Assembly (NCBI RefSeq): GCF_026191725.2
Contig: NZ_CP120863.1
Coordinates: 186,001 to 250,000 of the forward strand
Reading direction: 5' to 3'
DNA: 64,000 nucleotides
Source: Roseibium porphyridii
GTDB lineage: Bacteria > Pseudomonadota > Alphaproteobacteria > Rhizobiales > Stappiaceae
Positions 1-64,000 of the stretch are shown here, in pieces; the stretch's first letter is position 1; every line of letters starts with the position of its first letter. The notes under the pieces were generated by a model, which saw only the letters and a program-made list of their open reading frames with translations, had not been told where the DNA came from and ran no database searches. Made by a program: the position numbers and the translations under genes.

Positions 1-338
1 TCATAAAACAACAGTTCACGTTGCTCAATCTCGGTTGGACCAGGCTCCTCGCCTTCCTGATAAATCCGTTTTCCATCAAGTGTCGTGACGGGACAATGTT
101 CGCCGTCACCATTTCCAACGGGCTTGTCCAGATCGATCACATATCGAGACACAGTCGAACGGATCACCGTTACGTTCAAGATATGGTGAAAGTCAAAAAC
201 GCGGTCCAGCTGCCAGGACAAATCGGCCTGCAGGCGTCCAGTTGCATTCAGCCGTTTTGACACAGCTTCGGGCATGTCCGTACCGCTGTGAGGCAGGCAC
301 AGAATAACAGGGCTTTCACCTTCATTCACCAGGATCAT
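1..338 (-). CDS. N-formylglutamate amidohydrolase, N-terminal part (gene runs off the window)
   Basis: The first 112 codons are visible on the minus strand; the C-terminal half lies outside the window. The product begins MILVNEGESP, followed by a CLPHSG motif (P-H-S-G near residues 16-19) and later RYVIDLDKP, both characteristic of the FGase/HutG family. The family hydrolyses N-formylglutamate to glutamate and formate in histidine degradation, using the PHSG histidine as a metal ligand. The ATG at 336-338 has only a weak ribosome site, but it places the PHSG motif at the usual distance from the N-terminus. No other hut gene is visible, so a general formyl-amino-acid amidohydrolase role is equally possible. 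Confidence 0.8.
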   Translation of the reverse strand, partial: MILVNEGESPVILCLPHSGTDMPEAVSKRLNATGRLQADLSWQLDRVFDFHHILNVTVIRSTVSRYVIDLDKPVGNGDGEHCPVTTLDGKRIYQEGEEPGPTEIEQRELLFY

Positions 339-721
339 GCTGCAACGCCTAACTGACGATACCGACCGGTTGTAACTTGAAGAAATTGCTTTGCGGAGAC
401 AAGGTGTTTTCTGTTCAACCGCAGGGCGCAGCCTCTTTCATTATTTCAACCAGCTATCTAATCAATTGTTTTTTCAGTGTGTTAACCCCTGGCGGCGCTC
501 GCGGACGCAAATTGCTCCGTCGAGATGCTCCTATCACAATTGCTCCATCCTCTTGTTCGCAATTGCAGCAAGGTAGCGATTGAGCCGACATTCGACGTTC
601 AGTCCCAGAGGTGTTGCAGTCTTGACGGATCGGTCCGTAGCGACAATTTTGGCATCCGGCTACATACCAATCCCTCCGACAAGTCCGTTCTGATCTCCAC
701 TGGAAAAACAAGGATCTCCCC
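339..721. other. Intergenic region between divergent genes, with repeated AATTGC motifs
   Basis: No convincing gene is present; the short frames here lack ribosome sites and family features. The repeat AATTGCTCC occurs at 510-518 and 538-546, and a third AATTGC sits inside a GCAATTGC palindrome at 559-566. Spacings of 28 and 23 bp are compatible with regulator binding on one DNA face. The neighbouring aminotransferase gene or the divergent amidohydrolase gene could be the target. No regulator gene is adjacent. Confidence 0.35.
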
Positions 722-1900
722 GTGACGCTGCGCAATGGCAAAGAGTTTTTGATGATCCCCGGTCCAACGAATGTGCCCGACGAGGTGCTGCGCGCCATGC
801 ACCGCCCCGCCGTGGACATTTACGAAGGTCCTCTGTTGGAAACCACAGATTATTGCCTTGCCAAGCTCAAGGAAACATTCCGAACCAATGGCAAGACCTA
901 CATTTACGCTTCCAACGGCCATGGAGCCTGGGATGCTGCCCTGTGCAACACACTTCGTCGGGGCGACAAGGTATTGGTTCTGGAGTCCGGCCGTTTTGCA
1001 CTCGGCTGGGGCGAGGCCGGGCAGATCAATGGGCTGAATGTCGAAGTCCTGCCGGGGTCTTGGGAGAAGAGCGTCGATCCCAAACGCCTTGAGGACCGTC
1101 TTGCCATGGACAAGTCGCACGAAATTCGGGCCGTACTGGTGGTGCAAGTCGACACAGCGTCTGGTGTCTGGAATGACATCGCGGCACTGAGGCAAGCAAT
1201 TGATGCCGCCGGACACCCCGCTCTTTTCATGGTCGATACCATTGCATCGCTTGGCTGCATGCCGTTTGAAATGGATGCCTGGGGCGTCGATGTGGCACTC
1301 ACCGGATCCCAAAAAGGTCTGATGTGCCCTCCCGGGCTCTCCTTTGTTGCCGCTGGTCCGAAAGCAGACGAGGCGCACAAGACCGCGGACCTAAGGACAA
1401 ACTACACTGACTGGACATTCCGTCAGGGAGCAGAACACTACCAGAAATACTGCGGCACCCCACCAGAGCACCTCCTGTTCGGATTCCGAAAGGCTCTGGA
1501 GCTCCTTTTTGAAGAAGGTCTGGAAAAAGCCTGGCGCAGGCATGCACTTCTAGGTGAAGCGACGCGCCGAGCGATTGAGGTGTGGTCGGAAGGTGGCGTC
1601 GTCAGCTTCAACGTCAGCGAGCCGCATGCCCGCTCCAACAGCGTCACGGTGCTGAAGATTGGTGAAGGAAATGCAGCCGCGTTGCGCGATTTCACCAAGG
1701 AGGTCTGCGGTGTGACTGTTGGCGGCACCATAGGAGACTTGTCCGGGAAAGGCATCCGGATCGCGCATATGGGTCATGTCAATGCGGTCATGCTGCTTGG
1801 CACACTTTCGGCTGTGGAACTCGGTTTCCAAAGACTTGGAATGCCGCACGGCAAAGGTGGCGCACAGGCAGCCATGGACTATCTGGCGCAGTCGCTTTGA
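722..1900 (+). CDS. Class V aminotransferase, alanine/serine-glyoxylate type
   Basis: A 392-residue PLP-dependent fold-type I enzyme of the usual length for serine(alanine)-glyoxylate aminotransferases. The start is GTG, with AAGGA about 7 bases upstream. Visible features are the N-terminal PGPTNVP segment, the VDTIAS motif with the cofactor-binding Asp near residue 172, and TGSQKGLM, whose Lys198 is the predicted Schiff-base lysine. Family members transfer the amino group of alanine or serine to glyoxylate, giving glycine and pyruvate or hydroxypyruvate, in photorespiration-like or C1 metabolism. The gene stands alone between divergent and convergent neighbours, so context does not settle the donor; serine-pyruvate or aspartate specificity is possible. 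Confidence 0.85.
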   Translation: MTLRNGKEFLMIPGPTNVPDEVLRAMHRPAVDIYEGPLLETTDYCLAKLKETFRTNGKTYIYASNGHGAWDAALCNTLRRGDKVLVLESGRFALGWGEAGQINGLNVEVLPGSWEKSVDPKRLEDRLAMDKSHEIRAVLVVQVDTASGVWNDIAALRQAIDAAGHPALFMVDTIASLGCMPFEMDAWGVDVALTGSQKGLMCPPGLSFVAAGPKADEAHKTADLRTNYTDWTFRQGAEHYQKYCGTPPEHLLFGFRKALELLFEEGLEKAWRRHALLGEATRRAIEVWSEGGVVSFNVSEPHARSNSVTVLKIGEGNAAALRDFTKEVCGVTVGGTIGDLSGKGIRIAHMGHVNAVMLLGTLSAVELGFQRLGMPHGKGGAQAAMDYLAQSL

Positions 1901-1972
1901 CCCTATTCGTGCAGTTCGATCGTTCCCCTGCTGGTCTACCAAAATTCCCAAATGCAACGCACGCCCAGCTGG

Positions 1973-3445
1973 TCAGGCCTCAAGCCGGTCTTCCAGCCGT
2001 TCACAAATTGTCTTGAGAACTTTAACCCGGGCGTGGCGCTTGTCTTCTGATGAGACAAGTGTCCAAGGGGCATAGTGCGTGGACGTCCGGTCGACCATAT
2101 CACCTGCCGCAATCGCATATTGATCCCATTTCAATCTGTTGCGCCAATCCTCGTCGGTGATCTTGTGCTGCTTGTAGGCCGTATCTTCCCGCGCCTTGAA
2201 ACGGCGCAACTGCTCATCCTCAGAGATCGCCAGCCAGAATTTGCAGACGATAAACCCGAAATCCGTCAGCTCCTGTTCGAATTCATTGATTTCATTGTAG
2301 GCCCGCAACCAGTCCTCATGACCGGCAAATCCCTCGACGCGTTCAACCAGAACGCGCTCGTACCAGGACCGGTCAAAGATCGCGAAATGACCCTTGCGCG
2401 GCAAGCGACGCCAGAACCGCCAAAGATAAGGACGCGCCTTTTCCTCATCGGTGGGAGCCGAAATAGGATGGACTTTGTAGATACGCGGGTCCAGCGGACG
2501 GATCACACGACGGATGGCCCCGCCCTTGCCGGCTGCATCGTTGCCTTGAAAGACAAGAACCACGCCCGTTTTGGTCATTGCCTTGCGGTCCGAAAGCTCC
2601 GACAGGATCTTCTGGTAGCGTTCCCGCTGTTCTACATATTCGGCCTTTTCGAGCGATTCGGTCAGGTCAATTGTGTCGACTGCTGTTTCGCGTGTCAGGC
2701 CGCCGACGACCGGCGGAGCTGCCACAGATCGGGGCTCACCGTCTTCGATTTTCAGCTTCATTGACCGGGCAACGGTTTGAGCCAAGGCGACATCCCGATA
2801 TTCGGGATCTTGGGAGGGGATCACGAACCAGGGTGCATATCCCTTAGAGGTTTCAAGGATGATCTTTTCACCTGCTTCACTGGCTTTCTTGTGGTGCTTG
2901 AGCGCTGCCCAATCAGCGAGAACATGACGGGCAGCATGCTTTTTCGGAATCGAAGAGAGACGTTTTTCCTGCTCTTTTTTCGGCAGGTAGAACCAGAATT
3001 TGAGGATGAGCACATCTTCGTTTGACAGCATCTCTTCAAAGCGGCGGATTCGCACCAGCGCCTTTTCGAAAGCGTCTTCGTCGATCTTCTTGTAAATCAG
3101 ATCGCGCAGGATCGACTGGTACCAGCTGCCGAAGACGATGGCTGTTTCACCCTTAGCCGGAAGATCGCGCCAGTACCGCCAAAGAGGCGGACGCAATCGC
3201 GCTTCGTCCATCGGCTCACCGTAAGCATTGCAAACAAGGTGACGTGCGTCCATCCAACCATAGAGCCTGGCGACCGCCTCACCCTTACCTGCGCCGTCCA
3301 GACCATCGACCAGAATCAGCGTGGAAAAAGACTGCTTTTCAACAACCGGCAGCTGAGCTGACAGCAAGGCCTCGCGAATCTCCGGCTCCATTTTCTTGAA
3401 AGTCTTCTTTGTCATTTTCTGCGGTAAACGTGCCGATTCAAACAT
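1973..3445 (-). CDS. pap: Polyphosphate:AMP phosphotransferase with two PPK2 domains
   Basis: The 490-residue product contains two tandem PPK2 kinase modules. The first has the P-loop GLDGAGKG followed by FGSWYQ; the second has GNDAAGKGG followed by FDRSWYERV. This duplicated arrangement is typical of class II PPK2 enzymes, which make ADP from AMP and polyphosphate in the cytosol. In known two-domain enzymes the C-terminal module carries the activity. Here too the N-terminal module looks divergent, with FGSWY replacing the usual DRSWY lid motif. An upstream in-frame start adds 14 residues, but MFESARLPQK at 3445 matches the family N-terminus (MFESAEL in Pseudomonas), so I chose that start. 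Confidence 0.93.
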   Translation of the reverse strand: MFESARLPQKMTKKTFKKMEPEIREALLSAQLPVVEKQSFSTLILVDGLDGAGKGEAVARLYGWMDARHLVCNAYGEPMDEARLRPPLWRYWRDLPAKGETAIVFGSWYQSILRDLIYKKIDEDAFEKALVRIRRFEEMLSNEDVLILKFWFYLPKKEQEKRLSSIPKKHAARHVLADWAALKHHKKASEAGEKIILETSKGYAPWFVIPSQDPEYRDVALAQTVARSMKLKIEDGEPRSVAAPPVVGGLTRETAVDTIDLTESLEKAEYVEQRERYQKILSELSDRKAMTKTGVVLVFQGNDAAGKGGAIRRVIRPLDPRIYKVHPISAPTDEEKARPYLWRFWRRLPRKGHFAIFDRSWYERVLVERVEGFAGHEDWLRAYNEINEFEQELTDFGFIVCKFWLAISEDEQLRRFKAREDTAYKQHKITDEDWRNRLKWDQYAIAAGDMVDRTSTHYAPWTLVSSEDKRHARVKVLKTICERLEDRLEA

Positions 3446-3664
3446 CAAAGCCTCCAGAAAAAGCATGGCGCACGCATCGTTGAGCACCTGAAAGTATATA
3501 ACTTTGTTTCATGTCAGAGCAGCCGCGCGACATGACAAACCGATTTTTCGCTATTGGATGAACGCATGTGCGCTTATATGAAGCAACAGTTGATGCTGCC
3601 TGAAAAGCAAGGTCGGGCAGTTTCTGCAATTGATTTTGATACCTGATCCAACAGACAGATTTCT

Positions 3665-5701
3665 GTGACCGAATTTCTTGATCCAGTTCTGACGTTCATA
3701 GCTGAAAACCCATCTCTGGCTGGCATAATCTGTTTTCTGGCCGCCATGGGTGAAGCGCTGTTCATCATCGGTTTGTTCGTGCCGACGACTGTCGTACTGG
3801 TGGGAGCTGGAACGCTGATAGGGCTCGGCAACCTGGATCCGGTGCCGATCTTCATATGGACAACACTCGGCGCGACGGCAGGCGATGCCATTTCATATTG
3901 GATTGGCTGGAAGTTCAAAGACAAGATCAGAAGCATGTGGCCGCTTCGAAATTATACCCACATGCTCGACAGCGGTGAGGCGTTCTTCAAACAGCATGGC
4001 GGCAAAAGTGTCTTCATCGGCCGCTTCGTGCCGGGCGTAAAATCGGTGGTTCCCGGCATTGCCGGAATGGCAGGCATGAATTTCTCCCGCTTTACAGTCG
4101 TGAACGTCACGTCTGCATTTGCCTGGGCAGCAGCACATCTGGGACCCGGCATCATTGCAGGGTCCGCTCTGAGTGCGATCGGTGAAATCAGCGGTCGTCT
4201 TGCGCTCGTGCTCGGTGTCCTGCTGGTGATCATTTTCCTGGCCGTCATGCTGGGCCGTTGGTTGATCCTGATTATCCTGCCCCTTTTTCCCAATGCCCAT
4301 GCGGCAATCGTCAACTGGTTCGCAAGGCACGGGAACCCGGTGTCACAATGGATCGCACGAAACTTTGACCCAGCGCACCCACGGTCAAGCGGCATGCTTG
4401 CTTCGGCCTTGTTGCTGCTGATCAGCATGCCGGCATTTTTCTGGGTCGTGAGCGAAGTTGCTCCAGGCGAGCCGTTGGTGCGCGCAGACCTGGCGATTTT
4501 GAACCTATTCGACAGCCTACGCACGCCTGCCGGCGACAAGATCATGGTGTTCATGACGACGCTCGGCGACGGGATCGTGGTGACAGCTGTCGCGGTTGTC
4601 GTCGCAGGATATCTCTTTGTTCGAAAAGCCTGGCGGCGCGGCATCGGTTTTGTCATCGCAATGGCGGGCACCGCGATGTTCGTGCCTTTGTTCAAACTGC
4701 TTTTGCACCGTTCAAGACCGATCGAACTCTACAGTGGGGCCGACGCCTACAGCTTTCCAAGCGGCCATGCCACGCTCAACGCCGTTCTATTCGGCATTTG
4801 CGCCGTCCTGGCCGCTCATGACCTCAATCGATGGGCAAAAGCCGCCATATTCACCATTACCGCCGCCTTCGTCATCACGATCGGCTTTTCACGCGTCTAT
4901 CTCGGCGCGCATTGGATGTCCGATGTGTTGGCGGGCCTGCTGTTCGGAACAGCCATGGTGTCTGCGTTCGCGTTTGTATTCGGACCAATTCACAATGAGA
5001 AAATCGGCCAGTTGACGATAGGCTCCCTCGTGGTTCTCACACTGACGGTTTTTGGCGGTTGGCATCTGTCGACAAGCTTCGATCAGGCGCTTGTTACCTA
5101 TCAACCGCGCGACCACAAGGAAATCATGACCGCCACCAGTTGGCGTGAGGGTGGCTGGATGGCCCTGCCAGCCAATCGGATCGAATTGAACGGCGACAGG
5201 GAAGAGCCCTTGGTCATCCAGTATTCGGGTCCGCTGGGATCCTTCGCAACTGCTGCAGAAAAGCATGGCTGGCAGCAACCGCCAAAATGGTCCCTGACAA
5301 CCGCAGGCGGTTTCGTTGAAGGCAAGACGCCACCCGACTCACTCCCTATTCTGCCGCGGACCCAGAATGGGCGTCAGCCTGATCTTGTTCTGATACGCAA
5401 TGACGACACGGGAACAGAAAGCGGCCGGTGGGTGCTTCGCCTCTGGCCAAGCCGCTACGAAATTCTTGATGCAGGCCAAATCAGCCCGTTGTTCGTCGGC
5501 AGTGTCGTGCATGAAGACATTTTGCGGCCGATGGGTGAGTTTTCAGGCCCTAGGACCGATCTACATATCCCGGACCCTGCCGACAATCCCGCGCTCCTGG
5601 TGTCGGGCGCAATGACCCGCAAACGTGTGGACGGAACCGAAGTCGTGCTGGCTGAACAACCAGCCGGTTCGGCCAAGCGTGTCAGTACGCCTGAAAAATA
5701 A
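3665..5701 (+). CDS. DedA/VTT - PAP2 phosphatase - LssY-like fusion membrane protein
   Basis: A 678-residue, largely membrane-embedded protein read from a GTG start. Residues about 15-190 form a DedA/VTT domain with the F-x-GRFVPG-x(5)-PGIAGM segment. Residues about 275-450 form a type 2 phosphatidic acid phosphatase with all three signatures: K-x(4)-RSRP, PSGHA and SR-x(5)-HW-x(2)-D. A soluble LssY-like C-terminal region follows. DedA proteins flip undecaprenyl phosphate or phospholipids, and PAP2 enzymes remove phosphate from lipid pyrophosphates or phosphatidates. The fusion therefore suggests coupled dephosphorylation and flipping of a lipid carrier at the inner membrane. The substrate is not known. 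The gene converges with, and overlaps by about 20 bp, the next gene. Confidence 0.85.
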   Translation: MTEFLDPVLTFIAENPSLAGIICFLAAMGEALFIIGLFVPTTVVLVGAGTLIGLGNLDPVPIFIWTTLGATAGDAISYWIGWKFKDKIRSMWPLRNYTHMLDSGEAFFKQHGGKSVFIGRFVPGVKSVVPGIAGMAGMNFSRFTVVNVTSAFAWAAAHLGPGIIAGSALSAIGEISGRLALVLGVLLVIIFLAVMLGRWLILIILPLFPNAHAAIVNWFARHGNPVSQWIARNFDPAHPRSSGMLASALLLLISMPAFFWVVSEVAPGEPLVRADLAILNLFDSLRTPAGDKIMVFMTTLGDGIVVTAVAVVVAGYLFVRKAWRRGIGFVIAMAGTAMFVPLFKLLLHRSRPIELYSGADAYSFPSGHATLNAVLFGICAVLAAHDLNRWAKAAIFTITAAFVITIGFSRVYLGAHWMSDVLAGLLFGTAMVSAFAFVFGPIHNEKIGQLTIGSLVVLTLTVFGGWHLSTSFDQALVTYQPRDHKEIMTATSWREGGWMALPANRIELNGDREEPLVIQYSGPLGSFATAAEKHGWQQPPKWSLTTAGGFVEGKTPPDSLPILPRTQNGRQPDLVLIRNDDTGTESGRWVLRLWPSRYEILDAGQISPLFVGSVVHEDILRPMGEFSGPRTDLHIPDPADNPALLVSGAMTRKRVDGTEVVLAEQPAGSAKRVSTPEK

Positions 5702-6749
5702 GCGGCCAGTCCTTCGGAGCCATTTCTATACCGTCGCAGTCGGACTTCTCTCTGAATTCCAAAAGCTCGAGCTCCAGAACCTCACCCGGTGCATCTATCA
5801 ACCGGTGGACACGATAGCTGCCGCAATCGCCAACACCACGATTGAGGCTGGTCGTGCGGATGAACCCCTTCGGACCGAGAATATCCGCATTCATGGCCTG
5901 ATAGATTTCGCCGTTTTCACCAGGCGGATTGGGCAGGGTCAGAAGATTGCCCCAGCCTTGTGGCGGGTTTTGCGTGATCACGAGCGCTGTCGCGGCTTGA
6001 TAGGCAGCCGAGATGCAGGGCACTTCCCAGAGTAGATAGTAATCATTGATGACATACCGTGCTCCACCCCAGGCGTGAAACCCGTCGACATCGCATTCAT
6101 CACCGGCATTTTCACGCACAAGCTGAACAGCTTCCGGTGGCAATTGAGACATGTCATCCAGAATTGTCTGACGCCCGATCGGAATGCCATTCGGCGGTCC
6201 CGGCACGCGCGTTTCAGGTTCGCGAACCGGCGTTGCCTTGGCCGATTGCGTGCGCGGCTGCAAACACCCCAGATGACCTTTTGCGCTGGCAACAAACGGG
6301 ACCTTGCCTTTCTGAATGACGGTCATATCGGCATCTTTGATTCGATAAAGTTCACCAGAAAGTCCCGCGTCACCAATCTCGACATGCACGCGGATTTCCC
6401 GGTCTTCGGTGGCATAGAGGTAGTGCGAAGAAAGACCGTTGATGCTCTCACCACCCTTTGCCAGCTGGTAGAGCGCGTGAACAGTTTCTCCTACCTTGAT
6501 ACGGGCCGGGCCCTGATATCCATCATTTATCGCGTTGGCATGAAACAGAAATGCGTATCGGTCAGTTTCCGGGTCCCTGTCATCTTGCCAAAGCGAAAAA
6601 CGGCAACGATCAATTCCCTGTTCGATATCTTCCTTGCCGAAGAGCTTCAAAGAGACCTTGATGTCATCATCCGCGGCCAAGGCCATGTTGCCACCGGCCA
6701 AGCTCAAGACAAGAATATATGCGGCTGACAAAGCCAGATTGATCTTCAT
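5682..6749 (-). CDS. Secreted DUF1176-like protein
   Basis: A 355-residue predicted periplasmic protein. The Sec signal peptide ends near LAGGNMALAA, and the start was chosen at the ATG preceded by GGAAGGG, 24 codons inside the longest frame. The C-terminal half shows traits of the DUF1176 family: an AAYQAATALV stretch, a (R)GVGDCG motif and a closing CDG near the end. The cysteine spacing suggests periplasmic disulfides. The function of DUF1176 is unknown. The N-terminal 150 residues (KLFGKEDIEQG onwards) are not recognised. It converges with the DedA fusion gene and is divergent from the sulfide operon, so it is probably an independent unit. Confidence 0.6.
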   Translation of the reverse strand: MKINLALSAAYILVLSLAGGNMALAADDDIKVSLKLFGKEDIEQGIDRCRFSLWQDDRDPETDRYAFLFHANAINDGYQGPARIKVGETVHALYQLAKGGESINGLSSHYLYATEDREIRVHVEIGDAGLSGELYRIKDADMTVIQKGKVPFVASAKGHLGCLQPRTQSAKATPVREPETRVPGPPNGIPIGRQTILDDMSQLPPEAVQLVRENAGDECDVDGFHAWGGARYVINDYYLLWEVPCISAAYQAATALVITQNPPQGWGNLLTLPNPPGENGEIYQAMNADILGPKGFIRTTSLNRGVGDCGSYRVHRLIDAPGEVLELELLEFREKSDCDGIEMAPKDWPLIFQAY

Positions 6750-6875
6750 TTGCGCCCCTTCCCCAGGTCGTCCATCAGCCGTTAAACAGCATTCACGGTA
6801 GGTTGCCGCAAAATCCTGCATCTCGCCAGATTGTTCTTTTTCGCCAGGTCCGCAGTTGGTTGATACCGAAAGCCC

Positions 6876-6909
6876 TTGCTACTTTCTTATTATATTCATA
6901 TATTCGAAC
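6876..6909 (+). promoter_or_regulatory. Sulfide-operon promoter with SqrR/BigR-like operator
   Basis: TTGCTA at 6876-6881 and TATATT at 6899-6904 are separated by 17 bp and form a good sigma-70-type promoter 28 bp before the first yeeE start. Overlapping the -10 is ATTC (6894-6897), eight bases, then GAAC (6906-6909). This matches the reported ATTC-N8-GAAT operator of the persulfide-sensing ArsR-family repressors SqrR/BigR except at the last base. The regulator gene is not in the window. Promoter geometry is read directly; assignment to SqrR/BigR is inference from motif and operon content. Confidence 0.55.
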
Positions 6910-6931
6910 ATATAGTAACAAAAGGCTCATC

Positions 6932-7360
6932 ATGACCGAATTCACACCCCTACTCAGCTTCGGCGGCGGCGTCCTGATTGGTCTTGCCGCTGTTGCTCTT
7001 ATGGCAGTTCACGGCCGAATTGCCGGCATCAATGGCATCGTCAGCGGTTTCCTGACAACGCAGCTCAACCAGGATTGGGCGTGGCGAGCGGCCTTTCTGG
7101 CGGGCATGGTTGCAAGCCCTCTGATCTTTCTTGGTCTCAGCGGTCAGCTTCCGGAAATCTCAATACCGTCCTCTCCGCTGCTTTTGGTCGTCGGCGGCTT
7201 TCTGACAGGTGTCGGCACAACATTCGGTTCCGGGTGCACCAGCGGGCACGGTGTGTGCGGAATGTCCAGGCTGTCCGGCCGTTCAATCGTTGCGACCATG
7301 ACCTTCATGATGACAGCAGCAATCACCGTTTATCTGACCAGACACGTTTTCGGAGGCTGA
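6932..7360 (+). CDS. YeeE/YedE family membrane protein (TsuA-type sulfur transporter half)
   Basis: A 142-residue membrane protein with about four helices. The glycine/cysteine-rich segment [20 protein letters not shown] near residues 100-120 is the hallmark of YeeE/YedE proteins, whose cysteines relay thiosulfate or sulfane sulfur across the inner membrane. I used the ATG just after AAAGG and the promoter rather than the much longer upstream reading frame, which would begin before the promoter. It is first in a five-gene sulfide/persulfide operon, and the next yeeE-like gene starts 4 bp later. The two short proteins probably make one channel, because family members elsewhere are single long chains. 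Confidence 0.85.
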
Positions 7361-7364
7361 CGAA

Positions 7365-7802
7365 ATGAGACTTCTCTTTGCATTCGCTTTCGGCCTCCTC
7401 TTCGGATGCGGCATTCTGATTTCCGGGATGGGCAACCCGGCCAAGGTTCTGAACTTCTTCGATGTCGCCGGAACCTGGGATCCGAGCCTTGCCTTCGTGA
7501 TGGGGGGCGCCCTGCTTGTGACAGCTATCGGCTATCGGCTGATTTTCCGCATGCAACAACCGCTTCTGGCCCAGGCATTCGCGCTTCCAACAAACCAGGA
7601 TCTGGACACCAGACTTGTCGGTGGCTCGGCAATTTTCGGAATTGGCTGGGGATTGAGCGGATTCTGCCCCGGCGGTCTGGTGCCGGTCCTGGGAATTGGA
7701 CTGATGGAACCCTTGCTGACATTCGCTGCGATCATCGCAGGCATGCTGGCAGCAAGATGGGCAATCTCAACACGTTATCGATCAGACACGGCGCAAGCCT
7801 GA
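7365..7802 (+). CDS. YeeE/YedE family protein, DUF6691 half
   Basis: A 145-residue protein with four predicted helices. It begins FAFGLLFGCGILISGM, with a Cys in the first helix, and carries GLSGFCPGG near residues 97-105, the cysteine signature of the second YeeE/YedE half (DUF6691). Known adjacent pairs of this kind occur in BigR/SqrR-controlled sulfide operons, where they are thought to move thiosulfate or other sulfane sulfur compounds. The tight spacing to the preceding gene suggests coupled translation and a heterodimeric channel. Direction of transport cannot be read from the sequence. Confidence 0.85.
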   Translation: MRLLFAFAFGLLFGCGILISGMGNPAKVLNFFDVAGTWDPSLAFVMGGALLVTAIGYRLIFRMQQPLLAQAFALPTNQDLDTRLVGGSAIFGIGWGLSGFCPGGLVPVLGIGLMEPLLTFAAIIAGMLAARWAISTRYRSDTAQA

Positions 7803-7834
7803 TCCAGGCAGCACCAAGATATAGGGAGATGAAG

Positions 7835-8728
7835 ATGAGCACATCGAATTACCCGGTCGACATGACCAGCAAACCGGAAGTCAAAGCTTTCTTTGACCCG
7901 GCCACAAATACGATCAGCTATGTGGTCAAGGACCCGGCCACCAATGCCTGCGCCGTTGTCGACAGCGTTATGGATATCGACTACGCGGCGGGGCGCATCA
8001 CATACGATCATGCCGACGAGATCATCGCCTATATCCAGGAAAAAGACCTGAAACTGGAATGGTTGATCGAGACGCACGTACACGCGGATCATCTTTCAGC
8101 CGCTCCCTACATTCAGCAAAAGCTCGGCGGAAAGTTGGGTATCGGTGAAAAAATCACGGTGGTTCAGGAAACCTTCGGAAAGGTGTTCAACGAAGGCACC
8201 GAGTTCCAGCGTGACGGAAGCCAGTTCGACAAGCTGTTCAAGGACGGCGATACCTATCAGATCGGTGAACTTACTGCGTTCGTGATTTACACGCCCGGCC
8301 ATACGCCCGCCTGCATGGTTCACGTCATGGGCGACGCGGCCTTTGTTGGCGACACGCTGTTCATGCCGGATGGTGGATCCGCTCGCGCTGACTTTCCCGG
8401 CGGCGATGCCGCAATGCTTTACGATTCCATTCAAAAGCTGCTGGCTCTGCCGGACGCGATGCGTTTGTTCATGTGTCACGACTACGGCCCGAATGGCCGG
8501 GACATCCAGTGGGAAACGACCGTTGGAGACGAAAAAGAACACAACATTCATGTCGGTGGCGGCAAGTCGAAATCCGAATTCGTCAAGTTCCGGACGGAAC
8601 GCGACGCCGTATTGGACATGCCGAAGCTTATTATTCCCTCACTTCAGGTGAATATGCGTGCCGGACAGCTTCCCCCGTCGGAAGACAATGGCAAAACCTT
8701 CCTGAAGGTGCCCGTAAACGGTCTTTGA
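7835..8728 (+). CDS. Metallo-beta-lactamase-fold persulfide dioxygenase-like hydrolase (Blh/ETHE1 type)
   Basis: A 297-residue MBL-fold protein. Metal ligands are visible in order: THVHADHL, TPGHTPACM, FVGDTLF and MCHDYGP. Sequence style and neighbours match Blh of BigR operons and the ETHE1 persulfide dioxygenases, which oxidise glutathione persulfide to sulfite in the cytosol. I start at the second of two close ATGs because AGGGAG lies 6 bases before it; the first would add only two residues. A much longer frame runs back through the preceding yeeE gene but is only its out-of-frame shadow. In some bacteria Blh carries its own DUF442 domain; here that domain is on the next protein. Confidence 0.85.
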   Translation: MSTSNYPVDMTSKPEVKAFFDPATNTISYVVKDPATNACAVVDSVMDIDYAAGRITYDHADEIIAYIQEKDLKLEWLIETHVHADHLSAAPYIQQKLGGKLGIGEKITVVQETFGKVFNEGTEFQRDGSQFDKLFKDGDTYQIGELTAFVIYTPGHTPACMVHVMGDAAFVGDTLFMPDGGSARADFPGGDAAMLYDSIQKLLALPDAMRLFMCHDYGPNGRDIQWETTVGDEKEHNIHVGGGKSKSEFVKFRTERDAVLDMPKLIIPSLQVNMRAGQLPPSEDNGKTFLKVPVNGL

Positions 8729-8832
8729 AAACCGGAAAAGAACAAAGTGCCAGCCTGCTTCCCCGGAACGTGGGGATGCGGGCTGATGTGAGCTGACGAT
8801 TTTCAGTCGGTGCCGGCAGGAGGCGGCAATCC

Positions 8833-10503
8833 ATGAACCCCATCAATGAACGTATTTCGGTAGCACCGCAAATCCGCCCGCAAGACCTGGCAGAAATCGC
8901 ACAGCAGGGATTTCGATCCGTTATCTGTAACAGACCCGACGGGGAAGGCGCGGATCAACCGGTCTTTGAGGAAATCGAGGCCGCCGCGATGAAGCTCGGT
9001 CTCGAGGCACGTTATCTGCCTATTGTTGCGGGCAAGGTGCGAGACGAGGATGCGGACGACTTCGGCAAATTGATGGAGGAATTGCCAAAGCCGATTCTGG
9101 CCTATTGCCGCACGGGGACCCGCTCGGCAACACTTTGGTCCTTGTCGCAGGCTGAAACGCTGCCATTGGCCGATATTCTGGCCCAGACAAAGGCAGCCGG
9201 TTACGACATGGCGGGTGTTGTGCGTCGGATCGCCAATGGCGGACGGACGCCGACGGATGCAGTGGAAGATGCCAGGTTCGATGTCGTGGTTGTCGGCGGC
9301 GGAGCGGCGGGCATTTCGGTTGCTTCCAGCCTCCTCTCCAGAAAATCCGATCTGGACATCGCCATAATTGATCCGGCTGATGTGCACTATTACCAGCCCG
9401 GATGGACCATGGTCGGTGGCGGTATTTTTCACGCTTCCGATACGGCCCGGACCATGGGCTCACTCATTCCGAAAGGCGTGCACTGGATCAAGTCGGCGGT
9501 TGCCGCTTTCGAACCGAAAGACAATGCCATCCTTCTCGATGGTTGCCGCGTTGTGAAATACGGCCGCCTTGTGGTTTGCCCAGGACTCAAACTCGATTGG
9601 CACAAGGTCGAAGGGCTGGTCGACACGCTCGGCAAGAACGGTGTCACATCGAATTATCGCTACGACATGGCCCCTTACACCTGGCAACTGGTTCAAAAAA
9701 TGAAGGAAGGCCGTGCCGTCTTCACACAGCCACCCATGCCGATCAAATGTGCCGGTGCGCCGCAAAAGGCGATGTATCTGTCAGCAGATCACTGGAACAA
9801 GTCAGGACGGCTCGGCAAGATCGATATTCAGTTCATGAATGCCGGTGGTGCACTGTTCGGGGTCAAAGACTACGTTCCCGCCTTGATGGAATACATAGAG
9901 CTTTACGGCGCTGACCTGAATTTCTTTCACAACCTGATTGCCATCGACGGACCCTCCAAGAAAGCTGTTTTCGAGGTCAAGGTCCCCGATGCGGTGCCCA
10001 GGCAGATTGATGTCGAGTTTGACATGATCCATGTGACCCCACCCCAAGTCGCACCGGATTTTGTCCGGGTATCACCTCTCGCCGACGCGGCAGGCTGGAT
10101 TGACGTCGACCAGTCGACACTCAGGCACAAGACGTTTGAGAATATCTGGTCTCTGGGTGATGTCATGAATGCACCAAATGCCAAAACCGCTGCAGCTGCG
10201 CGCAAGCAGGCACCCGTTGTGGCGGAGAACATCGTTTCCGACATACAAGGCCATAGCGCCACGGCACAGTATGACGGTTATGGATCCTGTCCGCTAACGG
10301 TTGAGCGCGGCAAGATTGTACTTGCCGAGTTCGGTTATGGCGGAACGCTGTTGCCGAGCTTTCCGCGTTGGCTGGTGGACGGGACCAGGCCAACGCGGAC
10401 TGCATGGCTCTTGAAAGAACGCATTTTGCCACCCGTCTATTGGCGCGCCATGTTGCGTGGCAAGGAATGGATGGCAAAACCTGAAAAGGTCAGTGCTGCC
10501 TGA
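8833..10503 (+). CDS. DUF442 phosphatase/sulfurtransferase-like domain fused to sulfide:quinone oxidoreductase
   Basis: A 556-residue fusion. Residues 1-110 are a DUF442/TIGR01244 domain with the active-site loop YCRTGTRS, whose Cys92 could carry phosphate or persulfide sulfur. Residues from about 148 form a flavoprotein with the FAD motif VVGGGAAG and the mitochondrial-like (type II) SQR signature IKCAGAPQKAMYL. Cys306 and Cys486 (in YGSCP) correspond to human SQOR Cys201 and Cys379, the two redox cysteines. SQR oxidises sulfide at the membrane surface, passes electrons to quinone and produces persulfide, which the preceding dioxygenase can use. The ATG is preceded by AGGAGGC. Confidence 0.9.
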   Translation: MNPINERISVAPQIRPQDLAEIAQQGFRSVICNRPDGEGADQPVFEEIEAAAMKLGLEARYLPIVAGKVRDEDADDFGKLMEELPKPILAYCRTGTRSATLWSLSQAETLPLADILAQTKAAGYDMAGVVRRIANGGRTPTDAVEDARFDVVVVGGGAAGISVASSLLSRKSDLDIAIIDPADVHYYQPGWTMVGGGIFHASDTARTMGSLIPKGVHWIKSAVAAFEPKDNAILLDGCRVVKYGRLVVCPGLKLDWHKVEGLVDTLGKNGVTSNYRYDMAPYTWQLVQKMKEGRAVFTQPPMPIKCAGAPQKAMYLSADHWNKSGRLGKIDIQFMNAGGALFGVKDYVPALMEYIELYGADLNFFHNLIAIDGPSKKAVFEVKVPDAVPRQIDVEFDMIHVTPPQVAPDFVRVSPLADAAGWIDVDQSTLRHKTFENIWSLGDVMNAPNAKTAAAARKQAPVVAENIVSDIQGHSATAQYDGYGSCPLTVERGKIVLAEFGYGGTLLPSFPRWLVDGTRPTRTAWLLKERILPPVYWRAMLRGKEWMAKPEKVSAA

Positions 10504-10535
10504 CCGCAGTCGAAGAGTTCTTTCCCAACCTCCTT

Positions 10536-10559
10536 CGAGCCGGATTTCCGGCTCGTTTT
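10536..10559 (+). terminator. Intrinsic terminator after the sqr gene
   Basis: CGAGCCGG (10536-10543) pairs perfectly with CCGGCTCG (10548-10555) around a four-base loop, and TTTT follows. It lies between the SQR and SulP genes. Only 20 bp separate it from the SulP start, so it probably lowers, rather than abolishes, expression of the last gene. Confidence 0.7.
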
Positions 10560-10578
10560 GCACTCGAAAAGGCACAAG

Positions 10579-12363
10579 ATGATCCGGTTTCAGCGTTATT
10601 TGCCCATACTTGACTGGGGCAGCCGCTACGACAGGGAGACGGCGACCAGCGACTTGGTTGCCGCGGTGATCGTGACGATCATGCTGATCCCGCAGTCGTT
10701 GGCCTATGCGCTGCTCGCGGGACTTCCGCCGGAGGTCGGGCTCTACGCTTCCATTCTTCCTTTGGTCGCCTATGCAATTTTCGGCACCAGCCGGGCATTG
10801 GCCGTCGGCCCCGTTGCCGTCGTGTCGCTCATGACTGCTTCCGCGGTGGGTGAATTTGCTCAGCAGGGTACGCCGGAATATCTGGGCGCGGCTATCGTGC
10901 TGGCGTTTGTCTCGGGTCTGATGCTTGTGCTCATGGGGCTGTTTCGCCTCGGATTTCTGGCCAACCTCCTCAGTCACCCGGTCATCTCGGGCTTCATAAC
11001 CGCCTCAGGCCTTCTGATTGCTTCCAGCCAGCTGAAACATCTTCTCGGTGTTCCAGCACATGGCCACACGTTATACGACATTGTTCTGTCGATTGTGTCT
11101 CACCTCAATGAGGTCAACTGGATCACTTTCGCCATCGGGTTCAGCGCGACTGGGTTTCTGTTCTGGGTCAGGAAAAGCCTGAAAAAGATGTTGCTCGGTA
11201 TTGGGCTGAAGCCTTTTCTGGCCGACATCCTGACCAAGGCCGGGCCAGTGGCAGCGGTTGCTGCAACGACGATCCTATCTGCGGCGTTTGAATTGGGTGA
11301 GCGCGGTGTCAGGATTGTTGGCGATATTCCCTCCGGTTTGCCGGTACCGCAACTGCCATCCTTTGACAGCGACCTTTGGCTGGCCATGGCCGGGCCTGCG
11401 CTCCTGATTTCGGTCATCGGTTTCGTGGAGTCGGTTTCTGTCGCACAGACCCTTGCGGCCAAGAAACGCCAACGTATCGAACCGGATCAGGAACTGGTCG
11501 GCCTTGGTGCGTCCAACATTGCTTCAGCGGTCTCCGGCGGCTACCCGGTCACCGGCGGTTTCGCGCGCTCGGTGGTCAATTTCGATGCTGGTGCCGCAAC
11601 ACCTGCAGCCGGCGCATTCACGGCCGTCGGCATCGCGCTTGCGACGCTGTTTCTGACGCCGCTTTTGACCTTTCTGCCACAGGCCACGCTTGCAGCCACA
11701 ATCATCGTCGCCGTTCTATCGCTTGTTGATTTTGGTGCCATTCGACGCACCTACGCCTATTCCAAGAGCGACTTCGCAGCCATGGCGGCCACCATCCTTG
11801 TCACTCTGTTTTTTGGTGTCGAACAGGGCGTGGTGACAGGCGTCGGCCTGTCGATAGCGCTTTATCTTTATCGTTCCAGCCGGCCCCACACTGCGATTGT
11901 CGGAATCGTTCCAGGCACCGAACACTTTCGCAATGTTGACCGACACAAGGTGATTACCGGAGACAGCGTTCTGACATTGCGGGTCGATGAAAGCCTCTTT
12001 TTCGCCAATTCACGGTATCTGGAGGATCGGGTCTATGCCCTTGTGGCAGAAAACCCGGATATCGATCATGTGGTTCTGATGTGTCCCGCAGTAAATGCCG
12101 TTGATGCCAGCGCGCTTGAAAGCCTTGAAGAAATCAACCTCAGGCTCTCGGATTCGGACGTCACGTTTCATCTGTCGGAAGTCAAAGGTCCGGTCATGGA
12201 TCGATTGAAGCGCACCGATTTTCTGGATCACCTGACTGGTCAGGTGTTCTTGAGCCAATACGACGCCCTGTGCGCGCTCGATCCTTTGACGGCTCATATC
12301 GCGGAATCGCGCACGCCCAAGAAACCGGCTCGATCAGCCGTCTGGTCGGGACCCGAGATCTAG
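10579..12363 (+). CDS. SulP family anion permease with C-terminal STAS domain
   Basis: A 594-residue SLC26/SulP transporter. The N-terminal transmembrane block begins RYLPILDW and contains the family motif PQSLAYALLAGLPPEVGLYAS near residues 35-55. A second conserved block reads GGYPVTGGFARS. The cytosolic STAS domain occupies roughly residues 440-560. The ATG follows an AAAAGG ribosome site; the longest frame begins 7 codons earlier at a TTG. Members move sulfate, bicarbonate or organic anions. Placement directly after sulfide-oxidation genes suggests sulfate or sulfite movement, but substrate specificity is not encoded in a motif I can read. Confidence 0.88.
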   Translation: MIRFQRYLPILDWGSRYDRETATSDLVAAVIVTIMLIPQSLAYALLAGLPPEVGLYASILPLVAYAIFGTSRALAVGPVAVVSLMTASAVGEFAQQGTPEYLGAAIVLAFVSGLMLVLMGLFRLGFLANLLSHPVISGFITASGLLIASSQLKHLLGVPAHGHTLYDIVLSIVSHLNEVNWITFAIGFSATGFLFWVRKSLKKMLLGIGLKPFLADILTKAGPVAAVAATTILSAAFELGERGVRIVGDIPSGLPVPQLPSFDSDLWLAMAGPALLISVIGFVESVSVAQTLAAKKRQRIEPDQELVGLGASNIASAVSGGYPVTGGFARSVVNFDAGAATPAAGAFTAVGIALATLFLTPLLTFLPQATLAATIIVAVLSLVDFGAIRRTYAYSKSDFAAMAATILVTLFFGVEQGVVTGVGLSIALYLYRSSRPHTAIVGIVPGTEHFRNVDRHKVITGDSVLTLRVDESLFFANSRYLEDRVYALVAENPDIDHVVLMCPAVNAVDASALESLEEINLRLSDSDVTFHLSEVKGPVMDRLKRTDFLDHLTGQVFLSQYDALCALDPLTAHIAESRTPKKPARSAVWSGPEI

Positions 12364-12371
12364 TTTCAGGG

Positions 12372-12854
12372 TCAGTTGCTTTTTTGAGACTGCAGGATCG
12401 GGATGATCTTACGGCAAAATCTGAAGTGAACAGGCACTTTTTCGCCTTCCTGTACGAGCAACCCATCCGTGCCACGTGGCTGGACGGTCACCAGCTCGAT
12501 GGATTCACCACCATCGTTCAAAAGGCAGTTGATTGCGGCACGTTGTGTCATGCGACCGGCGCGCTCGGCCCCATAGACCTGGCAAATCCTGCCCGGCGTT
12601 TCCAGCAATCCCCGATAGATCACCAGGGCGGATCCCGGTTCGCTTCGGTCAACACGCGGCACAGGGCAATTTTCCAGTTCACGAACCCAGATCCCCTGGG
12701 CAAATTCAGCAAATCTCAAGTCAAGCGTCTTGCCCTGCAAAAGCGGGGCGGATTTGGGCACCTGGAAAAGACGATCTCCCTTGCCTGCATGCGCTGCAGA
12801 CGAGAGGGCAGCAAACAGGCTCGCCAGAAAGACAACATTCAATAGTTTTCGCAA
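12372..12854 (-). CDS. Secreted hypothetical protein, 160 residues
   Basis: I do not recognise the family. The product starts at TTG with a strong GGGAGGG site upstream, and has a clear signal peptide cleaved after SSAAHA near residue 23. The mature part contains four cysteines (ENCPV, RICQV, INCLL, RFCRK), suitable for two disulfides, and a hydrophilic C-terminus. It converges with sulP, 9 bp apart, and is divergent from mmcB. Periplasmic location is predicted; no function can be assigned. Confidence 0.65.
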   Translation of the reverse strand: MRKLLNVVFLASLFAALSSAAHAGKGDRLFQVPKSAPLLQGKTLDLRFAEFAQGIWVRELENCPVPRVDRSEPGSALVIYRGLLETPGRICQVYGAERAGRMTQRAAINCLLNDGGESIELVTVQPRGTDGLLVQEGEKVPVHFRFCRKIIPILQSQKSN

Positions 12855-13023
12855 GCGCCAGTTCCCTCCCGGTTTGGCATATCCAATCGGTCGACACCTC
12901 CGTGTGTGTGCCGCCCGAAACGACTTCTAGGACACGCAATTTCTCACGTCAGGTCAACTCCATCGTTTGTGCAACTTCTCAATGACCCTTGAAAAAATCG
13001 AACAAACATGGAACAAAATTAGA

Positions 13024-13533
13024 ATGAATAACGATATTGGGCAATCCCCAGGCAGGCTACAACTCGACGATCCATTGAAAGACGGGCGTCAGTCCGACAC
13101 AGCGCTAAAGGTTTGGCGCGGGACGGCGCGTTTGCTCCGGCAGCTCAACTTCGCTTCGCTTGCAGAAGTCACGCTTGCCTCTTCCCGTCGCGCTGATCTG
13201 ATTGCGCTCGGACCAAAACACGAAATATGGATTGTCGAAGTCAAATCCTCGATCGCCGACTTCCGAGCAGACAGCAAATGGCCAGACTATCGGGAGCACT
13301 GCGACCGTCTTTTTTTCGCAACTCATCCTGACGTCCCGCTGGACATTTTTCCGGATGAAGCGGGGCTGATTGTTTCCGACGGCTATGGCGCCGAAATCCT
13401 GCGCAATGCGCCTGAACACAAACTCGCTGCCGCGACGCGTAAATCAGTCACTCACAGATTTGCACGCCATGCTGCCAATCGCCTGCATTCCCTGTCGGAC
13501 CCCGACGGCACTCAGATGCTCGACCGGATGTAG
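13024..13533 (+). CDS. MmcB family putative DNA-repair nuclease
   Basis: About 169 residues matching the MmcB family of alphaproteobacteria. The core reads RRADLIAL, then EIWIVEVKSS with the PD-(D/E)xK-like E-V-K, then DSKWPDYREHCDRLFFA and the C-terminal APEHKLAAATRKS block. MmcB is a LexA-regulated DNA-damage protein in Caulobacter, proposed to act on mitomycin lesions. The start is uncertain: ATGs at 12982 and 13024 are both in frame and neither has a clear ribosome site. I prefer 13024 because homologues have only about 10-20 residues before the DGRQS motif. The photolyase gene follows on the same strand. Confidence 0.82.
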   Translation: MNNDIGQSPGRLQLDDPLKDGRQSDTALKVWRGTARLLRQLNFASLAEVTLASSRRADLIALGPKHEIWIVEVKSSIADFRADSKWPDYREHCDRLFFATHPDVPLDIFPDEAGLIVSDGYGAEILRNAPEHKLAAATRKSVTHRFARHAANRLHSLSDPDGTQMLDRM

Positions 13534-13606
13534 GGACACGCTCCGCAAATCCGAATGCAGTGCGCGGCGTAAAGATAACAAGGTCAATCGTCGGGTCTGC
13601 TCAACA

Positions 13607-15160
13607 GTGTCACCTTCAGTTCAAGTTGTCTGGTTCAAAAGAGATCTGCGAATACTGGATCATGAACCGCTAAAACGTGCTGCGCTGAGAGGCCAGGTCC
13701 TGCCGCTATATGTCGTTGAGCCTTCACTTTGGACCCAGCCGGATTTTTCCGCACGGCAGTATTCATTTCTACAGGAATGCCTTGAAGGCCTTAAGGAAGA
13801 TCTTGCGTTGCAAGGCCAGCCGTTGATCGTTCGCGTTGGCGCCGTGACTGATGTTTTGAACCGACTTTTGCAACAGACATCAATCGCGGGTCTTTGGTCT
13901 CACGAGGAGACGGGAAACGGCTGGACCTATCAGAGGGATAAACAGGTTGCTGACTGGTGCCGCACAAACGGGATCGTCTGGACTGAATGTCGACAAACCG
14001 GTGTCATTCGCCGCCTTGAGTCCAGAGACGGATGGGCAAATCGCTGGGACACTTTCATGGCCGTCGAGCCTATTGAAACGCCCTGTCTCAAAACCTTGTC
14101 CGGCATTGATCCCGGACATGTGCCGACAGCAAGTGAGATAGGCCTTTCGCCAGACCCGTGCAAAGGACGACAAATTGGCGGTAGAAAGGCTGCTCTGGAC
14201 ACACTGGAGAGCTTCCTTTTCAAGCGCGGAAAACCCTATCGCGCTGCAATGGCGACACCGGTCAAGGCCTTTGATGCTTGCTCCCGCCTGTCCCCGCACC
14301 TTGCGTTCGGAACGCTTTCCATGCGTGAAGTCGCACAGGCAACATGGGATCGACAGCGCAACCTGAAGCACTCAAACGAACCTGGCAAAAGCACGTGGCA
14401 GGGTGCCATGCGCTCCTTTTCCGGACGCCTCCACTGGCATTGCCACTTCATGCAGAAACTGGAAGACGAGCCGCGTCTGGAATTTGACAACCTGCATCGC
14501 GCCTATGACGGACTGAGGTCAAGGGAGCCGGACCAGACACGTCTGAGGGCCTGGCAAACCGGTGAAACCGGCCTACCTTTTGTCGACGCATGCATGCGTG
14601 CGCTTCATCAAACCGGCTGGATGAATTTCCGCATGCGAGCCATGCTGATGGCAGTTGCCAGTTATCATCTTTGGCTTGACTGGAGAGCTCCGGGGCTCCA
14701 TCTCGCCAGACTGTTTACAGACTACGAGCCGGGCATCCACTGGCCGCAAGTGCAGATGCAATCCGGGACGACCGGCATCAATACGATCAGGATCTACAAT
14801 CCGGTGAAACAGGGACAAGATCAGGATCCCACCGGCGACTTTGTTCGACGCTGGGTGCCTGAACTGGCCCAAATTGACCCAGCCTTTGTTCATGAGCCCT
14901 GGAAAGCGGACAACGCATCCAAGGTGCTCGACAAAACATATCCGTTTCCTGTGGTTGATCACCTGAGCGCAGCAAAGGAAGCACGGGAAAAAGTCTGGGC
15001 CGTTCGCAAGGGCTATGCCTTTCGGGGAAAGGCCGCCGATATCCAATCGAAACATGGCAGTCGAAAAAGCGGCATTCCAATGCGCGGACAGAGTGCGCGC
15101 CGCCGCAACACCCGCCGGAAGGATCCGAGGCAATCGGACCTCTTTGGAGACGGTGCATGA
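13607..15160 (+). CDS. Cryptochrome/deoxyribodipyrimidine photolyase family protein
   Basis: A 517-residue flavoprotein. The N-terminal photolyase antenna domain begins VVWFKRDLRILDHEPL. The C-terminal FAD-binding helical domain contains TGETGLPFVDACMRAL, TGWMNFRMRAMLM, the DYEPGIHWPQVQMQSGTTG block and RIYNPVKQ. Members repair UV photodimers using light or act as photoreceptors; this subgroup has not been proved to do either, as far as I can tell. The longest frame starts inside mmcB, so I chose the GTG that precedes the conserved N-terminus by five codons; no strong ribosome site is visible. The stop codon overlaps the DUF2256 start. Confidence 0.88.
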   Translation: MSPSVQVVWFKRDLRILDHEPLKRAALRGQVLPLYVVEPSLWTQPDFSARQYSFLQECLEGLKEDLALQGQPLIVRVGAVTDVLNRLLQQTSIAGLWSHEETGNGWTYQRDKQVADWCRTNGIVWTECRQTGVIRRLESRDGWANRWDTFMAVEPIETPCLKTLSGIDPGHVPTASEIGLSPDPCKGRQIGGRKAALDTLESFLFKRGKPYRAAMATPVKAFDACSRLSPHLAFGTLSMREVAQATWDRQRNLKHSNEPGKSTWQGAMRSFSGRLHWHCHFMQKLEDEPRLEFDNLHRAYDGLRSREPDQTRLRAWQTGETGLPFVDACMRALHQTGWMNFRMRAMLMAVASYHLWLDWRAPGLHLARLFTDYEPGIHWPQVQMQSGTTGINTIRIYNPVKQGQDQDPTGDFVRRWVPELAQIDPAFVHEPWKADNASKVLDKTYPFPVVDHLSAAKEAREKVWAVRKGYAFRGKAADIQSKHGSRKSGIPMRGQSARRRNTRRKDPRQSDLFGDGA

Positions 15161-15327
15161 AGATGCGCAGGAAAGGCGACCTGCCCGAAAAGCTATGCGC
15201 TTTCTGCGGTCGTCCGTTCTCGTGGCGCAGAAAATGGGTGAAGACGTGGGAAGACGTTCGATATTGTTCCGAACGTTGCCGCCGTCAGCGGTCGCCTGTT
15301 GAAGACTGCGCTGGCCGGACCGACTGA
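15157..15327 (+). CDS. DUF2256 small zinc-finger-like protein, 56 residues
   Basis: This gene begins with an ATGA overlap on the photolyase stop. The product contains CAFCGRPFSWRRKW, then WEDVRYCSERCRRQR: a C-x2-C ... C-x3-C arrangement with the F-x-WR-x-KW signature of DUF2256, probably binding one zinc. DUF2256 proteins are known companions of cryptochrome/photolyase-like genes. The overlap implies translational coupling and perhaps a complex with the flavoprotein. An imperfectly looped inverted repeat, GCGCTGG/CCAGCGC (15308-15314 and 15328-15334), spans the stop codon and may end both this transcript and the converging xylA transcript. Confidence 0.85.
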   Translation: MKMRRKGDLPEKLCAFCGRPFSWRRKWVKTWEDVRYCSERCRRQRSPVEDCAGRTD

Positions 15328-15351
15328 CCAGCGCAGAAATGTGCCGTCCTC

Positions 15352-16671
15352 TTAGACAAACAGATTGGCGAGGCTTTCCAGATATTCCTGCTTGCCGGAT
15401 TTCGGCTGAGGTTCCAGATCGCTGGTGTGCACCCTTTCAGCCAGAGTTTCAAGAGAAGAACCGCCCTTAAGTATTTCGGCGTTTTCCGGCTTTTGCCAAC
15501 CGGCATAGCGGTCATCGACGAAGCCTTTCATCCGGCCGTCCTCGATCATTTCGGCTGCCGCCTTCAAGCCACGCGCAATTGCGTCTGCAGAGCCGACATG
15601 CGCCTGGATCAAATCAACCGGATCAAGCGACTGACGTCGCAGTTTGGCATCGAAATTCGTACCGCCGCTGGTAAACCCGCCGGCCAACAGGATTTCATAA
15701 TAGGCCAGTGCCAGCTCAGGAACGTTCATGCCGAAATGATCGGTGTCCCAGCCACACTGATAATCGTTCCGGTTCATATCCACGGATCCGAAAATGCCGA
15801 GAGAACGCGCCATATGCAGTTCGTGTTCGAAGGAATGACCGGCCAGAATCGCATGGCCCTGTTCGATGTTCATCTTGACTTCGTTTTCCAGCCCATAGGC
15901 CTTCAGGAAGCCATAGACGGTCGCGACATCATAGTCGTACTGGTGTTTGGACGGTTCCTGAGGTTTTGGTTCAATCAGGATAGCGCCTTTGAAGCCGATC
16001 TTGTGTTTGTACTCGACCACCATGTTGAGGAACCGGCCGAGCTGATCAAGCTCTTGCTTGATGTTGGTGTTGAGCAGGGTTTCATAGCCCTCGCGCCCAC
16101 CCCAAAGGACATAGTTGGCACCGTTGAGGCGTTGGGTTACGTCCATGGCGTTCTTCACCTGCGCCGCCGCGTAAGCGAAGACATCCGGGTCCGGGTTCGT
16201 GGCAGCGCCGCTCATGAACCTGCGGTTGGAGAACATGTTCGCCGTTCCCCACAACAGGCCGATGCCGGTATCGGCCATTTTCTTTTCAAAGATATCGGCA
16301 ATCGCGTTTACGTTGGCATTGCTCTCGGCGAGCGTCTTGCCTTCAGGAGCGATATCCCGGTCATGGAATGTGAAGAACGGCATGCCCAGGATCTGGAACA
16401 TCTCAAACGCAACATCAGCCTTCAGCCGGGCCTGATCCATCGGGTCGCCGCCGGCAGCCATCCAGGATCTCATGAAGGTTTCGCCGCCGAATGGATCGGA
16501 CCCGGGCCAACAGAAATTGTGCCAGTAGCAAACCGCGAGGCGCAAATGGTCTTCCATGCGCTTGCCCAGAACAATTTCGTCCTTGTTGTAATGGCGGTAT
16601 GTCAGCGGATCGCGGCTCGACGGACCGGCATATTGAATCGGCTGCAAATCGCCAAAAAACCCAGTGCTCAT
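15352..16671 (-). CDS. xylA: Xylose isomerase
   Basis: A 439-residue class II xylose isomerase of typical length. The N-terminus has [10 protein letters not shown], and the catalytic and metal-site blocks [49 protein letters not shown] and [15 protein letters not shown] are all intact. It converts D-xylose to D-xylulose in the cytosol with divalent metal. The ATG has AAGGAGAT seven bases upstream. It is the last gene of the minus-strand xylose cluster, 20 bp after xylB. Confidence 0.97.
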
Positions 16672-16691
16672 AATCTAATCTCCTTGGAATT

Positions 16692-18143
16692 TCAGAAACC
16701 GGACTGCTTCAGAGCCGGATAAAGCTTGCGCCAGCGCCCGTAGGCCTCAGCGTATGATTCTGTCAGCGCGGGTCGGGGCTCTATGCTGGCCTTGATGGAT
16801 GGTTTTGAAAAAATACCCTCCGTCGTCCCAAGAGCAGCTGCTTGGCCAAGGCGTGCAGCCCCGAGCGATCCGCCAAAATCTCCGTCGACCGGAACGTCCA
16901 CGGTCACGTTCAACAGGCTGGCAATGATTTCCAGCCAGGTGTCGGAGCGCGATCCACCGCCCACCGCCAGCAGCCGGTCGACACGCGTGCCAGCGACACT
17001 CAAGGCCTCAAGGCAATCCTTCAAAGCGAAGGCAACACCATCGAGCACTGCATGGGTCAGTTCTGCATCGCCGGTGTCATGCGAGATCCCGAAAAACCCC
17101 GCGCGGATGTCGACGTCATTGTGCGGCGTCCGCTCACCGCCCAAATAGGGCAGGAATGAAACCGCCGAAGGCGCCGACACTTTCGAAAGTTCACCGGTCA
17201 GTGCCGCTGGTGTCTTTTTCAAGACACCCGCCAGCCAATTCAGACTGTCGGTTGCCGACAGGATCACCCCCATCTGGTGCCACGTGTCCGGTACGGCGTG
17301 GCAAAACGCGTGAACTGCGCCTGCAACATTTGGTGAAAACCGGTCATTTGTAACGAAGAGAACGCCCGACGTCCCCAGCGATACAAAGGCCGACCCTGGT
17401 TCGACGGCCCCTACTCCACATGCGGAGGCTGCGTTGTCGCCACCACCGCCCGCGACGACAGGAGCTTTTTCAATACCCCAGCGGGCGCAAAGATCCGGCT
17501 TCAGCACGCCGGATGGTGATGAGCCTTCCACAAGCCGTGGCATGTGAGCGCGTGTCAGACCTGTTGCTGCAAGAAGGTCGTCGCTCCAATCCCGCTTTGC
17601 AACATCCAGCCAAAGCGTCCCTGCGCTGTCCGACATGTCCCCCGCGTATTCACCGGTCAGCCTGAACCGGACATAGTCTTTCGGCAGCAGCACTTTGGCG
17701 GTTCGTGCAAAGATCTCAGGTTCGTTTTCACGCACCCATTGAAGTTTCGGTGCGGTAAAGCCCGGCATGACCAGGTTGCCGCCAAGCGACAAAAATTTCG
17801 GCTCAGCGTCCTGCAGTTCTGCACACTGCTTGCTTGAACGGCCATCGTTCCAGAGGATGCAGGGCCTGAGCGGTTTGCCGGCGTCATCCAGCAAAGTTGC
17901 CCCGTGCATATGACCGGAAAGGCCGATGCCCTTCACTGCAGCCAGCGCCCCTGGAGCTTCAGCCTTCAAAGCATCAAGAACGTTTTCACACGCTGTCCAC
18001 CAGCTGTCCGGGTCCTGCTCCGACCAACCGGGATGCGGACGCCCAACGGTCAGGTCCGACGTTGCCGAGGCAACCAGAGACTGGTCCTCATCAAGAAGAA
18101 TGGCTTTGACCGAGCTTGTGCCGATATCGAGACCGATATACAT
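16692..18143 (-). CDS. xylB: Xylulokinase
   Basis: A 483-residue FGGY-family kinase. DIGTSSVKAILLDE is the N-terminal phosphate motif. SGHMHGATLLD, LWNDGRSS and the C-terminal ATP-site AVGGGSRSDTWLEI are intact. It phosphorylates D-xylulose to xylulose 5-phosphate, feeding the pentose phosphate pathway. It lies immediately upstream of xylA and 149 bp downstream of xylG on the same strand. The hairpin in that gap may separate transport from catabolic gene expression. Confidence 0.95.
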   Translation of the reverse strand: MYIGLDIGTSSVKAILLDEDQSLVASATSDLTVGRPHPGWSEQDPDSWWTACENVLDALKAEAPGALAAVKGIGLSGHMHGATLLDDAGKPLRPCILWNDGRSSKQCAELQDAEPKFLSLGGNLVMPGFTAPKLQWVRENEPEIFARTAKVLLPKDYVRFRLTGEYAGDMSDSAGTLWLDVAKRDWSDDLLAATGLTRAHMPRLVEGSSPSGVLKPDLCARWGIEKAPVVAGGGGDNAASACGVGAVEPGSAFVSLGTSGVLFVTNDRFSPNVAGAVHAFCHAVPDTWHQMGVILSATDSLNWLAGVLKKTPAALTGELSKVSAPSAVSFLPYLGGERTPHNDVDIRAGFFGISHDTGDAELTHAVLDGVAFALKDCLEALSVAGTRVDRLLAVGGGSRSDTWLEIIASLLNVTVDVPVDGDFGGSLGAARLGQAAALGTTEGIFSKPSIKASIEPRPALTESYAEAYGRWRKLYPALKQSGF

Positions 18144-18257
18144 GAGGTGCGTTCCTCAAACTGCATCAAAAAGAAGGCCGAATCCCCGGACCGGGTATCG
18201 GCACGACGTATCTCGCGCCTGGCCGACCGGAGTGACCGGCGCATGCGCGAAGACCAT

Positions 18258-18285
18258 GGACCCGCGACACAATGATCGCGGGTCC
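18258..18285 (-). terminator. Hairpin between xylG and xylB
   Basis: GGACCCGCGA pairs perfectly with TCGCGGGTCC around an eight-base loop, 8 bp beyond the xylG stop codon. No T-run follows on the minus strand, so it may protect the xylFHG message from 3' degradation or act as a weak attenuator rather than a full terminator. Confidence 0.5.
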
Positions 18286-18292
18286 TGTTGGT

Positions 18293-19081
18293 TTATCCGA
18301 CCACCGTGTCATCGACAAGGGCACCAGGGCCCGGTGTCGCGCCGGAGGGGCATTTGCCGAGGATGATCATGCCAAGCACGTCGTCATCGGTGACATCCGT
18401 CGTTTTGGCTGTCCCGACCAGTTGGCCGTTTTTCATGACGGCAATCCGGTCACACAGCTGAAAGACATCATGAATGTCGTGGCTGATCAGGAAGATGCCC
18501 AGACCCTGCTTCTTCAGTTCCTGGATCAACTCCGCAACCATTTGCGTTTCATGAACACCGAGCGCTGCCGTCGGTTCGTCCATGATCAGGATCTTGGCGT
18601 TGAAGTAGACCGCACGGGCAATTGCCACAGACTGACGCTGACCGCCAGAAAGAGCCTTCACCGGCGCATGGAACTTTTTGAAATTCGGGTTGAGACGCCC
18701 CATGATCTTGCGGGTTTCGGCTTCCATCGCATCGTCATCGACAAAGCCGAGCGGCGATGTCAGTTCACGGCCGAGGAACATGTTCGACGCTGCATCGAGA
18801 TTGTCCGCCAAAGCCAGCGTCTGGTAGATGGTCTCGATGTTTTGCGCGCGCGCGTCCCGCGGCGAATGAATATGAACTTCCTTGCCATTGATGCGGATCT
18901 CGCCGCTGTCGGACTTGTAAGCACCCGACAGCATCTTGATCAGTGTGGACTTGCCGGCGCCGTTGTGGCCCAGAAGACCAACGACTTCGCCCGGGTAAAG
19001 ATCGACAGACACATGGTCCACAGCGCGCACACCGCCAAAGGAGATGCACATGTCTTTCAGTTCTACGAGAGGTGCGTCCAT
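18293..19081 (-). CDS. xylG: Sugar ABC transporter ATP-binding protein (xylose type)
   Basis: A 262-residue single-module ABC ATPase with Walker [11 protein letters not shown]-loop YQTLAL, signature LSGGQRQS and Walker [15 protein letters not shown]2 family transporters such as E. coli XylG carry two ATPase modules in about 510 residues. This half-size form, as in rhizobial FrcA, would act as a homodimer. It energises the XylH permease at the inner membrane for import of xylose bound by XylF. Only 3 bp separate it from the xylH stop. Confidence 0.92.
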
Positions 19082-19084
19082 TGA

Positions 19085-20374
19085 TCAGTCCCCCGTGCGC
19101 TTGCGATAGATGATGTCGACCAGAACCGCGAGAACCAGGACGGTTCCGACCACGATGTTCTGAAGCGGTGCATCGACGCCGACCATGGCCATTCCAGATT
19201 GCAATGATTGCATGATCAATGCCCCCAGGATCGCGCCGTAGATCGTCCCGACACCACCCGCCAGCGCGGTTCCACCAATTACGGCTGCTGCAATGACACG
19301 AAGCTCATCGAGCGTGCCGATATCGTTGGTCGAAAAGCCGAGGCGTGCTGCTGCAACCGCACCTGCCAGAGCAGCAAGACCGCCCATAAGTGCGAAGACC
19401 TTGACTGTCAGGAACCGGGTGTTGATGCCCGACAACTCGGCTGCATCCGGGTTTCCACCCGTTGCAAAGATATAGCGTCCGAGCCGGGTTCGACGCGCAA
19501 CGATGGTCATCACCACCGCAACCACGATCAAAAGCAGCACCGAATAGGGGATGCCGTAGCCCATTGTGAGCCCTTCAGGGAGGGTCTCGCCATTGGCTTC
19601 GAAGATCCGCTTCAGGCGCGCCTTTGGAATGTCGTAGGAATTCAGGATCCAGACGAACCCGAGGATCGCAATCGTTGTGATCGCCCCCATCGTGGCTTCG
19701 GCCCATGCGGGCTTCACCGGAAATCCGTGCGCGGACTTGCGGCGCCTGGATGCCACCTGCAGCCAAATTGCAGCAGCAACGGCCAACAGTCCGAAGATCC
19801 ACGATGCGGTTTCGCCCATCGTGCCGCCGATGCCGCCGATCATCGTGAAGGTTTCATCGAGCGGACCGATTGTCTGGCCGGAGGTGATGAACCATGCCAC
19901 ATTTCGCCAGACCAGAAGGCCGCCGAGCGTGACGATGAAAGCCGGGATGCCCAGATAACCGATCATCCATCCCTGAAAGGCACCGATGGTGGCACCGACG
20001 ACCACGCCGATCAGGATCGCCAGGATCCAGATACCTGGATGACCCAGCCCGAGGATTGGCGGCAGGATGTCTGTCTGCACGACCGCCATGACCGCCGCGA
20101 CGGTTGCAAGCAGGGAGCCGACGGACAAATCGATGTGTCGGGTGACGATGACGAACACCATGCCGGTTGCCATGATGGCCACGGATACGGTCTGGATCGT
20201 CAGGTTGAAGATGTTACGCGGTGTAAGAAACCGGCCGTCCGTGAACACATTGAACGCTAAACAAAGGACAATGAACGCGCCGATCATGCCAAGCAGCCGA
20301 GTATCGAGCTGCAACGCGGCAAAGATGTTTCGTGCTGTCGGGCCTTTGGACCCCGACAGTGCAGTGTCGGACAT
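19085..20374 (-). CDS. xylH: Sugar ABC transporter permease (xylose type)
   Basis: A 429-residue CUT2 permease with about ten or more helices. RHIDLSVGSLLA and GNPDAAELSGI are family signatures, and VIAAAVIGGTALAGGVGTIYGA is the C-terminal conserved loop region. I used the ATG at MSDTALS because AGGAG precedes it by about 8 bases; the longest frame extends 17 codons upstream. A large insertion of hydrophilic sequence around residues 205-270 is as expected for XylH-length members. It forms the membrane channel for XylF-delivered sugar. Confidence 0.92.
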   Translation of the reverse strand: MSDTALSGSKGPTARNIFAALQLDTRLLGMIGAFIVLCLAFNVFTDGRFLTPRNIFNLTIQTVSVAIMATGMVFVIVTRHIDLSVGSLLATVAAVMAVVQTDILPPILGLGHPGIWILAILIGVVVGATIGAFQGWMIGYLGIPAFIVTLGGLLVWRNVAWFITSGQTIGPLDETFTMIGGIGGTMGETASWIFGLLAVAAAIWLQVASRRRKSAHGFPVKPAWAEATMGAITTIAILGFVWILNSYDIPKARLKRIFEANGETLPEGLTMGYGIPYSVLLLIVVAVVMTIVARRTRLGRYIFATGGNPDAAELSGINTRFLTVKVFALMGGLAALAGAVAAARLGFSTNDIGTLDELRVIAAAVIGGTALAGGVGTIYGAILGALIMQSLQSGMAMVGVDAPLQNIVVGTVLVLAVLVDIIYRKRTGD

Positions 20375-20463
20375 AGAGGTTACTCCTGCTTGGAGCCCAT
20401 TACGCTTTCGCATCGGGTGGCCCATCCCGTGGAATGCTCTGTTTCAAGCGATCCCTGTGAAGA

Positions 20464-20488
20464 GGCCCCGGTTAGTTTAACCGGGGCC
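20464..20488 (-). terminator. Strong hairpin between xylF and xylH
   Basis: GGCCCCGGTTA and TAACCGGGGCC form a perfect 11-bp stem with a three-base loop, 20 bp after the xylF stop. There is no long T-run on the minus strand. Its position after the binding-protein gene fits the usual device that keeps binding protein in excess over permease, by partial termination or by stabilising the upstream RNA segment. Confidence 0.65.
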
Positions 20489-20508
20489 GCGCGTTTGGCG
20501 TACTGTTA

Positions 20509-21540
20509 TTAGTTACAAGGTGCCGGGCCACCGGAAACGCCCTGGCAGAGGTCGTCCTTGGTGATCCAGCCTGCATCTACAACAGCGCTCAAGTTGTCCT
20601 TGGTGATCGGCAGCGGAGCCAGGAATTTGGCTGTCAGCTCGGAACCGGACGGAGACGACCAAGCGGCAGCACCGTCAACACCGCTCATTTCGGTGCCGTT
20701 TGCGAGCGACACTGCGATTTCACCGGCAGCCTTGCCGAGCTCACGAGCGTCTTTCCAAACGGAAACCGTTTGAGTGCCCTTGGCAACACGGTTCAGTGCA
20801 GCGTGGTCGCCGTCCTGACCGGAGACCGGGATGCCTTCCATGCCCTGAGCTGTCAGAGCTGCGACAACACCACCTGCGGTGCCGTCATTGGAAGCAACAA
20901 CGGCGTCAACCTTGTTGTCGTTTGCCGTTAGGATCTGTTCCATGTTCCGCTGAGCATTCGCCGGAAGCCAACCGTCGGTGTAGGCCTCGCCAACGATCTT
21001 CACGTCGCCGGAGTCGATAGCTGCCTGCAGAACTTCCTGCTGACCACCGCGGAGGAAGTCTGCATTCGGGTCAGTCGGGGAGCCCTTGATCATGACGTAG
21101 TTGCCTTTCGGCGCAGCAGCCAGAACTTCAGCAGCCTGCATACGGCCAACTTCGACGTTGTCGAAAGTCAGATAAAAAGCGCGCGGGTCGTCGATCAGGC
21201 GGTCATAGCCCACGACCGGGATACCTTCGTCAGCTGCAGCCTGAACAGCCGGGCCGATCGCCTGCGCATCCTGAGCCAGGATGATCAGTGCGGTCGCGCC
21301 CTGAGCAATCAGGGCTTCAACGTCAGACAGCTGCTTTGCGGAAGAGCTCTGCGCATCGGCGGAGATGTATTTCGCGCCAGCAGCATCCAAAGCGCCCTTG
21401 ATGGCTGCTTCGTCTGTTTTCCAGCGCTCTTCCTGGAAGTTGGACCAGCTCACGCCGACAACAACGTCGTCTGCATTGGCGGCAGTCAGAGCGGTCGCGG
21501 ACAGCAGAGCGCCCGCCAGCAAAGTGGTGATTTTACGCAT
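20509..21540 (-). CDS. xylF: Xylose-type ABC transporter periplasmic binding protein
   Basis: A 343-residue type I periplasmic binding protein with a Sec signal peptide ending near ALTAANA. Segments GVSWSNFQEERWKTD, GYDRLIDD and VVASNDGTAGGVVAALTAQG are characteristic of XylF. I chose the ATG preceded by GGAGGAAA; the longest frame begins 30 codons earlier. The mature protein ends with two cysteines (DLCQGVSGGPAPCN) that could form a terminal disulfide. It delivers xylose to XylHG. It is first in the cluster and divergent from the ROK repressor gene. Confidence 0.94.
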   Translation of the reverse strand: MRKITTLLAGALLSATALTAANADDVVVGVSWSNFQEERWKTDEAAIKGALDAAGAKYISADAQSSSAKQLSDVEALIAQGATALIILAQDAQAIGPAVQAAADEGIPVVGYDRLIDDPRAFYLTFDNVEVGRMQAAEVLAAAPKGNYVMIKGSPTDPNADFLRGGQQEVLQAAIDSGDVKIVGEAYTDGWLPANAQRNMEQILTANDNKVDAVVASNDGTAGGVVAALTAQGMEGIPVSGQDGDHAALNRVAKGTQTVSVWKDARELGKAAGEIAVSLANGTEMSGVDGAAAWSSPSGSELTAKFLAPLPITKDNLSAVVDAGWITKDDLCQGVSGGPAPCN

Positions 21541-21630
21541 CGCGATGTTTCCTCCAGTTGGCACGGCCCACGTCGGTCGGCCACGCCTAAAATGCGTCAA
21601 TGTCGCTAACGCCGATTGTGGCGTCTTCAT

Positions 21631-21668
21631 TTAGGACAACCTTGTTGTTATTTTTTTTGGTGTCCGAA
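21631..21668. promoter_or_regulatory. Candidate XylR (ROK) operator in the xylF-xylR gap
   Basis: TTAGGACA (21631-21638) and TGTCCGAA (21661-21668) form an inverted pair (consensus TTnGGACA) separated by 22 bp, in the 268-bp gap between the divergent xylF and repressor genes. A minus-strand -35 (TTGACA, read from 21700 to 21695) lies just upstream, and its start site would fall within the dyad. Binding by the adjacent ROK protein is inference. Confidence 0.4.
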
Positions 21669-21808
21669 AAAAAGTTGCAGTAAAGCGCCGCTCCTGTCAA
21701 CATGGTTTTGCAAAACTCTGCTCCGAGAGATCAAAAAATGACGCATGAGGGCAGAAAAACCGGGAGAAACCCGGGCAGAGGAAACACCTTGGGAAGAGCT
21801 GAGCGAGC

Positions 21809-23071
21809 ATGACACGCAAGGCGGACCGGGATCAGATCCGGCGGCAAAATCGTAGTATTGTACTTCAGGCCCTGCGCCGGAACGGTCCCATGGCACGGAT
21901 CGATCTCGGCCATATGACACGCCTCAGTCCGGCGACTGTCACGGCCATTACCTCTGACTTGCTGGACCAGGGATTGATCCTCAGTCTGGAAAGTGAGGAG
22001 CCCAAAACACATCAGGCGCGTGGCCGTCCACGCACCTTGCTGAAACTCAATCCCGATGCGGTTTACACCGTAGGCGTGCGCTTGTCGGTGAACCATATCG
22101 ACATGTCTCTGGTCAATTTTGCCGGAGAAGTCACGCAAGACAAACGTGCCTATTTCGACAGTGAGACCGCAGACGCGCAGAGTTTCCCCAAGACGCTTGT
22201 GGATGCCATCAGAGATTTTCTGCAGGAGGCCGGTGTCGGCCCGTCGCGTGTCAGGGAAATCGGAGTTGCCGCCCAAGGGGTTGTGGAAACAGAAAGCGGA
22301 ATTGTGTCGTGGAGCCCTGCATTCGCGGGTAGAAAAATCCCCGTGGTCGACCCCCTGCGCACAGCCTTTGGTGCCGACTGCTACATCTCCAACGACACCA
22401 ACATGATCACCGAAGCGCTCCACTGGTCCGATCCCAACCGCTATAGCGGCACATTTGCGGTGATCATGCTGGACTACGGTGTCGGAATGGGGCTCTACCT
22501 CAACAATCAGCTGTTTTCCGGCGCAAGCGGCACCGCGGCCGAATTCGGCCACGCCAACCACATTCCGGGCGGTGCTCTTTGCCGGTGCGGCAAAAGGGGA
22601 TGCCTTGAGGCCTACCTTTCCGACTATGCGCTGGTTCGCGCAGCGTCCCACATGCCGGAAACCACCGATCCGATCACCATTGATGCAGGCGTCAGTGGTC
22701 TTGCAAGGCTGATAGAGCTCGCAAGTTCTGGAGACGACGACGCCCGCACAGCCTTTCATGAGGCTGGCCGCGTTCTGGGTTACGGTCTTGCCCGGGTGAT
22801 TGCCATGATCGATCCGAAACGGGTGGTTCTGACCGGTGCGGCAATGCGTGCGTTTTCATTCATGGAAAAGGGCATGTGGGAAGGGCTCGAGGAAGCACTT
22901 GTGGCCGATCTGAGGAACAACTTTTCGCTCGACGTCATGCCCTGGAATGAAGATTTTATCCGCAGTGGCCTTATCGCTCAGTCCATGGAACGGCTCGACA
23001 AGGACTTTCTGGGGACAGATTCGCTGCCAGGAGAGCGTGCGGCAAGTTCTGGGAAGAAGGTGTCCGCATGA
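21809..23071 (+). CDS. xylR: ROK family transcriptional repressor, probable xylose regulator
   Basis: A 420-residue ROK repressor. Residues about 12-75 form a winged helix-turn-helix (LRRNGPMARIDLGHMTRLSPATVTAI). The sugar-binding ROK domain has the zinc-binding signature CRCGKRGCLEAY near residues 265-276 and GTAAEFGHANHIPGG. In other alphaproteobacteria a ROK protein next to xylFHG/xylAB represses xylose uptake until xylose binds, and the divergent layout here supports that role. Its stop codon overlaps the start of the di-haem oxidoreductase gene, so its expression is tied to that pair. The name is by context, not by experiment. Confidence 0.85.
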   Translation: MTRKADRDQIRRQNRSIVLQALRRNGPMARIDLGHMTRLSPATVTAITSDLLDQGLILSLESEEPKTHQARGRPRTLLKLNPDAVYTVGVRLSVNHIDMSLVNFAGEVTQDKRAYFDSETADAQSFPKTLVDAIRDFLQEAGVGPSRVREIGVAAQGVVETESGIVSWSPAFAGRKIPVVDPLRTAFGADCYISNDTNMITEALHWSDPNRYSGTFAVIMLDYGVGMGLYLNNQLFSGASGTAAEFGHANHIPGGALCRCGKRGCLEAYLSDYALVRAASHMPETTDPITIDAGVSGLARLIELASSGDDDARTAFHEAGRVLGYGLARVIAMIDPKRVVLTGAAMRAFSFMEKGMWEGLEEALVADLRNNFSLDVMPWNEDFIRSGLIAQSMERLDKDFLGTDSLPGERAASSGKKVSA

Positions 23072-24495
23072 CGTACGCCAAAAAGCTCACACTACCGGCA
23101 ACCGTTCTGACGACCATGATGGCCAGCACTGCGGTCGCGGACCCCGATGTTCTGCCGTGGAGCGAAAGGGCAATTCAGGAGGATGTCGATATCGATGCAC
23201 TGGCCGCATCCGGTCGGGATCCTCTTGAGATACTGCTGCCCCTGGGTGAAAGCCTGTTTTCCGCCAAATTCACCACGCTTGACGGCGCAGGACGCCCGGA
23301 CGCCACCGGCGCGATTGTTCCAACCAAGGTGCGCAGGCGCTCGCATTTGGCGTTTCAGCGTTTGGCTGGGCCCGACGCCAATGCCTGTGCCTCCTGCCAC
23401 AATGAGCCGGTGACGGGCGGTGCCGGGTCATTTACCGCAAATGTCTTTGTATCGGAGGGCTTTGAAAGCGCTGACTTCGATACGATCGACCCGCAGTTTT
23501 CCAACGAACGCAACACCAATGCGTTGCAGGGTGCGGGACTGATTGAGCTGCTTGCGCGTGAAATGACCGCAGAATTGCGGGCTCAAAGAAAGTCTGTTCT
23601 GGCAGAGGCCCGCAAAAGCGGGCAAGCCGAGGAGATCGACCTTGTATCCAAGGGCGTCACCTTCGGCACGTTGACCGCATTTCCTGACGGCACACTGGAT
23701 GTTTCCGGCCTTGAAGGCATCGACGATGATCTGACCCTTCGGCCCTTCAGCCAGAAGGGGGTATTCTCGTCTCTCCGGCAGTTTACGGTGAACGCCATGA
23801 ACGCTCACCACGGGATACAGCCAAGTGAGCGTTTCGGTAGCACCTGGACGGGCACGGACGATCACGACCTGGACGGCTTTGCTGACGAAATGTCGCCTGG
23901 ACAGATATCAGCCCTGGTTGCTTTCCAGGCAACGCTGCCAGCACCAACTCGCAAGGAAAACCTGCCGGATGTCTGGCAAGAGGCAGCCGACAAAGGTGAA
24001 AAGGTCTTTGCAGATATCGGATGTGCCTCCTGCCATATTCCCGCTTTACCGCTCGATAGCCTTGTATTTCATGATCCGGGACCAATCGATACTGCCGGGA
24101 CACTGAGACAAAGCGATATGGCGACGCCGCTTGCGCTTGATCTGGCCACTCTGGACTGGGTTCAGGCGTTGCCAAGGGATGAAAACGGTCGTGTTCTGGT
24201 GCCACTTTACGGCGATTTGAAACGTCATAAGATCGCGGACGCGGCCAACGACACGTTTGGCAACGAACTTCTTGCGCAGCGTTTCGTTGCGCGGGATGTC
24301 TTCATTACCGCCGAACTTTGGGGCATAGGCAGCACGGCACCATATGGACACCGCGGTGATCTGACGACGCTGAACGAAGTGATCCGCGCCCATGGCGGCG
24401 AGGCCACAGAAAGCCGGAAGAGCTATGAGACCCTTGAGGAGGCCGAGCGGCAGGCTGTAATTGCATTCCTGCGCAGTCTGGAGATCGCCGAATGA
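23068..24495 (+). CDS. Di-haem oxidoreductase (DHOR family, cytochrome c peroxidase-like)
   Basis: A 475-residue exported protein with a signal peptide ending near TAVA. Two CxxCH haem c sites are visible: ACASCHNEP near residue 112 and GCASCHIPA near residue 315. The spacing and the LTLRPFSQKGVFSSLRQF block match the COG3488/DHOR family, which is related to MauG and cytochrome c peroxidases. Such proteins carry out periplasmic redox reactions, but substrates are mostly unknown. The start overlaps the repressor stop (ATGA) and its own stop overlaps the next start (ATGA), so three genes are translationally coupled. Why it sits behind a sugar repressor is unclear. Confidence 0.85.
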   Translation: MTYAKKLTLPATVLTTMMASTAVADPDVLPWSERAIQEDVDIDALAASGRDPLEILLPLGESLFSAKFTTLDGAGRPDATGAIVPTKVRRRSHLAFQRLAGPDANACASCHNEPVTGGAGSFTANVFVSEGFESADFDTIDPQFSNERNTNALQGAGLIELLAREMTAELRAQRKSVLAEARKSGQAEEIDLVSKGVTFGTLTAFPDGTLDVSGLEGIDDDLTLRPFSQKGVFSSLRQFTVNAMNAHHGIQPSERFGSTWTGTDDHDLDGFADEMSPGQISALVAFQATLPAPTRKENLPDVWQEAADKGEKVFADIGCASCHIPALPLDSLVFHDPGPIDTAGTLRQSDMATPLALDLATLDWVQALPRDENGRVLVPLYGDLKRHKIADAANDTFGNELLAQRFVARDVFITAELWGIGSTAPYGHRGDLTTLNEVIRAHGGEATESRKSYETLEEAERQAVIAFLRSLEIAE

Positions 24496-26156
24496 CCCGA
24501 TTGAGCCTTTCTCTTGCGCTCTGCGCTCTGGCAAACGCGGCTTCCGGATCATTCATCGGAGCTGGCGCAGAAGAACGCCCATCATCTCTTGCGCCCGTTC
24601 CAGTCTTTTCAGAAGAAGCACAGTCGGCCGGTATCGACCACACCTATGACGGCGCGTGGGAGTTTTTTGTCGGTGGCGGCACGGCCATTTTCGACTGCAA
24701 CGGTGACCGTAGCCCTGATCTATTTATCGCCGGGGGCAAAAATCCAGCTGCACTGTTTCGAAATGAAAGTCAGACCGCCGGAGCCTTGAAGTTTGTTCCG
24801 GTTAAAAGCGGCTTGACCGCCAAGCAGGCGAGCAAAGTGCTCGGTGCCTATCCGCTCGATTTCAACAATGACGACACTTTGGACCTTGTCCTGCTTCGAC
24901 TTGGTGAAAACCTGCTCCTGGAGGGCAAGGGCGACTGCCGGTTCGAGGTTGCAAACAGGGCCCTTGGTTTTGACGGTGGGCGCGAATGGACAACTGCCTT
25001 CTCGGCCACCTACGAAGCAGAACAGGACTTTCCAACTCTTGCTTTTGGCAACTATGTGGATCGGTCTGCTCCGGGGTCGCCCTGGGGAACCTGCCACGAC
25101 AACTTTCTCTTTCGACCGGAAAGCGCAGCTGATGGCAGCGTGAAATACTCTGAGGCCAATCGCCTTTCGCCCGGCTTCTGCACACTTTCAATTCTCTTTA
25201 CCGACTGGAACCGATCCGGCGAACCCGCGTTGAGAATATCGAACGACCGACACTATTACCGAGGCGGTGAAGAGCAGCTCTGGTCGGTGCCTCCCGGACG
25301 GCCTCCACGGCCGTTCCGGCGGGCAGACGGATGGCAGCATCTGAAAATCTGGGGCATGGGCATTGCGTCCATCGACCTGGACGTAGATGGGTTCCCGGAA
25401 TATGCCCTGACAAGCATGGGTGACACCAAGCTGCAGAAACTCGATGGCGAAGACGACGAAACCGTTCCCGTTTACCAGGATATCGCCTTCGACCTTGGGG
25501 TGACTGCCCACAGGCCCTATGCGGGAGACGACCTGAAACCATCTACCGGTTGGCATTCGGAGTTTCAGGACGTCAACAATGACGGGCTCTGGGATCTTTA
25601 CATTGCCAAGGGCAACGTCGAGGCCATGCCTGACTTCGCTGCCTATGACCCGGACAATCTGCTGATTGGCCAATGGGACGGCAAATTCACCGAGGTCGGC
25701 GATCAAGCGGGCATCGGCCTTGACCGAAGAGGCCGCGGGGCAGGCCTGGCCGATTTCAATTCCGACGGCTTGCTCGACCTGATTGTCGTGAACCGTGCGG
25801 CACCCGTTAGCTTGTTCCGCAATCTGGGTCAGGGCTCAGTCGACACTCCCAAGCCGCTTGGAAACTGGCTCGCCGTCGACATTCGGCAGCCCGGGCAGCC
25901 GAACGCAAGGGCCGTTGGTGCCAAGATCAGTGTCAAGACCGGCAACCGGACTGTGGTCAAAGATATACAGATCGGGGCAGGTCATGCATCTGGCCAGATG
26001 GGCTTTGTACATTTTGGGCTTGGTGTTGCAGAACGCGCCAATGTCCGGATCAAATGGCCGGATGGTGATTGGAGCCACGGTTATCGGGTCTTCGCCAACG
26101 GGCACGTCATCATCGAGCGTGGCGCCGAGAAGGCCAAGTTATGGTATCCGGAATAG
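24492..26156 (+). CDS. CRTAC1 family VCBS/FG-GAP protein with ASPIC/UnbV C-terminus
   Basis: A 554-residue exported protein with a signal peptide of about 25 residues. Several FG-GAP/VCBS calcium-binding blade motifs are present (IFDCNGDRSPDLF, PLDFNNDDTLDLV, DLDVDGFPEYAL, DVNNDGLWDLY, DFNSDGLLDLI), indicating a beta-propeller. The end carries the ASPIC/UnbV domain (VHFGLGVAERANVRIKWPDG). The family has no settled biochemical role in bacteria. Pairing and stop-start coupling with a di-haem oxidoreductase suggests that the propeller is a partner or scaffold for it in the periplasm; that part is inference. Confidence 0.85.
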   Translation: MTRLSLSLALCALANAASGSFIGAGAEERPSSLAPVPVFSEEAQSAGIDHTYDGAWEFFVGGGTAIFDCNGDRSPDLFIAGGKNPAALFRNESQTAGALKFVPVKSGLTAKQASKVLGAYPLDFNNDDTLDLVLLRLGENLLLEGKGDCRFEVANRALGFDGGREWTTAFSATYEAEQDFPTLAFGNYVDRSAPGSPWGTCHDNFLFRPESAADGSVKYSEANRLSPGFCTLSILFTDWNRSGEPALRISNDRHYYRGGEEQLWSVPPGRPPRPFRRADGWQHLKIWGMGIASIDLDVDGFPEYALTSMGDTKLQKLDGEDDETVPVYQDIAFDLGVTAHRPYAGDDLKPSTGWHSEFQDVNNDGLWDLYIAKGNVEAMPDFAAYDPDNLLIGQWDGKFTEVGDQAGIGLDRRGRGAGLADFNSDGLLDLIVVNRAAPVSLFRNLGQGSVDTPKPLGNWLAVDIRQPGQPNARAVGAKISVKTGNRTVVKDIQIGAGHASGQMGFVHFGLGVAERANVRIKWPDGDWSHGYRVFANGHVIIERGAEKAKLWYPE

Positions 26157-26386
26157 ACCTTTTGACGTGCTTTGAGATCTTCCGCTTTCCCGTTTGGCAT
26201 TGGCGCTAGCGTCATCTGGGGGCAGTTATCCCCGCAAACCAGAGCGAACCAAAGGTATTCGACTTATCCAACCTTTAGGCGAGACTGCCACATTTACACC
26301 AAATATTGCGCGTGTGATGAGTTTGGGTAGGATATCGCGACAGGGCATGGGACGCGGTATTGCATAGCTAAAGGTGGGACTTGCAA

Positions 26387-26641
26387 ATGATGGTCGGGTT
26401 TTTCGCCGGAACCATTTTATATGGTGCCGTCACACTGCTGTTTCTGATTGTTTCTTCAGCTGAGCTTCTGGGCAATAGACTGAGCACTCCCAGTCGCCTT
26501 CTCGGCGTTCTGGTGACTTCCGTGTTCTGGCCAATCACACTGGTCGTCCTCGGCTTCACCAGTCTGGCCACGACGCTGAACAAGCAGCTCAAAAGTATCG
26601 AATGGCAAGGACCGTTCGGTGCTTCCCAAGAGCTGAACTGA
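26387..26641 (+). CDS. Small two-helix membrane protein, hypothetical
   Basis: An 84-residue protein of no recognised family. Two hydrophobic stretches (residues about 4-27 and 38-62) predict two membrane helices with a short soluble tail (KSIEWQGPFGASQELN). The ATG has AAAGGTGGG eight bases upstream. The preceding 230 bp contain no gene and no clear terminator. Coding status is plausible from start signal and amino acid composition, but not proven. Confidence 0.5.
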   Translation: MMVGFFAGTILYGAVTLLFLIVSSAELLGNRLSTPSRLLGVLVTSVFWPITLVVLGFTSLATTLNKQLKSIEWQGPFGASQELN

Positions 26642-26877
26642 AGCGATAGCGAAATTCGACTTGTCCGATTGAGGCAGCAGCGCTTTGCAGCCTGGATCTT
26701 GTCCTTTGAAAATTGACCCCTTTGCTGCAGACAAATCTGTTGTGCCGTGCGGTTTTGGGCACGCTTTTTCCAAAATCCCCAAACAATAAACGTGCATCTT
26801 GGCACCAAGAGGCCAAATGACGCATTTTTAGTCATGCACTGAATTTGATCTAAGATACTGTAATTTCGGCAACTTTA
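26642..26877. other. AT-rich non-coding stretch upstream of the preTA promoter
   Basis: No supported gene. The overlapping minus-strand frames here lack ribosome sites and family matches. AT content rises steadily towards the preTA promoter. Nothing further can be recognised. Confidence 0.4.
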
Positions 26878-26936
26878 TTGCTGAATTTTATCTTCAAGTT
26901 TTTAATCGTTCTAAAAATATTTGACTAATTGTTCAA
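26878..26936 (+). promoter_or_regulatory. preTA promoter with RutR-like operator
   Basis: TTGCTG (26878-26883), 17 bp, then TTTAAT (26901-26906) resembles a sigma-70 promoter. Fifteen bases downstream is TTGACTAATTGTTCAA (26921-26936), matching the RutR operator TTGACCANNTGGTCAA at 12 of 14 defined bases and remaining a near-palindrome. It would lie at about +8 to +23, a repressor position. RutR controls pyrimidine catabolism and is relieved by uracil or thymine, which fits the pyrimidine-reducing enzyme encoded downstream. Confidence 0.55.
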
Positions 26937-27021
26937 ATTTTTTTCCAATGGAGTTCTAAGCCTTCTCAAACAACGAAGAAGGCCCCTTTGAAATTTGATC
27001 GCCAACCTTCCGGAGATCTCC

Positions 27022-28368
27022 ATGACCCAGACCAAAGCCGGCCCGGACATCACCACCGGGCGCTTGCCTGAGGACGTTTACGCAGAAAACTTCAGCGACC
27101 TGCATCCGCTGCTGGAACCGCATGAAGCCCAGGTCGAAGCCGATCGCTGCTATTTTTGCTACGATGCCCCCTGCATGCAGGCCTGTCCGACTAGCATCGA
27201 CATTCCGCAATTCATTCGACAGATTTCCACCGGAAATCCGACGGGTTCGGCGAAAACCATTTTCGACCAGAATATCCTTGGTGGCATGTGCGCGCGCGTT
27301 TGTCCGACTGAAACGCTGTGTGAACAAGTTTGTGTGCGCGAAGTCGCAGAAGGCAAGCCGGTCAAGATCGGCCAGCTTCAGCGCTACGCAACCGACCACT
27401 ACATGGCTGAAAATGACACAACGCCATTTACCCGCGGCGCTGCCACCGGAAAAAAAGTCGCCGTCGTGGGTGCTGGTCCAGCCGGACTTTCTTGTGCCCA
27501 CAGGCTTGCGGTTCACGGTCACGATGTGACCCTTTTCGATGCGCGAGAAAAGGCAGGCGGCCTGAACGAATTCGGCATCGCCTCCTATAAGTCGGTCGAT
27601 AACTTTGCCGCGCGGGAGGTCGAATTCATTCTGTCGATCGGCGGTATCGAGTTAAAGACCGGGATGCGCCTCGGCGAGAACCTCGAGCTTTCGGAACTAC
27701 GCGCCTCCTATGATGCCGTGTTCCTGGGCATCGGCCTTGGCGGCGTTAATTCTCTTGGTCTTGAAGGTGAAGACAAATCCGGTTCAATGGACGCGGTCAG
27801 CTACATTGCGGACCTTCGTCAGGCCAAGGATCTCTCCAAACTACCCGTTGGACGCCGGGTCGTTGTCATTGGCGGCGGAATGACAGCTGTCGATATCGCG
27901 GTGCAGACCAAGCTGCTTGGCGCTGAGGACGTGACCATCGCTTATCGCCGTGGTCAGGACCGGATGAACGCCTCTGAATATGAGCAACATCTTGCGCAGA
28001 CAAGCGGCGTCAAGATCATGACCTGGGCCCAACCCAAGGCCCTAGTCGGTGCCAATGGTGCGATCACGGCTATCGAACTGGAGCGGACCCAGGACCAGAA
28101 CGGTTCCTTCGGTGGCACCGGCGAAACAATCACGTTGCCCGCCGACATGGTTTTCAAGGCCGTCGGACAGACATTGGTTCAAACGGATCTGGGCGGATCA
28201 ATAACCCTTGAGAAGGGCCGGATCGTTGTCGGTGACGACCGACAGACGAGTCTGGCGGATGTGTGGGCAGGGGGTGACTGCATCTCTGGCGGCGAAGACC
28301 TCACGGTCACGGCCGTTGAAGACGGCAAAATCGCTGCTGAAAGCATCAACGCTGCCCTGAGCGCCTGA
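27022..28368 (+). CDS. preT: NAD-dependent dihydropyrimidine dehydrogenase, PreT subunit
   Basis: A 448-residue flavoprotein like the N-terminal half of eukaryotic dihydropyrimidine dehydrogenase. Cysteine motifs CYFCYDAPCMQACPTSID and CARVCPTETLCEQVC bind two 4Fe-4S clusters. VVGAGPAGLSCAH is the FAD site, and VVIGGGMTAVD is the NAD site. PreT takes electrons from NADH and passes them to PreA to reduce uracil and thymine. I used the ATG after CGGAGAT; the longer frame starts 9 codons earlier. preA follows after 37 bp. Confidence 0.94.
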   Translation: MTQTKAGPDITTGRLPEDVYAENFSDLHPLLEPHEAQVEADRCYFCYDAPCMQACPTSIDIPQFIRQISTGNPTGSAKTIFDQNILGGMCARVCPTETLCEQVCVREVAEGKPVKIGQLQRYATDHYMAENDTTPFTRGAATGKKVAVVGAGPAGLSCAHRLAVHGHDVTLFDAREKAGGLNEFGIASYKSVDNFAAREVEFILSIGGIELKTGMRLGENLELSELRASYDAVFLGIGLGGVNSLGLEGEDKSGSMDAVSYIADLRQAKDLSKLPVGRRVVVIGGGMTAVDIAVQTKLLGAEDVTIAYRRGQDRMNASEYEQHLAQTSGVKIMTWAQPKALVGANGAITAIELERTQDQNGSFGGTGETITLPADMVFKAVGQTLVQTDLGGSITLEKGRIVVGDDRQTSLADVWAGGDCISGGEDLTVTAVEDGKIAAESINAALSA

Positions 28369-28405
28369 ACGGCGCCGGCATTCGCATATTTGAGGGAGAG
28401 CCATT

Positions 28406-29719
28406 ATGGCTGACTTGCGTACAGACTTTATCGGTATCAAATCGCCGAACCCGTTCTGGCTGGCATCAGCGCCACCAACCGACAAGGAATACAACGTTGT
28501 CCGGGCTTTCAAGGCCGGATGGGGTGGCGTTGTCTGGAAAACGCTCGGCGAAGACCCTGCCGTCGTCAATGTCAACGGCCCACGCTACGGTGCCATTCAC
28601 GGCAAGGACAGGCAGCTCATCGGATTGAACAACATCGAGCTGATCACCGACCGACCGCTGGAGGTCAACCTGCGGGAAATCAAGCAGGTAAAGCGTGACT
28701 GGCCCGACAGGGCTCTTGTCGTGTCGTTGATGGTTCCTTGCGAAGAGCAGAACTGGATCAGCATCCTGAAGCAGGTCGAGGACACCGGCGCGGATGGTGT
28801 TGAGCTCAACTTCGGCTGTCCGCACGGCATGAGCGAGCGTGGTATGGGCTCGGCGGTTGGCCAGGTGCCTGAGTATATCGAGATGGTGACCCGGTGGGTG
28901 AAGCAGCATTCCAGAATGCCCTGCATCGTCAAGCTGACGCCCAACATCACCGATATCCGCAAACCTGCGCAGGCGGCCAAGGCCGGGGGCGCAGATGCCG
29001 TCTCGCTGATCAACACCATCAATTCGATCATGGGCGTGGACCTTGATGTGATGTCGCCAGCACCGACTGTCGACGGCAAAGGCGCACATGGCGGCTATTG
29101 CGGCCCGGCGGTCAAACCCATTGCTCTGAACATGGTTGCCGAAATCGCGCGAGACCCGTCCACACATGGCCTGCCGATTTCCGGGATCGGCGGTGTCACG
29201 ACCTGGCGTGACGCTGCTGAGTTTATGGCGCTTGGAGCCGGATCGGTTCAAGTTTGCACAGCGGCCATGACCTACGGCTTCAAAGTCGTAGAAGACATGA
29301 TTGACGGTTTGAGCGACTGGATGGACCAAAAAGGATATACATCCGTCGATCAGTTTATCGGCAGCGCGGTGCCGAATGTTTCCGACTGGCAGTATCTCAA
29401 CCTCAACTACATTGCCAAGGCCAAGATCGATCAGGATCTGTGTATCCAATGCGGTCGTTGTCACATTGCCTGCGAGGACACCTCCCACCAGGCGATTACA
29501 AACATGGTCAATGGTGAGCGCAGGTTTGAAGTGATCGACGAGGAATGCGTCGGATGTAATCTGTGCGTCAGTGTGTGCCCCGTCGAGGACTGCATCACCA
29601 TGGAAGCGATGAAACCCGGCAGCATTGATCCGCGCACAAAGAAAAAGGTCGAAAAGGACTACGCCAACTGGACCACCCATCCGAACAATCCGATGGCGGT
29701 CACAGAAGCCGCCGAATAG
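28406..29719 (+). CDS. preA: NAD-dependent dihydropyrimidine dehydrogenase, PreA subunit
   Basis: A 437-residue protein with an FMN-binding dihydroorotate-dehydrogenase-like barrel (NPFWLASAPPTDKEYNV, ELNFGCPHG with the catalytic Cys region, ISGIGGVTTW) and a C-terminal two-cluster ferredoxin domain (CIQCGRCHIAC and CVGCNLCVSVCP). It reduces uracil to dihydrouracil, or the reverse, with PreT. A clear GAGGGAGAG site precedes the ATG. The later pathway enzymes, dihydropyrimidinase and ureidopropionase, are not in the window. Confidence 0.95.
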   Translation: MADLRTDFIGIKSPNPFWLASAPPTDKEYNVVRAFKAGWGGVVWKTLGEDPAVVNVNGPRYGAIHGKDRQLIGLNNIELITDRPLEVNLREIKQVKRDWPDRALVVSLMVPCEEQNWISILKQVEDTGADGVELNFGCPHGMSERGMGSAVGQVPEYIEMVTRWVKQHSRMPCIVKLTPNITDIRKPAQAAKAGGADAVSLINTINSIMGVDLDVMSPAPTVDGKGAHGGYCGPAVKPIALNMVAEIARDPSTHGLPISGIGGVTTWRDAAEFMALGAGSVQVCTAAMTYGFKVVEDMIDGLSDWMDQKGYTSVDQFIGSAVPNVSDWQYLNLNYIAKAKIDQDLCIQCGRCHIACEDTSHQAITNMVNGERRFEVIDEECVGCNLCVSVCPVEDCITMEAMKPGSIDPRTKKKVEKDYANWTTHPNNPMAVTEAAE

Positions 29720-29743
29720 GACATCGTCCCAGGCGGCAAATCG

Positions 29744-29783
29744 AAGCGCAGGCAGGCTCCTCCCTTGCCTGCGCTTTGCTTTT
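29744..29783 (+). terminator. Intrinsic terminator after preA
   Basis: AAGCGCAGGCA (29744-29754) pairs with TGCCTGCGCTT (29766-29776), and T-rich sequence (TGCTTTT) follows. It closes the preTA transcript before the BCCT gene. Confidence 0.75.
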
Positions 29784-29852
29784 GCCGATTCGCTTTTGCG
29801 TTCCGGGTGTTAGCCGTTTAGCTTGCAGGTTAGCGCAAGGCGAGGAATCGGC

Positions 29853-31364
29853 ATGAAAAACTCCCGCATATTACTGGCAACTTCCATCAGCCTTTGTGCA
29901 TTCGTCGGAATATGGGGCGTTATCTCGCCCGACAGCCTGTTGGTCTTCGCCGAAAGCATCGTCAATCAGTATTTCATCAGCCGTGGCTGGTTTGTCATGC
30001 TGTCAGTGACGATCATGCTGCTGTTCTGCCTGGCGCTTACGCTGACGAAATTCGGTGACATCCGGTTAGGGGCCGACACCGACCGGCCGGAATACTCAAC
30101 ACCCACATGGATCGCCATGCTGTTTGCAGCCGGAATGGGTGTCGGGCTTCTATTTTGGGCCGTGGCTGAGCCGCTGACCCACTTCTATTTCGTGAAAGAC
30201 GTCTTACCCCAACCGATAGCCGCCGAGCAGGCGCTCCTTGCCGCCAATTTCAACTGGGGAATTCACGCCTGGGCCATCTACGGCACGACAGCCCTTGCCA
30301 TTGCCTATTTCAGCTATCGGCGCGGAACGCCAATGATGGTCAGTGCCCCGCTGAAAAACCTGTTCCCGGGCGAATTCTGGGCGAGTGCACTTGGCTGGTT
30401 TTCCGACTTCATGGCCATTGCCGCGATCGCAATAGGTGTCGCGGGATCGGTCGCTATGGGCGTTTTTCAGGTTGCCGACGGCGCAACCGTGCTCATGGGA
30501 AATGATACGGCTACACCGCTGATGATCGGCACGGTGTTTGTACTGATGATCGCTGCTTACATACCGCCCCTGCTCGTTGATCTTGGGGCCGGCATGGCGA
30601 GGCTTTCCAACATTGCCATGGCGCTCGCGATCGGGTTGGTGGTCTACACCATTGTTCTGGGTCCCTCGGAATTCCTGCTCAATTCGATTGTCAGCGGGAT
30701 CGGCAGCTATGTCGCCGTCGTTATCCCCCGTGGCCTGGAAACCTTCACGTTCTACGGGGACGAAGCCAGTAAATGGTTCCGGGACTGGACACTGACCTAC
30801 ATGGTCTGGTGGATTGCCTGGGGCCCGTTTGTCGGCGTCTTTGTCGCGAGAATTTCCAAGGGCCGCACCATAAGGGAATTTGTGCTCGGTGTTCTGATCG
30901 GCCCAACACTCTTTTCCACCATATGGTTCGGAGCTTTTGGAGGCATCGGTATTTACGATGCGCTCAATGGACAGGGCAACTTGCTGGCGCTCACTCAGAC
31001 CAACGTTGAGCGCATGACTTTCGCACTGCTTGACCGCTTGCCTTTTTCCACGCTGACAACGCTTGCGACAGTCCTGGCGGCGTTCCTGTTCATCGTAACG
31101 AGTGTGGTCAGCGCAGCCTTTGTCCTGGGCACTTTCTCGACCGGTGGAAACCCGAATCCCAGTGCAAAGGTTCGGGTTATCTGGGGCATGCTTCTGGGCG
31201 TTCTAGGAGCAGCCATGATCCTTTCAGGTTCGATGGCGGCGGTCAGGACCCTGATTGCACTTGGCGCACTGCCTTTTGTCTTCATCACTGTCATTCTGCT
31301 TGCCTGCCTGATCCGGGCGCTGTTGCAGGACAGCCGAAAGGAACAGACACATGCTGACAGGTGA
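29853..31364 (+). CDS. BCCT family betaine/carnitine/choline-type transporter
   Basis: A 503-residue carrier with about twelve helices. Family hallmarks are GMGVGLLFWAVAEPLTHF near residues 90-107 and the TYMVWWIAWGPFVGVFVARIS block near residue 312, which contains the tryptophan-rich substrate site. BCCT proteins import glycine betaine, choline, carnitine or related quaternary amines with Na+ or H+. The ATG is preceded by AGGCGAGG; the longest frame has 10 extra codons. The short C-terminal tail argues against osmosensing regulation. The last 14 bases overlap a tiny membrane-protein gene. Confidence 0.92.
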   Translation: MKNSRILLATSISLCAFVGIWGVISPDSLLVFAESIVNQYFISRGWFVMLSVTIMLLFCLALTLTKFGDIRLGADTDRPEYSTPTWIAMLFAAGMGVGLLFWAVAEPLTHFYFVKDVLPQPIAAEQALLAANFNWGIHAWAIYGTTALAIAYFSYRRGTPMMVSAPLKNLFPGEFWASALGWFSDFMAIAAIAIGVAGSVAMGVFQVADGATVLMGNDTATPLMIGTVFVLMIAAYIPPLLVDLGAGMARLSNIAMALAIGLVVYTIVLGPSEFLLNSIVSGIGSYVAVVIPRGLETFTFYGDEASKWFRDWTLTYMVWWIAWGPFVGVFVARISKGRTIREFVLGVLIGPTLFSTIWFGAFGGIGIYDALNGQGNLLALTQTNVERMTFALLDRLPFSTLTTLATVLAAFLFIVTSVVSAAFVLGTFSTGGNPNPSAKVRVIWGMLLGVLGAAMILSGSMAAVRTLIALGALPFVFITVILLACLIRALLQDSRKEQTHADR

Positions 31365-31461
31365 TCCTCTCGATACCGTTCTGAATCTCGGCACATTTGC
31401 GTTTATCGGCTTCATCGTCTGGTTGATGATGCGGAAAAGCCCTGACGACACCGAAAAATAG
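31351..31461 (+). CDS. 36-residue single-helix membrane peptide overlapping the BCCT gene
   Basis: The ATG has AAAGGA about 8 bases upstream, inside the end of the transporter gene and in a different frame. The peptide reads MLTGDPLDTVLNLGTFAFIG, then a hydrophobic helix (FIVWLMM) and a charged tail ending SPDDTEK. One membrane helix with a cytosolic charged tail resembles accessory micro-subunits of transporters such as those of the KdpF or CcoQ kind, though there is no sequence link. A regulatory or assembly partner of the BCCT carrier is the natural guess. No family is recognised. Confidence 0.6.
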   Translation: MLTGDPLDTVLNLGTFAFIGFIVWLMMRKSPDDTEK

Positions 31462-31474
31462 ACTTCGGCCTGCG

Positions 31475-31948
31475 CTACAGGGAAAGGTCAGGCCTGGTGA
31501 GCATGAGCCACACGATTGCCATTACTGCGAAGAAGGCCGGAAACCCAAATGCAAACCAGACCCGGTAGAGCCGGTGATACCTCTCAGGCAATTTCGTGCC
31601 GGCTTCAGCGGCGGCAACTGCAAGTCTGTGCATTCTGATCTGGATCCAGACCACCGGCAACCAGAACAGGCCGACAAAAACATAAAGACAGAGTGAAACC
31701 AGCACCCAGCCTTCAAGCAGAGACCAGCCGACCTCGCGCGTCAGCAGATATCCGGTAATCGGCTGCGCCACGGCAGCTGTCGCCGTAAACACCGTATCTG
31801 CCAGCACAACGATGCCGGAAACGTGGGCAATCAGGCGAGGGTCTCGCGACCGGTTGGAAATGACCATGAAAAACGCAATGCCGGCACCAGTGCCAAGTAG
31901 CACGCAAGCTCCCATCACATGCGCGTATCGCAGCAGTTCGTACCACAT
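31475..31948 (-). CDS. DUF2269 family membrane protein
   Basis: A 157-residue protein with four predicted helices. It begins MWYELLRYAHVMGACVLLGTGAG, with a conserved His in the first helix, and contains ITGYLLTREVGWSLLEGWV, typical of DUF2269 proteins. The family is uncharacterised; conserved histidines hint at haem or metal binding in the membrane. Its start overlaps the stop of the preceding SDR gene, so the two are translationally coupled. Confidence 0.75.
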   Translation of the reverse strand: MWYELLRYAHVMGACVLLGTGAGIAFFMVISNRSRDPRLIAHVSGIVVLADTVFTATAAVAQPITGYLLTREVGWSLLEGWVLVSLCLYVFVGLFWLPVVWIQIRMHRLAVAAAEAGTKLPERYHRLYRVWFAFGFPAFFAVMAIVWLMLTRPDLSL

Positions 31949-33243
31949 CAGCGGTCCTCCAGAAGGAACGCAACGAACACTGCCAGCAAAATTGCCGGAA
32001 GTACTTTGACAAAGGGGCCAAGAGGGTCTGACCATAAATCGGCGGCAAGCCATGACCCGAATAAGAGATAAGCACCTGACACCAGTATCATGCCAGCACA
32101 TGCCTTCCGGCTCCAACGCCTGACAAGAACAGCCGCACCAAGCACCAGATCCGCAACAATGCCGCCGATCACAGCAACCGCGGCGATGCCGGATGACACA
32201 TTGCGCTCTGTCAGGACGGACTTCGCATTTTCGAAAGACAAGATCCCGATCAGTCCGGACAACAACCAGAAAACGGACAAACAGCCAATCGCCAGAGGCA
32301 GCAGAAGATACATCCGCGAAAAGGTTCTTTCCTGCGCCGTTGCGGGTATTGCTGCAAGGGTCTCTTCAAGGCTTCTAACTGCCAATCCACCTCGTTCCTG
32401 CCAATGCGACGGATCTCCGGTGATGCCTGATTTCAAGGAACGAAGGGCGTTGGTTCTAAGCGGCGAACGCCAGCCAAGCCAGCCAAGCAGGTCGGCACCT
32501 GTTCCAACCAGCCTGAGCAGCCATTCAGGTATTTCGATTTCCGCTGACCACTTTGGGTAGCCAAGCCAGGACCTGATCCTGTGCGTCAGTTCCGCAAAGG
32601 TGTGGGTTTCTGTTTCGCCCAGATCCGCAACAAAATGGGTTCCCAGTTTACCACCGGCAGCGTGAGCAACCGCGGCCGCCAAATCGTCGACATGAATGGT
32701 CTGGATAGGCGCATCGGCAAAGACCCGGCCACCGATGCAAGGTGTTGCTGCTGATGCGCGCAGCAAAGCGGACCCGCCATACGCTTCAGAACCGAGCACC
32801 AGAACGGGCCGCAAAATGATCCAGTTTGTTGCAGAGGCCATGACAACTGCATCACCGTGGGCTTTGGTTCGGAAAAACGCCGTCGGCGCGTCGTCAGAAA
32901 CGCCCGCTGCGGAGATCTGGACAAATGTCGCATGCGTTCCTGAGAGCGCTGAAACGATCCGTTCCACCGCGCCTACGTGGATTGCATTGAGATTGTCACG
33001 TGTTCCATCCTGCAGTGCACCGGAGGCGTTCACGACGACATCGGCATCACCCAGCAATTCTTTCCAATCGGATTCCAGCGTTTGGGAAATATCTCGAATT
33101 ATCCAGACGAGGTCAGGAAAGATCTTTTTTGCGCTTTCCAAAGAACGCCCGACACCACAGACCGCATAACCGTCTGCCTGCAAGGCCCTGACGCAAGCCG
33201 CACCGATAAAGCCGTAAGCGCCGAGGACGACCGCCTTTTTCAT
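31948..33243 (-). CDS. SDR family NAD(P)-binding protein with C-terminal DoxX-like membrane domain
   Basis: A 431-residue fusion. The N-terminal Rossmann part begins AVVLGAYGFIGAACVRAL (nucleotide motif G-x2-GFIG) and resembles atypical short-chain dehydrogenase/NAD-dependent epimerase proteins. The catalytic tyrosine is not evident, so it may be a binding protein. Residues about 300-430 form four membrane helices like DoxX/DUF4468-type regions. I used the ATG after AAAGG; a GTG lies two codons upstream. It follows soeC by 67 bp and is coupled to the DUF2269 gene. Together these look like accessory factors of the same transcription unit. Confidence 0.75.
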   Translation of the reverse strand: MKKAVVLGAYGFIGAACVRALQADGYAVCGVGRSLESAKKIFPDLVWIIRDISQTLESDWKELLGDADVVVNASGALQDGTRDNLNAIHVGAVERIVSALSGTHATFVQISAAGVSDDAPTAFFRTKAHGDAVVMASATNWIILRPVLVLGSEAYGGSALLRASAATPCIGGRVFADAPIQTIHVDDLAAAVAHAAGGKLGTHFVADLGETETHTFAELTHRIRSWLGYPKWSAEIEIPEWLLRLVGTGADLLGWLGWRSPLRTNALRSLKSGITGDPSHWQERGGLAVRSLEETLAAIPATAQERTFSRMYLLLPLAIGCLSVFWLLSGLIGILSFENAKSVLTERNVSSGIAAVAVIGGIVADLVLGAAVLVRRWSRKACAGMILVSGAYLLFGSWLAADLWSDPLGPFVKVLPAILLAVFVAFLLEDR

Positions 33244-33316
33244 CTGCACACCTTTCCCGAACCGCGGTTTAGCGTTTTAGGCCGGTGCAACGGGCAAGTA
33301 AAACCGAAAAGGCGCT

Positions 33317-34192
33317 TTAGCGCTGGCTGTAGTAAAGACCAACCACGTGTTCAGCCTCGGCAAAGAACAGCCAACGGGATGCGAACGTTCCTGCAAGATA
33401 GGCAAGGACTGCAAGCCCGGCGCTTAAAACTCCGGCAGGCAAAAGCGCAATGATTACAATCGGTAAAAGGCAATTCAGAAGAAATGCGATTGCGCGCAGC
33501 TTCTGGGCATGCTTGCGACCGACCACATAGACCATTTCTTTCAGGAGGTAATTGGTGCCGGTATGGGGTGGTTCGAAGAGGCGAACCTTGCCACGGTCGC
33601 CTAGACCCGTTGCGGTTTCAGTCGTGTGTCCACGTTCTGCAAAACGGCGATCTCCAAGCACCCAATATAAAAACTGCACGCCGCCCGCAACGGCGAGCAG
33701 AACCAGTGCTGCCATCGACTGGGCGGCCAGAACGGCCCCTCCAGCCAATGAGAGAGTTACCATGTGAAGAGGTGTCAGCCAGTGGTTCCAGCGCGGCACT
33801 GTGGCCAGCTGAGCGTAGATCATGCTGGTCGCATAGACAGTTGCTAAGCTCAAAGCAGCTCCAAGAATTCCCACAGGGACAAGCAATCGGTCGAAAAAGA
33901 CCGCGGCAAACCCATAAAGACCCATCACCAGAAGTGCAGAAACAGAGAGCCAGGCTTCACGCGACAGCCAACTGCTGCGCCACTGCGAAAACGCTTTCAG
34001 CGCCCGCTGCGGATTGCCGAGGTGAAAGGTCGACGCGACCAATCCACCAACAGCAAGCGCATACGCAATGGCAAAACAAAAGAACGCGGTCCATCCCGTT
34101 ACGGCGGGTTGACCGATCCCGAGCCAGGCAAGATACCCAAAACCAAGGCCCGACAATACGGTAAAAACGATAACTGAGGGTGCCGGATGCAT
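33317..34192 (-). CDS. soeC: Membrane anchor subunit of sulfite dehydrogenase-type complex (DmsC/NrfD-like)
   Basis: A 291-residue DmsC-family protein with eight or so helices. The first helix follows MHPAPSVIVFTVLSGLGFGYL; STFHLGNPQRALKAFSQWRSS near residue 55-75 is typical of DmsC/SoeC. It would accept electrons from the iron-sulfur subunit and pass them to quinone. The start overlaps the soeB stop by one base (TGATG). The 4-hydroxy-quinone site residues cannot be judged by eye. DMSO-reductase anchor is the alternative, but the catalytic subunit sequence favours sulfite oxidation. Confidence 0.85.
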   Translation of the reverse strand: MHPAPSVIVFTVLSGLGFGYLAWLGIGQPAVTGWTAFFCFAIAYALAVGGLVASTFHLGNPQRALKAFSQWRSSWLSREAWLSVSALLVMGLYGFAAVFFDRLLVPVGILGAALSLATVYATSMIYAQLATVPRWNHWLTPLHMVTLSLAGGAVLAAQSMAALVLLAVAGGVQFLYWVLGDRRFAERGHTTETATGLGDRGKVRLFEPPHTGTNYLLKEMVYVVGRKHAQKLRAIAFLLNCLLPIVIIALLPAGVLSAGLAVLAYLAGTFASRWLFFAEAEHVVGLYYSQR

Positions 34193-34935
34193 CAGAGCGC
34201 CTCCAGGGTCTTGTCGAGCCAGGCCAAAAACCCTTTGGGCGAGTCGGCAACTGGTTTCAATTGTGGAGCTGTCGTGTCGGCGGTCAGGCGGTCTTTTGCC
34301 CGAGGCGGCAAGTACTTGTTGACCGGCTTGGTGCCCTGCTCCGGCATCAGATCCATTCCCCCGCGTTCTGCTGTAAGGCGGGATACATTGCTCTCAGGAT
34401 CGCTGAAGTCTCCGAAATGGCGTGCCCCGGCCGGACAGGTTCTGACACACGCAGGCACCCGGTCTTCCTCGGGCAAGTTCTCATTGTAGATCCGGTCGAC
34501 ACACAGGGTGCATTTTTTCATTACACCAGCGGACTGGTCCAGCTCGCGCGCGCCATAGGGACAAGCCCAAGCACACAACCCGCAGCCAATACAGGCATCT
34601 TCGTCAACAAGGACGATCCCGTCTTCCACCCGCTTGTAACTGGCACCTGTCGGACAGACCGTGACGCAAGGCGCATCGTCGCAATGAAGGCAGGATTTCG
34701 GAAAATGAATGGTCTGCGCAGCACCGTTTGACGGTTGAACCTCAAAGGCGTGCACACGGTTCAGAAAAGTTCCGACGGGATCGCCGCCATAAGCATCGTT
34801 GTCACTCAACGCGACGCCATAGTTTTCTGTGTTCCAGCCTTTGCAGGCCGTTACGCAAGCATGGCAGCCGACGCATGTGTCGAGATCGATGACAAGGCCG
34901 AGTTTCTTTTCCGTGTGATCAGGCAACGTGGTCAT
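34192..34935 (-). CDS. soeB: Iron-sulfur subunit of sulfite dehydrogenase-type complex
   Basis: A 247-residue four-cluster ferredoxin of the DmsB type. Cysteine motifs in order are CVGCHACVTACK, CLHCDDAPCVTVCP, CIGCGLCAWACPYGA and CTLCVDR with CVRTCP. It shuttles electrons between the molybdenum subunit and the membrane anchor. No signal peptide is present, consistent with a complex facing the cytoplasm as known for SoeABC. The ATG overlaps the soeA stop (ATGA). Confidence 0.9.
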   Translation of the reverse strand: MTTLPDHTEKKLGLVIDLDTCVGCHACVTACKGWNTENYGVALSDNDAYGGDPVGTFLNRVHAFEVQPSNGAAQTIHFPKSCLHCDDAPCVTVCPTGASYKRVEDGIVLVDEDACIGCGLCAWACPYGARELDQSAGVMKKCTLCVDRIYNENLPEEDRVPACVRTCPAGARHFGDFSDPESNVSRLTAERGGMDLMPEQGTKPVNKYLPPRAKDRLTADTTAPQLKPVADSPKGFLAWLDKTLEAL

Positions 34936-37757
34936 GGGCGCACCTTCTGACGAACGGTTTTCGGGCCTTTTCCAACCGGCGACCGTAGTTCAGGGAACGC
35001 CGGGCTGCATTCGTCCGGTGGGCCTGTTTTTTCAATTCGGACCCGCAGGTCAAACCAGGCGGCCTGTCCCGTGATGGGATCCGAATTGGACCACCTCAGT
35101 CCGTCACCCTTTGGCGGCAGCAGCTCATTGATGAGATGATTGAGCAAGAAACCCTTGGTGGCCTCAGGCGCATCGCCATCCAGCGCCCATGCGCCTTTGC
35201 GTTTGCCAATGGCGTTCCATGTCCAGACGGTGTTTTCGTTTAGAGCCGCCATCAAGGCGACTGGAACCACTATCTCGCCGTGGAGCGAGGTGACCCGCGC
35301 CCAGTCGCCATCCTGAAAGCCATGCTCTTCCCAGATTTTCGTTGGCACATACAACGGATTGTGACCATGGATTTGTCTCAGCCAAGCATTTTGGCTGCCC
35401 CAGGAGTGGTACATGGCCATTGGCCGTTGCGTGAGCGCATGGACCGGGTAATCAGCTTCATCCACGTGGACATCTTCCAGCGGCGGATACCACACAGGCA
35501 ACGGCTCGAACGTTTCCTTGATGCGCTCGCGCAGGTGATCGGGCGGTTGACGGTCACCGTGCCCCTCCGCTGCCAGCTGAAAGCGGCGCATGGGCTCGGA
35601 GTAGAGTTCAAAAAGATAGGGCTGAGGTTTGTCGTAAAAACCGAGTTCGACTGCCCAATCCTGATATGCCGCGTTCCAGGGTTTGTAGAAGGCTGCTTCG
35701 TCTGGAACATGCTCGACAAAAAAACCACCGTTTTCGATGTATCGGTCAAGTTGTTCCGGATTGACGTCGCCTCTGCCTTTGTCAGATCCATCACCCCGGA
35801 ATCCCGCCAATGGACCAATGCCCGGCCGGCGTTGGTGATTGACCATATAGTCGGCATAGTCGCGATATTTGGCACTGCCATCTTCTTCGACAAAGCCGGG
35901 AAGTTTCAGCCGCACACCAAGGTCGACCAGCACAGACTGGAAACCTCTGACATCCCTGTCCGGCTCAATCACCGGCCAGCGGATGGCGTCAGCAGCCGCG
36001 TCGGCTTCACAAATCGGTCGATCCAGCAGGCTGATGCAGTCGTGGCGTTCCAGATAGGTCGTGTCCGGGAGAATGAGATCCGCATAGGCAACCATTTCCG
36101 ATGAATAGGCATCGGAATAGATTATCCGCGGGATAACGTAGTTGCCGTCCTCATCCTTGTCGGTCAGCATCTCCATGACACCCTTGGTGTTCATGGAGGA
36201 ATTCCAGGACATGTTCGCCATATAAAGAAACAGGGTATCGATCCTATAAGGATCTCCCGCATGGGCGTTGGAAATCACCATGTGCATCAGCCCGTGGGCC
36301 GACATCGGGTTCTCCCAGGAAAAAGCCTTGTCGATGCGCGCAGGCGTGCCGTCTTCCTTCAGCGCCAGATCACCCGGTCCCCGAACAAAACCCAGATGCG
36401 GCCCGTCCAGCGGACAATCCGGTTTGGAATGGCAATGAGGCGTCGGGTGTGCCGTAACCGGCTTCGGGTAAGGCGGCTTGAACCGGAAACCACCGGGCAC
36501 TTCCACAGTCCCGAGCAGGATCTGTAGGAAATGCAGCGACCGACAAGTCTGGAAACCGTTCGAATGAGCGGAGATCCCCCGCATGGCATGAAAACTGACC
36601 GGACGGCCGGGCATCTTTTCGTGACGGTCTCCACGAAAGTCTGTCCACGGCTGGTCCAACTCAAACGCCTCTTCAAAGGCAACGCGGGCCAATTCGGCAG
36701 CAATCGCGCGGATGCGCTGTGCCGACACACCACATTTTTCGGCCACAGCTTCAGGGCTGTAGGCATCATCCAGATATTTCTCAGCAAGTAGCTGGAACAC
36801 TGTCCTGTGTGTCAGACCATCCTTTTCATACTGGGCCGCAAGATCCGGTTTGACGCCTCTTTGGTCGAATGCCGTCGGCTGGCCGCTGTTGCGGTCAATG
36901 ACAAGTGTTTTGCCGGCCTCATCCCGCAACAGCAGCCCGAATTCAGGTGAGGCCGGGTCGTTGTTCACCAGGCATGGCGCATTGGTGAAGCGGGACAGGT
37001 ATGCCAGATCGATCTTGCCGCTTTGAAGAAGCGTGTGAACCAACGACAGGATGAACAGACCATCGGTGCCCGGGGTTATCCCGACCCATTCGTCGGCGAT
37101 CGCGTTGTAGCCGGACCGAACCGGATTGATGCCTATGACCTTGCCGCCATGTGCCTTGAGCTTGCCAAGCCCCATTTTGATGGGATTGGAATCATGGTCT
37201 TCGGCAACACCGAACAACAGAAACAGTTTTGTCCTGTCCCAATCGGGTTGGCCGAATTCCCAAAAGGCACCACCCATTGTGTAGATGCCACCTGCGGCCA
37301 TGTTCACCGAACAGAAACCGCCATGCGCCGCATAGTTGGGAGTGCCGAAATTTTGCGCCCAGAAACTGGTAAAGCTCTGGGACTGGTCCCGCCCGGTGAA
37401 AAAGGCAAGTTTTTCAGGTGCGGACTTGCGGATGGGCGCCAGCCAGCCAGTGGCAATTTCCAGTGCCTCATCCCAGCTGATTTCCTCAAATTCACCCGAC
37501 CCTCTTGGCCCCTTACGCTTGAGGGGTGCACGCAGGCGCGACGGCGCATTCACCTGCATGATGCCGGACGAACCCTTGGCGCACAGCACGCCCTTGTTGA
37601 CCGGGTGATCTCTGTTGCCCTCGATATAGGCAACCTTGCCGTCTTTCATGTGGACGTTGATGCCGCACCTGCAGGCGCACATGTAGCAGGTGGTCTGACG
37701 AATTTCGTCAGATACAAGTGGAGATGTCTCCACAGATGGCTGCTGGTGTCTGCCCAA
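34932..37757 (-). CDS. soeA: Molybdopterin oxidoreductase, SoeA-type sulfite dehydrogenase catalytic subunit
   Basis: A 941-residue bis-MGD enzyme. Cys24, Cys27, Cys31 and Cys59 (TCYMCACRCG ... LCAKG) bind the N-terminal 4Fe-4S cluster. The blocks FFTGRDQSQSFTSFWAQ and GGFCSVNMAAGGIYTMGGAFWEFGQPDWDRTK resemble SoeA proteins of purple sulfur and roseobacter-type bacteria, which oxidise cytoplasmic sulfite to sulfate with electrons going to quinone. No Tat signal is present. The start is TTG with a strong GAGGAGGGG just upstream. Other DMSO-reductase relatives (tetrathionate or thiosulfate reductases) are less likely but not excluded. Confidence 0.85.
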   Translation of the reverse strand: MGRHQQPSVETSPLVSDEIRQTTCYMCACRCGINVHMKDGKVAYIEGNRDHPVNKGVLCAKGSSGIMQVNAPSRLRAPLKRKGPRGSGEFEEISWDEALEIATGWLAPIRKSAPEKLAFFTGRDQSQSFTSFWAQNFGTPNYAAHGGFCSVNMAAGGIYTMGGAFWEFGQPDWDRTKLFLLFGVAEDHDSNPIKMGLGKLKAHGGKVIGINPVRSGYNAIADEWVGITPGTDGLFILSLVHTLLQSGKIDLAYLSRFTNAPCLVNNDPASPEFGLLLRDEAGKTLVIDRNSGQPTAFDQRGVKPDLAAQYEKDGLTHRTVFQLLAEKYLDDAYSPEAVAEKCGVSAQRIRAIAAELARVAFEEAFELDQPWTDFRGDRHEKMPGRPVSFHAMRGISAHSNGFQTCRSLHFLQILLGTVEVPGGFRFKPPYPKPVTAHPTPHCHSKPDCPLDGPHLGFVRGPGDLALKEDGTPARIDKAFSWENPMSAHGLMHMVISNAHAGDPYRIDTLFLYMANMSWNSSMNTKGVMEMLTDKDEDGNYVIPRIIYSDAYSSEMVAYADLILPDTTYLERHDCISLLDRPICEADAAADAIRWPVIEPDRDVRGFQSVLVDLGVRLKLPGFVEEDGSAKYRDYADYMVNHQRRPGIGPLAGFRGDGSDKGRGDVNPEQLDRYIENGGFFVEHVPDEAAFYKPWNAAYQDWAVELGFYDKPQPYLFELYSEPMRRFQLAAEGHGDRQPPDHLRERIKETFEPLPVWYPPLEDVHVDEADYPVHALTQRPMAMYHSWGSQNAWLRQIHGHNPLYVPTKIWEEHGFQDGDWARVTSLHGEIVVPVALMAALNENTVWTWNAIGKRKGAWALDGDAPEATKGFLLNHLINELLPPKGDGLRWSNSDPITGQAAWFDLRVRIEKTGPPDECSPAFPELRSPVGKGPKTVRQKVRP

Positions 37758-37773
37758 GTCCCCTCCTCTGGCC

Positions 37774-37792
37774 TTTAGAAATTTTTTCTAAA
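37774..37792. promoter_or_regulatory. Perfect inverted repeat just upstream of soeA
   Basis: TTTAGAAA, three bases, TTTCTAAA: a perfect AT-rich dyad ending 17 bp before the soeA start and directly upstream of its ribosome site. It could be an operator or form a short 5'-UTR hairpin. The remaining gap up to 38030 shows no gene or other recognisable element. Confidence 0.45.
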
Positions 37793-38030
37793 AACCGCTC
37801 CTGTGCAGCAAGTCTTATGTGCTTAAGTATGTATTTGTAGGATGCGTTGGCGTCAATCAACGTCTTCGGTGCGGCGGCATATGTCGGGATTCTACCGAAA
37901 AGAACGTTTTTCGTGGCGCAAAACGACAAAAATTCCCTCTCCAGCGGCGACCCGGAAAGTGTCTGGAAAAAGTCAGGTTTCAGCTTCACATCTCAGACCA
38001 CAGAAATCTGTGGGGAGGTCTTGGCTGACT

Positions 38031-38058
38031 AAAAAAGGCCGCCCGATGGGCGGCCTTT
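38031..38058 (-). terminator. Intrinsic terminator of the THI5-like gene
   Basis: GGCCGCCC and GGGCGGCC pair around a three-base loop (GAT on the plus strand). On the minus strand the hairpin is followed by six T residues (AAAAAA at 38031-38036), a textbook terminator 30 bp after the stop codon. Confidence 0.88.
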
Positions 38059-38088
38059 CCGTATGCCAATTTAAGAGCAGTTGAAGCT

Positions 38089-39078
38089 CTAGAGCTTGTC
38101 TGTTACCGCAGTTGAAGTGGCACCTTCCGGTTCTTTCGTGATAACCGGGTCTGAACCACCTGAAAGCAGCGACTTGACCGTACGATTGTAAGCTTCCATG
38201 TCGAGCTTGCCATCGGCTCCATCAACCAGCTTGTTGATCTCGCCAACCATGCGGATCTGGTGCTTTTCCGTCTGTGCGCCCGTGGCGTCGTTTTCAAGCA
38301 CGATTTCAGCAGCTTCTTCCGGGTTTGCTGCGGAATACTCCCAGCCTTTCATGGTTGCTTTGACGAACCGTGCCAGTTTGTCGACCATGGCCGGATCATC
38401 CAGGCTGGACTCCAGTACGTAGAGACCGTCCTCGAGGGTTGCGACACCCTGGTCTTCATATTTGAAGACAATCAGTTCATCTTCCGGAATGCCTGCGTCT
38501 ATGACCTGCCAATATTCATTGTAAGTCATGGTGGAGATGCAATCGGCCTGCTTCTGGAGCAGCGGATCAACGTTGAAGCCCTGCTTGAGAACCGTCACTC
38601 CGCCGTCGCTACCATCCGTTGGAATGCCCAACTGGCTCATCCAGGACAGAAACGGGTATTCGTTGCCGAAGAACCATACGCCCAGTGTCTTGCCCTTGAA
38701 GTCTTCCGGCGAAGTGATGCCGGTGTCCTTGCGGCAAGTCAGCATCATTCCGGACTTCTTGAAAGGCTGTGCAATGTTGACCAGCGGCACACCTTTTTCG
38801 CGGGACGCCAAAGCGGACGGCATCCAGTCGATGATCACGTCAGCACCACCACCGGCAATAACCTGAGGCGGTGCGATGTCTGGACCACCCGGCTTGATCG
38901 TTACATCCAGGCCTTCTTCTTCATAAAAGCCCTTGTCCTTGGCGACGTAGTAGCCGGCGAATTGTCCCTGTGTGACCCATTTCAACTGCAACGTCAGTTC
39001 GTCCGCGGCATGTGCCGCGCCCGAAACCAGGCTCGCGCCCAAGACGGACACAAGCGCCAGATTCTTCAATGCCTTCAT
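38089..39078 (-). CDS. NMT1/THI5-like ABC transporter substrate-binding protein, probable pyrimidine-type ligand
   Basis: A 329-residue exported binding protein with a signal peptide ending SGAAHA. LQLKWVTQGQFAGYYVAKDKGFYEEEGLDV is the NMT1/THI5 N-terminal signature (cited as positions 27-56 of the product; key residues K, W, F-x-GYY-x-A). This family binds pyrimidine-type molecules such as thiamine precursors. I used the second of two ATGs, which has AGGGGA at proper distance. No permease or ATPase gene is next to it, and a terminator follows directly. A RutR-like operator in its promoter suggests the ligand is uracil, thymine or another pyrimidine rather than a thiamine precursor. Confidence 0.82.
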   Translation of the reverse strand: MKALKNLALVSVLGASLVSGAAHAADELTLQLKWVTQGQFAGYYVAKDKGFYEEEGLDVTIKPGGPDIAPPQVIAGGGADVIIDWMPSALASREKGVPLVNIAQPFKKSGMMLTCRKDTGITSPEDFKGKTLGVWFFGNEYPFLSWMSQLGIPTDGSDGGVTVLKQGFNVDPLLQKQADCISTMTYNEYWQVIDAGIPEDELIVFKYEDQGVATLEDGLYVLESSLDDPAMVDKLARFVKATMKGWEYSAANPEEAAEIVLENDATGAQTEKHQIRMVGEINKLVDGADGKLDMEAYNRTVKSLLSGGSDPVITKEPEGATSTAVTDKL

Positions 39079-39247
39079 TGCCATTCCCCTACTGGTTACG
39101 GGCCTCGTCACATGGACGGGTCCCTTCTCTGGAATTCACCACTCTATGCTGAACCAACCGGCGAGTGTTTTAAAGCCGCCTAATTGGGTGCCAGCAATCT
39201 GGCCGTGTTGTCTGCGACGGGGCGCTTACCTTCTCGTCCACAGGTCA

Positions 39248-39296
39248 CTGACCATTTGGTCAAGAAAATCTAGAAAGCTGCCCCGTCTCTGGTCAA
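39248..39296 (-). promoter_or_regulatory. Promoter with near-perfect RutR-type operator, THI5-like gene
   Basis: On the minus strand TTGACC (39296-39291), 18 bp, TAGATT (39272-39267) forms a promoter. Four bases past its -10 is the operator: the plus-strand reading CTGACCATTTGGTCAA (39248-39263) matches TTGACCANNTGGTCAA at 13 of 14 defined bases. The operator would cover the start site. It lies about 170 bp before the binding-protein gene and 222 bp before the divergent nitroreductase gene. Nothing else recognisable fills this 406-bp gap; in particular no THI box. Confidence 0.65.
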
Positions 39297-39484
39297 GGTT
39301 ATTTTTTAATCAAGCAGACATAAGCGCCAATTTGAGCGCGTATTCAGGTTGCGGAGCCGAAAAATGGGATTTTTGGTTGCCTAACGCACCGGAAGACGAT
39401 CCATTGTTCGCTTTTGACAGGACCGACTGCCGGAAACAAACGCAATTCAGCGTGGTCTCGGCGGCGAAACCGGATAGACGCTAC

Positions 39485-40180
39485 ATGATTGCCAAATCTG
39501 CACTTAATTATCGACCGCTTCCCTTGCCCGACCGGCGGCAGTTCACCGATGCAGAAATGCAGGCAAGGGCTGATGCGTTTCTTGAAGATGTGCGCACGCG
39601 TCACACGATCCGGCATTTTTCCGACCGTCCGGTCGAACGAGCCGTCATTGAAACCTGCATCCGCGCTGCCGGAACCGCGCCAAGTGGTGCGAACCATCAA
39701 CCCTGGCATTTCGTTGCAATTGCCAATCCTGCCTTGAAGCGCAAGATCCGCGAAGCTGCCGAAGAAGAAGAGAAGAAGTTTTATGCCGGCGGTGCCGGGG
39801 ATGAATGGATCAAGGCGCTTGAGCCGATCGGAACCAATGCTGACAAACCTCACCTGGAGATTGCTCCCTGGCTGATTGTTGTTTTTGCACAGCGTTGGGG
39901 AACCTATGACGATGGCACCCGGTACAAGCACTACTACGTGCCAGAAAGCGTCGGCATTGCGACCGGCGTTCTGATCACGGCGCTTCATCATGCCGGATTG
40001 TCGACATTGACCCACACGCCCAACCCAATGAAGTTCCTGAATGAAATTCTCCAACGACCCGAGGCTGAAAAACCAGTCATGATCCTTGCGGCCGGACATC
40101 CTGCAGAAGATGCGACCGTGCCCGCTGCGGCAAAACTGAAGAAACCCTTGGACCAGATCCTCAGCGTCTTTGACGACTAG
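39485..40180 (+). CDS. Nitroreductase family flavoprotein
   Basis: A 231-residue FMN-dependent protein with RHTIRHFSDRPV near residue 38, RAAGTAPSGANHQPWHFV (the FMN-contacting PSGANxQPW motif) and VGIATGVLITALHHAGL. It resembles the branch containing BluB and iodotyrosine deiodinase more than classical NfsB enzymes. The longest frame begins far upstream in non-coding DNA, so I start at the ATG just before SALNYRPLPL. The substrate is unknown. Sharing an intergenic RutR-like site with the THI5-like gene allows a role in pyrimidine metabolism, but RutE homology is not evident. Confidence 0.82.
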   Translation: MIAKSALNYRPLPLPDRRQFTDAEMQARADAFLEDVRTRHTIRHFSDRPVERAVIETCIRAAGTAPSGANHQPWHFVAIANPALKRKIREAAEEEEKKFYAGGAGDEWIKALEPIGTNADKPHLEIAPWLIVVFAQRWGTYDDGTRYKHYYVPESVGIATGVLITALHHAGLSTLTHTPNPMKFLNEILQRPEAEKPVMILAAGHPAEDATVPAAAKLKKPLDQILSVFDD

Positions 40181-40187
40181 GAATGAC

Positions 40188-42023
40188 TTAACCGGTCATA
40201 TGGCTCGGCGCAGCGGCGACATTGTTTTTTATCTTCTCAACAAGGTCCTTACGTTCCTGACTGCCATCGGCTGAATAGTTGAGGTTCTTGAAGAGGGACG
40301 TCTGCTCGGTGAAGAATTTGCGCACCGTGTCCTTGTCCTCGAAGGCAAAATCCGTGTTGGCGATCTTGTAGACCAGTTCGAAAGTCTCTTGCTGGCGGTC
40401 AAGCGGGGCGGACACATCGACATCATCGAAAGCATCTTGCTGCAAATAGACCATGTCGAGAAAGAGCGCCTTTTGCTGAAGGATAAAATCCTCGGTGGAG
40501 ACCCCTTCTTCACCGGTTACCTGCATCATACGCGTGATTTCATCACCTTTGCGCAGCAGGTCGATCATCTCTTCGACGCGCGGCACCCAGTTCGGACCGA
40601 TATTGGTCTGGTACCAGTCGCCCAGCTGCACGTGATAGCGAGACCATGACAGAAGCGGGTCGACAGCCGGATAGAACCGTTTGTAGGCGCGCTCGGAAGA
40701 CAATCCGAGGAAGGTTTTTACCGTTCCGAGCGTCGACTGGGTCACCGGTTCTTCAAAGTTGCCGCCGGCAGGCGAAACCGTGCCGATCATGGTGAGACTG
40801 CCCGTTTCGCCAGCGGCTGTTTTCAAAACGCCTGCGCGCTCATAGACGCCCTTGATCGAAGAATCCAGGTAAGCTGGAAAGGCTTCTTCACCCGGGATCT
40901 CCTCCAACCGACCTGAAGTCTCTCGCATTGCCTGCGCCCAGCGCGAGGTGCTGTCGGCAATCAACAGTACATCATAGCCCATCTGGCGGTAGTATTCGCC
41001 AAGAGTGATGCCGGTATAAATCGATGCCTCACGCGCAGCGACCGGCATGGAGGAGGTGTTGCAGATGATGACAGTTCGGTCCATCAGCGTGCCGTCACCG
41101 GAGGGATCAGGTTGATGCGGAAATTCGGTAATGGTTTCAACGACCTCGCCGGCACGCTCGCCGCAGGCGACGACAATCACGATATTGACGGCTGAAAACC
41201 GCGAAATCAGAGATTGAAGCACCGTTTTACCGGCTCCGAACGGCCCGGGAATGCAGCCCATTCCTCCACGCGCAATCGGAAAGAACGTGTCGATCAAGCG
41301 CAAGGTGGTGATCAGCGGTTCACTCGGATAAAGCCTTTCGCTTTGCCCTGCCTTCACGAGACCTTCAGGCAACGCCCGCCGAACCGGCCAATGCTGGACC
41401 ATGGGAAGGTCCCGGGTGTCGCCTCTGTCATTCTTGATGGTTGCGATCACTTCGTTGATCGTGAAAGTACCTTCCCGGATCCGATCAATCGTCCAGGTAC
41501 CGGTAAGCGTAAAAGGGGCCATTATCTTGTGTTGGAAACGTCCCTCTGGAACTGTTCCAATTGTGTCGCCAGCCTTGACCTTGTCTCCCGATTTGACCGC
41601 GGGCTCAAAAGACCACTTTCGGTTTTGATCAAGCGCGTTTGTCAGGACACCGCGTGGCAGAAAAAAACCATGTTCGGCAGCAATATCGGCAAGCGGGTTC
41701 TGCAATCCGTCAAATACGGTGCTGAGAAGACCAGGCCCGAGCGCAACGGACAGCATCTCACCGCTCTGGATCACCTTGTCGCCAACCCGAACTCCGGATG
41801 TGCTTTCAAAAACCTGTGCTTCGGCGGATTTGCCGCGAACGCGCAGAACCTCAGCTTTTAGATACTCACGCGGTTTTCCATCCCGTTCAGGACCGTGCGG
41901 AACGATGTAAACGACTTCATTCTTGATCAGAGGCGCGTTTCCGATCGGTGACAGTGTCACAAGATCGTCTTGCACCGCGACGATCTCAGCTGTCGGATCA
42001 GGGAGTTGAACATGACTGGTCAC
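40188..42023 (-). CDS. atpA: V-type ATPase catalytic subunit A
   Basis: A 611-residue catalytic subunit. Walker A is GPFGAGKTV at residues 260-268; CGERAGEVVE near residue 287 supplies the catalytic glutamate; DSTSRWAQAMRETSGRLEEIPGEE is present. The bulge region typical of A subunits (about residues 115-200) separates it from F-type beta chains. It hydrolyses ATP in the cytoplasmic A3B3 head. The start is GTG, overlapping the preceding stop (GTGA). In this operon it is the last gene, instead of being next to subunit B as usual. A synthase direction cannot be excluded by sequence of this subunit. Confidence 0.96.
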   Translation of the reverse strand: MTSHVQLPDPTAEIVAVQDDLVTLSPIGNAPLIKNEVVYIVPHGPERDGKPREYLKAEVLRVRGKSAEAQVFESTSGVRVGDKVIQSGEMLSVALGPGLLSTVFDGLQNPLADIAAEHGFFLPRGVLTNALDQNRKWSFEPAVKSGDKVKAGDTIGTVPEGRFQHKIMAPFTLTGTWTIDRIREGTFTINEVIATIKNDRGDTRDLPMVQHWPVRRALPEGLVKAGQSERLYPSEPLITTLRLIDTFFPIARGGMGCIPGPFGAGKTVLQSLISRFSAVNIVIVVACGERAGEVVETITEFPHQPDPSGDGTLMDRTVIICNTSSMPVAAREASIYTGITLGEYYRQMGYDVLLIADSTSRWAQAMRETSGRLEEIPGEEAFPAYLDSSIKGVYERAGVLKTAAGETGSLTMIGTVSPAGGNFEEPVTQSTLGTVKTFLGLSSERAYKRFYPAVDPLLSWSRYHVQLGDWYQTNIGPNWVPRVEEMIDLLRKGDEITRMMQVTGEEGVSTEDFILQQKALFLDMVYLQQDAFDDVDVSAPLDRQQETFELVYKIANTDFAFEDKDTVRKFFTEQTSLFKNLNYSADGSQERKDLVEKIKNNVAAAPSHMTG

Positions 42024-42769
42024 GACGAAGATCCCTCAAGAGGTGAAAAAGTGTCGGAGAAAAATCCCTGCGGCTTCGGAGGGCTGATATTTGCGTCTGG
42101 CCCTTCAAGAGCCAATGAGACCAGAGCCTCCAGACGATCACGGGCATCGGCTTCGTTGTAGCGTGACCACCGTTCCACAATTACCCAGCGCAGCACATAA
42201 ATTCCGACTGCTTCGAAGTCGAAATCATGCATCGTTCCATAGTGATCGAGCTGCCGGACCACCTCTGTTAGAACCAGACGCTCCATCGAAATATGGTCGC
42301 CGGACTGCATCAATCGATAGGCTTCGGAAACCCACGGCATGAAGTGTCCGAGACCAAAAGCCGGGTCGCTCCAGTTCGACTTTATTGACATGCACCAGCG
42401 ACCCATGCCCCAGTTTTCGATATCTCCGGCGCTTTCCTGTCCATTCCGGCGGCGGCGCAAAGCGGCAATCAATGTCCGCGTCTCCATACGCGCACCAACA
42501 AGATGCTGCAGATCGGGATAGTCTTTCAGGTCCGCAATGATCCGATTTGCTCGGCGAATGACTTCTGCATCCTGATCGTATTTGGCGACACCTGCCCAGG
42601 CAGTCACCTCGACCATTTCCTTCAATAACGCCGCATGCTGCGGCTCCAGCATCGTCAGGCGCTGTTTCAGCCGGAAATCCGAAATCGGCAGGTCCTTGAG
42701 CGAGAACAGTTTCCCGAGATGCGGAAAGCTGGTGACAAGCGAGATATATTGGTGCGGATTGGACGTCAT
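42020..42769 (-). CDS. DUF2764-like V-ATPase subunit, probable subunit C/d equivalent
   Basis: A 249-residue soluble protein beginning MTSNPHQYISLVTSFPHLGKLF. The YxxLVTSFP start and helical character match DUF2764 proteins, which occupy the same place between E and A genes in chlamydial and spirochaetal V-ATPase operons. They are presumed to replace the central-stalk socket subunit C (eukaryotic d). It lies 2 bp after subunit E and overlaps subunit A. No other candidate for C is found in the operon, which supports this assignment; direct evidence is lacking. Confidence 0.7.
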   Translation of the reverse strand: MTSNPHQYISLVTSFPHLGKLFSLKDLPISDFRLKQRLTMLEPQHAALLKEMVEVTAWAGVAKYDQDAEVIRRANRIIADLKDYPDLQHLVGARMETRTLIAALRRRRNGQESAGDIENWGMGRWCMSIKSNWSDPAFGLGHFMPWVSEAYRLMQSGDHISMERLVLTEVVRQLDHYGTMHDFDFEAVGIYVLRWVIVERWSRYNEADARDRLEALVSLALEGPDANISPPKPQGFFSDTFSPLEGSSS

Positions 42770-42771
42770 TG

Positions 42772-43473
42772 TCAGCGCAGCACCCCTTCCATCACGGCCC
42801 GCAGTCGCGGCTGTAGGTGACGTTTTAGCAGCGTTGCAATCGCTTCTTCAGTCAGGTCAATGGAAACATCGCGATCAGTCAGCTTAACTCTTATGCCGTC
42901 GAAGCCAGGTGCCGTGGAAAACGTCACGCCTGCACGCAGTGCATCGCCCGCAAGCACCAGAACAAAATGCGTCAGCGTTCCTGGCTCGACCGCCTCGGGT
43001 GACTGCTTCAACTCCTCAAAACTGACAACCTTTTCAGGCAACACGATTTCCATCGGTTCCGTGTCGCTGACAGACGCATTGTCACGGGCATTGCCGGCCA
43101 TCGCGAGAATGAGTTTTTGTAAGAAAGCCTCATCGGCAAGGGTGGTGCCTACCAACCTTCCAGCTTCCTGTTGAATGCGGTCACCCAGCTCATTTCTGAG
43201 GCTGAGGACCAGATCACGTGCGGCGACTTTAAGCCCGTCTTCCGTCGCAGCCTTTTCCTTTGCGGCCTCAGCACGTGCTGTCGCCAAGAGGTTGTCGGCC
43301 CGTTCCTGCGCTTCCGACACGATCTCCTCTGCTTTTGCCTTGGCCTTGGCCAGAATGTCATCGGCTTCCGACTGACCGGCTGCAACGCCTTCGGATTTCA
43401 GTCGATTGATCAGGGCCTGCACCCCAGCACCAGCCGCATTTTCAAGCTCTTGCGTGGTATCATGCTTGGACAT
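42772..43473 (-). CDS. atpE: V-type ATPase peripheral stalk subunit E
   Basis: A 233-residue protein. Residues about 1-100 are a long alanine/glutamate-rich helix (ADDILAKAKAKAEEIVSEAQ) typical of the E-subunit coiled coil. The C-terminal globular part ends near VMEGVLR. It would link the A3B3 head to membrane subunit I as part of the stator. No separate subunit G gene is present, though E and G normally pair. A good AGGAGGG site precedes the ATG. Confidence 0.8.
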   Translation of the reverse strand: MSKHDTTQELENAAGAGVQALINRLKSEGVAAGQSEADDILAKAKAKAEEIVSEAQERADNLLATARAEAAKEKAATEDGLKVAARDLVLSLRNELGDRIQQEAGRLVGTTLADEAFLQKLILAMAGNARDNASVSDTEPMEIVLPEKVVSFEELKQSPEAVEPGTLTHFVLVLAGDALRAGVTFSTAPGFDGIRVKLTDRDVSIDLTEEAIATLLKRHLQPRLRAVMEGVLR

Positions 43474-43482
43474 GTTGCCCTC

Positions 43483-43932
43483 CTAACTCGGTATCGAACC
43501 TGCAAGCACAAGCGCGAAAACAAGGGCAAACACCGAAAACCCTTCCAAGACCGCTGCAGGCGCGAGCGATATGCCGAATATCTCCGGTTTGGCCTTCGAA
43601 GCATGGATGGCTGAAGCCAAGACTTCGCCTTGGCGAATACCGGTGAAAAGCATCGTGAACCCGGACAGGACACCGATGCCGAAGAGAGCGGCACCGTTCG
43701 CGGCATCGACTTGCGATTGCTGCAACGAGAACATGATGACAATGCCGTAGATTACCTGGGAGGACGGCATTAGAGAGACACCGATGAAACGGCCATAACC
43801 GCCGTCGCTGTCAAGCATTGCACCGATTGCGGCACTGCCACCGAGCGCACACCCCCAGGCACTGCCTATGGCGCCAAGAGCGACAGGCGCATAGAGCCCG
43901 AACCAACCGAGAGCCACAACGAATTCGTTCAC
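43483..43932 (-). CDS. atpK: V-type ATPase proteolipid subunit K with sodium-ligand residues
   Basis: A 149-residue double hairpin with four helices and a single membrane carboxylate, Glu130 (AAVLEGFSVF). Aligned by eye to Enterococcus hirae NtpK (156 residues), Ser58-Gln59 (MPSSQVIYG) match Thr64-Gln65, Gln101 (GIRQGEV) matches Gln110 and Glu130 matches Glu139, the known Na+ ligands. One carboxylate per four helices favours ATP-driven pumping over synthesis. The GTG start overlaps the subunit I stop (GTGA) and has AGAGGAGA upstream; the longer frame is an extension into subunit I. Confidence 0.9.
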   Translation of the reverse strand: MNEFVVALGWFGLYAPVALGAIGSAWGCALGGSAAIGAMLDSDGGYGRFIGVSLMPSSQVIYGIVIMFSLQQSQVDAANGAALFGIGVLSGFTMLFTGIRQGEVLASAIHASKAKPEIFGISLAPAAVLEGFSVFALVFALVLAGSIPS

Positions 43933-45722
43933 AGGCGTGTCTCCTCTTTCTTGAACGGACGGAAAGGCGTGCCTTCGTCCTTCAAACCCCAATTGAAAAA
44001 CTCAATGACATTCAGGCGCAGGCCATGCACACAGCCTGCTATCAGACCAAGGCCGATGTTGATGGCGTGTCCGATTGCCAGAACCAGTATGGCGATAAGA
44101 ATGCCGATGCCCGGAACTGACTGATTGAGCTGGCCGGACAACGAATTGATCGTCTCTGCAAGCGAGGCTGCCGCAAGCCCGAGCGCAAACAGCCGCATGT
44201 AGCTCAGCACATCGGAGAAAATGTTGACGATCCTGGCTAGCGCGGCGAGACCATCGAAAATGCGCAACCCGCCCGAAGCAACTGAATCAACCTTCCGGTC
44301 ACTTCCGAAGAAACCGACCAACAGCAATCCGAAAATGACGCTCGTCGGACCGATCGTCGCAACAACCGTCCCCTGGCCCAGAAAGGTTGCGAGCCCACCG
44401 AGCGCCACCAGGCACCAACCGACAGGTTGATAGCGACCGCTCGGTGTTCGTTCGTGCCACGCACGCAAAAAATTGGCGATCACGATGTGCACAACGCCGA
44501 TGGTCAGCGTGATCTTCATCATCGTATCAACGTCTTTAAGGTGCAGGATCTTGAAATGGTTGAGGATACTGCCTTCAGGTGGAGCGACGCCGAAGTAACT
44601 GCCCGTGGCAACACCGAACGCCGCCGTGGACACCATCAGCCAGCAGGACATGCGATACATTCGGCGGCCAAGCGCTGACCCGGCGAACTTCTTGCGGAAA
44701 AGAAACAGAAACAGAAGCAGCAACAAACCATATCCGGCATCGGTCATGATCATGCCGAAAAAAACGATAAAGGATACGTAGACAATCGCGGACGGGTCCC
44801 AGTCCCGGTATCCGGGTGTCTGATAGAATTCGACCAAATCCTCACCGGCCTCCATCGCGTGCGCGTTTTCAAGGAGCGTCGGCGGCGCGTCTTCTTCCGT
44901 GACATCTTCAAACAGGGCCGCAATACCAAGCTTTGAAGCGAGTGTTTCGATCTCGCTGACCTGATCCCGACGCGCCCACGCCTGCAAGACAAACACTCGG
45001 CCCGTATCGGCGGTTTCGAGCGCTGCGCGTCGACGGGCAGAGGTGTCGCGGGCCGCAGCAAGATTTTGCGCCAGAACAAACCGCCACTTCGTCAGTGCCT
45101 GACGTTCCAGCTCTAATTCTTCAAGATCTATTGCCGCGTCCTCGTGACGTTGCCTAAGCGCCGAGAGCGGTATCGCACCGACGTGGGTGCGCGGAACCGG
45201 CATAGCACCAGTCTCCGGCTCTTCAGGTGCCAGCAAAACAATGTAACTGCGGAACCTGTCCCGGTGCACTGTTTCCAGGATCTTGTCGGATGGGTCTATC
45301 TCTCTCAGCTTGCCGTTGGGCACTACATAGAACCAGAGCCTGTTGTCTCCGATCTCCGCCAAATCGGAAAAACTGAATTCGCCCCAAGGCTCAACGTCCT
45401 GAATGCGCCTTTCCAGTTTTGCCAGCAAATCCTGACAGGTCTTAAGCGCCTTGCGGTTTTTGAGCGTCTTTTCGACCACGTCATCGAGATCGAATTTGTC
45501 GGCTCTGGTCTCAGGACGGCGCTGGTCTGAACAATCGACCAGCCAACGCAGGGCATCCACCGCATCTCTGCCAAGACCGGCAGGAACAGCCTCCAGCTCC
45601 TTTTGCGCCGAGACGAGGGGAATCAAATGAAGCGATCCGAAAGCCTGCGCTGCCTCCAACACCGTGTCCTTGTCGTCCAGGACGCCAACCATATTCACTT
45701 TGATCAGCGGCACGATGCTCAT
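43929..45722 (-). CDS. atpI: V-type ATPase membrane stator subunit I (a)
   Basis: A 597-residue protein. The N-terminal cytosolic half (about 1-320) has coiled-coil stretches; the C-terminal half has about seven or eight helices. SDVLSYMRLFALGLAAASLAE carries the essential arginine that faces the rotor carboxylate. FGMIMTDAGYGLLLLL is the conserved first membrane segment. It forms the ion half-channels. Start and stop overlap the flanking genes by four bases (ATGA before, GTGA after). Confidence 0.95.
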   Translation of the reverse strand: MSIVPLIKVNMVGVLDDKDTVLEAAQAFGSLHLIPLVSAQKELEAVPAGLGRDAVDALRWLVDCSDQRRPETRADKFDLDDVVEKTLKNRKALKTCQDLLAKLERRIQDVEPWGEFSFSDLAEIGDNRLWFYVVPNGKLREIDPSDKILETVHRDRFRSYIVLLAPEEPETGAMPVPRTHVGAIPLSALRQRHEDAAIDLEELELERQALTKWRFVLAQNLAAARDTSARRRAALETADTGRVFVLQAWARRDQVSEIETLASKLGIAALFEDVTEEDAPPTLLENAHAMEAGEDLVEFYQTPGYRDWDPSAIVYVSFIVFFGMIMTDAGYGLLLLLFLFLFRKKFAGSALGRRMYRMSCWLMVSTAAFGVATGSYFGVAPPEGSILNHFKILHLKDVDTMMKITLTIGVVHIVIANFLRAWHERTPSGRYQPVGWCLVALGGLATFLGQGTVVATIGPTSVIFGLLLVGFFGSDRKVDSVASGGLRIFDGLAALARIVNIFSDVLSYMRLFALGLAAASLAETINSLSGQLNQSVPGIGILIAILVLAIGHAINIGLGLIAGCVHGLRLNVIEFFNWGLKDEGTPFRPFKKEETRL

Positions 45723-46342
45723 AGCTCGGCCATCCGTTTCTCTGCCCCGCGAGCCGCCGTTTTGCGCTTGGAAATCTTTGCACGAACAACAGCATCTCTT
45801 TCAGCATCGGCAAGGGCCGTCCTGATTTTCTTGATATTGCGCTCCGCCTGCGGAATGAGAACTTTTTCAAACAGGTTCACACGCCGTGAAATCACGGCTT
45901 CCGCCTCCACCAACCGCTTGATGCGCTCGTTGGCAACAGCACGCTCCATGTTCAGGCGCAACAGCTCCTGCATTCCTGTCACATAAGGATCGACCCAATG
46001 CGGACGAGCCAACAAGGAATAGGGTCGGGTTTCCACATCAACGTCTTCAAGGATCGGCAATTTGGTGCCCGAGAGGTTCTGCTCTCCCTTGGCAACCCCT
46101 TTCAATGCAACCAAACCTTCAAGCGGCACATGCTTATTTGCTAGCATTGGCAGCGATCTCGCCAGATCAGAAAACCGAGCCTGATAGGCCTTTTCAAGCT
46201 GCACCGCTGTTTCCCTGGCTTTGGCGCGCTCAGCCATGATCTGAAGCCGTTTCAGTTCCAGAGAAGGTAGAAATCGCTTGTATTCGGCAAGCTGTGCGCT
46301 CTCTCTCGCCAACGAAGATTTGTTGAGCGCCAGCTTGGCCAT
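45719..46342 (-). CDS. atpD: V-type ATPase central stalk subunit D
   Basis: A 207-residue, almost fully helical protein. The N-terminus (KSSLARESAQLAEYKRFLPSLELKR region) and the C-terminal VNLFEKVLIPQAERNIKKIR block are D-subunit signatures. The two termini form the antiparallel coiled coil of the rotor shaft. It overlaps subunit B upstream and subunit I downstream (ATGA both times). No subunit F gene, the usual D partner, is visible in the operon. Confidence 0.92.
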   Translation of the reverse strand: MAKLALNKSSLARESAQLAEYKRFLPSLELKRLQIMAERAKARETAVQLEKAYQARFSDLARSLPMLANKHVPLEGLVALKGVAKGEQNLSGTKLPILEDVDVETRPYSLLARPHWVDPYVTGMQELLRLNMERAVANERIKRLVEAEAVISRRVNLFEKVLIPQAERNIKKIRTALADAERDAVVRAKISKRKTAARGAEKRMAEL

Positions 46343-47709
46343 CAGGCAGCCTCCTCATCCGAAGACTTTGAAACTGACGCCTTTGCCGGAAAGTATTTGT
46401 CGATCAGGCCTTGTTTCATCAGAAGCTGTTCAGGTTCGAAGCATTCAGCCAGCGTTTTCCAGCAAAGATCCAGCGCCTCTTCCAGGGGTTTTGACACTTC
46501 GATGTCCATGAACCGTTCCCGGAACAAACCGCCGAACTTGAGCAGTTGCCGATCGTAGTCCGACAACTCAAATGCCATCGACTGTTTCTGCTCAGCGTCA
46601 CGTGCACCGGAATAGAACCGGATCATCGTGTTCATGATCTGGTTGTGATCTTCGCGGGTCACCTTGCCAATGACATGCTGTTTCAGTCTGGACAGAGACC
46701 CAAAGGGATCCAGGACGCCACTGTGCAGATAAAACTGACCTTCTGTAATGTATCCGGTGTTGTCGGGAACTGGGTGCGTGACGTCATTCCCGGGCATGGT
46801 CGTGACGGTCAGGATTGTGACGGAACCGGACCCTTTGAAGTCGCAAGCTTTTTCATATCGGCGCGCCAGCTGCGAATAAAGATCCCCAGGATAGCCCCGG
46901 TTGGCCGGGACGCGCTCCATTGCAATGGACACTTCTTTCATCGCATCAGCAAACGCAGTCATATCCGTCAACAGAACCAGAACGCGCTTGCCTTCCTCGA
47001 CGGCGAACTTTTCAGCAACCGCCAGCGCCATATCGGGCACCTGCAGACGTTCCACGACCGGATCCGAAGCCTGATTGATGAACATCACAGTGCGCGGAAA
47101 GACACCTGCATCTTCGAATTGCTTTCTGAAAAACGAGTAGTCATCAAAAATCAGGCCAAGTCCGCCGAACACAACAATGTCCGCATCCGCCTGGATCCCG
47201 ATCCTGGCCAGAAACGGATTGTAGGGCTCACCTGAAACCGAGAAGATCGGAATCTTCTGGCTTTCAACGAGACAATTGAAGATGTCGATCATCGGTACAT
47301 CCGTGCGGATCATCCGCGAAGCCAAAACACGTTTCATCGGATTGGCAGACGGTCCGCCAATTGGAACAGCTGGATCGCTCGACAAGTCAGGACCCTGATC
47401 TATCGGATGACCGGCGCCATTGAAGACCCGGCCAAGAATGTTATCCGAATAGGTGACTTTGGCAGCTTCTCCGAGAAACCGGACCGAGGCATTGTTTGCC
47501 AGCCCTTTGGTACCGGAATTGACCTGGAGCGAAACCATGTCCTGATCGATATTGATGACTTGCGCGAGCGAAGCATTGCCATCTCCGCCATCGACAAGAG
47601 CCAGGTCGCCCAGGCACGGCCGTCCCTCAGAGTCGGCTTTGGTGGACGACACCTGAATGCGAATGATGTCGCCAACAATATCAATTATTCGCGTATGGGA
47701 GACCAGCAT
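46342..47709 (-). CDS. atpB: V-type ATPase regulatory subunit B
   Basis: A 455-residue non-catalytic nucleotide-binding subunit. FNCLVESQKIPIFSVSGEPYN replaces a functional P-loop, as is normal in B subunits. LLTDMTAFADAMKEVSIAMERVPANRGYPGDLYSQLARRYE is the conserved central block (key residues E-VS, RGYPG, YSQLA). It is the first gene of the operon and the ATG follows AGGGGGCG. Having B first and A last is unusual. Confidence 0.96.
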   Translation of the reverse strand: MLVSHTRIIDIVGDIIRIQVSSTKADSEGRPCLGDLALVDGGDGNASLAQVINIDQDMVSLQVNSGTKGLANNASVRFLGEAAKVTYSDNILGRVFNGAGHPIDQGPDLSSDPAVPIGGPSANPMKRVLASRMIRTDVPMIDIFNCLVESQKIPIFSVSGEPYNPFLARIGIQADADIVVFGGLGLIFDDYSFFRKQFEDAGVFPRTVMFINQASDPVVERLQVPDMALAVAEKFAVEEGKRVLVLLTDMTAFADAMKEVSIAMERVPANRGYPGDLYSQLARRYEKACDFKGSGSVTILTVTTMPGNDVTHPVPDNTGYITEGQFYLHSGVLDPFGSLSRLKQHVIGKVTREDHNQIMNTMIRFYSGARDAEQKQSMAFELSDYDRQLLKFGGLFRERFMDIEVSKPLEEALDLCWKTLAECFEPEQLLMKQGLIDKYFPAKASVSKSSDEEAA

Positions 47710-48446
47710 ACACGCCCCCTTGTCTTCAAACGACTGTCTTTCAAGACCAGTAACGTCGAAGCATTTTGCCGACCGACCGCTACTGCATTTCCTGCAACAA
47801 GAAACATCTTAGGCGGGTTTTTGAGGCAGTTACAACCGAGTTGACACCGTCGCCTTCTGTCCGCGTCATTCGATTGAAGATAGGTTGGAAACTGTTGCGT
47901 CCCTATGACCTGGATCAACAGTGGAGTGACACACATCGCCAGCCGGTGATCGGGCCTTTCTCTTCAACCGATCTGGCGTGTGGTTTTACTTTCCCAGCCA
48001 GAATGACTGTGGAATTGGCAGCAACGCAGTGTGAAGGCATTCAGCTTATGCGCCACACACATCACTCCACTCCACAAAGGCCGGATTGCATCGCATTAAA
48101 TTCATTCAATTTATTTAAACTGTAGGTATTTTTGACGGTAATTACTTTAACCTGACGTTGAATTCTTTCGTTTGAATTTGCTTTGTACTAATCAACAATA
48201 TCCATTTATACTTTAGAATTTCTCTAAGTGTATTATTTCGTCTAAGTACTATGTGCAAATTAAACTGAATAATGAATTCATTATTATACACGCATAGGTT
48301 TATTATTAGTTGTAATTGACGTTTTTTCTAATTTTTTTTTCCCAAGTATTGTTTCTTAGTCTTAAACTCCGCGCCTGTTATCTAATATTCGCGCGCCGAT
48401 TCGCGCTAGGCGTGTACGGAATCGGTTTTGGTTTCTGGAGGGGAAA
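47710..48446. other. Long AT-rich gap between the V-ATPase operon and the b561 gene
   Basis: The 737 bp between two divergent operons contain no supported gene. The half nearest the b561 gene (about 48110-48380) is very AT-rich and carries an 18-bp palindrome (separate entry). The size and base composition suggest promoters and binding sites for both directions, possibly a small RNA, or a nucleoid-silencer target of horizontally acquired DNA. No clear sigma-70 promoter can be chosen among the many AT-rich possibilities. Confidence 0.45.
48268..48285. repeat. Perfect 18-bp palindrome AATAATGAATTCATTATT
   Basis: A perfect self-complementary site about 160 bp before the b561/EB_dh start and 560 bp before the V-ATPase start. 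Perfect symmetry over 18 bp is longer than expected by chance even in AT-rich DNA, suggesting a dimeric regulator site. No family match is claimed. Confidence 0.45.
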
Positions 48447-50222
48447 TTGACGGACCAAACACTAGAGCTCACTGCTCCGCCAAATGACACCAAACACAAA
48501 GACCAGACTAAGTTACCTGCGGCTCAAGGCAGTGCCGCCCGACGACCTGAGGATAAGCAACCGCCTGTGCGCAGCGATCTGGGAACCATTCTGCTTCACT
48601 GGACGCTGACCATTGCGATCTTCGCCAGTCTTCTGACAGGCCTCCGGCTCTCTTCCGACGCTGAAGATGCCTGGTTTTCAAAGCTGTTCGAACCGATATT
48701 GCCACAGGGTGAAATCTGGACCTGGCACTACCTATCTGCCATTTTCGTTCTGGCGGTTATCTTCGCCTACGCCGCCTATATGTCCTTTGCCCGTCTGAAG
48801 CGGCGCATTTCGACCAAGAAAGCCGTCGTTCTGACGCTACCGGCCAGCACCAAGCTGCGGCTCTCTGCTGTCAATGTCATTGCCTACTGGATCCTTTTTG
48901 GCGCTGTCCTCACCCTTTCGGCGACCGGCGTGCTTCTCTATCTGGGTCATGGCGGCATTTGGGTCACCGTTCACTACATCGCTGCACTCACGGTGCTTGG
49001 CTACATCGTTGCCCATGTGGTGCTGCATTATTTCTATGGCGGTATCGCGCAGCTTCTGCGCCTGTTCCGTCCTCAGAAACTCCGTCGTTTCCCGGGCATG
49101 AGCCGGCATCCCCTGGCGGCGTCGCTTGCTATTGGAGCTGTGGTTCTGGCCGGAGCCGTCGCGCTCGATTTTTCCACGAGAGATGACCTCATCGTTGCCA
49201 ACGCGACCGAACTTCCCACGTTGGATGGTGAAATGAGCGAGGCAATCTGGAACAGCGCAAAACCTGTTTTTGTCAGGACCCAGCAGGGCTCCGGTCTCGA
49301 CAAAACCGGAGAATCCACCGTCGAGATCCGCGCCGTTCAGGTCGGTGACAAGATCGCATTCGGATTTCGCTGGGAAGACAGCAACCGATCCTTAAAACGC
49401 CACCCGCTGATCAAGGCCGAAGACGGCTGGCGGATGCTCAACAACCGCGCCGACATTTCAGACGAAACCGACTATTACGAAGACAAGTTTTCGGTCGCCT
49501 TTTCCAAGTCGGATGCCTTTGGCGGAGGTGCCTCCACGCATATGGGACCCAAGCCGCTGAGCGACAAACCAGGTGCCTTCAATTATCGCGGCCTTCACTA
49601 CACGACAGACGGCAGCCTGCTTGACGTCTGGCAGTGGAAGGCTGCGCGCGGTGGCATGCTTGGGAAGGTTGATGACATGTGGTTTGGCACGCCAATCGAG
49701 CCGAATGAGGCTCAAGTCGCCGGCAAAAAACGTTATAGCGCAGGCTATTCGGCGGACGAGGGCAAATCCTTCTACATCTACAACTACAAGAAAAAATCAG
49801 GCTCCAACTACGAAAACACCGTTGACGTGTTGCGCTTGCCTGTGGATGTCGAAAAAACCATCGCTCAGATGGGCAAAATCGATCTTGACGTAGAAGCGAC
49901 GGACGACCCGGGATCTCAATGGTGGATGTTTGAAGCTGAAAGCGTTCCTTATTCGCCGGAAATCGACGCGGCAATACCTGTTGGAACGATGATCCCCGGC
50001 GTCCTGATAATCGGAGAATATGAAGGCAGCCGTGCTGACCTTTCCGGCGGTTCCAAGTGGAAAGATGGCTATTGGACGCTCGAGATCATTCGCGACATGG
50101 ACACCGGGAACCATCAGGACCTCCCTATGGAAGATGGTCTTTATCTCTGGGTCGCCGTGTTTGACCACAACCAGACGCGTCACACACGTCATTCACGTCC
50201 GGTTCGCCTGACATTCAACTGA
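48447..50222 (+). CDS. Cytochrome b561 domain fused to ethylbenzene dehydrogenase-related haem domain
   Basis: A 591-residue protein. Residues about 45-210 form a four-to-five-helix cytochrome b561 with candidate haem-ligand histidines (LLHWTLTIA, WTWHYLSAI, VTVHYIAAL, HVVLHYFYGG). A further helix near 228-244 leads to a periplasmic EB_dh domain (PF09459-like; TLDGEMSEAIWNSAKPVFV to the C-terminus), the fold of haem b gamma-subunits of ethylbenzene and DMS dehydrogenases. It could carry electrons across the inner membrane. The start is TTG with an excellent GGAGGGGAAA. The flavin reductase gene follows after 23 bp and is the likely electron partner. Confidence 0.85.
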   Translation: MTDQTLELTAPPNDTKHKDQTKLPAAQGSAARRPEDKQPPVRSDLGTILLHWTLTIAIFASLLTGLRLSSDAEDAWFSKLFEPILPQGEIWTWHYLSAIFVLAVIFAYAAYMSFARLKRRISTKKAVVLTLPASTKLRLSAVNVIAYWILFGAVLTLSATGVLLYLGHGGIWVTVHYIAALTVLGYIVAHVVLHYFYGGIAQLLRLFRPQKLRRFPGMSRHPLAASLAIGAVVLAGAVALDFSTRDDLIVANATELPTLDGEMSEAIWNSAKPVFVRTQQGSGLDKTGESTVEIRAVQVGDKIAFGFRWEDSNRSLKRHPLIKAEDGWRMLNNRADISDETDYYEDKFSVAFSKSDAFGGGASTHMGPKPLSDKPGAFNYRGLHYTTDGSLLDVWQWKAARGGMLGKVDDMWFGTPIEPNEAQVAGKKRYSAGYSADEGKSFYIYNYKKKSGSNYENTVDVLRLPVDVEKTIAQMGKIDLDVEATDDPGSQWWMFEAESVPYSPEIDAAIPVGTMIPGVLIIGEYEGSRADLSGGSKWKDGYWTLEIIRDMDTGNHQDLPMEDGLYLWVAVFDHNQTRHTRHSRPVRLTFN

Positions 50223-50245
50223 CGCCATTCCAACGGACCAATTTC

Positions 50246-51262
50246 ATGTCGAAAAGCACCTGTACCGTTACGATCAACGGTAAAGAGATCAAGGCAAGTG
50301 TCGGTGACACGCTGATTGATGCCGGACTTGGCGGCCGCCTGGTCATTCCCCACGACTGCTGTTCGGGGCAATGCGAAACCTGTCGGGTTCGCGTGCTCAG
50401 CGGTGCAGTAGACGATCTGGGGACACGTGAAAAAAACACTGTTCTCGGGTGTCTTGCCGTGCTCGAGGGCGATGCAGAAATCTCCTACGATCCTGTTCCG
50501 ATCGTAAAGACGATAAAAGGTACCGTGGACAGTGTGCGCACTATCAAGGAAGACTATCTTGAAGTGCGTGTCCGCACCGCCAAGAAAGTAACCTGGCTAC
50601 CCGGCCAGTATTTGCGCGCTACATTTGCCGGTTATCCGCCGAGAGACTACAGCCCGACGACCCCGCTTAATCTGGATGCGGAAGAGGACGTCATCGTCTT
50701 TCATATCAAGGTCTATCCTGACAGCATCGTATCGTCGAAACTTGGCAGTCAGATTGCCAAGGGACACGGCGTCAAGTTGCGCGGCCCGTTTGGCAATGCA
50801 TTCTTGCGCCAGCAGCCCGAACCAATCGTGTTGACTTCGACTGGAACCGGCTTTGCGCCGATTTGGGCGATTGCCGTTGCCGCTAGACTTGGACAGCCGG
50901 AACGCGACATCAGGGTCGTTTCAGGCGCTCGTACACGCGATGGTCTTTATATGCGCGACGCTGTTCGCTGGCTGCAAGGCAATAATGTGCCGATATCTCT
51001 GACAGCCAGCGATGGCGACAACGAGACAGTCATGACTGCCCGGCCACAAGAGCTTGTTGGCGAACTGACCTCCGATCACATCGTCTATTCTGCCGGCGCG
51101 CCCGCTCACGTGGATGCCATGCGCGAACTGGCACTGCAGGCCGGCGCTACATTTTATGCCGATCCATTCTATGTCGCAGAAGAAAGCAAGGGCGTCCTCG
51201 CCTTTGCGAGCAGGCTTTTCCGCAAATCCACACCTCCGCCCCAGGCGGAGGCTGCAGAGTAA
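50246..51262 (+). CDS. Ferredoxin-domain flavin oxidoreductase (phenol hydroxylase/CDP-6-deoxy reductase-like)
   Basis: A 338-residue cytosolic electron-transfer protein. The N-terminal plant-type 2Fe-2S ferredoxin has CCSGQCETCRV (C-x4-C-x2-C) near residue 37 and the fourth Cys in VLGCLAV. The flavin domain has RDYSPTTPL, a variant of the RxYS motif, and the NAD domain has TGTGFAPIWAI. It would oxidise NAD(P)H and reduce a partner, most plausibly the b561/EB_dh protein encoded just upstream. A GC-rich hairpin (CCTCCGCC/GGCGGAGG, 51233-51251) sits in its last codons and may end the transcript before the converging GGDEF-EAL gene. Confidence 0.85.
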   Translation: MSKSTCTVTINGKEIKASVGDTLIDAGLGGRLVIPHDCCSGQCETCRVRVLSGAVDDLGTREKNTVLGCLAVLEGDAEISYDPVPIVKTIKGTVDSVRTIKEDYLEVRVRTAKKVTWLPGQYLRATFAGYPPRDYSPTTPLNLDAEEDVIVFHIKVYPDSIVSSKLGSQIAKGHGVKLRGPFGNAFLRQQPEPIVLTSTGTGFAPIWAIAVAARLGQPERDIRVVSGARTRDGLYMRDAVRWLQGNNVPISLTASDGDNETVMTARPQELVGELTSDHIVYSAGAPAHVDAMRELALQAGATFYADPFYVAEESKGVLAFASRLFRKSTPPPQAEAAE

Positions 51263-51277
51263 AGCGAAACGCTGCGG

Positions 51278-54169
51278 TTATTGCGCGGCCGTCGTCACGG
51301 CCTGCGGGCACGTGAAAATGAGCTCGTTCGCCTGACTGACCGGCATCGGGCGCCCAAGGTAGTAGCCTTGAGCGTCGGTGCATCCGATATCGTTCAGCAT
51401 GTCGAGCAGCTGCCGGGTTTCAACCCCCTCAGCTGTCGTTGTCATGTTCAGGTTCTTCGCCAGCTCAATGACGGCTTTCACGATTGAGATCGAGTCATCA
51501 GAATATGCCATCGACCTGACGAAGGACTGGTCAATCTTGATCTTGTCGAAGGGGAACCGCCTCAGATAACTCAGCGACGAATATCCGGTCCCAAAATCGT
51601 CCATCGAAACCTTGACGCCAAGCGACTTGGCCTGGTGCAGAGCTTCCACAACGTCCTCTGTGTCCGTCAGCAAGACGCTTTCAGTGACTTCCAGTTCCAG
51701 CCGATCCGCTTTGAGGCCCGATTTCATCAGCGCACCGATCAACACGGGTCCGAAAGCATTGCCTCGCAACTGACGAGGCGACAGGTTGACGGCGACCCGC
51801 AAATGGTCCGGCCAGCCGGTGGCAATCCTGCAGGCCTCTTCCAGCACCCATTCACCAAGCTGAACAATCAGTCCCGTGTCTTCGGCCAAAGGTATGAAAT
51901 CACCCGGCGACACAAGGCCACGTGTTGGGTGGTTCCAACGCAGCAAGGCCTCGAAGCCGGAAATCTGGTAGTCGCTCAAGGTGTATTGCGGCTGGAAGTA
52001 AAGTTCCATCTCGCCATTTGCGGCGGCATTGCGCAGATCCAGGATCAACTCGCGCCGGTCATTCACCTCGGTGCCCATATCCTCTTCAAAGAAGCGATAA
52101 GTGTTCCTGCCGTCTTCCTTTGCGCGATAAAGGGCAAGATCAGCCTGTTTGAACAACTCGTCACCGACTGCTCCATCAGGCTTGGCCACCGAAATGCCGA
52201 TACTGACGCCAATTACCAGATCATGATCCGCTATCTGGAAGGGCCGCGAGAGTTCCCAAATGATGGACTGTGCCAGTTCATCGACCTGTTTCTGCTTGAC
52301 GGGCAGGTCGGTCAGAATCGCAAATTCGTCACCACCCAGGCGCGCGACCAACTCGCGGTCTTCCAGCAAGTGCCGCAGCCGGCCGGCAACCTGCCGTAAA
52401 AGTTCATCTCCGATCGGATGCCCCAGCGAGTCGTTGACAGTCTTGAACTCATCGAGATCCAGACAGAGAATTGCAAACTCACCGCCCTGAACCTGTTGAC
52501 GCTTTAGGAGCAACTCCATCTGATCACGGAATTCGATGCGGTTGGGCAACTGGGTCAGCATGTCATGCCGCGCAAGGAAGGCGAGGCGATCGCGCGCTTC
52601 CTGGCGCTCCGTGATGTCTTCGGAGATGGCCACCCAACCGCCATCTGACAGAGGTTGCCGAGTGGTCAAAACAATGCGACCCGAGCGTATCTTGACCATT
52701 TCCGTGCTTTGCGAGAACGGTGCCGATTGATGCGCTTTCGTGAAAGCGTCGGACCATTCGCTTTCATCGGTGCTGACAGCTTCTGCGTTCTGCAGAGCGG
52801 TCAGATCCTTGGCGGTCATGCCAGGTACAAGTTTGTCCGGATCGAGTTCGAACAGGTCCGCAAAACGCTGGTTCGACACGATCAGGCTACCACTTGCATC
52901 GAACATGCAAAGCCCGTGCGACATGTTGTTAAGCGCCGCATCGAAAAGTACGTTCTGCTCACGCAGCTGCGCTTCCTTCGACCTCAGGATGGTGTTCTTT
53001 TCATGAACCCTGACCCGCAGGGCGTCACGTTCCTTGACAGATCGTTGCAACGAAACGACCGAGCGTGCGATGTCTCCGACTTCATCCAGCCGTTCTGTTC
53101 CGGCAACTTTCTTTTCGAAGTCGCCTGCGGCAATTCCCGTCAAAACCTTGGTAATGTCAGTCAGCGGCCGTGTGATCTGACGGGACAGGAGATAGGCGAC
53201 GGTGGCAAATGCGATCAACGTCAGAACACCGAACAGAAACAGCCACCTAAGCAACTTGGCTTCTTCCTCAGTACCTATACGGGTCAGTTCATTCTGAGTT
53301 TCGGTCAGTTTTTCGATCGGAACCAACGCACAAACCGTTACCGGCGCAACAGGTACAGCGCACTCGATAACATTGCTGCCGCTAGCTGTGATGTTCGGCG
53401 TGGTTGCTGACATCTGGAGATCGGCGAAATCGCCTTTGAAGTTGCCTCTCGAAATCACTTCGTCCTTAAAGATTACCGCAAGTCCGAAGGAGTTGATCTC
53501 TGCCAGATCGGACAGCAGCGGTTCGTCGGATCGGATCCATCTTTGGGCCAGCAATCCGCCCACCGCATATCCAAATTCATCGAAAACCGGTGTGAAAACA
53601 ATCTGGGAAACGGTGTTGATGTGTTCACCGGGGACAAAGATGCCTGTTTCAGAACGTGGCATGAGACGTGACATGGTCTGCACGTCCCCGGGGAAACTCT
53701 CGTTCAAGGATGTGACGATCTCCTCAAAGAAACTAAGCTTTGGAATGCTCGATCCCAGTTTGACCAGGTCCGCTTCATAGGAAGAAGCGCCGATAACTCG
53801 TGCCTGCTCGTCAAGAACAACGATCCCGTCCATGTCGGCCTGTTTCGCTGCCGGACCGAGGAGCTCTGACATGGCGACAACGTTTCGAGACATGACCGCA
53901 TTCGACGTATCATGGTGCTTGGCAATCGAATTAACCCGGCGAAGCCGATCCTGAAACAGGAATTCCATCCGAGTTCCGGCAAGCTCCACGTCGGCGATCA
54001 ACGTCTCCAACAACCGCGACTGAGACAGTTTGAGAAGCTCAACCTCCTGACGAGCCATACTGTCTTCCAACTGATATGCCACCAGACCAATCAGGCCTGC
54101 AAACGCACACAGCGCTGTGAAAACAGCGCCGTATGTGTAGTGCCAGAGCAGTGACGAGTGACGTATCAT
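51278..54169 (-). CDS. Membrane receptor with HAMP, PAS, GGDEF and EAL domains
   Basis: A 963-residue cyclic-di-GMP enzyme. Membrane helices are near residues 15-33 and 307-329, enclosing a periplasmic sensor of about 270 residues. HAMP (330-382), a PAS-like segment (410-520), an intact GGDEF at 612-616 and an EAL domain starting near 715 follow. FEALLRW, EVTESVL, DDFGTGYSS and EGVETR are intact, so both synthesis and hydrolysis look possible. No RxxD inhibitory site is evident before GGDEF. It is encoded 15 bp after a PstS-like periplasmic protein on the same strand, which may deliver the signal. Confidence 0.93.
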   Translation of the reverse strand: MIRHSSLLWHYTYGAVFTALCAFAGLIGLVAYQLEDSMARQEVELLKLSQSRLLETLIADVELAGTRMEFLFQDRLRRVNSIAKHHDTSNAVMSRNVVAMSELLGPAAKQADMDGIVVLDEQARVIGASSYEADLVKLGSSIPKLSFFEEIVTSLNESFPGDVQTMSRLMPRSETGIFVPGEHINTVSQIVFTPVFDEFGYAVGGLLAQRWIRSDEPLLSDLAEINSFGLAVIFKDEVISRGNFKGDFADLQMSATTPNITASGSNVIECAVPVAPVTVCALVPIEKLTETQNELTRIGTEEEAKLLRWLFLFGVLTLIAFATVAYLLSRQITRPLTDITKVLTGIAAGDFEKKVAGTERLDEVGDIARSVVSLQRSVKERDALRVRVHEKNTILRSKEAQLREQNVLFDAALNNMSHGLCMFDASGSLIVSNQRFADLFELDPDKLVPGMTAKDLTALQNAEAVSTDESEWSDAFTKAHQSAPFSQSTEMVKIRSGRIVLTTRQPLSDGGWVAISEDITERQEARDRLAFLARHDMLTQLPNRIEFRDQMELLLKRQQVQGGEFAILCLDLDEFKTVNDSLGHPIGDELLRQVAGRLRHLLEDRELVARLGGDEFAILTDLPVKQKQVDELAQSIIWELSRPFQIADHDLVIGVSIGISVAKPDGAVGDELFKQADLALYRAKEDGRNTYRFFEEDMGTEVNDRRELILDLRNAAANGEMELYFQPQYTLSDYQISGFEALLRWNHPTRGLVSPGDFIPLAEDTGLIVQLGEWVLEEACRIATGWPDHLRVAVNLSPRQLRGNAFGPVLIGALMKSGLKADRLELEVTESVLLTDTEDVVEALHQAKSLGVKVSMDDFGTGYSSLSYLRRFPFDKIKIDQSFVRSMAYSDDSISIVKAVIELAKNLNMTTTAEGVETRQLLDMLNDIGCTDAQGYYLGRPMPVSQANELIFTCPQAVTTAAQ

Positions 54170-54184
54170 ATTGCGTTCGGGCCT

Positions 54185-54988
54185 TTAGTTAGACACCGGC
54201 ACTCCACCGTAGTTTCGAATCAGACTGTGCGCCTGATCGGATTGGCTGAAGTCAATGAAGGTCTTCATCTCACTATCCAGAGCGCCATCCTTATAAATGA
54301 GTGCAAGCGTCACCGCACTTGGATAGGTCTCATCCGTTGGATGGTTGCCGTCGATTTTCAGGACATTCAGCCCCTCTTCAAGCGGGCGGGAATAGGGCCC
54401 AAAGGCAATCGCGCCCTGGACGTCGCGCGCTGTCGAAATGGCATCCTGTGTTGTCAGGGCTGTTTTGGATCGCGGCGAAAATGTCAGGTCTTTCCAGCCC
54501 GGCATTGTATTGCGCAGCACCTGGAGCGTGCTGTCAGCATCTTCGCGCCTGACAAGCCGTACACGAAGATCCGCGCCGCCGAGTTCCGACCAGTTGGTGA
54601 CCTTGCCAGCATAGAGATTTGCCAGATCTTCACTTGAAAGAGCCTCAACTCCAGTCGAGGGGTGGGTGAATATGGCGCTTGGTATCTTGGCAATCGGCAG
54701 ATAGACCAAACCGTATTCAATCTCACTGTCCTTCAGGGGCCTTGCCACCCGCCCCAGCCTTTCAGTACCGGAACTGACGGCCGCTATGCCACCACCGGAA
54801 CCAATGCTTGGCGGGATACTGAGTTCGATTTCAGGATGGGCTTCTGAAAAGCCGTCTCCCATTTCGCGCAACATTTCCAAGCCATCCCCGGTGCCGACGA
54901 CACTGAGTGCGGTTTGAGCGACAGTGGGAGGCGATTGAACAAGGAGAACAGAAAGCGAAAGAACGAAGCAGAAGAAAGAGATCCGCAT
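54185..54988 (-). CDS. PstS-like periplasmic binding protein without transporter genes
   Basis: A 267-residue exported protein with a signal peptide ending near PPTVAQ. It has PstS-family traits: GTGDGLEML at the N-terminus, IGSGGGIAAVSSG, LYAGKVTNWSELGG and VRREDADSTLQVLRN. I used the ATG preceded by GGTGGA; a GTG four codons upstream is possible. No pstCAB genes are near. The gene precedes the GGDEF-EAL receptor in the same operon, so a sensing rather than transport role is likely. The ligand may be phosphate or another oxyanion. Confidence 0.82.
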   Translation of the reverse strand: MRISFFCFVLSLSVLLVQSPPTVAQTALSVVGTGDGLEMLREMGDGFSEAHPEIELSIPPSIGSGGGIAAVSSGTERLGRVARPLKDSEIEYGLVYLPIAKIPSAIFTHPSTGVEALSSEDLANLYAGKVTNWSELGGADLRVRLVRREDADSTLQVLRNTMPGWKDLTFSPRSKTALTTQDAISTARDVQGAIAFGPYSRPLEEGLNVLKIDGNHPTDETYPSAVTLALIYKDGALDSEMKTFIDFSQSDQAHSLIRNYGGVPVSN

Positions 54989-55487
54989 TTTTTCCACCAA
55001 ATTGAGTTTGTATTATCTAGAATGCCACGTTCAAGTTAATCAAACACTAAAACCCTGCTACAAGTTACAATTAACCTGTATTTAAATTAGCTTGTATTAA
55101 TATTCAGGCAGTCAATATTTCATAATTCTTGCATTTTCTTTGGGCATTATTTGCCGATAGGTCATTTTTTCCTAGCAGCTCAAATTGCTACAATCACTTT
55201 GTGAATCCCTAATCTGTTAATCTATAAAGTTAAGACGCAATTTTACATACGATTTGAAACTCTATTGATAGAATTTCGATCGATTGGCTTGAAAATTACT
55301 GTACAGACAACAGATTTCGCGATTGTCACAAATTAGTCAAACAAGTCATACAACCCACACTATACTATTGCGTGTATCGATTTGTTTGGGTCCTTGCATG
55401 ATTGCCTACTTATCGGGCTTGGTAAAATTCATTAAGTTACAGACTATTGGACGCGTCATGCGATCAAGCTTGAATACTTGTCTCACG
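54989..55487. other. AT-rich intergenic region, no gene recognised
   Basis: About 500 bp lie upstream of the PstS-like gene and downstream of the LacI gene. The one plus-strand frame is mostly an antisense shadow of the LacI gene. Short dyads such as CTATTGATAG are present, but no promoter, terminator or RNA can be singled out with confidence. Confidence 0.4.
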
Positions 55488-56516
55488 CTAAATACTGGCT
55501 GCACTTTGACGAACGACAAGGTTCACGTCGATCATGACGGGTCCAGAGTGTTTATTGGAGATTGCACCGTCTGCGTGAATACACTCCAGGAGCAATCTGG
55601 CGGCACTGGTTCCCAAAGCATGCCGATCCTGCCTGACCGTGGTCAGTGCAGGAACATAGAACTCTGAAAGTTCGATATCATCAAACCCGACGACGGATAC
55701 GTCTTCCGGCACTTTCATGCCGTGCATCCTAAGTGTTGAAATCAATCCGAAGGCGACCTGATCCGAGGCACAGAATATGGCCGTAGGCCTGTCTTCCATA
55801 GACAGGACCCTTTCCGCCGCCGACCGGCCTGACTCAAGAGAAAAGTCGCCCCGAATGATCCATTCATCCCGCACCGGCAAGCCGAGTTCAGCTCTTTCTG
55901 CCAGCATGCCCTCTCGCCGGACATGCGTCAGAACATTGTCCTGGGGGCCGGTAACATGCGCGATTTTCCGATGCCCTAGCTCATAAAGGTGCCTGACCGC
56001 CAACCTGGCACCCTGGTTGTTGTCGCTTCGTACCGACGGCAGAGAGCTTCCGTGCTTCCATTCACACGCAAACACAATCCTGCCGTTCACTCCGTTTTCT
56101 TCGAACTGCCGAATTTCCTCGTCTGACAGCGCGCCATCCAGGCAAATCATGCCATCAATCTGAGAATCTAGAAAATAGTCGACGACGCGCTTTCCCGCCG
56201 TTGCATGATCTTTCGTGTCGGCAATCAAAACAGAAAGATCGCTTTCGCCGAAAATTTCGCTGATACCGGCTAGTATTTGCGAAAAAAACGGGTTTCCGAG
56301 GTTGGGAACCAGAACAAGAACCGCCCCGGCCTGACGCGTTCGCAGGTTCCTTGCGGCCCGATTGACGCGGTAACCGGTGGAGCGAATGGCCCTGAAAACT
56401 GTTTCCCGCGTCGCCTCCGTCAAAAGCTCGGGATTGCTGAGTGCTCGACTGACCGTTGCCGTTGAAACTCCGGCCCTTTTGGCAACATCTCGAATTCTGA
56501 TGGGCTTCTGCGCCAA
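55488..56516 (-). CDS. LacI family transcriptional regulator of the adjacent sugar operon
   Basis: A 342-residue repressor. The N-terminal helix-turn-helix is IRDVAKRAGVSTATVSRALSNP, followed by the hinge helix region and a type I periplasmic-binding-like effector domain (NPFFSQILAGI, VGFDDIELSEFYVPALTTV). The start is TTG with GGGAGGC five bases upstream. Two perfect palindromes in the divergent gap are its expected operators. The effector should be the sugar, or a derivative, handled by the downstream ABC/isomerase/dehydrogenase genes. Confidence 0.92.
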   Translation of the reverse strand: MAQKPIRIRDVAKRAGVSTATVSRALSNPELLTEATRETVFRAIRSTGYRVNRAARNLRTRQAGAVLVLVPNLGNPFFSQILAGISEIFGESDLSVLIADTKDHATAGKRVVDYFLDSQIDGMICLDGALSDEEIRQFEENGVNGRIVFACEWKHGSSLPSVRSDNNQGARLAVRHLYELGHRKIAHVTGPQDNVLTHVRREGMLAERAELGLPVRDEWIIRGDFSLESGRSAAERVLSMEDRPTAIFCASDQVAFGLISTLRMHGMKVPEDVSVVGFDDIELSEFYVPALTTVRQDRHALGTSAARLLLECIHADGAISNKHSGPVMIDVNLVVRQSAASI

Positions 56517-56559
56517 TGCTGCCTCCCGATTTTTGTTTGCGACTTACCGACATTCCGGG

Positions 56560-56590
56560 TTGACACGAGCGGCATTCCCGAGAATGATAA
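56560..56590 (+). promoter_or_regulatory. Candidate promoter of the sugar ABC operon
   Basis: TTGACA at 56560-56565 is a perfect -35. A -10 lies within AATGATAA (56583-56590); AATGAT gives a 17-bp spacer. The first LacI operator begins immediately after, so bound repressor would cover the transcription start. Confidence 0.55.
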
Positions 56591-56606
56591 ATGTAATCGA
56601 TTACAT
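56591..56606. promoter_or_regulatory. LacI operator O1
   Basis: ATGTAATCGATTACAT, a perfect 16-bp palindrome with a central CG as in LacI-family operators. It lies directly after the operon promoter and 90 bp before the binding-protein start. Confidence 0.85.
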
Positions 56607-56622
56607 GAGAGATACACAATTC

Positions 56623-56636
56623 TGTAATCGATTACA
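56623..56636. promoter_or_regulatory. LacI operator O2
   Basis: TGTAATCGATTACA, identical to the core of O1. The centres are 31 bp apart, about three helical turns, so two dimers would bind on the same face and could cooperate. Confidence 0.85.
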
Positions 56637-56695
56637 ATTGCGGTGGAGGCCGCATCAATTGAAAAATCGGGCCGAAGGTTCGATGGGAGGAGACT

Positions 56696-57928
56696 ATGAA
56701 AGCACTACACGCTGTATTTGCGGCAACCACCGCACTGTGCGCGGCGACTGCCGTCCACGCGACGGATTTGGAAGTTACGCACTGGTGGACATCAGGTGGT
56801 GAGGCTGCAGCTGTTGCAGAGTTTGCGAAGGCGTTTGACGCGACGGGCAACAAGTGGGTTGATGGTGCGATTGCCGGTTCCGGCGGCACGGCGCGTCCGA
56901 TCATGATCAGCCGCATCACGGGCGGCGATCCGATGGGCGCGACGCAGTTCAACCACGGCCGTCAGGCAGAAGAGCTTGTGGAAGCCGGCCTGATGCGCGA
57001 CCTCAGCGATGTGGCGGCGGAAGGCAACTGGGCGGAGATCGTGCGTCCTTCCAGCCTGCTCGACAGCTGCACGCTTGACGGCAAGATCTACTGCGTGCCG
57101 GTCAACATTCACTCGCCGCAATGGCTGTGGATCAACAATGCCGTTTTTGAAGACAACGGCCTGGCCGTGCCGACCAACTGGGACGAGTTTGTCGCCGCTG
57201 CGCCCAAGCTGCAGGAAGCCGGCGTCGTGCCGCTCGCCATGGGCCAGCAGCCCTGGCAGACCACCCTCGCCTTCCAGACCCTTCTGACTGCGCTCGCAGG
57301 TCCGGAGACCTACACCAAGGTGTTCGGCGACAAGGATGCCGACCTTGCTGGCGGTCCGGAACTGGCCAAGGTCTTTGAGGCCGCGGCAACAGCCCGCGAC
57401 ATGGCCAAGGATTCCAACGTTCAAAACTGGAACGATGCCACGAACATGGTCATCACCGGCAAGGCCGGCGGCCAGATCATGGGCGACTGGGCCCAGGGTG
57501 AGTTCCAGGTGGCCAACCAGGTCGCCGGCAAGGACTACACCTGCCTGCCGGGCCTTGGCGTCAATGAAGTGATCCAGACCGGCGGCGATGCCTTCTACTT
57601 CCCGCAGGTGGACGATCCGGAGATCTCCGCGGCCCAGGCTGAACTCGCCAAGGTCATGATCTCCCCGGAGACACAGGTTGCCTTCAACCTGAAGAAGGGT
57701 TCCCTGCCGGTGCGCGGCGATGTCGATCTGTCGGCTGCCAATGACTGCATGCGCAAGGGCCTGGAGATCCTGGCCAAGGGCAACATCATTCCGGGCACCG
57801 ACCAGTTGATGTCTGCTGACAGCAACCAGCAGGTCAACGACCTGTTCGTCGAGTTCTTCAACAACCCGTCCATGTCGGCTGAAGACGCTCAGAAGCTGTT
57901 CGCCTCGATCGTCGCCAACGCCGACTGA
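56696..57928 (+). CDS. CUT1 sugar ABC transporter binding protein
   Basis: A 410-residue exported type II binding protein with a signal peptide ending TAVHA. LEVTHWWTSGGEAAAVAEFAKAFD is the N-terminal sugar-binding signature, and the rest resembles glucose/mannose-type proteins of the CUT1 family. It is the first gene after the LacI operators, preceded by GGGAGGAG. Codons end almost always in G or C and are highly biased, unlike flanking genes. Specificity cannot be read; downstream oxidoreductases suggest an oxidised or keto-sugar pathway. Confidence 0.9.
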   Translation: MKALHAVFAATTALCAATAVHATDLEVTHWWTSGGEAAAVAEFAKAFDATGNKWVDGAIAGSGGTARPIMISRITGGDPMGATQFNHGRQAEELVEAGLMRDLSDVAAEGNWAEIVRPSSLLDSCTLDGKIYCVPVNIHSPQWLWINNAVFEDNGLAVPTNWDEFVAAAPKLQEAGVVPLAMGQQPWQTTLAFQTLLTALAGPETYTKVFGDKDADLAGGPELAKVFEAAATARDMAKDSNVQNWNDATNMVITGKAGGQIMGDWAQGEFQVANQVAGKDYTCLPGLGVNEVIQTGGDAFYFPQVDDPEISAAQAELAKVMISPETQVAFNLKKGSLPVRGDVDLSAANDCMRKGLEILAKGNIIPGTDQLMSADSNQQVNDLFVEFFNNPSMSAEDAQKLFASIVANAD

Positions 57929-57944
57929 TCCGCACAACGGGCTC

Positions 57945-58015
57945 CGCCGGTTCCCTCAACAGGGCTTGACGGAACCGGCGTCCTCCAGCCCTGCGCGCAG
58001 TTTCTGCGCGCAGGG
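57945..58015 (+). terminator. Two tandem hairpins between the binding protein and permease genes
   Basis: CGCCGGTTCC (57945-57954) pairs with GGAACCGGCG (57971-57980). A second perfect 12-bp stem, CCCTGCGCGCAG/CTGCGCGCAGGG with a TTT loop, follows at 57989-58015. No T-run follows. They probably hold back 3' decay or partly stop transcription so that binding protein exceeds permease, as with the xylF-xylH hairpin. Confidence 0.65.
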
Positions 58016-58063
58016 AATTCTGGAACACTGCAAGCAGGCTTTTACGGGACAAGGAAGACAGGC

Positions 58064-58957
58064 ATGGCCGCACCCTCAGGCCCAGCCAGATGGCACCGCA
58101 ACTTGAGTGCCAAGGTGGCGGCAATTCCGATGATTGTCACCGCCCTGGTGGTCTTTATCGGCGGAACCGCCTGGACGGTTCTCTACTCCTTCACCAATTC
58201 CAAGCTGCTGCCACGGGAGAAGTTTATCGGCTTTGGCCAGTATGAACGCCTGTGGAGCAGCAACAAGTGGCTGATCTCGATCGAGAACCTGGCCATCTAT
58301 GGCGGCTTCTCCCTCGTCTTCTCCCTCCTCATCGGCTTCATTCTGGCCGCCCTGCTCGATCAGAAGATCCGCTTTGAGGACACCTTCCGCACCATCCTGC
58401 TCTATCCCTTCGCGCTCAGCTTCATCGTCACGGGTCTTGCCTGGCAGTGGATCCTCAATCCGGATTTCGGCATCCAGCATGTCGTGCGCAGCCTGGGCTG
58501 GGAGAGCTTTGCCTTCGACCCGCTCTACAATCCCGACATCGTCATCTACGGCATTCTGATTGCCGGACTGTGGCAGGGTACCGGCCTCATCATGTGCCTC
58601 ATGCTGGCCGGGTTGCGCGGCATTGACGAGGACATCTGGAAGGCCGCCAAGATTGACGGCATCCCCATGTGGAAGACCTATATCTTCATCGTCATCCCGA
58701 TGATGCGCGGCATCTTCATCACCGCCATCGTGCTGGTCGCCTCCGGCATCATCAAGGTCTATGACCTGGTCGTCGCCCAGACCGGCGGCGGACCCGGCAT
58801 CTCCTCAGAAGTGCCGGCCAAATACGTCTATGACGCCATGTTCCTGTCCCAGAACCTCGGACAGGGCTTTGCCGCCTCCACCATGATGCTGCTCACCGTT
58901 GCCATCATCGTCATTCCCTGGGCCTATCTCGAATTCGGAGGCAAGCGCCGTGGCTGA
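58064..58957 (+). CDS. CUT1 sugar ABC transporter permease 1
   Basis: A 297-residue MalF/UgpA-type permease with six helices. The EAA loop reads WKAAKIDGIPMWKTYIFIVIPMM near residues 203-225 (key residues A-x-IDG-x6-F-x-IP). It forms half of the membrane channel with the next gene product. The ATG follows AAGGAAG. The stop overlaps the start of permease 2. Confidence 0.93.
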   Translation: MAAPSGPARWHRNLSAKVAAIPMIVTALVVFIGGTAWTVLYSFTNSKLLPREKFIGFGQYERLWSSNKWLISIENLAIYGGFSLVFSLLIGFILAALLDQKIRFEDTFRTILLYPFALSFIVTGLAWQWILNPDFGIQHVVRSLGWESFAFDPLYNPDIVIYGILIAGLWQGTGLIMCLMLAGLRGIDEDIWKAAKIDGIPMWKTYIFIVIPMMRGIFITAIVLVASGIIKVYDLVVAQTGGGPGISSEVPAKYVYDAMFLSQNLGQGFAASTMMLLTVAIIVIPWAYLEFGGKRRG

Positions 58958-59849
58958 TACTGCATATCTTTCCGGCCCCTCAGGTCCAAAACCCCGGCGC
59001 GTCCTGTCCCGCCGCAACATCATGATCTACGGCACGCTGATCGTCGTCTCGCTCTACTATCTGCTGCCCCTTTACGTGATGGTCGTCACCTCCCTCAAGG
59101 GCATGCCCGAGATCCGTCTCGGCAACATCTTCTCGCCCCCGGTCGAGGTTACCTTCCAGCCCTGGGTCAAGGCCTGGGCCGAAGCCTGTACCGGCCTCAA
59201 TTGTGACGGCCTGTCGCGCGGCTTCTTCAACTCCGTGCGCATTCTCATTCCGTCCGTGATCCTGTCGATCATCATCGCCTCGATCAACGGCTATGCGCTC
59301 GCCAACTGGCGCTTCAAGGGCTCGGAGACCTTCTTCACCATCCTGATCGTCGGGGCCTTCATTCCCTATCAGGTCATGATCTATCCGATCGTCATCATGC
59401 TGCGCGAGGTCGGTCTTTACGGCAGTCTCACAGGCCTGGTCATCGTGCACACCATCTTCGGCATGCCGATCCTGACCCTGCTCTTCCGCAACTATTTTGC
59501 CTCCGTACCGCAGGAACTCTTCAAGGCCGCCCGCGTCGACGGCGCTGGCTTCTGGGGCATCTATTTCCGCATCATGGTCCCCATGAGCCTGCCCATCTTC
59601 GTCGTCGCCATGATCCTGCAGGTCACCGGCATCTGGAACGACTTCCTGTTCGGCGTCATCTACACAAAGCCGGACCTTTATCCGATGACGGTGCAGCTCA
59701 ACAACATCGTCAACTCGACCCAGGGGGTGAAGGAATACAACGTCAACATGGCCGCCACCATTCTCACAGGCCTTGTTCCCCTCACCATCTACTTCATCTC
59801 CGGCAAACTCTTCGTCCGCGGCATCGCCGCCGGAGCGGTCAAAGGCTAA
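58950..59849 (+). CDS. CUT1 sugar ABC transporter permease 2
   Basis: A 299-residue MalG-type permease. The EAA loop is FKAARVDGAGFWGIYFRIMVPMS (A-x-VDG-x8-I-x-VP). The longer frame begins inside the previous gene; I chose the GTG at the 8-bp overlap because GGAGG lies eight bases upstream and the product begins MADTAYL. The C-terminus FISGKLFVRGIAAGAVKG is typical for the family. Confidence 0.92.
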   Translation: MADTAYLSGPSGPKPRRVLSRRNIMIYGTLIVVSLYYLLPLYVMVVTSLKGMPEIRLGNIFSPPVEVTFQPWVKAWAEACTGLNCDGLSRGFFNSVRILIPSVILSIIIASINGYALANWRFKGSETFFTILIVGAFIPYQVMIYPIVIMLREVGLYGSLTGLVIVHTIFGMPILTLLFRNYFASVPQELFKAARVDGAGFWGIYFRIMVPMSLPIFVVAMILQVTGIWNDFLFGVIYTKPDLYPMTVQLNNIVNSTQGVKEYNVNMAATILTGLVPLTIYFISGKLFVRGIAAGAVKG

Positions 59850-59859
59850 CGAGAAAACA

Positions 59860-60951
59860 ATGGAAACAAGTATCTCCGTCAAGAACCTCGCCTTAAGCTT
59901 CGGACACCTGGACGTGCTGAAGGATCTCAACCTGGAGATCGGCAAGGGCGAATTCCTGGTCCTGCTCGGGTCCTCGGGCTGCGGCAAGTCCACCTTGCTC
60001 AACTGCATCGCAGGCCTGCTCGATGTCACCGGCGGCCAGATCTTCATCGGCGACAAGAACGTCACCTGGGAAGAGCCCTCAAAGCGCGGCATCGGCATGG
60101 TGTTCCAGTCCTATGCCCTCTACCCCCAGATGACCGTTGCCGGCAATCTCAGCTTCGGCCTGAAGAATGCAGGCCTGCCGAAGGCGGAAATCGAGGAACG
60201 GGTCAACCGCGCCGCCAAGGTGCTGCAGATCGAGCCCCTGCTCAACCGCAAGCCCGCGGCCCTGTCCGGCGGCCAGCGACAGCGGGCGGCCATCGGCCGG
60301 GCCCTGGTGCGCGATGCCGATGTCTTCCTCTTCGACGAACCGCTCTCAAACCTGGACGCAAAGCTCAGGGCCGACCTCAGGGTCGAGATCAAGCAGCTGC
60401 ACCAGAAGCTGAAGAACACCATGATCTACGTTACCCATGACCAGATCGAAGCCATGACCCTGGCCGACCGGATCGCCATCATGCGCGGCGGACGCATTCT
60501 GCAGCTGGCATCGCCCAACGAGATCTACAATCGCCCGGCCAGCAAATACGTGGCCGAGTTCATCGGATCGCCCACCATGAACTTCTTCAAGGGTGAACTC
60601 AAAGCCGAGGGCGGAGCTTACAGCTTCACAAACGGCACACTCACCGTCCCCTTGAACGACTATCAGTTCAAGGAAACCAGCCCCGCCCCGGAACCTGCAT
60701 GGTTCGGCATTCGACCCGAACACATGAGCTCAGGCGATGCCGCACAAAACGCCCCCGTGCGCATGAACGCATCCGTCGAACTCGTCGAACCCCTCGGATC
60801 CGACACCCTCGCACGCGTCAATGCACTGGACCATACCCTGTGGGTGCGAATGGACGGACAGGCAAACATCAAAAATGGCGACACAATCAACATCGGGTTC
60901 GACCCCAAACGCGCAAACATATTCAGCAAAAATAACGAAATCAGAATCTGA
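59860..60951 (+). CDS. CUT1 sugar ABC transporter ATPase (MalK/UgpC type)
   Basis: A 363-residue ATPase with Walker A GSSGCGKST, Q-loop VFQSYALYPQMTV, signature LSGGQRQR, Walker B VFLFDEPLSNLDAKLR and the C-terminal regulatory OB-fold (WFGIRPEHM, LVEPLGSDTLARV). The start ATG lies 10 bp after the permease stop; the longer frame is a shadow of that gene. The last 300 bases shift from very GC-rich codons back to the composition of the downstream genes. Confidence 0.94.
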   Translation: METSISVKNLALSFGHLDVLKDLNLEIGKGEFLVLLGSSGCGKSTLLNCIAGLLDVTGGQIFIGDKNVTWEEPSKRGIGMVFQSYALYPQMTVAGNLSFGLKNAGLPKAEIEERVNRAAKVLQIEPLLNRKPAALSGGQRQRAAIGRALVRDADVFLFDEPLSNLDAKLRADLRVEIKQLHQKLKNTMIYVTHDQIEAMTLADRIAIMRGGRILQLASPNEIYNRPASKYVAEFIGSPTMNFFKGELKAEGGAYSFTNGTLTVPLNDYQFKETSPAPEPAWFGIRPEHMSSGDAAQNAPVRMNASVELVEPLGSDTLARVNALDHTLWVRMDGQANIKNGDTINIGFDPKRANIFSKNNEIRI

Positions 60952-60985
60952 GCCAGATTCTTAATCTCAAATCGGGAAAACACTC

Positions 60986-61732
60986 ATGGATGTTTCATTC
61001 CAGCTCTATTCTGCACGCGAATTCACCCCTTGGGACAGTGTCTTTGAACGCCTGGCCAAGCTTGGATATACCCAGGTCGAGGGCTTCGGGGGTGTTTACG
61101 AGGATCCAGCTGCCTGCCGTGACCTGCTAGACAAAACAGGCTTGAGCATGCCGTCCGGGCATTTCTTTCCAATGGAGCAGTTCGACGATGACATTGGCAA
61201 GGTCATCGCAACTGCCAAGACACTCGGCATGGAACGCCTGTTCTGTCCTGCTCTGCCGCCCGAACAACGGACTGCCGATGCAGGACACTGGCAATCGGTC
61301 GGCGAGCGTCTTGAAGCCATTGGCGCGAAAATCCGGGACGCTGGTCTGCGGTTCGGATGGCACAATCATGATTTCGAATTCGTCACCTGTGACGACGGCA
61401 GATTACCGATGGACATATTGCTTGAAGCCGCACCTTCCATTGAATGGGAAGCCGACATTGCCTGGATCGTCCGGGGCGGTCAGGACCCTCTGGCCTGGAT
61501 TTCGAAATACACCGATCGCATCACCACGGCGCATGTCAAGGACATCGCTCCTGAAGGCGAATGCGCTGACGAAGACGGCTGGGCCGATGTCGGTCAGGGA
61601 ACCATGGATTGGAAGGCCATCATGGCCGCGTTGCGCACAGCCGGCGCCGATCTGTTCATCATTGAGCACGACAAGCCATCGGACGTCGATCGGTTTGCCG
61701 CCCGCTCCATCGAAGCATTCCGCACATTTTAA
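60986..61732 (+). CDS. Sugar phosphate isomerase/epimerase (IolE/Xyl-isomerase-like TIM barrel)
   Basis: A 248-residue TIM-barrel protein of the AP endonuclease 2-like family. FGWHNHDFEF and HVKDIAPEGE hold candidate metal-binding His/Asp residues, and VGQGTMDWKAI is the C-terminal family motif. Such enzymes isomerise or epimerise keto-sugars or inosose in the cytosol. It follows the transporter in the same orientation with a gap of 34 bp. Confidence 0.85.
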   Translation: MDVSFQLYSAREFTPWDSVFERLAKLGYTQVEGFGGVYEDPAACRDLLDKTGLSMPSGHFFPMEQFDDDIGKVIATAKTLGMERLFCPALPPEQRTADAGHWQSVGERLEAIGAKIRDAGLRFGWHNHDFEFVTCDDGRLPMDILLEAAPSIEWEADIAWIVRGGQDPLAWISKYTDRITTAHVKDIAPEGECADEDGWADVGQGTMDWKAIMAALRTAGADLFIIEHDKPSDVDRFAARSIEAFRTF

Positions 61733-61741
61733 GGAATTATC

Positions 61742-62863
61742 ATGAGTAAGACACTCGGCATCGGCGTATTGGGATGCGGAAATATCTCGGCTGCCTACAT
61801 GCGCCTTGCCCCGCTTTTCAGGGGCATCGAAGTGCGCGCCTGCGCCGACATCAACGAGGCGGCTGCAAAGGCGCGTGCAGATGAATTCAATCTGCGAGCA
61901 GAGACGGTCGACGGGCTGCTTGCGGCGAACGACATCGATATCATCGTCAACCTGACGGTTCCTGCCGCGCACTTTGATGTTTCAAAAAAGATCCTGGATG
62001 CCGGTAAACACGTTTATTCCGAAAAACCATTCGTGCTGAATGTGTCGGAAGGACAGGAGCTCGCGTCGATTGCCAAGGACAAGGGCTTGCGCGTCGGCTC
62101 TGCACCGGACACGTTCATGGGCGGCGCGCACCAGTTGGCCAGACACCTTGTCGACAGCGATGCTGTCGGCAAAATCACGTCGGGCACCTGCTTCGTTCAG
62201 AGCCCCGGCATGGAAATGTGGCATCCGAACCCCGACTTCTTCTTTCAGCCTGGCGGCGGGCCCATCCTAGATCTAGGGCCCTATTACGTTTCCAATCTTG
62301 TTCAGTTGCTCGGTCCGGTCAAACGGGTCTGCGCCATGAGTTCGTCCGGATCCGAATATCGGACGATCACCTCGCAACCCCGTCACGGCGACAAGATCAA
62401 GGTGGAAACGCCCACCACGATCCATGCTGTGATGCAATTTCATTCAGGGGCTCAGATCACGTATTGCGCCAGCTGGGACGTCTGGCAGCATGGTCATTCC
62501 AACATGGAACTTTACGGCCTGGGCGGGACACTGCATGTGCCGGACCCGAACTTTTTCGGCGGTGAAGTGCGGATGACCGAGAAGGGTGCTTACGTGAATA
62601 TGGCGGATGCCTGGAACCATCCGTTTTCAAAGGCAAATGACGGCAGCAATGCAAACTATCGTACTGCGGGACTTGCCGACATGGCGCAGGCGATCCTGGT
62701 CGGCCGCCCACACCGTTGCTCTCTGGAATTTTCCCTGCATGCCGTCGATGTGATGACGTCAATCCTTGCATCGGGCGAGAGTGGGCAGTTTATTGATGTC
62801 GCAACCACCTGCGACCGTCCTGCTGCCCTCGATCCACAAGCGGCACAGGACCTTCTCATCTGA
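61742..62863 (+). CDS. Gfo/Idh/MocA family oxidoreductase
   Basis: A 373-residue NAD(P)-dependent dehydrogenase. GVLGCGNISAAYM is the Rossmann glycine motif; VYSEKPF contains the EKP catalytic-lysine motif near residue 97; GGGPILDLGPYYVSNLV is the second conserved block. Members oxidise sugars or inositols at ring carbons, often before an isomerase/hydrolase step. AAGGA precedes the ATG, 10 bp after the isomerase stop. Confidence 0.92.
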   Translation: MSKTLGIGVLGCGNISAAYMRLAPLFRGIEVRACADINEAAAKARADEFNLRAETVDGLLAANDIDIIVNLTVPAAHFDVSKKILDAGKHVYSEKPFVLNVSEGQELASIAKDKGLRVGSAPDTFMGGAHQLARHLVDSDAVGKITSGTCFVQSPGMEMWHPNPDFFFQPGGGPILDLGPYYVSNLVQLLGPVKRVCAMSSSGSEYRTITSQPRHGDKIKVETPTTIHAVMQFHSGAQITYCASWDVWQHGHSNMELYGLGGTLHVPDPNFFGGEVRMTEKGAYVNMADAWNHPFSKANDGSNANYRTAGLADMAQAILVGRPHRCSLEFSLHAVDVMTSILASGESGQFIDVATTCDRPAALDPQAAQDLLI

Positions 62864-62874
62864 TAGGAAATCAA

Positions 62875-63918
62875 ATGACCTGGACTGCGGCGCCCTCGCG
62901 CTATGACAACATGGTGTATCGCCGATGCGGCCAATCAGGCCTGAAGCTGCCGGCGATCTCACTCGGGCTCTGGCATAATTTCGGTGAAGACACACCACAT
63001 GCGCTCAAGCGGGATATTGCCTGTACGGCTTTCGATCTTGGCATCACGCATTTCGACCTCGCCAACAATTACGGCCCAAGGCCCGGGTCTGCCGAAAGCG
63101 CATTTGGAGAAATACTGCGAACCGACTTTGCACCTTATCGAGATGAGATGATCATCTCGTCCAAGGCCGGATATGGCATGTGGCCCGGACCCTACGGGGA
63201 ATGGGGCAGCCGCAAATACATGATTGCCTCCTGCGACCAGTCTCTGAAGCGGATGGGGCTGGACTATGTCGACATCTTCTATTCCCACCGGTTCGATCCG
63301 GACACACCACTGGAAGAAACGATGATGGCACTCGATCACATCGTGCGGTCCGGGCGGGCCCTTTACGTTGGCATTTCGTCCTACAACTCCAAGCGCACGC
63401 GAGAGGCTGCCGCGATCCTGAAAGAGCTGGGTACCCCCTGCCTGATCCACCAGCCGAGCTATTCGATGATCAACCGCTGGGTGGAAGAGGATGGTTTGCT
63501 GGACACGCTCGACGAGCTCGGCATCGGCTCCATCGCCTTTTCGCCACTAGCCCAGGGCATGCTGACCAACAAGTATCTGAACGGGATCCCTGAAGACAGC
63601 AGGGCAACGCAGGGCAAATCTCTCAAAAGCCAGTTTTTGAGCGACGAGAATATTGAGACAATCAGGGCGCTCAATGCGATTGCGGAACGAAGGGACCAAA
63701 CCCTTGCGCAGATGGCGATTGCGTGGGTCCTGCGGAACGGAAAAGTCACAACGGCTCTTATCGGCGCGAGCCGTGCCGAACAGGTCAGAGACTGTGTCCG
63801 CACTGTGGAAAATCTCGATTTCACGGACGCAGAACTAAACGAAATAGCAGCTACGACGCGTGAAGCTGACATCAACCTCTGGGCCGCATCTGCGGAACGG
63901 AAAGGACCGTCACGCTAA
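62875..63918 (+). CDS. Aldo/keto reductase, YghZ/GprA-like
   Basis: A 347-residue AKR. Catalytic residues appear as HFDLANNYG (Asp, Tyr), ISSKAGYG (Lys) and YSHRFD (His). The motif GPRPGSAESAFGEIL and the overall length match the L-glyceraldehyde-3-phosphate reductase branch (YghZ). It reduces small aldehydes or keto-sugars with NADPH. An AGGA site lies upstream and the gene is 12 bp from the Gfo/Idh gene, so it belongs to the sugar operon. Confidence 0.9.
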   Translation: MTWTAAPSRYDNMVYRRCGQSGLKLPAISLGLWHNFGEDTPHALKRDIACTAFDLGITHFDLANNYGPRPGSAESAFGEILRTDFAPYRDEMIISSKAGYGMWPGPYGEWGSRKYMIASCDQSLKRMGLDYVDIFYSHRFDPDTPLEETMMALDHIVRSGRALYVGISSYNSKRTREAAAILKELGTPCLIHQPSYSMINRWVEEDGLLDTLDELGIGSIAFSPLAQGMLTNKYLNGIPEDSRATQGKSLKSQFLSDENIETIRALNAIAERRDQTLAQMAIAWVLRNGKVTTALIGASRAEQVRDCVRTVENLDFTDAELNEIAATTREADINLWAASAERKGPSR

Positions 63919-63960
63919 TCGGACGTCACAACGACAGATCTATAACTTAGGGAGGCAGCC

Positions 63961-64000
63961 ATGGCCGGACTGATCAAGGGACCAGCGATTTTCCTGGCAC
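63961..64000 (+). CDS. Start of a further gene, probably a sugar phosphate isomerase/epimerase (cut by window end)
   Basis: Thirteen codons are visible, MAGLIKGPAIFLA, after a strong AGGGAGGC ribosome site. The KGPAIFLA start resembles a family of TIM-barrel sugar isomerases commonly found with Gfo/Idh genes, but the fragment is too short for certainty. Confidence 0.45.
   Translation, partial: MAGLIKGPAIFLA

Follow-up and report, generated by a model that had tools for sequence, protein, structure and literature searches.

A B-first V/A-type ATPase operon in Roseibium porphyridii and the distinct clade to which it belongs

Introduction

A 64,000-nt stretch of the Roseibium porphyridii genome (the window) carries seven intact V/A-type ATPase reading frames, all on the (-) strand at 40188..47709, in the order B-D-I-K-E-X-A, where X is a DUF2764-like protein. 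An earlier note, made from the letters alone, read this order as the chlamydial one opened at another place and suggested that the permutation followed horizontal transfer. The locus thus raises the questions of when the order arose, what X is, and what the enzyme does. The best explanation as a whole, and one that we consider likely with all its parts taken jointly, is that the seven genes form a complete V/A-type ATPase operon belonging to a distinct, horizontally spread, B-first clade.

The operon and its genome

The genes are listed in Table 1. Reading frames, Pfam and NCBIfam models and profile comparisons together bear out the earlier description of intact genes joined by overlaps or short gaps. 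Overlaps are 1 nt for B/D and 4 nt for D/I and X/A, and gaps are 9 nt for K/E and 2 nt for E/X. The longest K frame is 43992-43483, but translation probably begins further in, with the GTG at 43932, inside a GTGA that would overlap I by 4 nt.

Table 1. Genes of the V/A-type ATPase operon, with window positions and supporting matches.
Product	Position	Strand	Support
Subunit B, non-catalytic, 455 aa, operon's first gene	46342..47709	(-)	Pfam PF00006/PF22919/PF02874; NCBIfam NF002555 (PRK02118) 699.7 bits, cut-off 431
Subunit D, central stalk, 207 aa	45719..46342	(-)	PF01813 112.6 bits
Subunit I, a-type stator, 597 aa	43929..45722	(-)	PF01496 56.2 bits
Subunit K, ion-carrying rotor, two hairpins, 149 aa from probable GTG start at 43932	43483..43932	(-)	PF00137; NF007200 above cut-off; aligned to 2bl2_A
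Subunit E, peripheral stalk, 233 aa	42772..43473	(-)	NF002424 82.5 bits, E=3e-23, under cut-off 241
X, DUF2764-like, 249 aa, proposed divergent subunit C/d	42020..42769	(-)	
Subunit A, catalytic, 611 aa, operon's last gene	40188..42023	(-)	PF00006/PF16886/PF22919/PF02874; NF003220 755.4 bits, above cut-off; P-loop GPFGAGKT

A, B, D, I and K pass their Pfam cut-offs; E has no Pfam match at 0.001 and was recognised through NCBIfam V-type subunit E models. The hallmarks of the prokaryotic V/A type are present: a catalytic A with P-loop and A-specific insert, a non-catalytic B in which the P-loop pattern of A does not occur, and D, I and K. No match to subunit C (PF01992) was found anywhere in the genome, and at the operon E, X and A follow one another so closely that subunit F has no space between them.

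The earlier note had suggested looking for an F-type enzyme in the same genome; an F-type pair was found at C1:5750440-5753521, with F0F1 alpha (TIGR00962) and beta (TIGR01039) as best models. A recent foreign base composition was considered and rejected: operon GC is 0.553 against 0.560 for the rest of the window, and GC3 (0.58-0.65) resembles that of the neighbours. No tRNA genes or Rfam families were found in the window, and promoter- and terminator-like sites were not in excess of shuffles.

Gene order and its distribution

The operon occurs in 5 of 385 sampled alphaproteobacterial genomes, R. porphyridii included, so that it is rare and patchy in the class, as the earlier note had supposed; the four class-sample loci besides its own are all B-first. 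Within the genus it is common: 28 of the 36 other genomes have it, and often it occupies the same site. Of 149 confirmed loci we kept the best 80, a set that therefore leans to near relatives. All seven genes stand as B-D-I-K-E-X-A in 71 of these 80, where a split frame counts as one gene (this concerns I in L042 and A in both L075 and L108) and L080, whose contig ends within A, is included; of the other nine, seven run off the contig and two (L074 and L078) are incomplete. Eleven further complete loci, from gammaproteobacterial, cyanobacterial and planctomycete samples and with B 64-76% identical, are likewise all B-first. Some of the 115 loci examined for order are repeats: L203 has the same A and B as L107, and L200 and L202 may duplicate L055 and L054.

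Comparison of relatives, a course also proposed in the earlier note, thus gave the same order in many distant bacteria: cyanobacteria, Gammaproteobacteria, Planctomycetes, desulfobacteria and two Chlamydiae metagenome-assembled genomes (MAGs), these last holding both operon kinds. The alternative order, E-X-A-B-D-I-K, is complete in 19 of 20 fetched loci (B 47-60% identical where measured), the remaining one being cut; L216 (B 59% identical) has it also. The Roseibium order is a true rotation of this chlamydial one. A canonical layout, I-K-E-C-F-A-B-D, is seen in planctomycete loci L192 and L193: it rotates the same ring, with a subunit C frame (PF01992) in the place of X and a short frame separating C from A that, by place and size, we take for F.

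Trees and the history of the rotation

All 57 B-first rows (two of them identical) fall on one side of a single branch, with SH-aLRT 100 for A+B, 99 for A and 100 for B; these trees are quick searches, and three long rows were excluded from the A and B trees. Two changes of order suffice for the whole tree, the minimum possible. Since the B-first operons form one clade in all three trees, the rotation is older than the spread. A single alphaproteobacterial clade was rejected (AU p=0.0005; five changes), which supports horizontal transfer, as the earlier note had proposed. Its expectation of clustering with Chlamydiae or Planctomycetes held in part: some members of these phyla carry B-first operons, but their sampled E-X-A-B-D-I-K operons lie outside the clade, and a donor among the latter was rejected.

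The three layouts correspond to one ring, I-K-E-C/X-A-B-D, and a single rotation would explain the B-first order of the clade; the canonical and chlamydial orders are the two other openings of the ring. The simplest route, with direction left unfixed by the tree, might be a tandem duplication of an E-X-A-B-D-I-K operon, after which the first copy lost E-X-A and the second B-D-I-K. K|E is the junction that such an event would fuse, and it has the largest median gap (19.5 nt, against -4 to 4 at the other junctions). Among the best 80 of 149 loci, a gap of at least 50 nt occurs at K|E in 16 of 74, at B|D in 11 of 80, and at each other junction in 2-4.

Where the rotation took place is the point on which the earlier note does not stand. 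It placed the permutation after transfer into the present alphaproteobacterial lineage, and the operon is indeed rare there and its order does differ from the chlamydial one; with the same order in the distant phyla named above, and the B-first order being that of the whole clade, an outcome that the note itself had named as one that would refute it, we regard this as very improbable indeed. Several separate rearrangements at favoured break points (A|B, K|E and D|I) might be argued from the fact that all three openings fall between functional modules and that a single block exchange suffices for a rotation. The position of 57 of 57 rows behind one strongly supported branch, with two changes covering the tree, speaks against them, and we hold recurrent rearrangement to be improbable, preferring one early rotation.

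X as a candidate subunit C

Against the DUF2764 model, window X scores 17.3 bits (E=0.0041), under the Pfam cut-off of 24.1. Three of its four tested B-first orthologues pass it (L085 37.0, L107 34.1 and L091 42.5 bits; L068 falls just under at 23.0), and comparison of the X profile with that of chlamydial DUF2764 gives a match of probability 98.6 (E=6e-16), so that we count the operon as containing a DUF2764 gene. DUF2764 is matched by 58 of 62 X proteins at E<=1, and at the same threshold by 11 of 33 canonical C proteins (best 2.3e-5); AC39 (PF01992, subunit C) is matched, again at E<=1, by 6 of the 62 (best 0.0045), with no match from window X up to E=10.

We take X to be a shortened subunit C/d that would link D to the K ring. 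Structure models of X and of chlamydial DUF2764 were compared, and a predicted subunit C/d fold was found; the chlamydial DUF2764 and C profiles align over 191 columns with P=0.0027 (probability 11). X might instead be an unrelated, all-helical accessory protein: a Foldseek search with the window X model gave nothing at E<=0.001, the X and C profiles did not match significantly (P=0.37), and window X lies below the Pfam cut-offs. Searches of PDB sequences with X, the X profile and the chlamydial DUF2764 profile likewise returned no subunit C. With the predicted fold in hand we grant the accessory protein little probability.

Ion and role of the enzyme

In the proposed enzyme, A3B3 would hydrolyse ATP and turn D, X would couple D to the K ring, and the ring would carry ions past I, which with E would form the stator. 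Aligned to the 2bl2_A segment, window K has, in E. hirae numbering, M61, S64, Q65, Y68, Q110 and E139 at the Na+ site of E. hirae NtpK; it has the four that we use as the sequence mark of an E. hirae-type Na+ V-ATPase (S/T64, Q65, Q110 and E139). S/T64, Q110 and E139 are present in 84 of 84 B-first K rows, and Q65 in 71. Because K keeps these residues and an F-type ATP synthase is present, the likeliest job appears to be Na+ export powered by ATP when the cell meets salt, alkaline or low-energy stress. Na+ specificity, pump direction and physiological role are all what we infer.

An H+ pump or an ATP synthase is unlikely, if by no means negligible. Bacterial V-type enzymes are described as able to synthesise ATP or pump ions (PMC10197588), the V-ATPase of the Beggiatoa nitrate vacuole is reported to generate proton-motive force (PMC4853749), and Q65 is replaced in 13 of the 84 rows; however, window K has the whole ligand set, and synthesis is already covered by the F-type enzyme. 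We therefore keep Na+ export as the preferred reading.

Comparison with known systems

The Enterococcus hirae Na+ V-ATPase (NtpK, 2bl2) shares the two-hairpin K with Na+-site residues; its operon has the canonical order, with subunits C, F and G present. N-ATPase, a laterally spread Na+ F-type ATPase, is likewise a mobile second ATPase beside a housekeeping F-type enzyme, but has F-type subunits and an unrelated operon. Chlamydial/Borrelia-type operons have the same seven genes and a matching X profile, but rotated order, a B 47-60% identical to that of the window, and a position outside the B-first clade. The Kuenenia, Borrelia and chlamydial clusters have been described, in the account of PMC2936114, as lacking C, F and G homologues. 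The V-type ATPase of Bacteroides fragilis, which lies outside our tree sample, is similar in that its operon includes DUF2764, its K has the Na+ residues and an F-type enzyme is present as well, but there DUF2764 is the second gene; in its account of that operon the 2023 paper still left the function of DUF2764 unknown (PMC10197588).

A broader proposal has DUF2764 as the subunit C that had long been missing from the chlamydial-type group as a whole, one ancient rotation giving a mobile Na+ pump family that crosses phyla, and, in cyanobacteria, Methylococcales and Inquilinus, a wiring to polyphosphate kinase 2 (PPK2) by which the pump could run from stored polyphosphate once respiration stops. 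Taken jointly, we find this possible but rather doubtful. No PPK2 gene turned up beside the operon in any of the 11 additional B-first loci of the gammaproteobacterial, cyanobacterial and planctomycete samples. Of the 26 PPK2-free loci used as controls, only 14 have 2 kb of sequence on each side. One control locus, L153, reads A-B-I-K, with no D recognised. In the open-licence PMC literature we found no title on PPK2 with a V-type ATPase, nor on V-ATPase gene order.

Implications

The order by itself says little about R. porphyridii. Three unlike layouts are one ring opened at three places. As each layout keeps to a part of the tree of its own, gene order can serve as an aid in classifying V-ATPases. 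If our reading of X is true, the chlamydial-type enzymes, described as being without subunit C, would have one, and the comparison points to a function for DUF2764, which we find in pumps of Chlamydiae, Planctomycetes and Proteobacteria.

Operon and Genome Context

We confirmed the seven intact genes that the earlier note had reported in the order B-D-I-K-E-X-A (B-first); they lie on the minus strand. X is the DUF2764-like gene (by Pfam and profile comparisons) proposed as a divergent subunit C/d. In the window, the A, B, D, I, and K proteins pass Pfam cut-offs, while E is matched by NCBIfam subunit E models with scores under the model cut-offs. No match to subunit C (PF01992) was found in the whole genome (three contigs, 5.94 Mb). 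The check for an F-type operon proposed in the earlier note found an F-type alpha/beta pair in addition to the V-type operon. Subunit B of Labrenzia sp. THAF82 is 100% identical to that of the window, and the operon-flanking genes match at 99–100%; the genus is taken here as Roseibium/Labrenzia.

V-ATPase and F-type ATPase have been tabulated together for Labrenzia (Stappia) aggregata IAM 12614 (PMC2359735, 2008, Table 1), so V-ATPase in the genus is not new; the same table includes Nitrosococcus, Nitrococcus, Beggiatoa, Neptuniibacter, Synechococcus WH 5701, and Kuenenia, among others (PMC2359735). The Kuenenia V-ATPase cluster has been likened to that of Borrelia and has an additional frame separating B from D (PMC2936114). 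No publication title on the B-first order was found among open-licence PMC papers.

Coordinates of features in the window and in fetched operon loci (L numbers)
Feature	Sequence	Coordinates	Strand	Remark
V-ATPase operon	Window	47709 to 40188	minus	B-D-I-K-E-X-A
Start of K	Window	43932		Most likely GTG, yielding GTGA overlap with end of I
Molybdopterin oxidoreductase, Fe-S, DmsC-type anchor genes	Window	33317-37757		Adjoin THI5-like gene; most of stretch without match in compared region of genome G028
Nearest PPK2 in the genome	Window	1973-3487		504-aa frame, two PPK2 domain matches, ~37 kb from operon
SulP-type anion transporter (PF00916)	L061	18542-20293		After PPK2, downstream of V-ATPase
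SulP-type anion transporter (PF00916)	L106	18379-20097		As in L061, distant lineage
Foreign frame	L218 (G1284), cyanobacterial operon	4930-6162		Splits X from A; TnpB-like by eye

Gene Order and Phylogeny

B-first order is a clade mark. The complete order occurs in 71 of the 80 loci of our collection (the best 80 of 149 confirmed), seven others run off the contig, and only L074 and L078 are incomplete away from a contig end; L074 has no X in the 900 nt present after E. The same order was found in all four class-sample loci (L196–L199) and in 11/11 further complete loci with B at 64–76% identity, among them L218, whose X and A are split by a foreign frame. The loci fetched from Chlamydiae and Planctomycetes number 20 (B identity 47–60% where measured); 19 have complete E-X-A-B-D-I-K (chlamydial order) and the remaining one, L184, ends at a contig edge. 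In a tree of A and B together, built from 83 rows, a single branch (SH-aLRT 100) separates the 57 B-first rows, two of them identical, from all others, and two order changes are enough for the three orders; separate trees agree on this branch (SH-aLRT 99 for A alone, 100 for B alone). B-first order is thus common to one clade spanning distant phyla, and the earlier proposal that the permutation arose in this lineage after horizontal transfer was wrong on both where and when.

Two Chlamydiae MAGs (G445 and G446) hold both kinds of operon, together with a further PF00006 gene pair that is F-type in looks. Their B-first copies (L085/L093) fall inside the B-first clade of the A+B tree and their chlamydial-order copies (L175/L176) among the chlamydial rows. 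The alphaproteobacterial MAG locus L078 has B-D-I-K-E, with no recognizable X or A in the next 6 kb.

Distribution and History in Alphaproteobacteria

Subunit A was found in 28 of 36 other genomes of the same genus (82–97% identity) and in 1/24 genomes from other families of the order (65%). Subunit B at E<=1e-100 occurs in 5/385 genomes of the class sample, own genome included. Counting the centre genome in each case, B was found in 11/369 gammaproteobacterial and 2/292 cyanobacterial genomes; one gammaproteobacterial match is truncated and two have 59% identity, one of these in a chlamydial-order locus and the other showing A-B-D. At E<=1e-50, B was found in 111/116 Chlamydiae genomes, with one of 112 matches at 71% identity (the centre, G445) and the rest at 51–60%, and in 34/199 Planctomycetes, four of them (centre included) at 71–72%. 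The L217 locus (G809) has a lone truncated B (300-aa frame), with no other subunits recognized in the fetched 18 kb, and is probably a remnant.

In the A+B tree, the Stappiaceae rows group with those of Inquilinus, which stand next to two of the three Stappia rows (support 90). A second alphaproteobacterial group comprises Hoeflea, Aestuariivita, and genome G244; G088 adjoins Marinobacterium, and G307 and G149 are placed elsewhere. Forcing the 19 alphaproteobacterial rows into one clade was 82 log-likelihood units worse (AU p=0.0005). The L059 locus, labelled Mycobacterium sp. KBS0706, groups with Inquilinus; its label looks wrong.

In the fetched flanks of loci L032–L062, an upstream cytochrome b561/EB_dh gene and a downstream THI5-like gene are both present in 14/31 and THI5 alone in 4/31, pointing to long residence of the operon at one site within the genus. 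In genome G028, which yielded no subunit A match, the THI5 and b561 genes have the same orientation and are separated by 2.1 kb containing a 370-aa frame but none of the seven operon genes: the site gains or loses cargo.

Subunit K and Ion Choice

Aligned to Enterococcus hirae K (2bl2), the window K has M61, S64, Q65, Y68, Q110, and E139, residues that bind Na+ in E. hirae. All 84 B-first K rows retain S/T64, Q110, and E139; 83 of them have Y68 and 71 have Q65. Q65 is lost in all six cyanobacterial rows showing the motif, and in L066 (Rhodobiaceae MAG), L068 (Hoeflea), L072 (Aestuariivita), L196 (G244), L091 and L101 (Methylococcaceae), and L073 (Chromatiaceae MAG); from these residues, ion choice may have changed in the Q65-less lineages. 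Fitness of B. fragilis in deoxycholate is described as strongly dependent on a DUF2764-type V-ATPase that has Na+ residues (PMC10197588).

PPK2 and Other Neighbors

In 15/80 loci (best 80 of 149), the B-first operon contains a polyphosphate kinase 2 (PPK2) gene or has one no more than 350 nt away: L059, L061, L063, L064, L065, L067, L070, L071, L084, L091, L100, L101, L106, L108, and L111; PF03976 was matched in 8/8 tested. Four arrangements occur. The gene separates B from D in three cyanobacteria, follows A on the same strand in Inquilinus/KBS0706 and six Methylococcales, precedes B in divergent orientation in three Cyanobium/Synechococcus, and follows A in convergent orientation in L071. 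In a sixteenth locus, L099, the gene is 2.3 kb from the operon. No PPK2 was found near the operon in 26 loci of chlamydial or canonical order (14 of which have 2 kb on both sides), nor in 11 further B-first loci. From these raw counts we judge the link to be real in some lineages, not general. Upstream of B, the loci L061, L085, L096, and L107, which come from several lineages, carry RND efflux pump genes (PF00873).

Rotations of One Ring

The canonical order I-K-E-C-F-A-B-D is found in L192 and L193, with C and F frames between E and A. Canonical, chlamydial, and B-first orders can each be obtained from a single ring by rotation, X standing where the canonical order has C(-F). Rotations make up only 6 of the 56 single block exchanges computed for seven genes, so the occurrence of two rotations is suggestive without being conclusive. 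If E-X-A-B-D-I-K was duplicated in tandem and the outer parts were then lost, B-D-I-K-E-X-A would result directly; this route predicts that the K|E junction is an old operon edge. The median gap is largest at K|E (19.5 nt, vs. −4 to 4 at other junctions). In the best 80 of 149 loci, gaps of at least 50 nt number 16/74 at K|E, 11/80 at B|D, and 2–4 at other junctions, but those of at least 100 nt are commoner at B|D (8/80, three containing PPK2) than at K|E (5/74). The junction gaps agree with the duplication-loss route, and are no proof of it. Chlamydial-order rows form one clade with A alone only, not in the other trees, and the ancestral order is left unfixed by the tree. The interest that remains lies in the ring relation among three V-ATPase layouts and in the likely identity of DUF2764.
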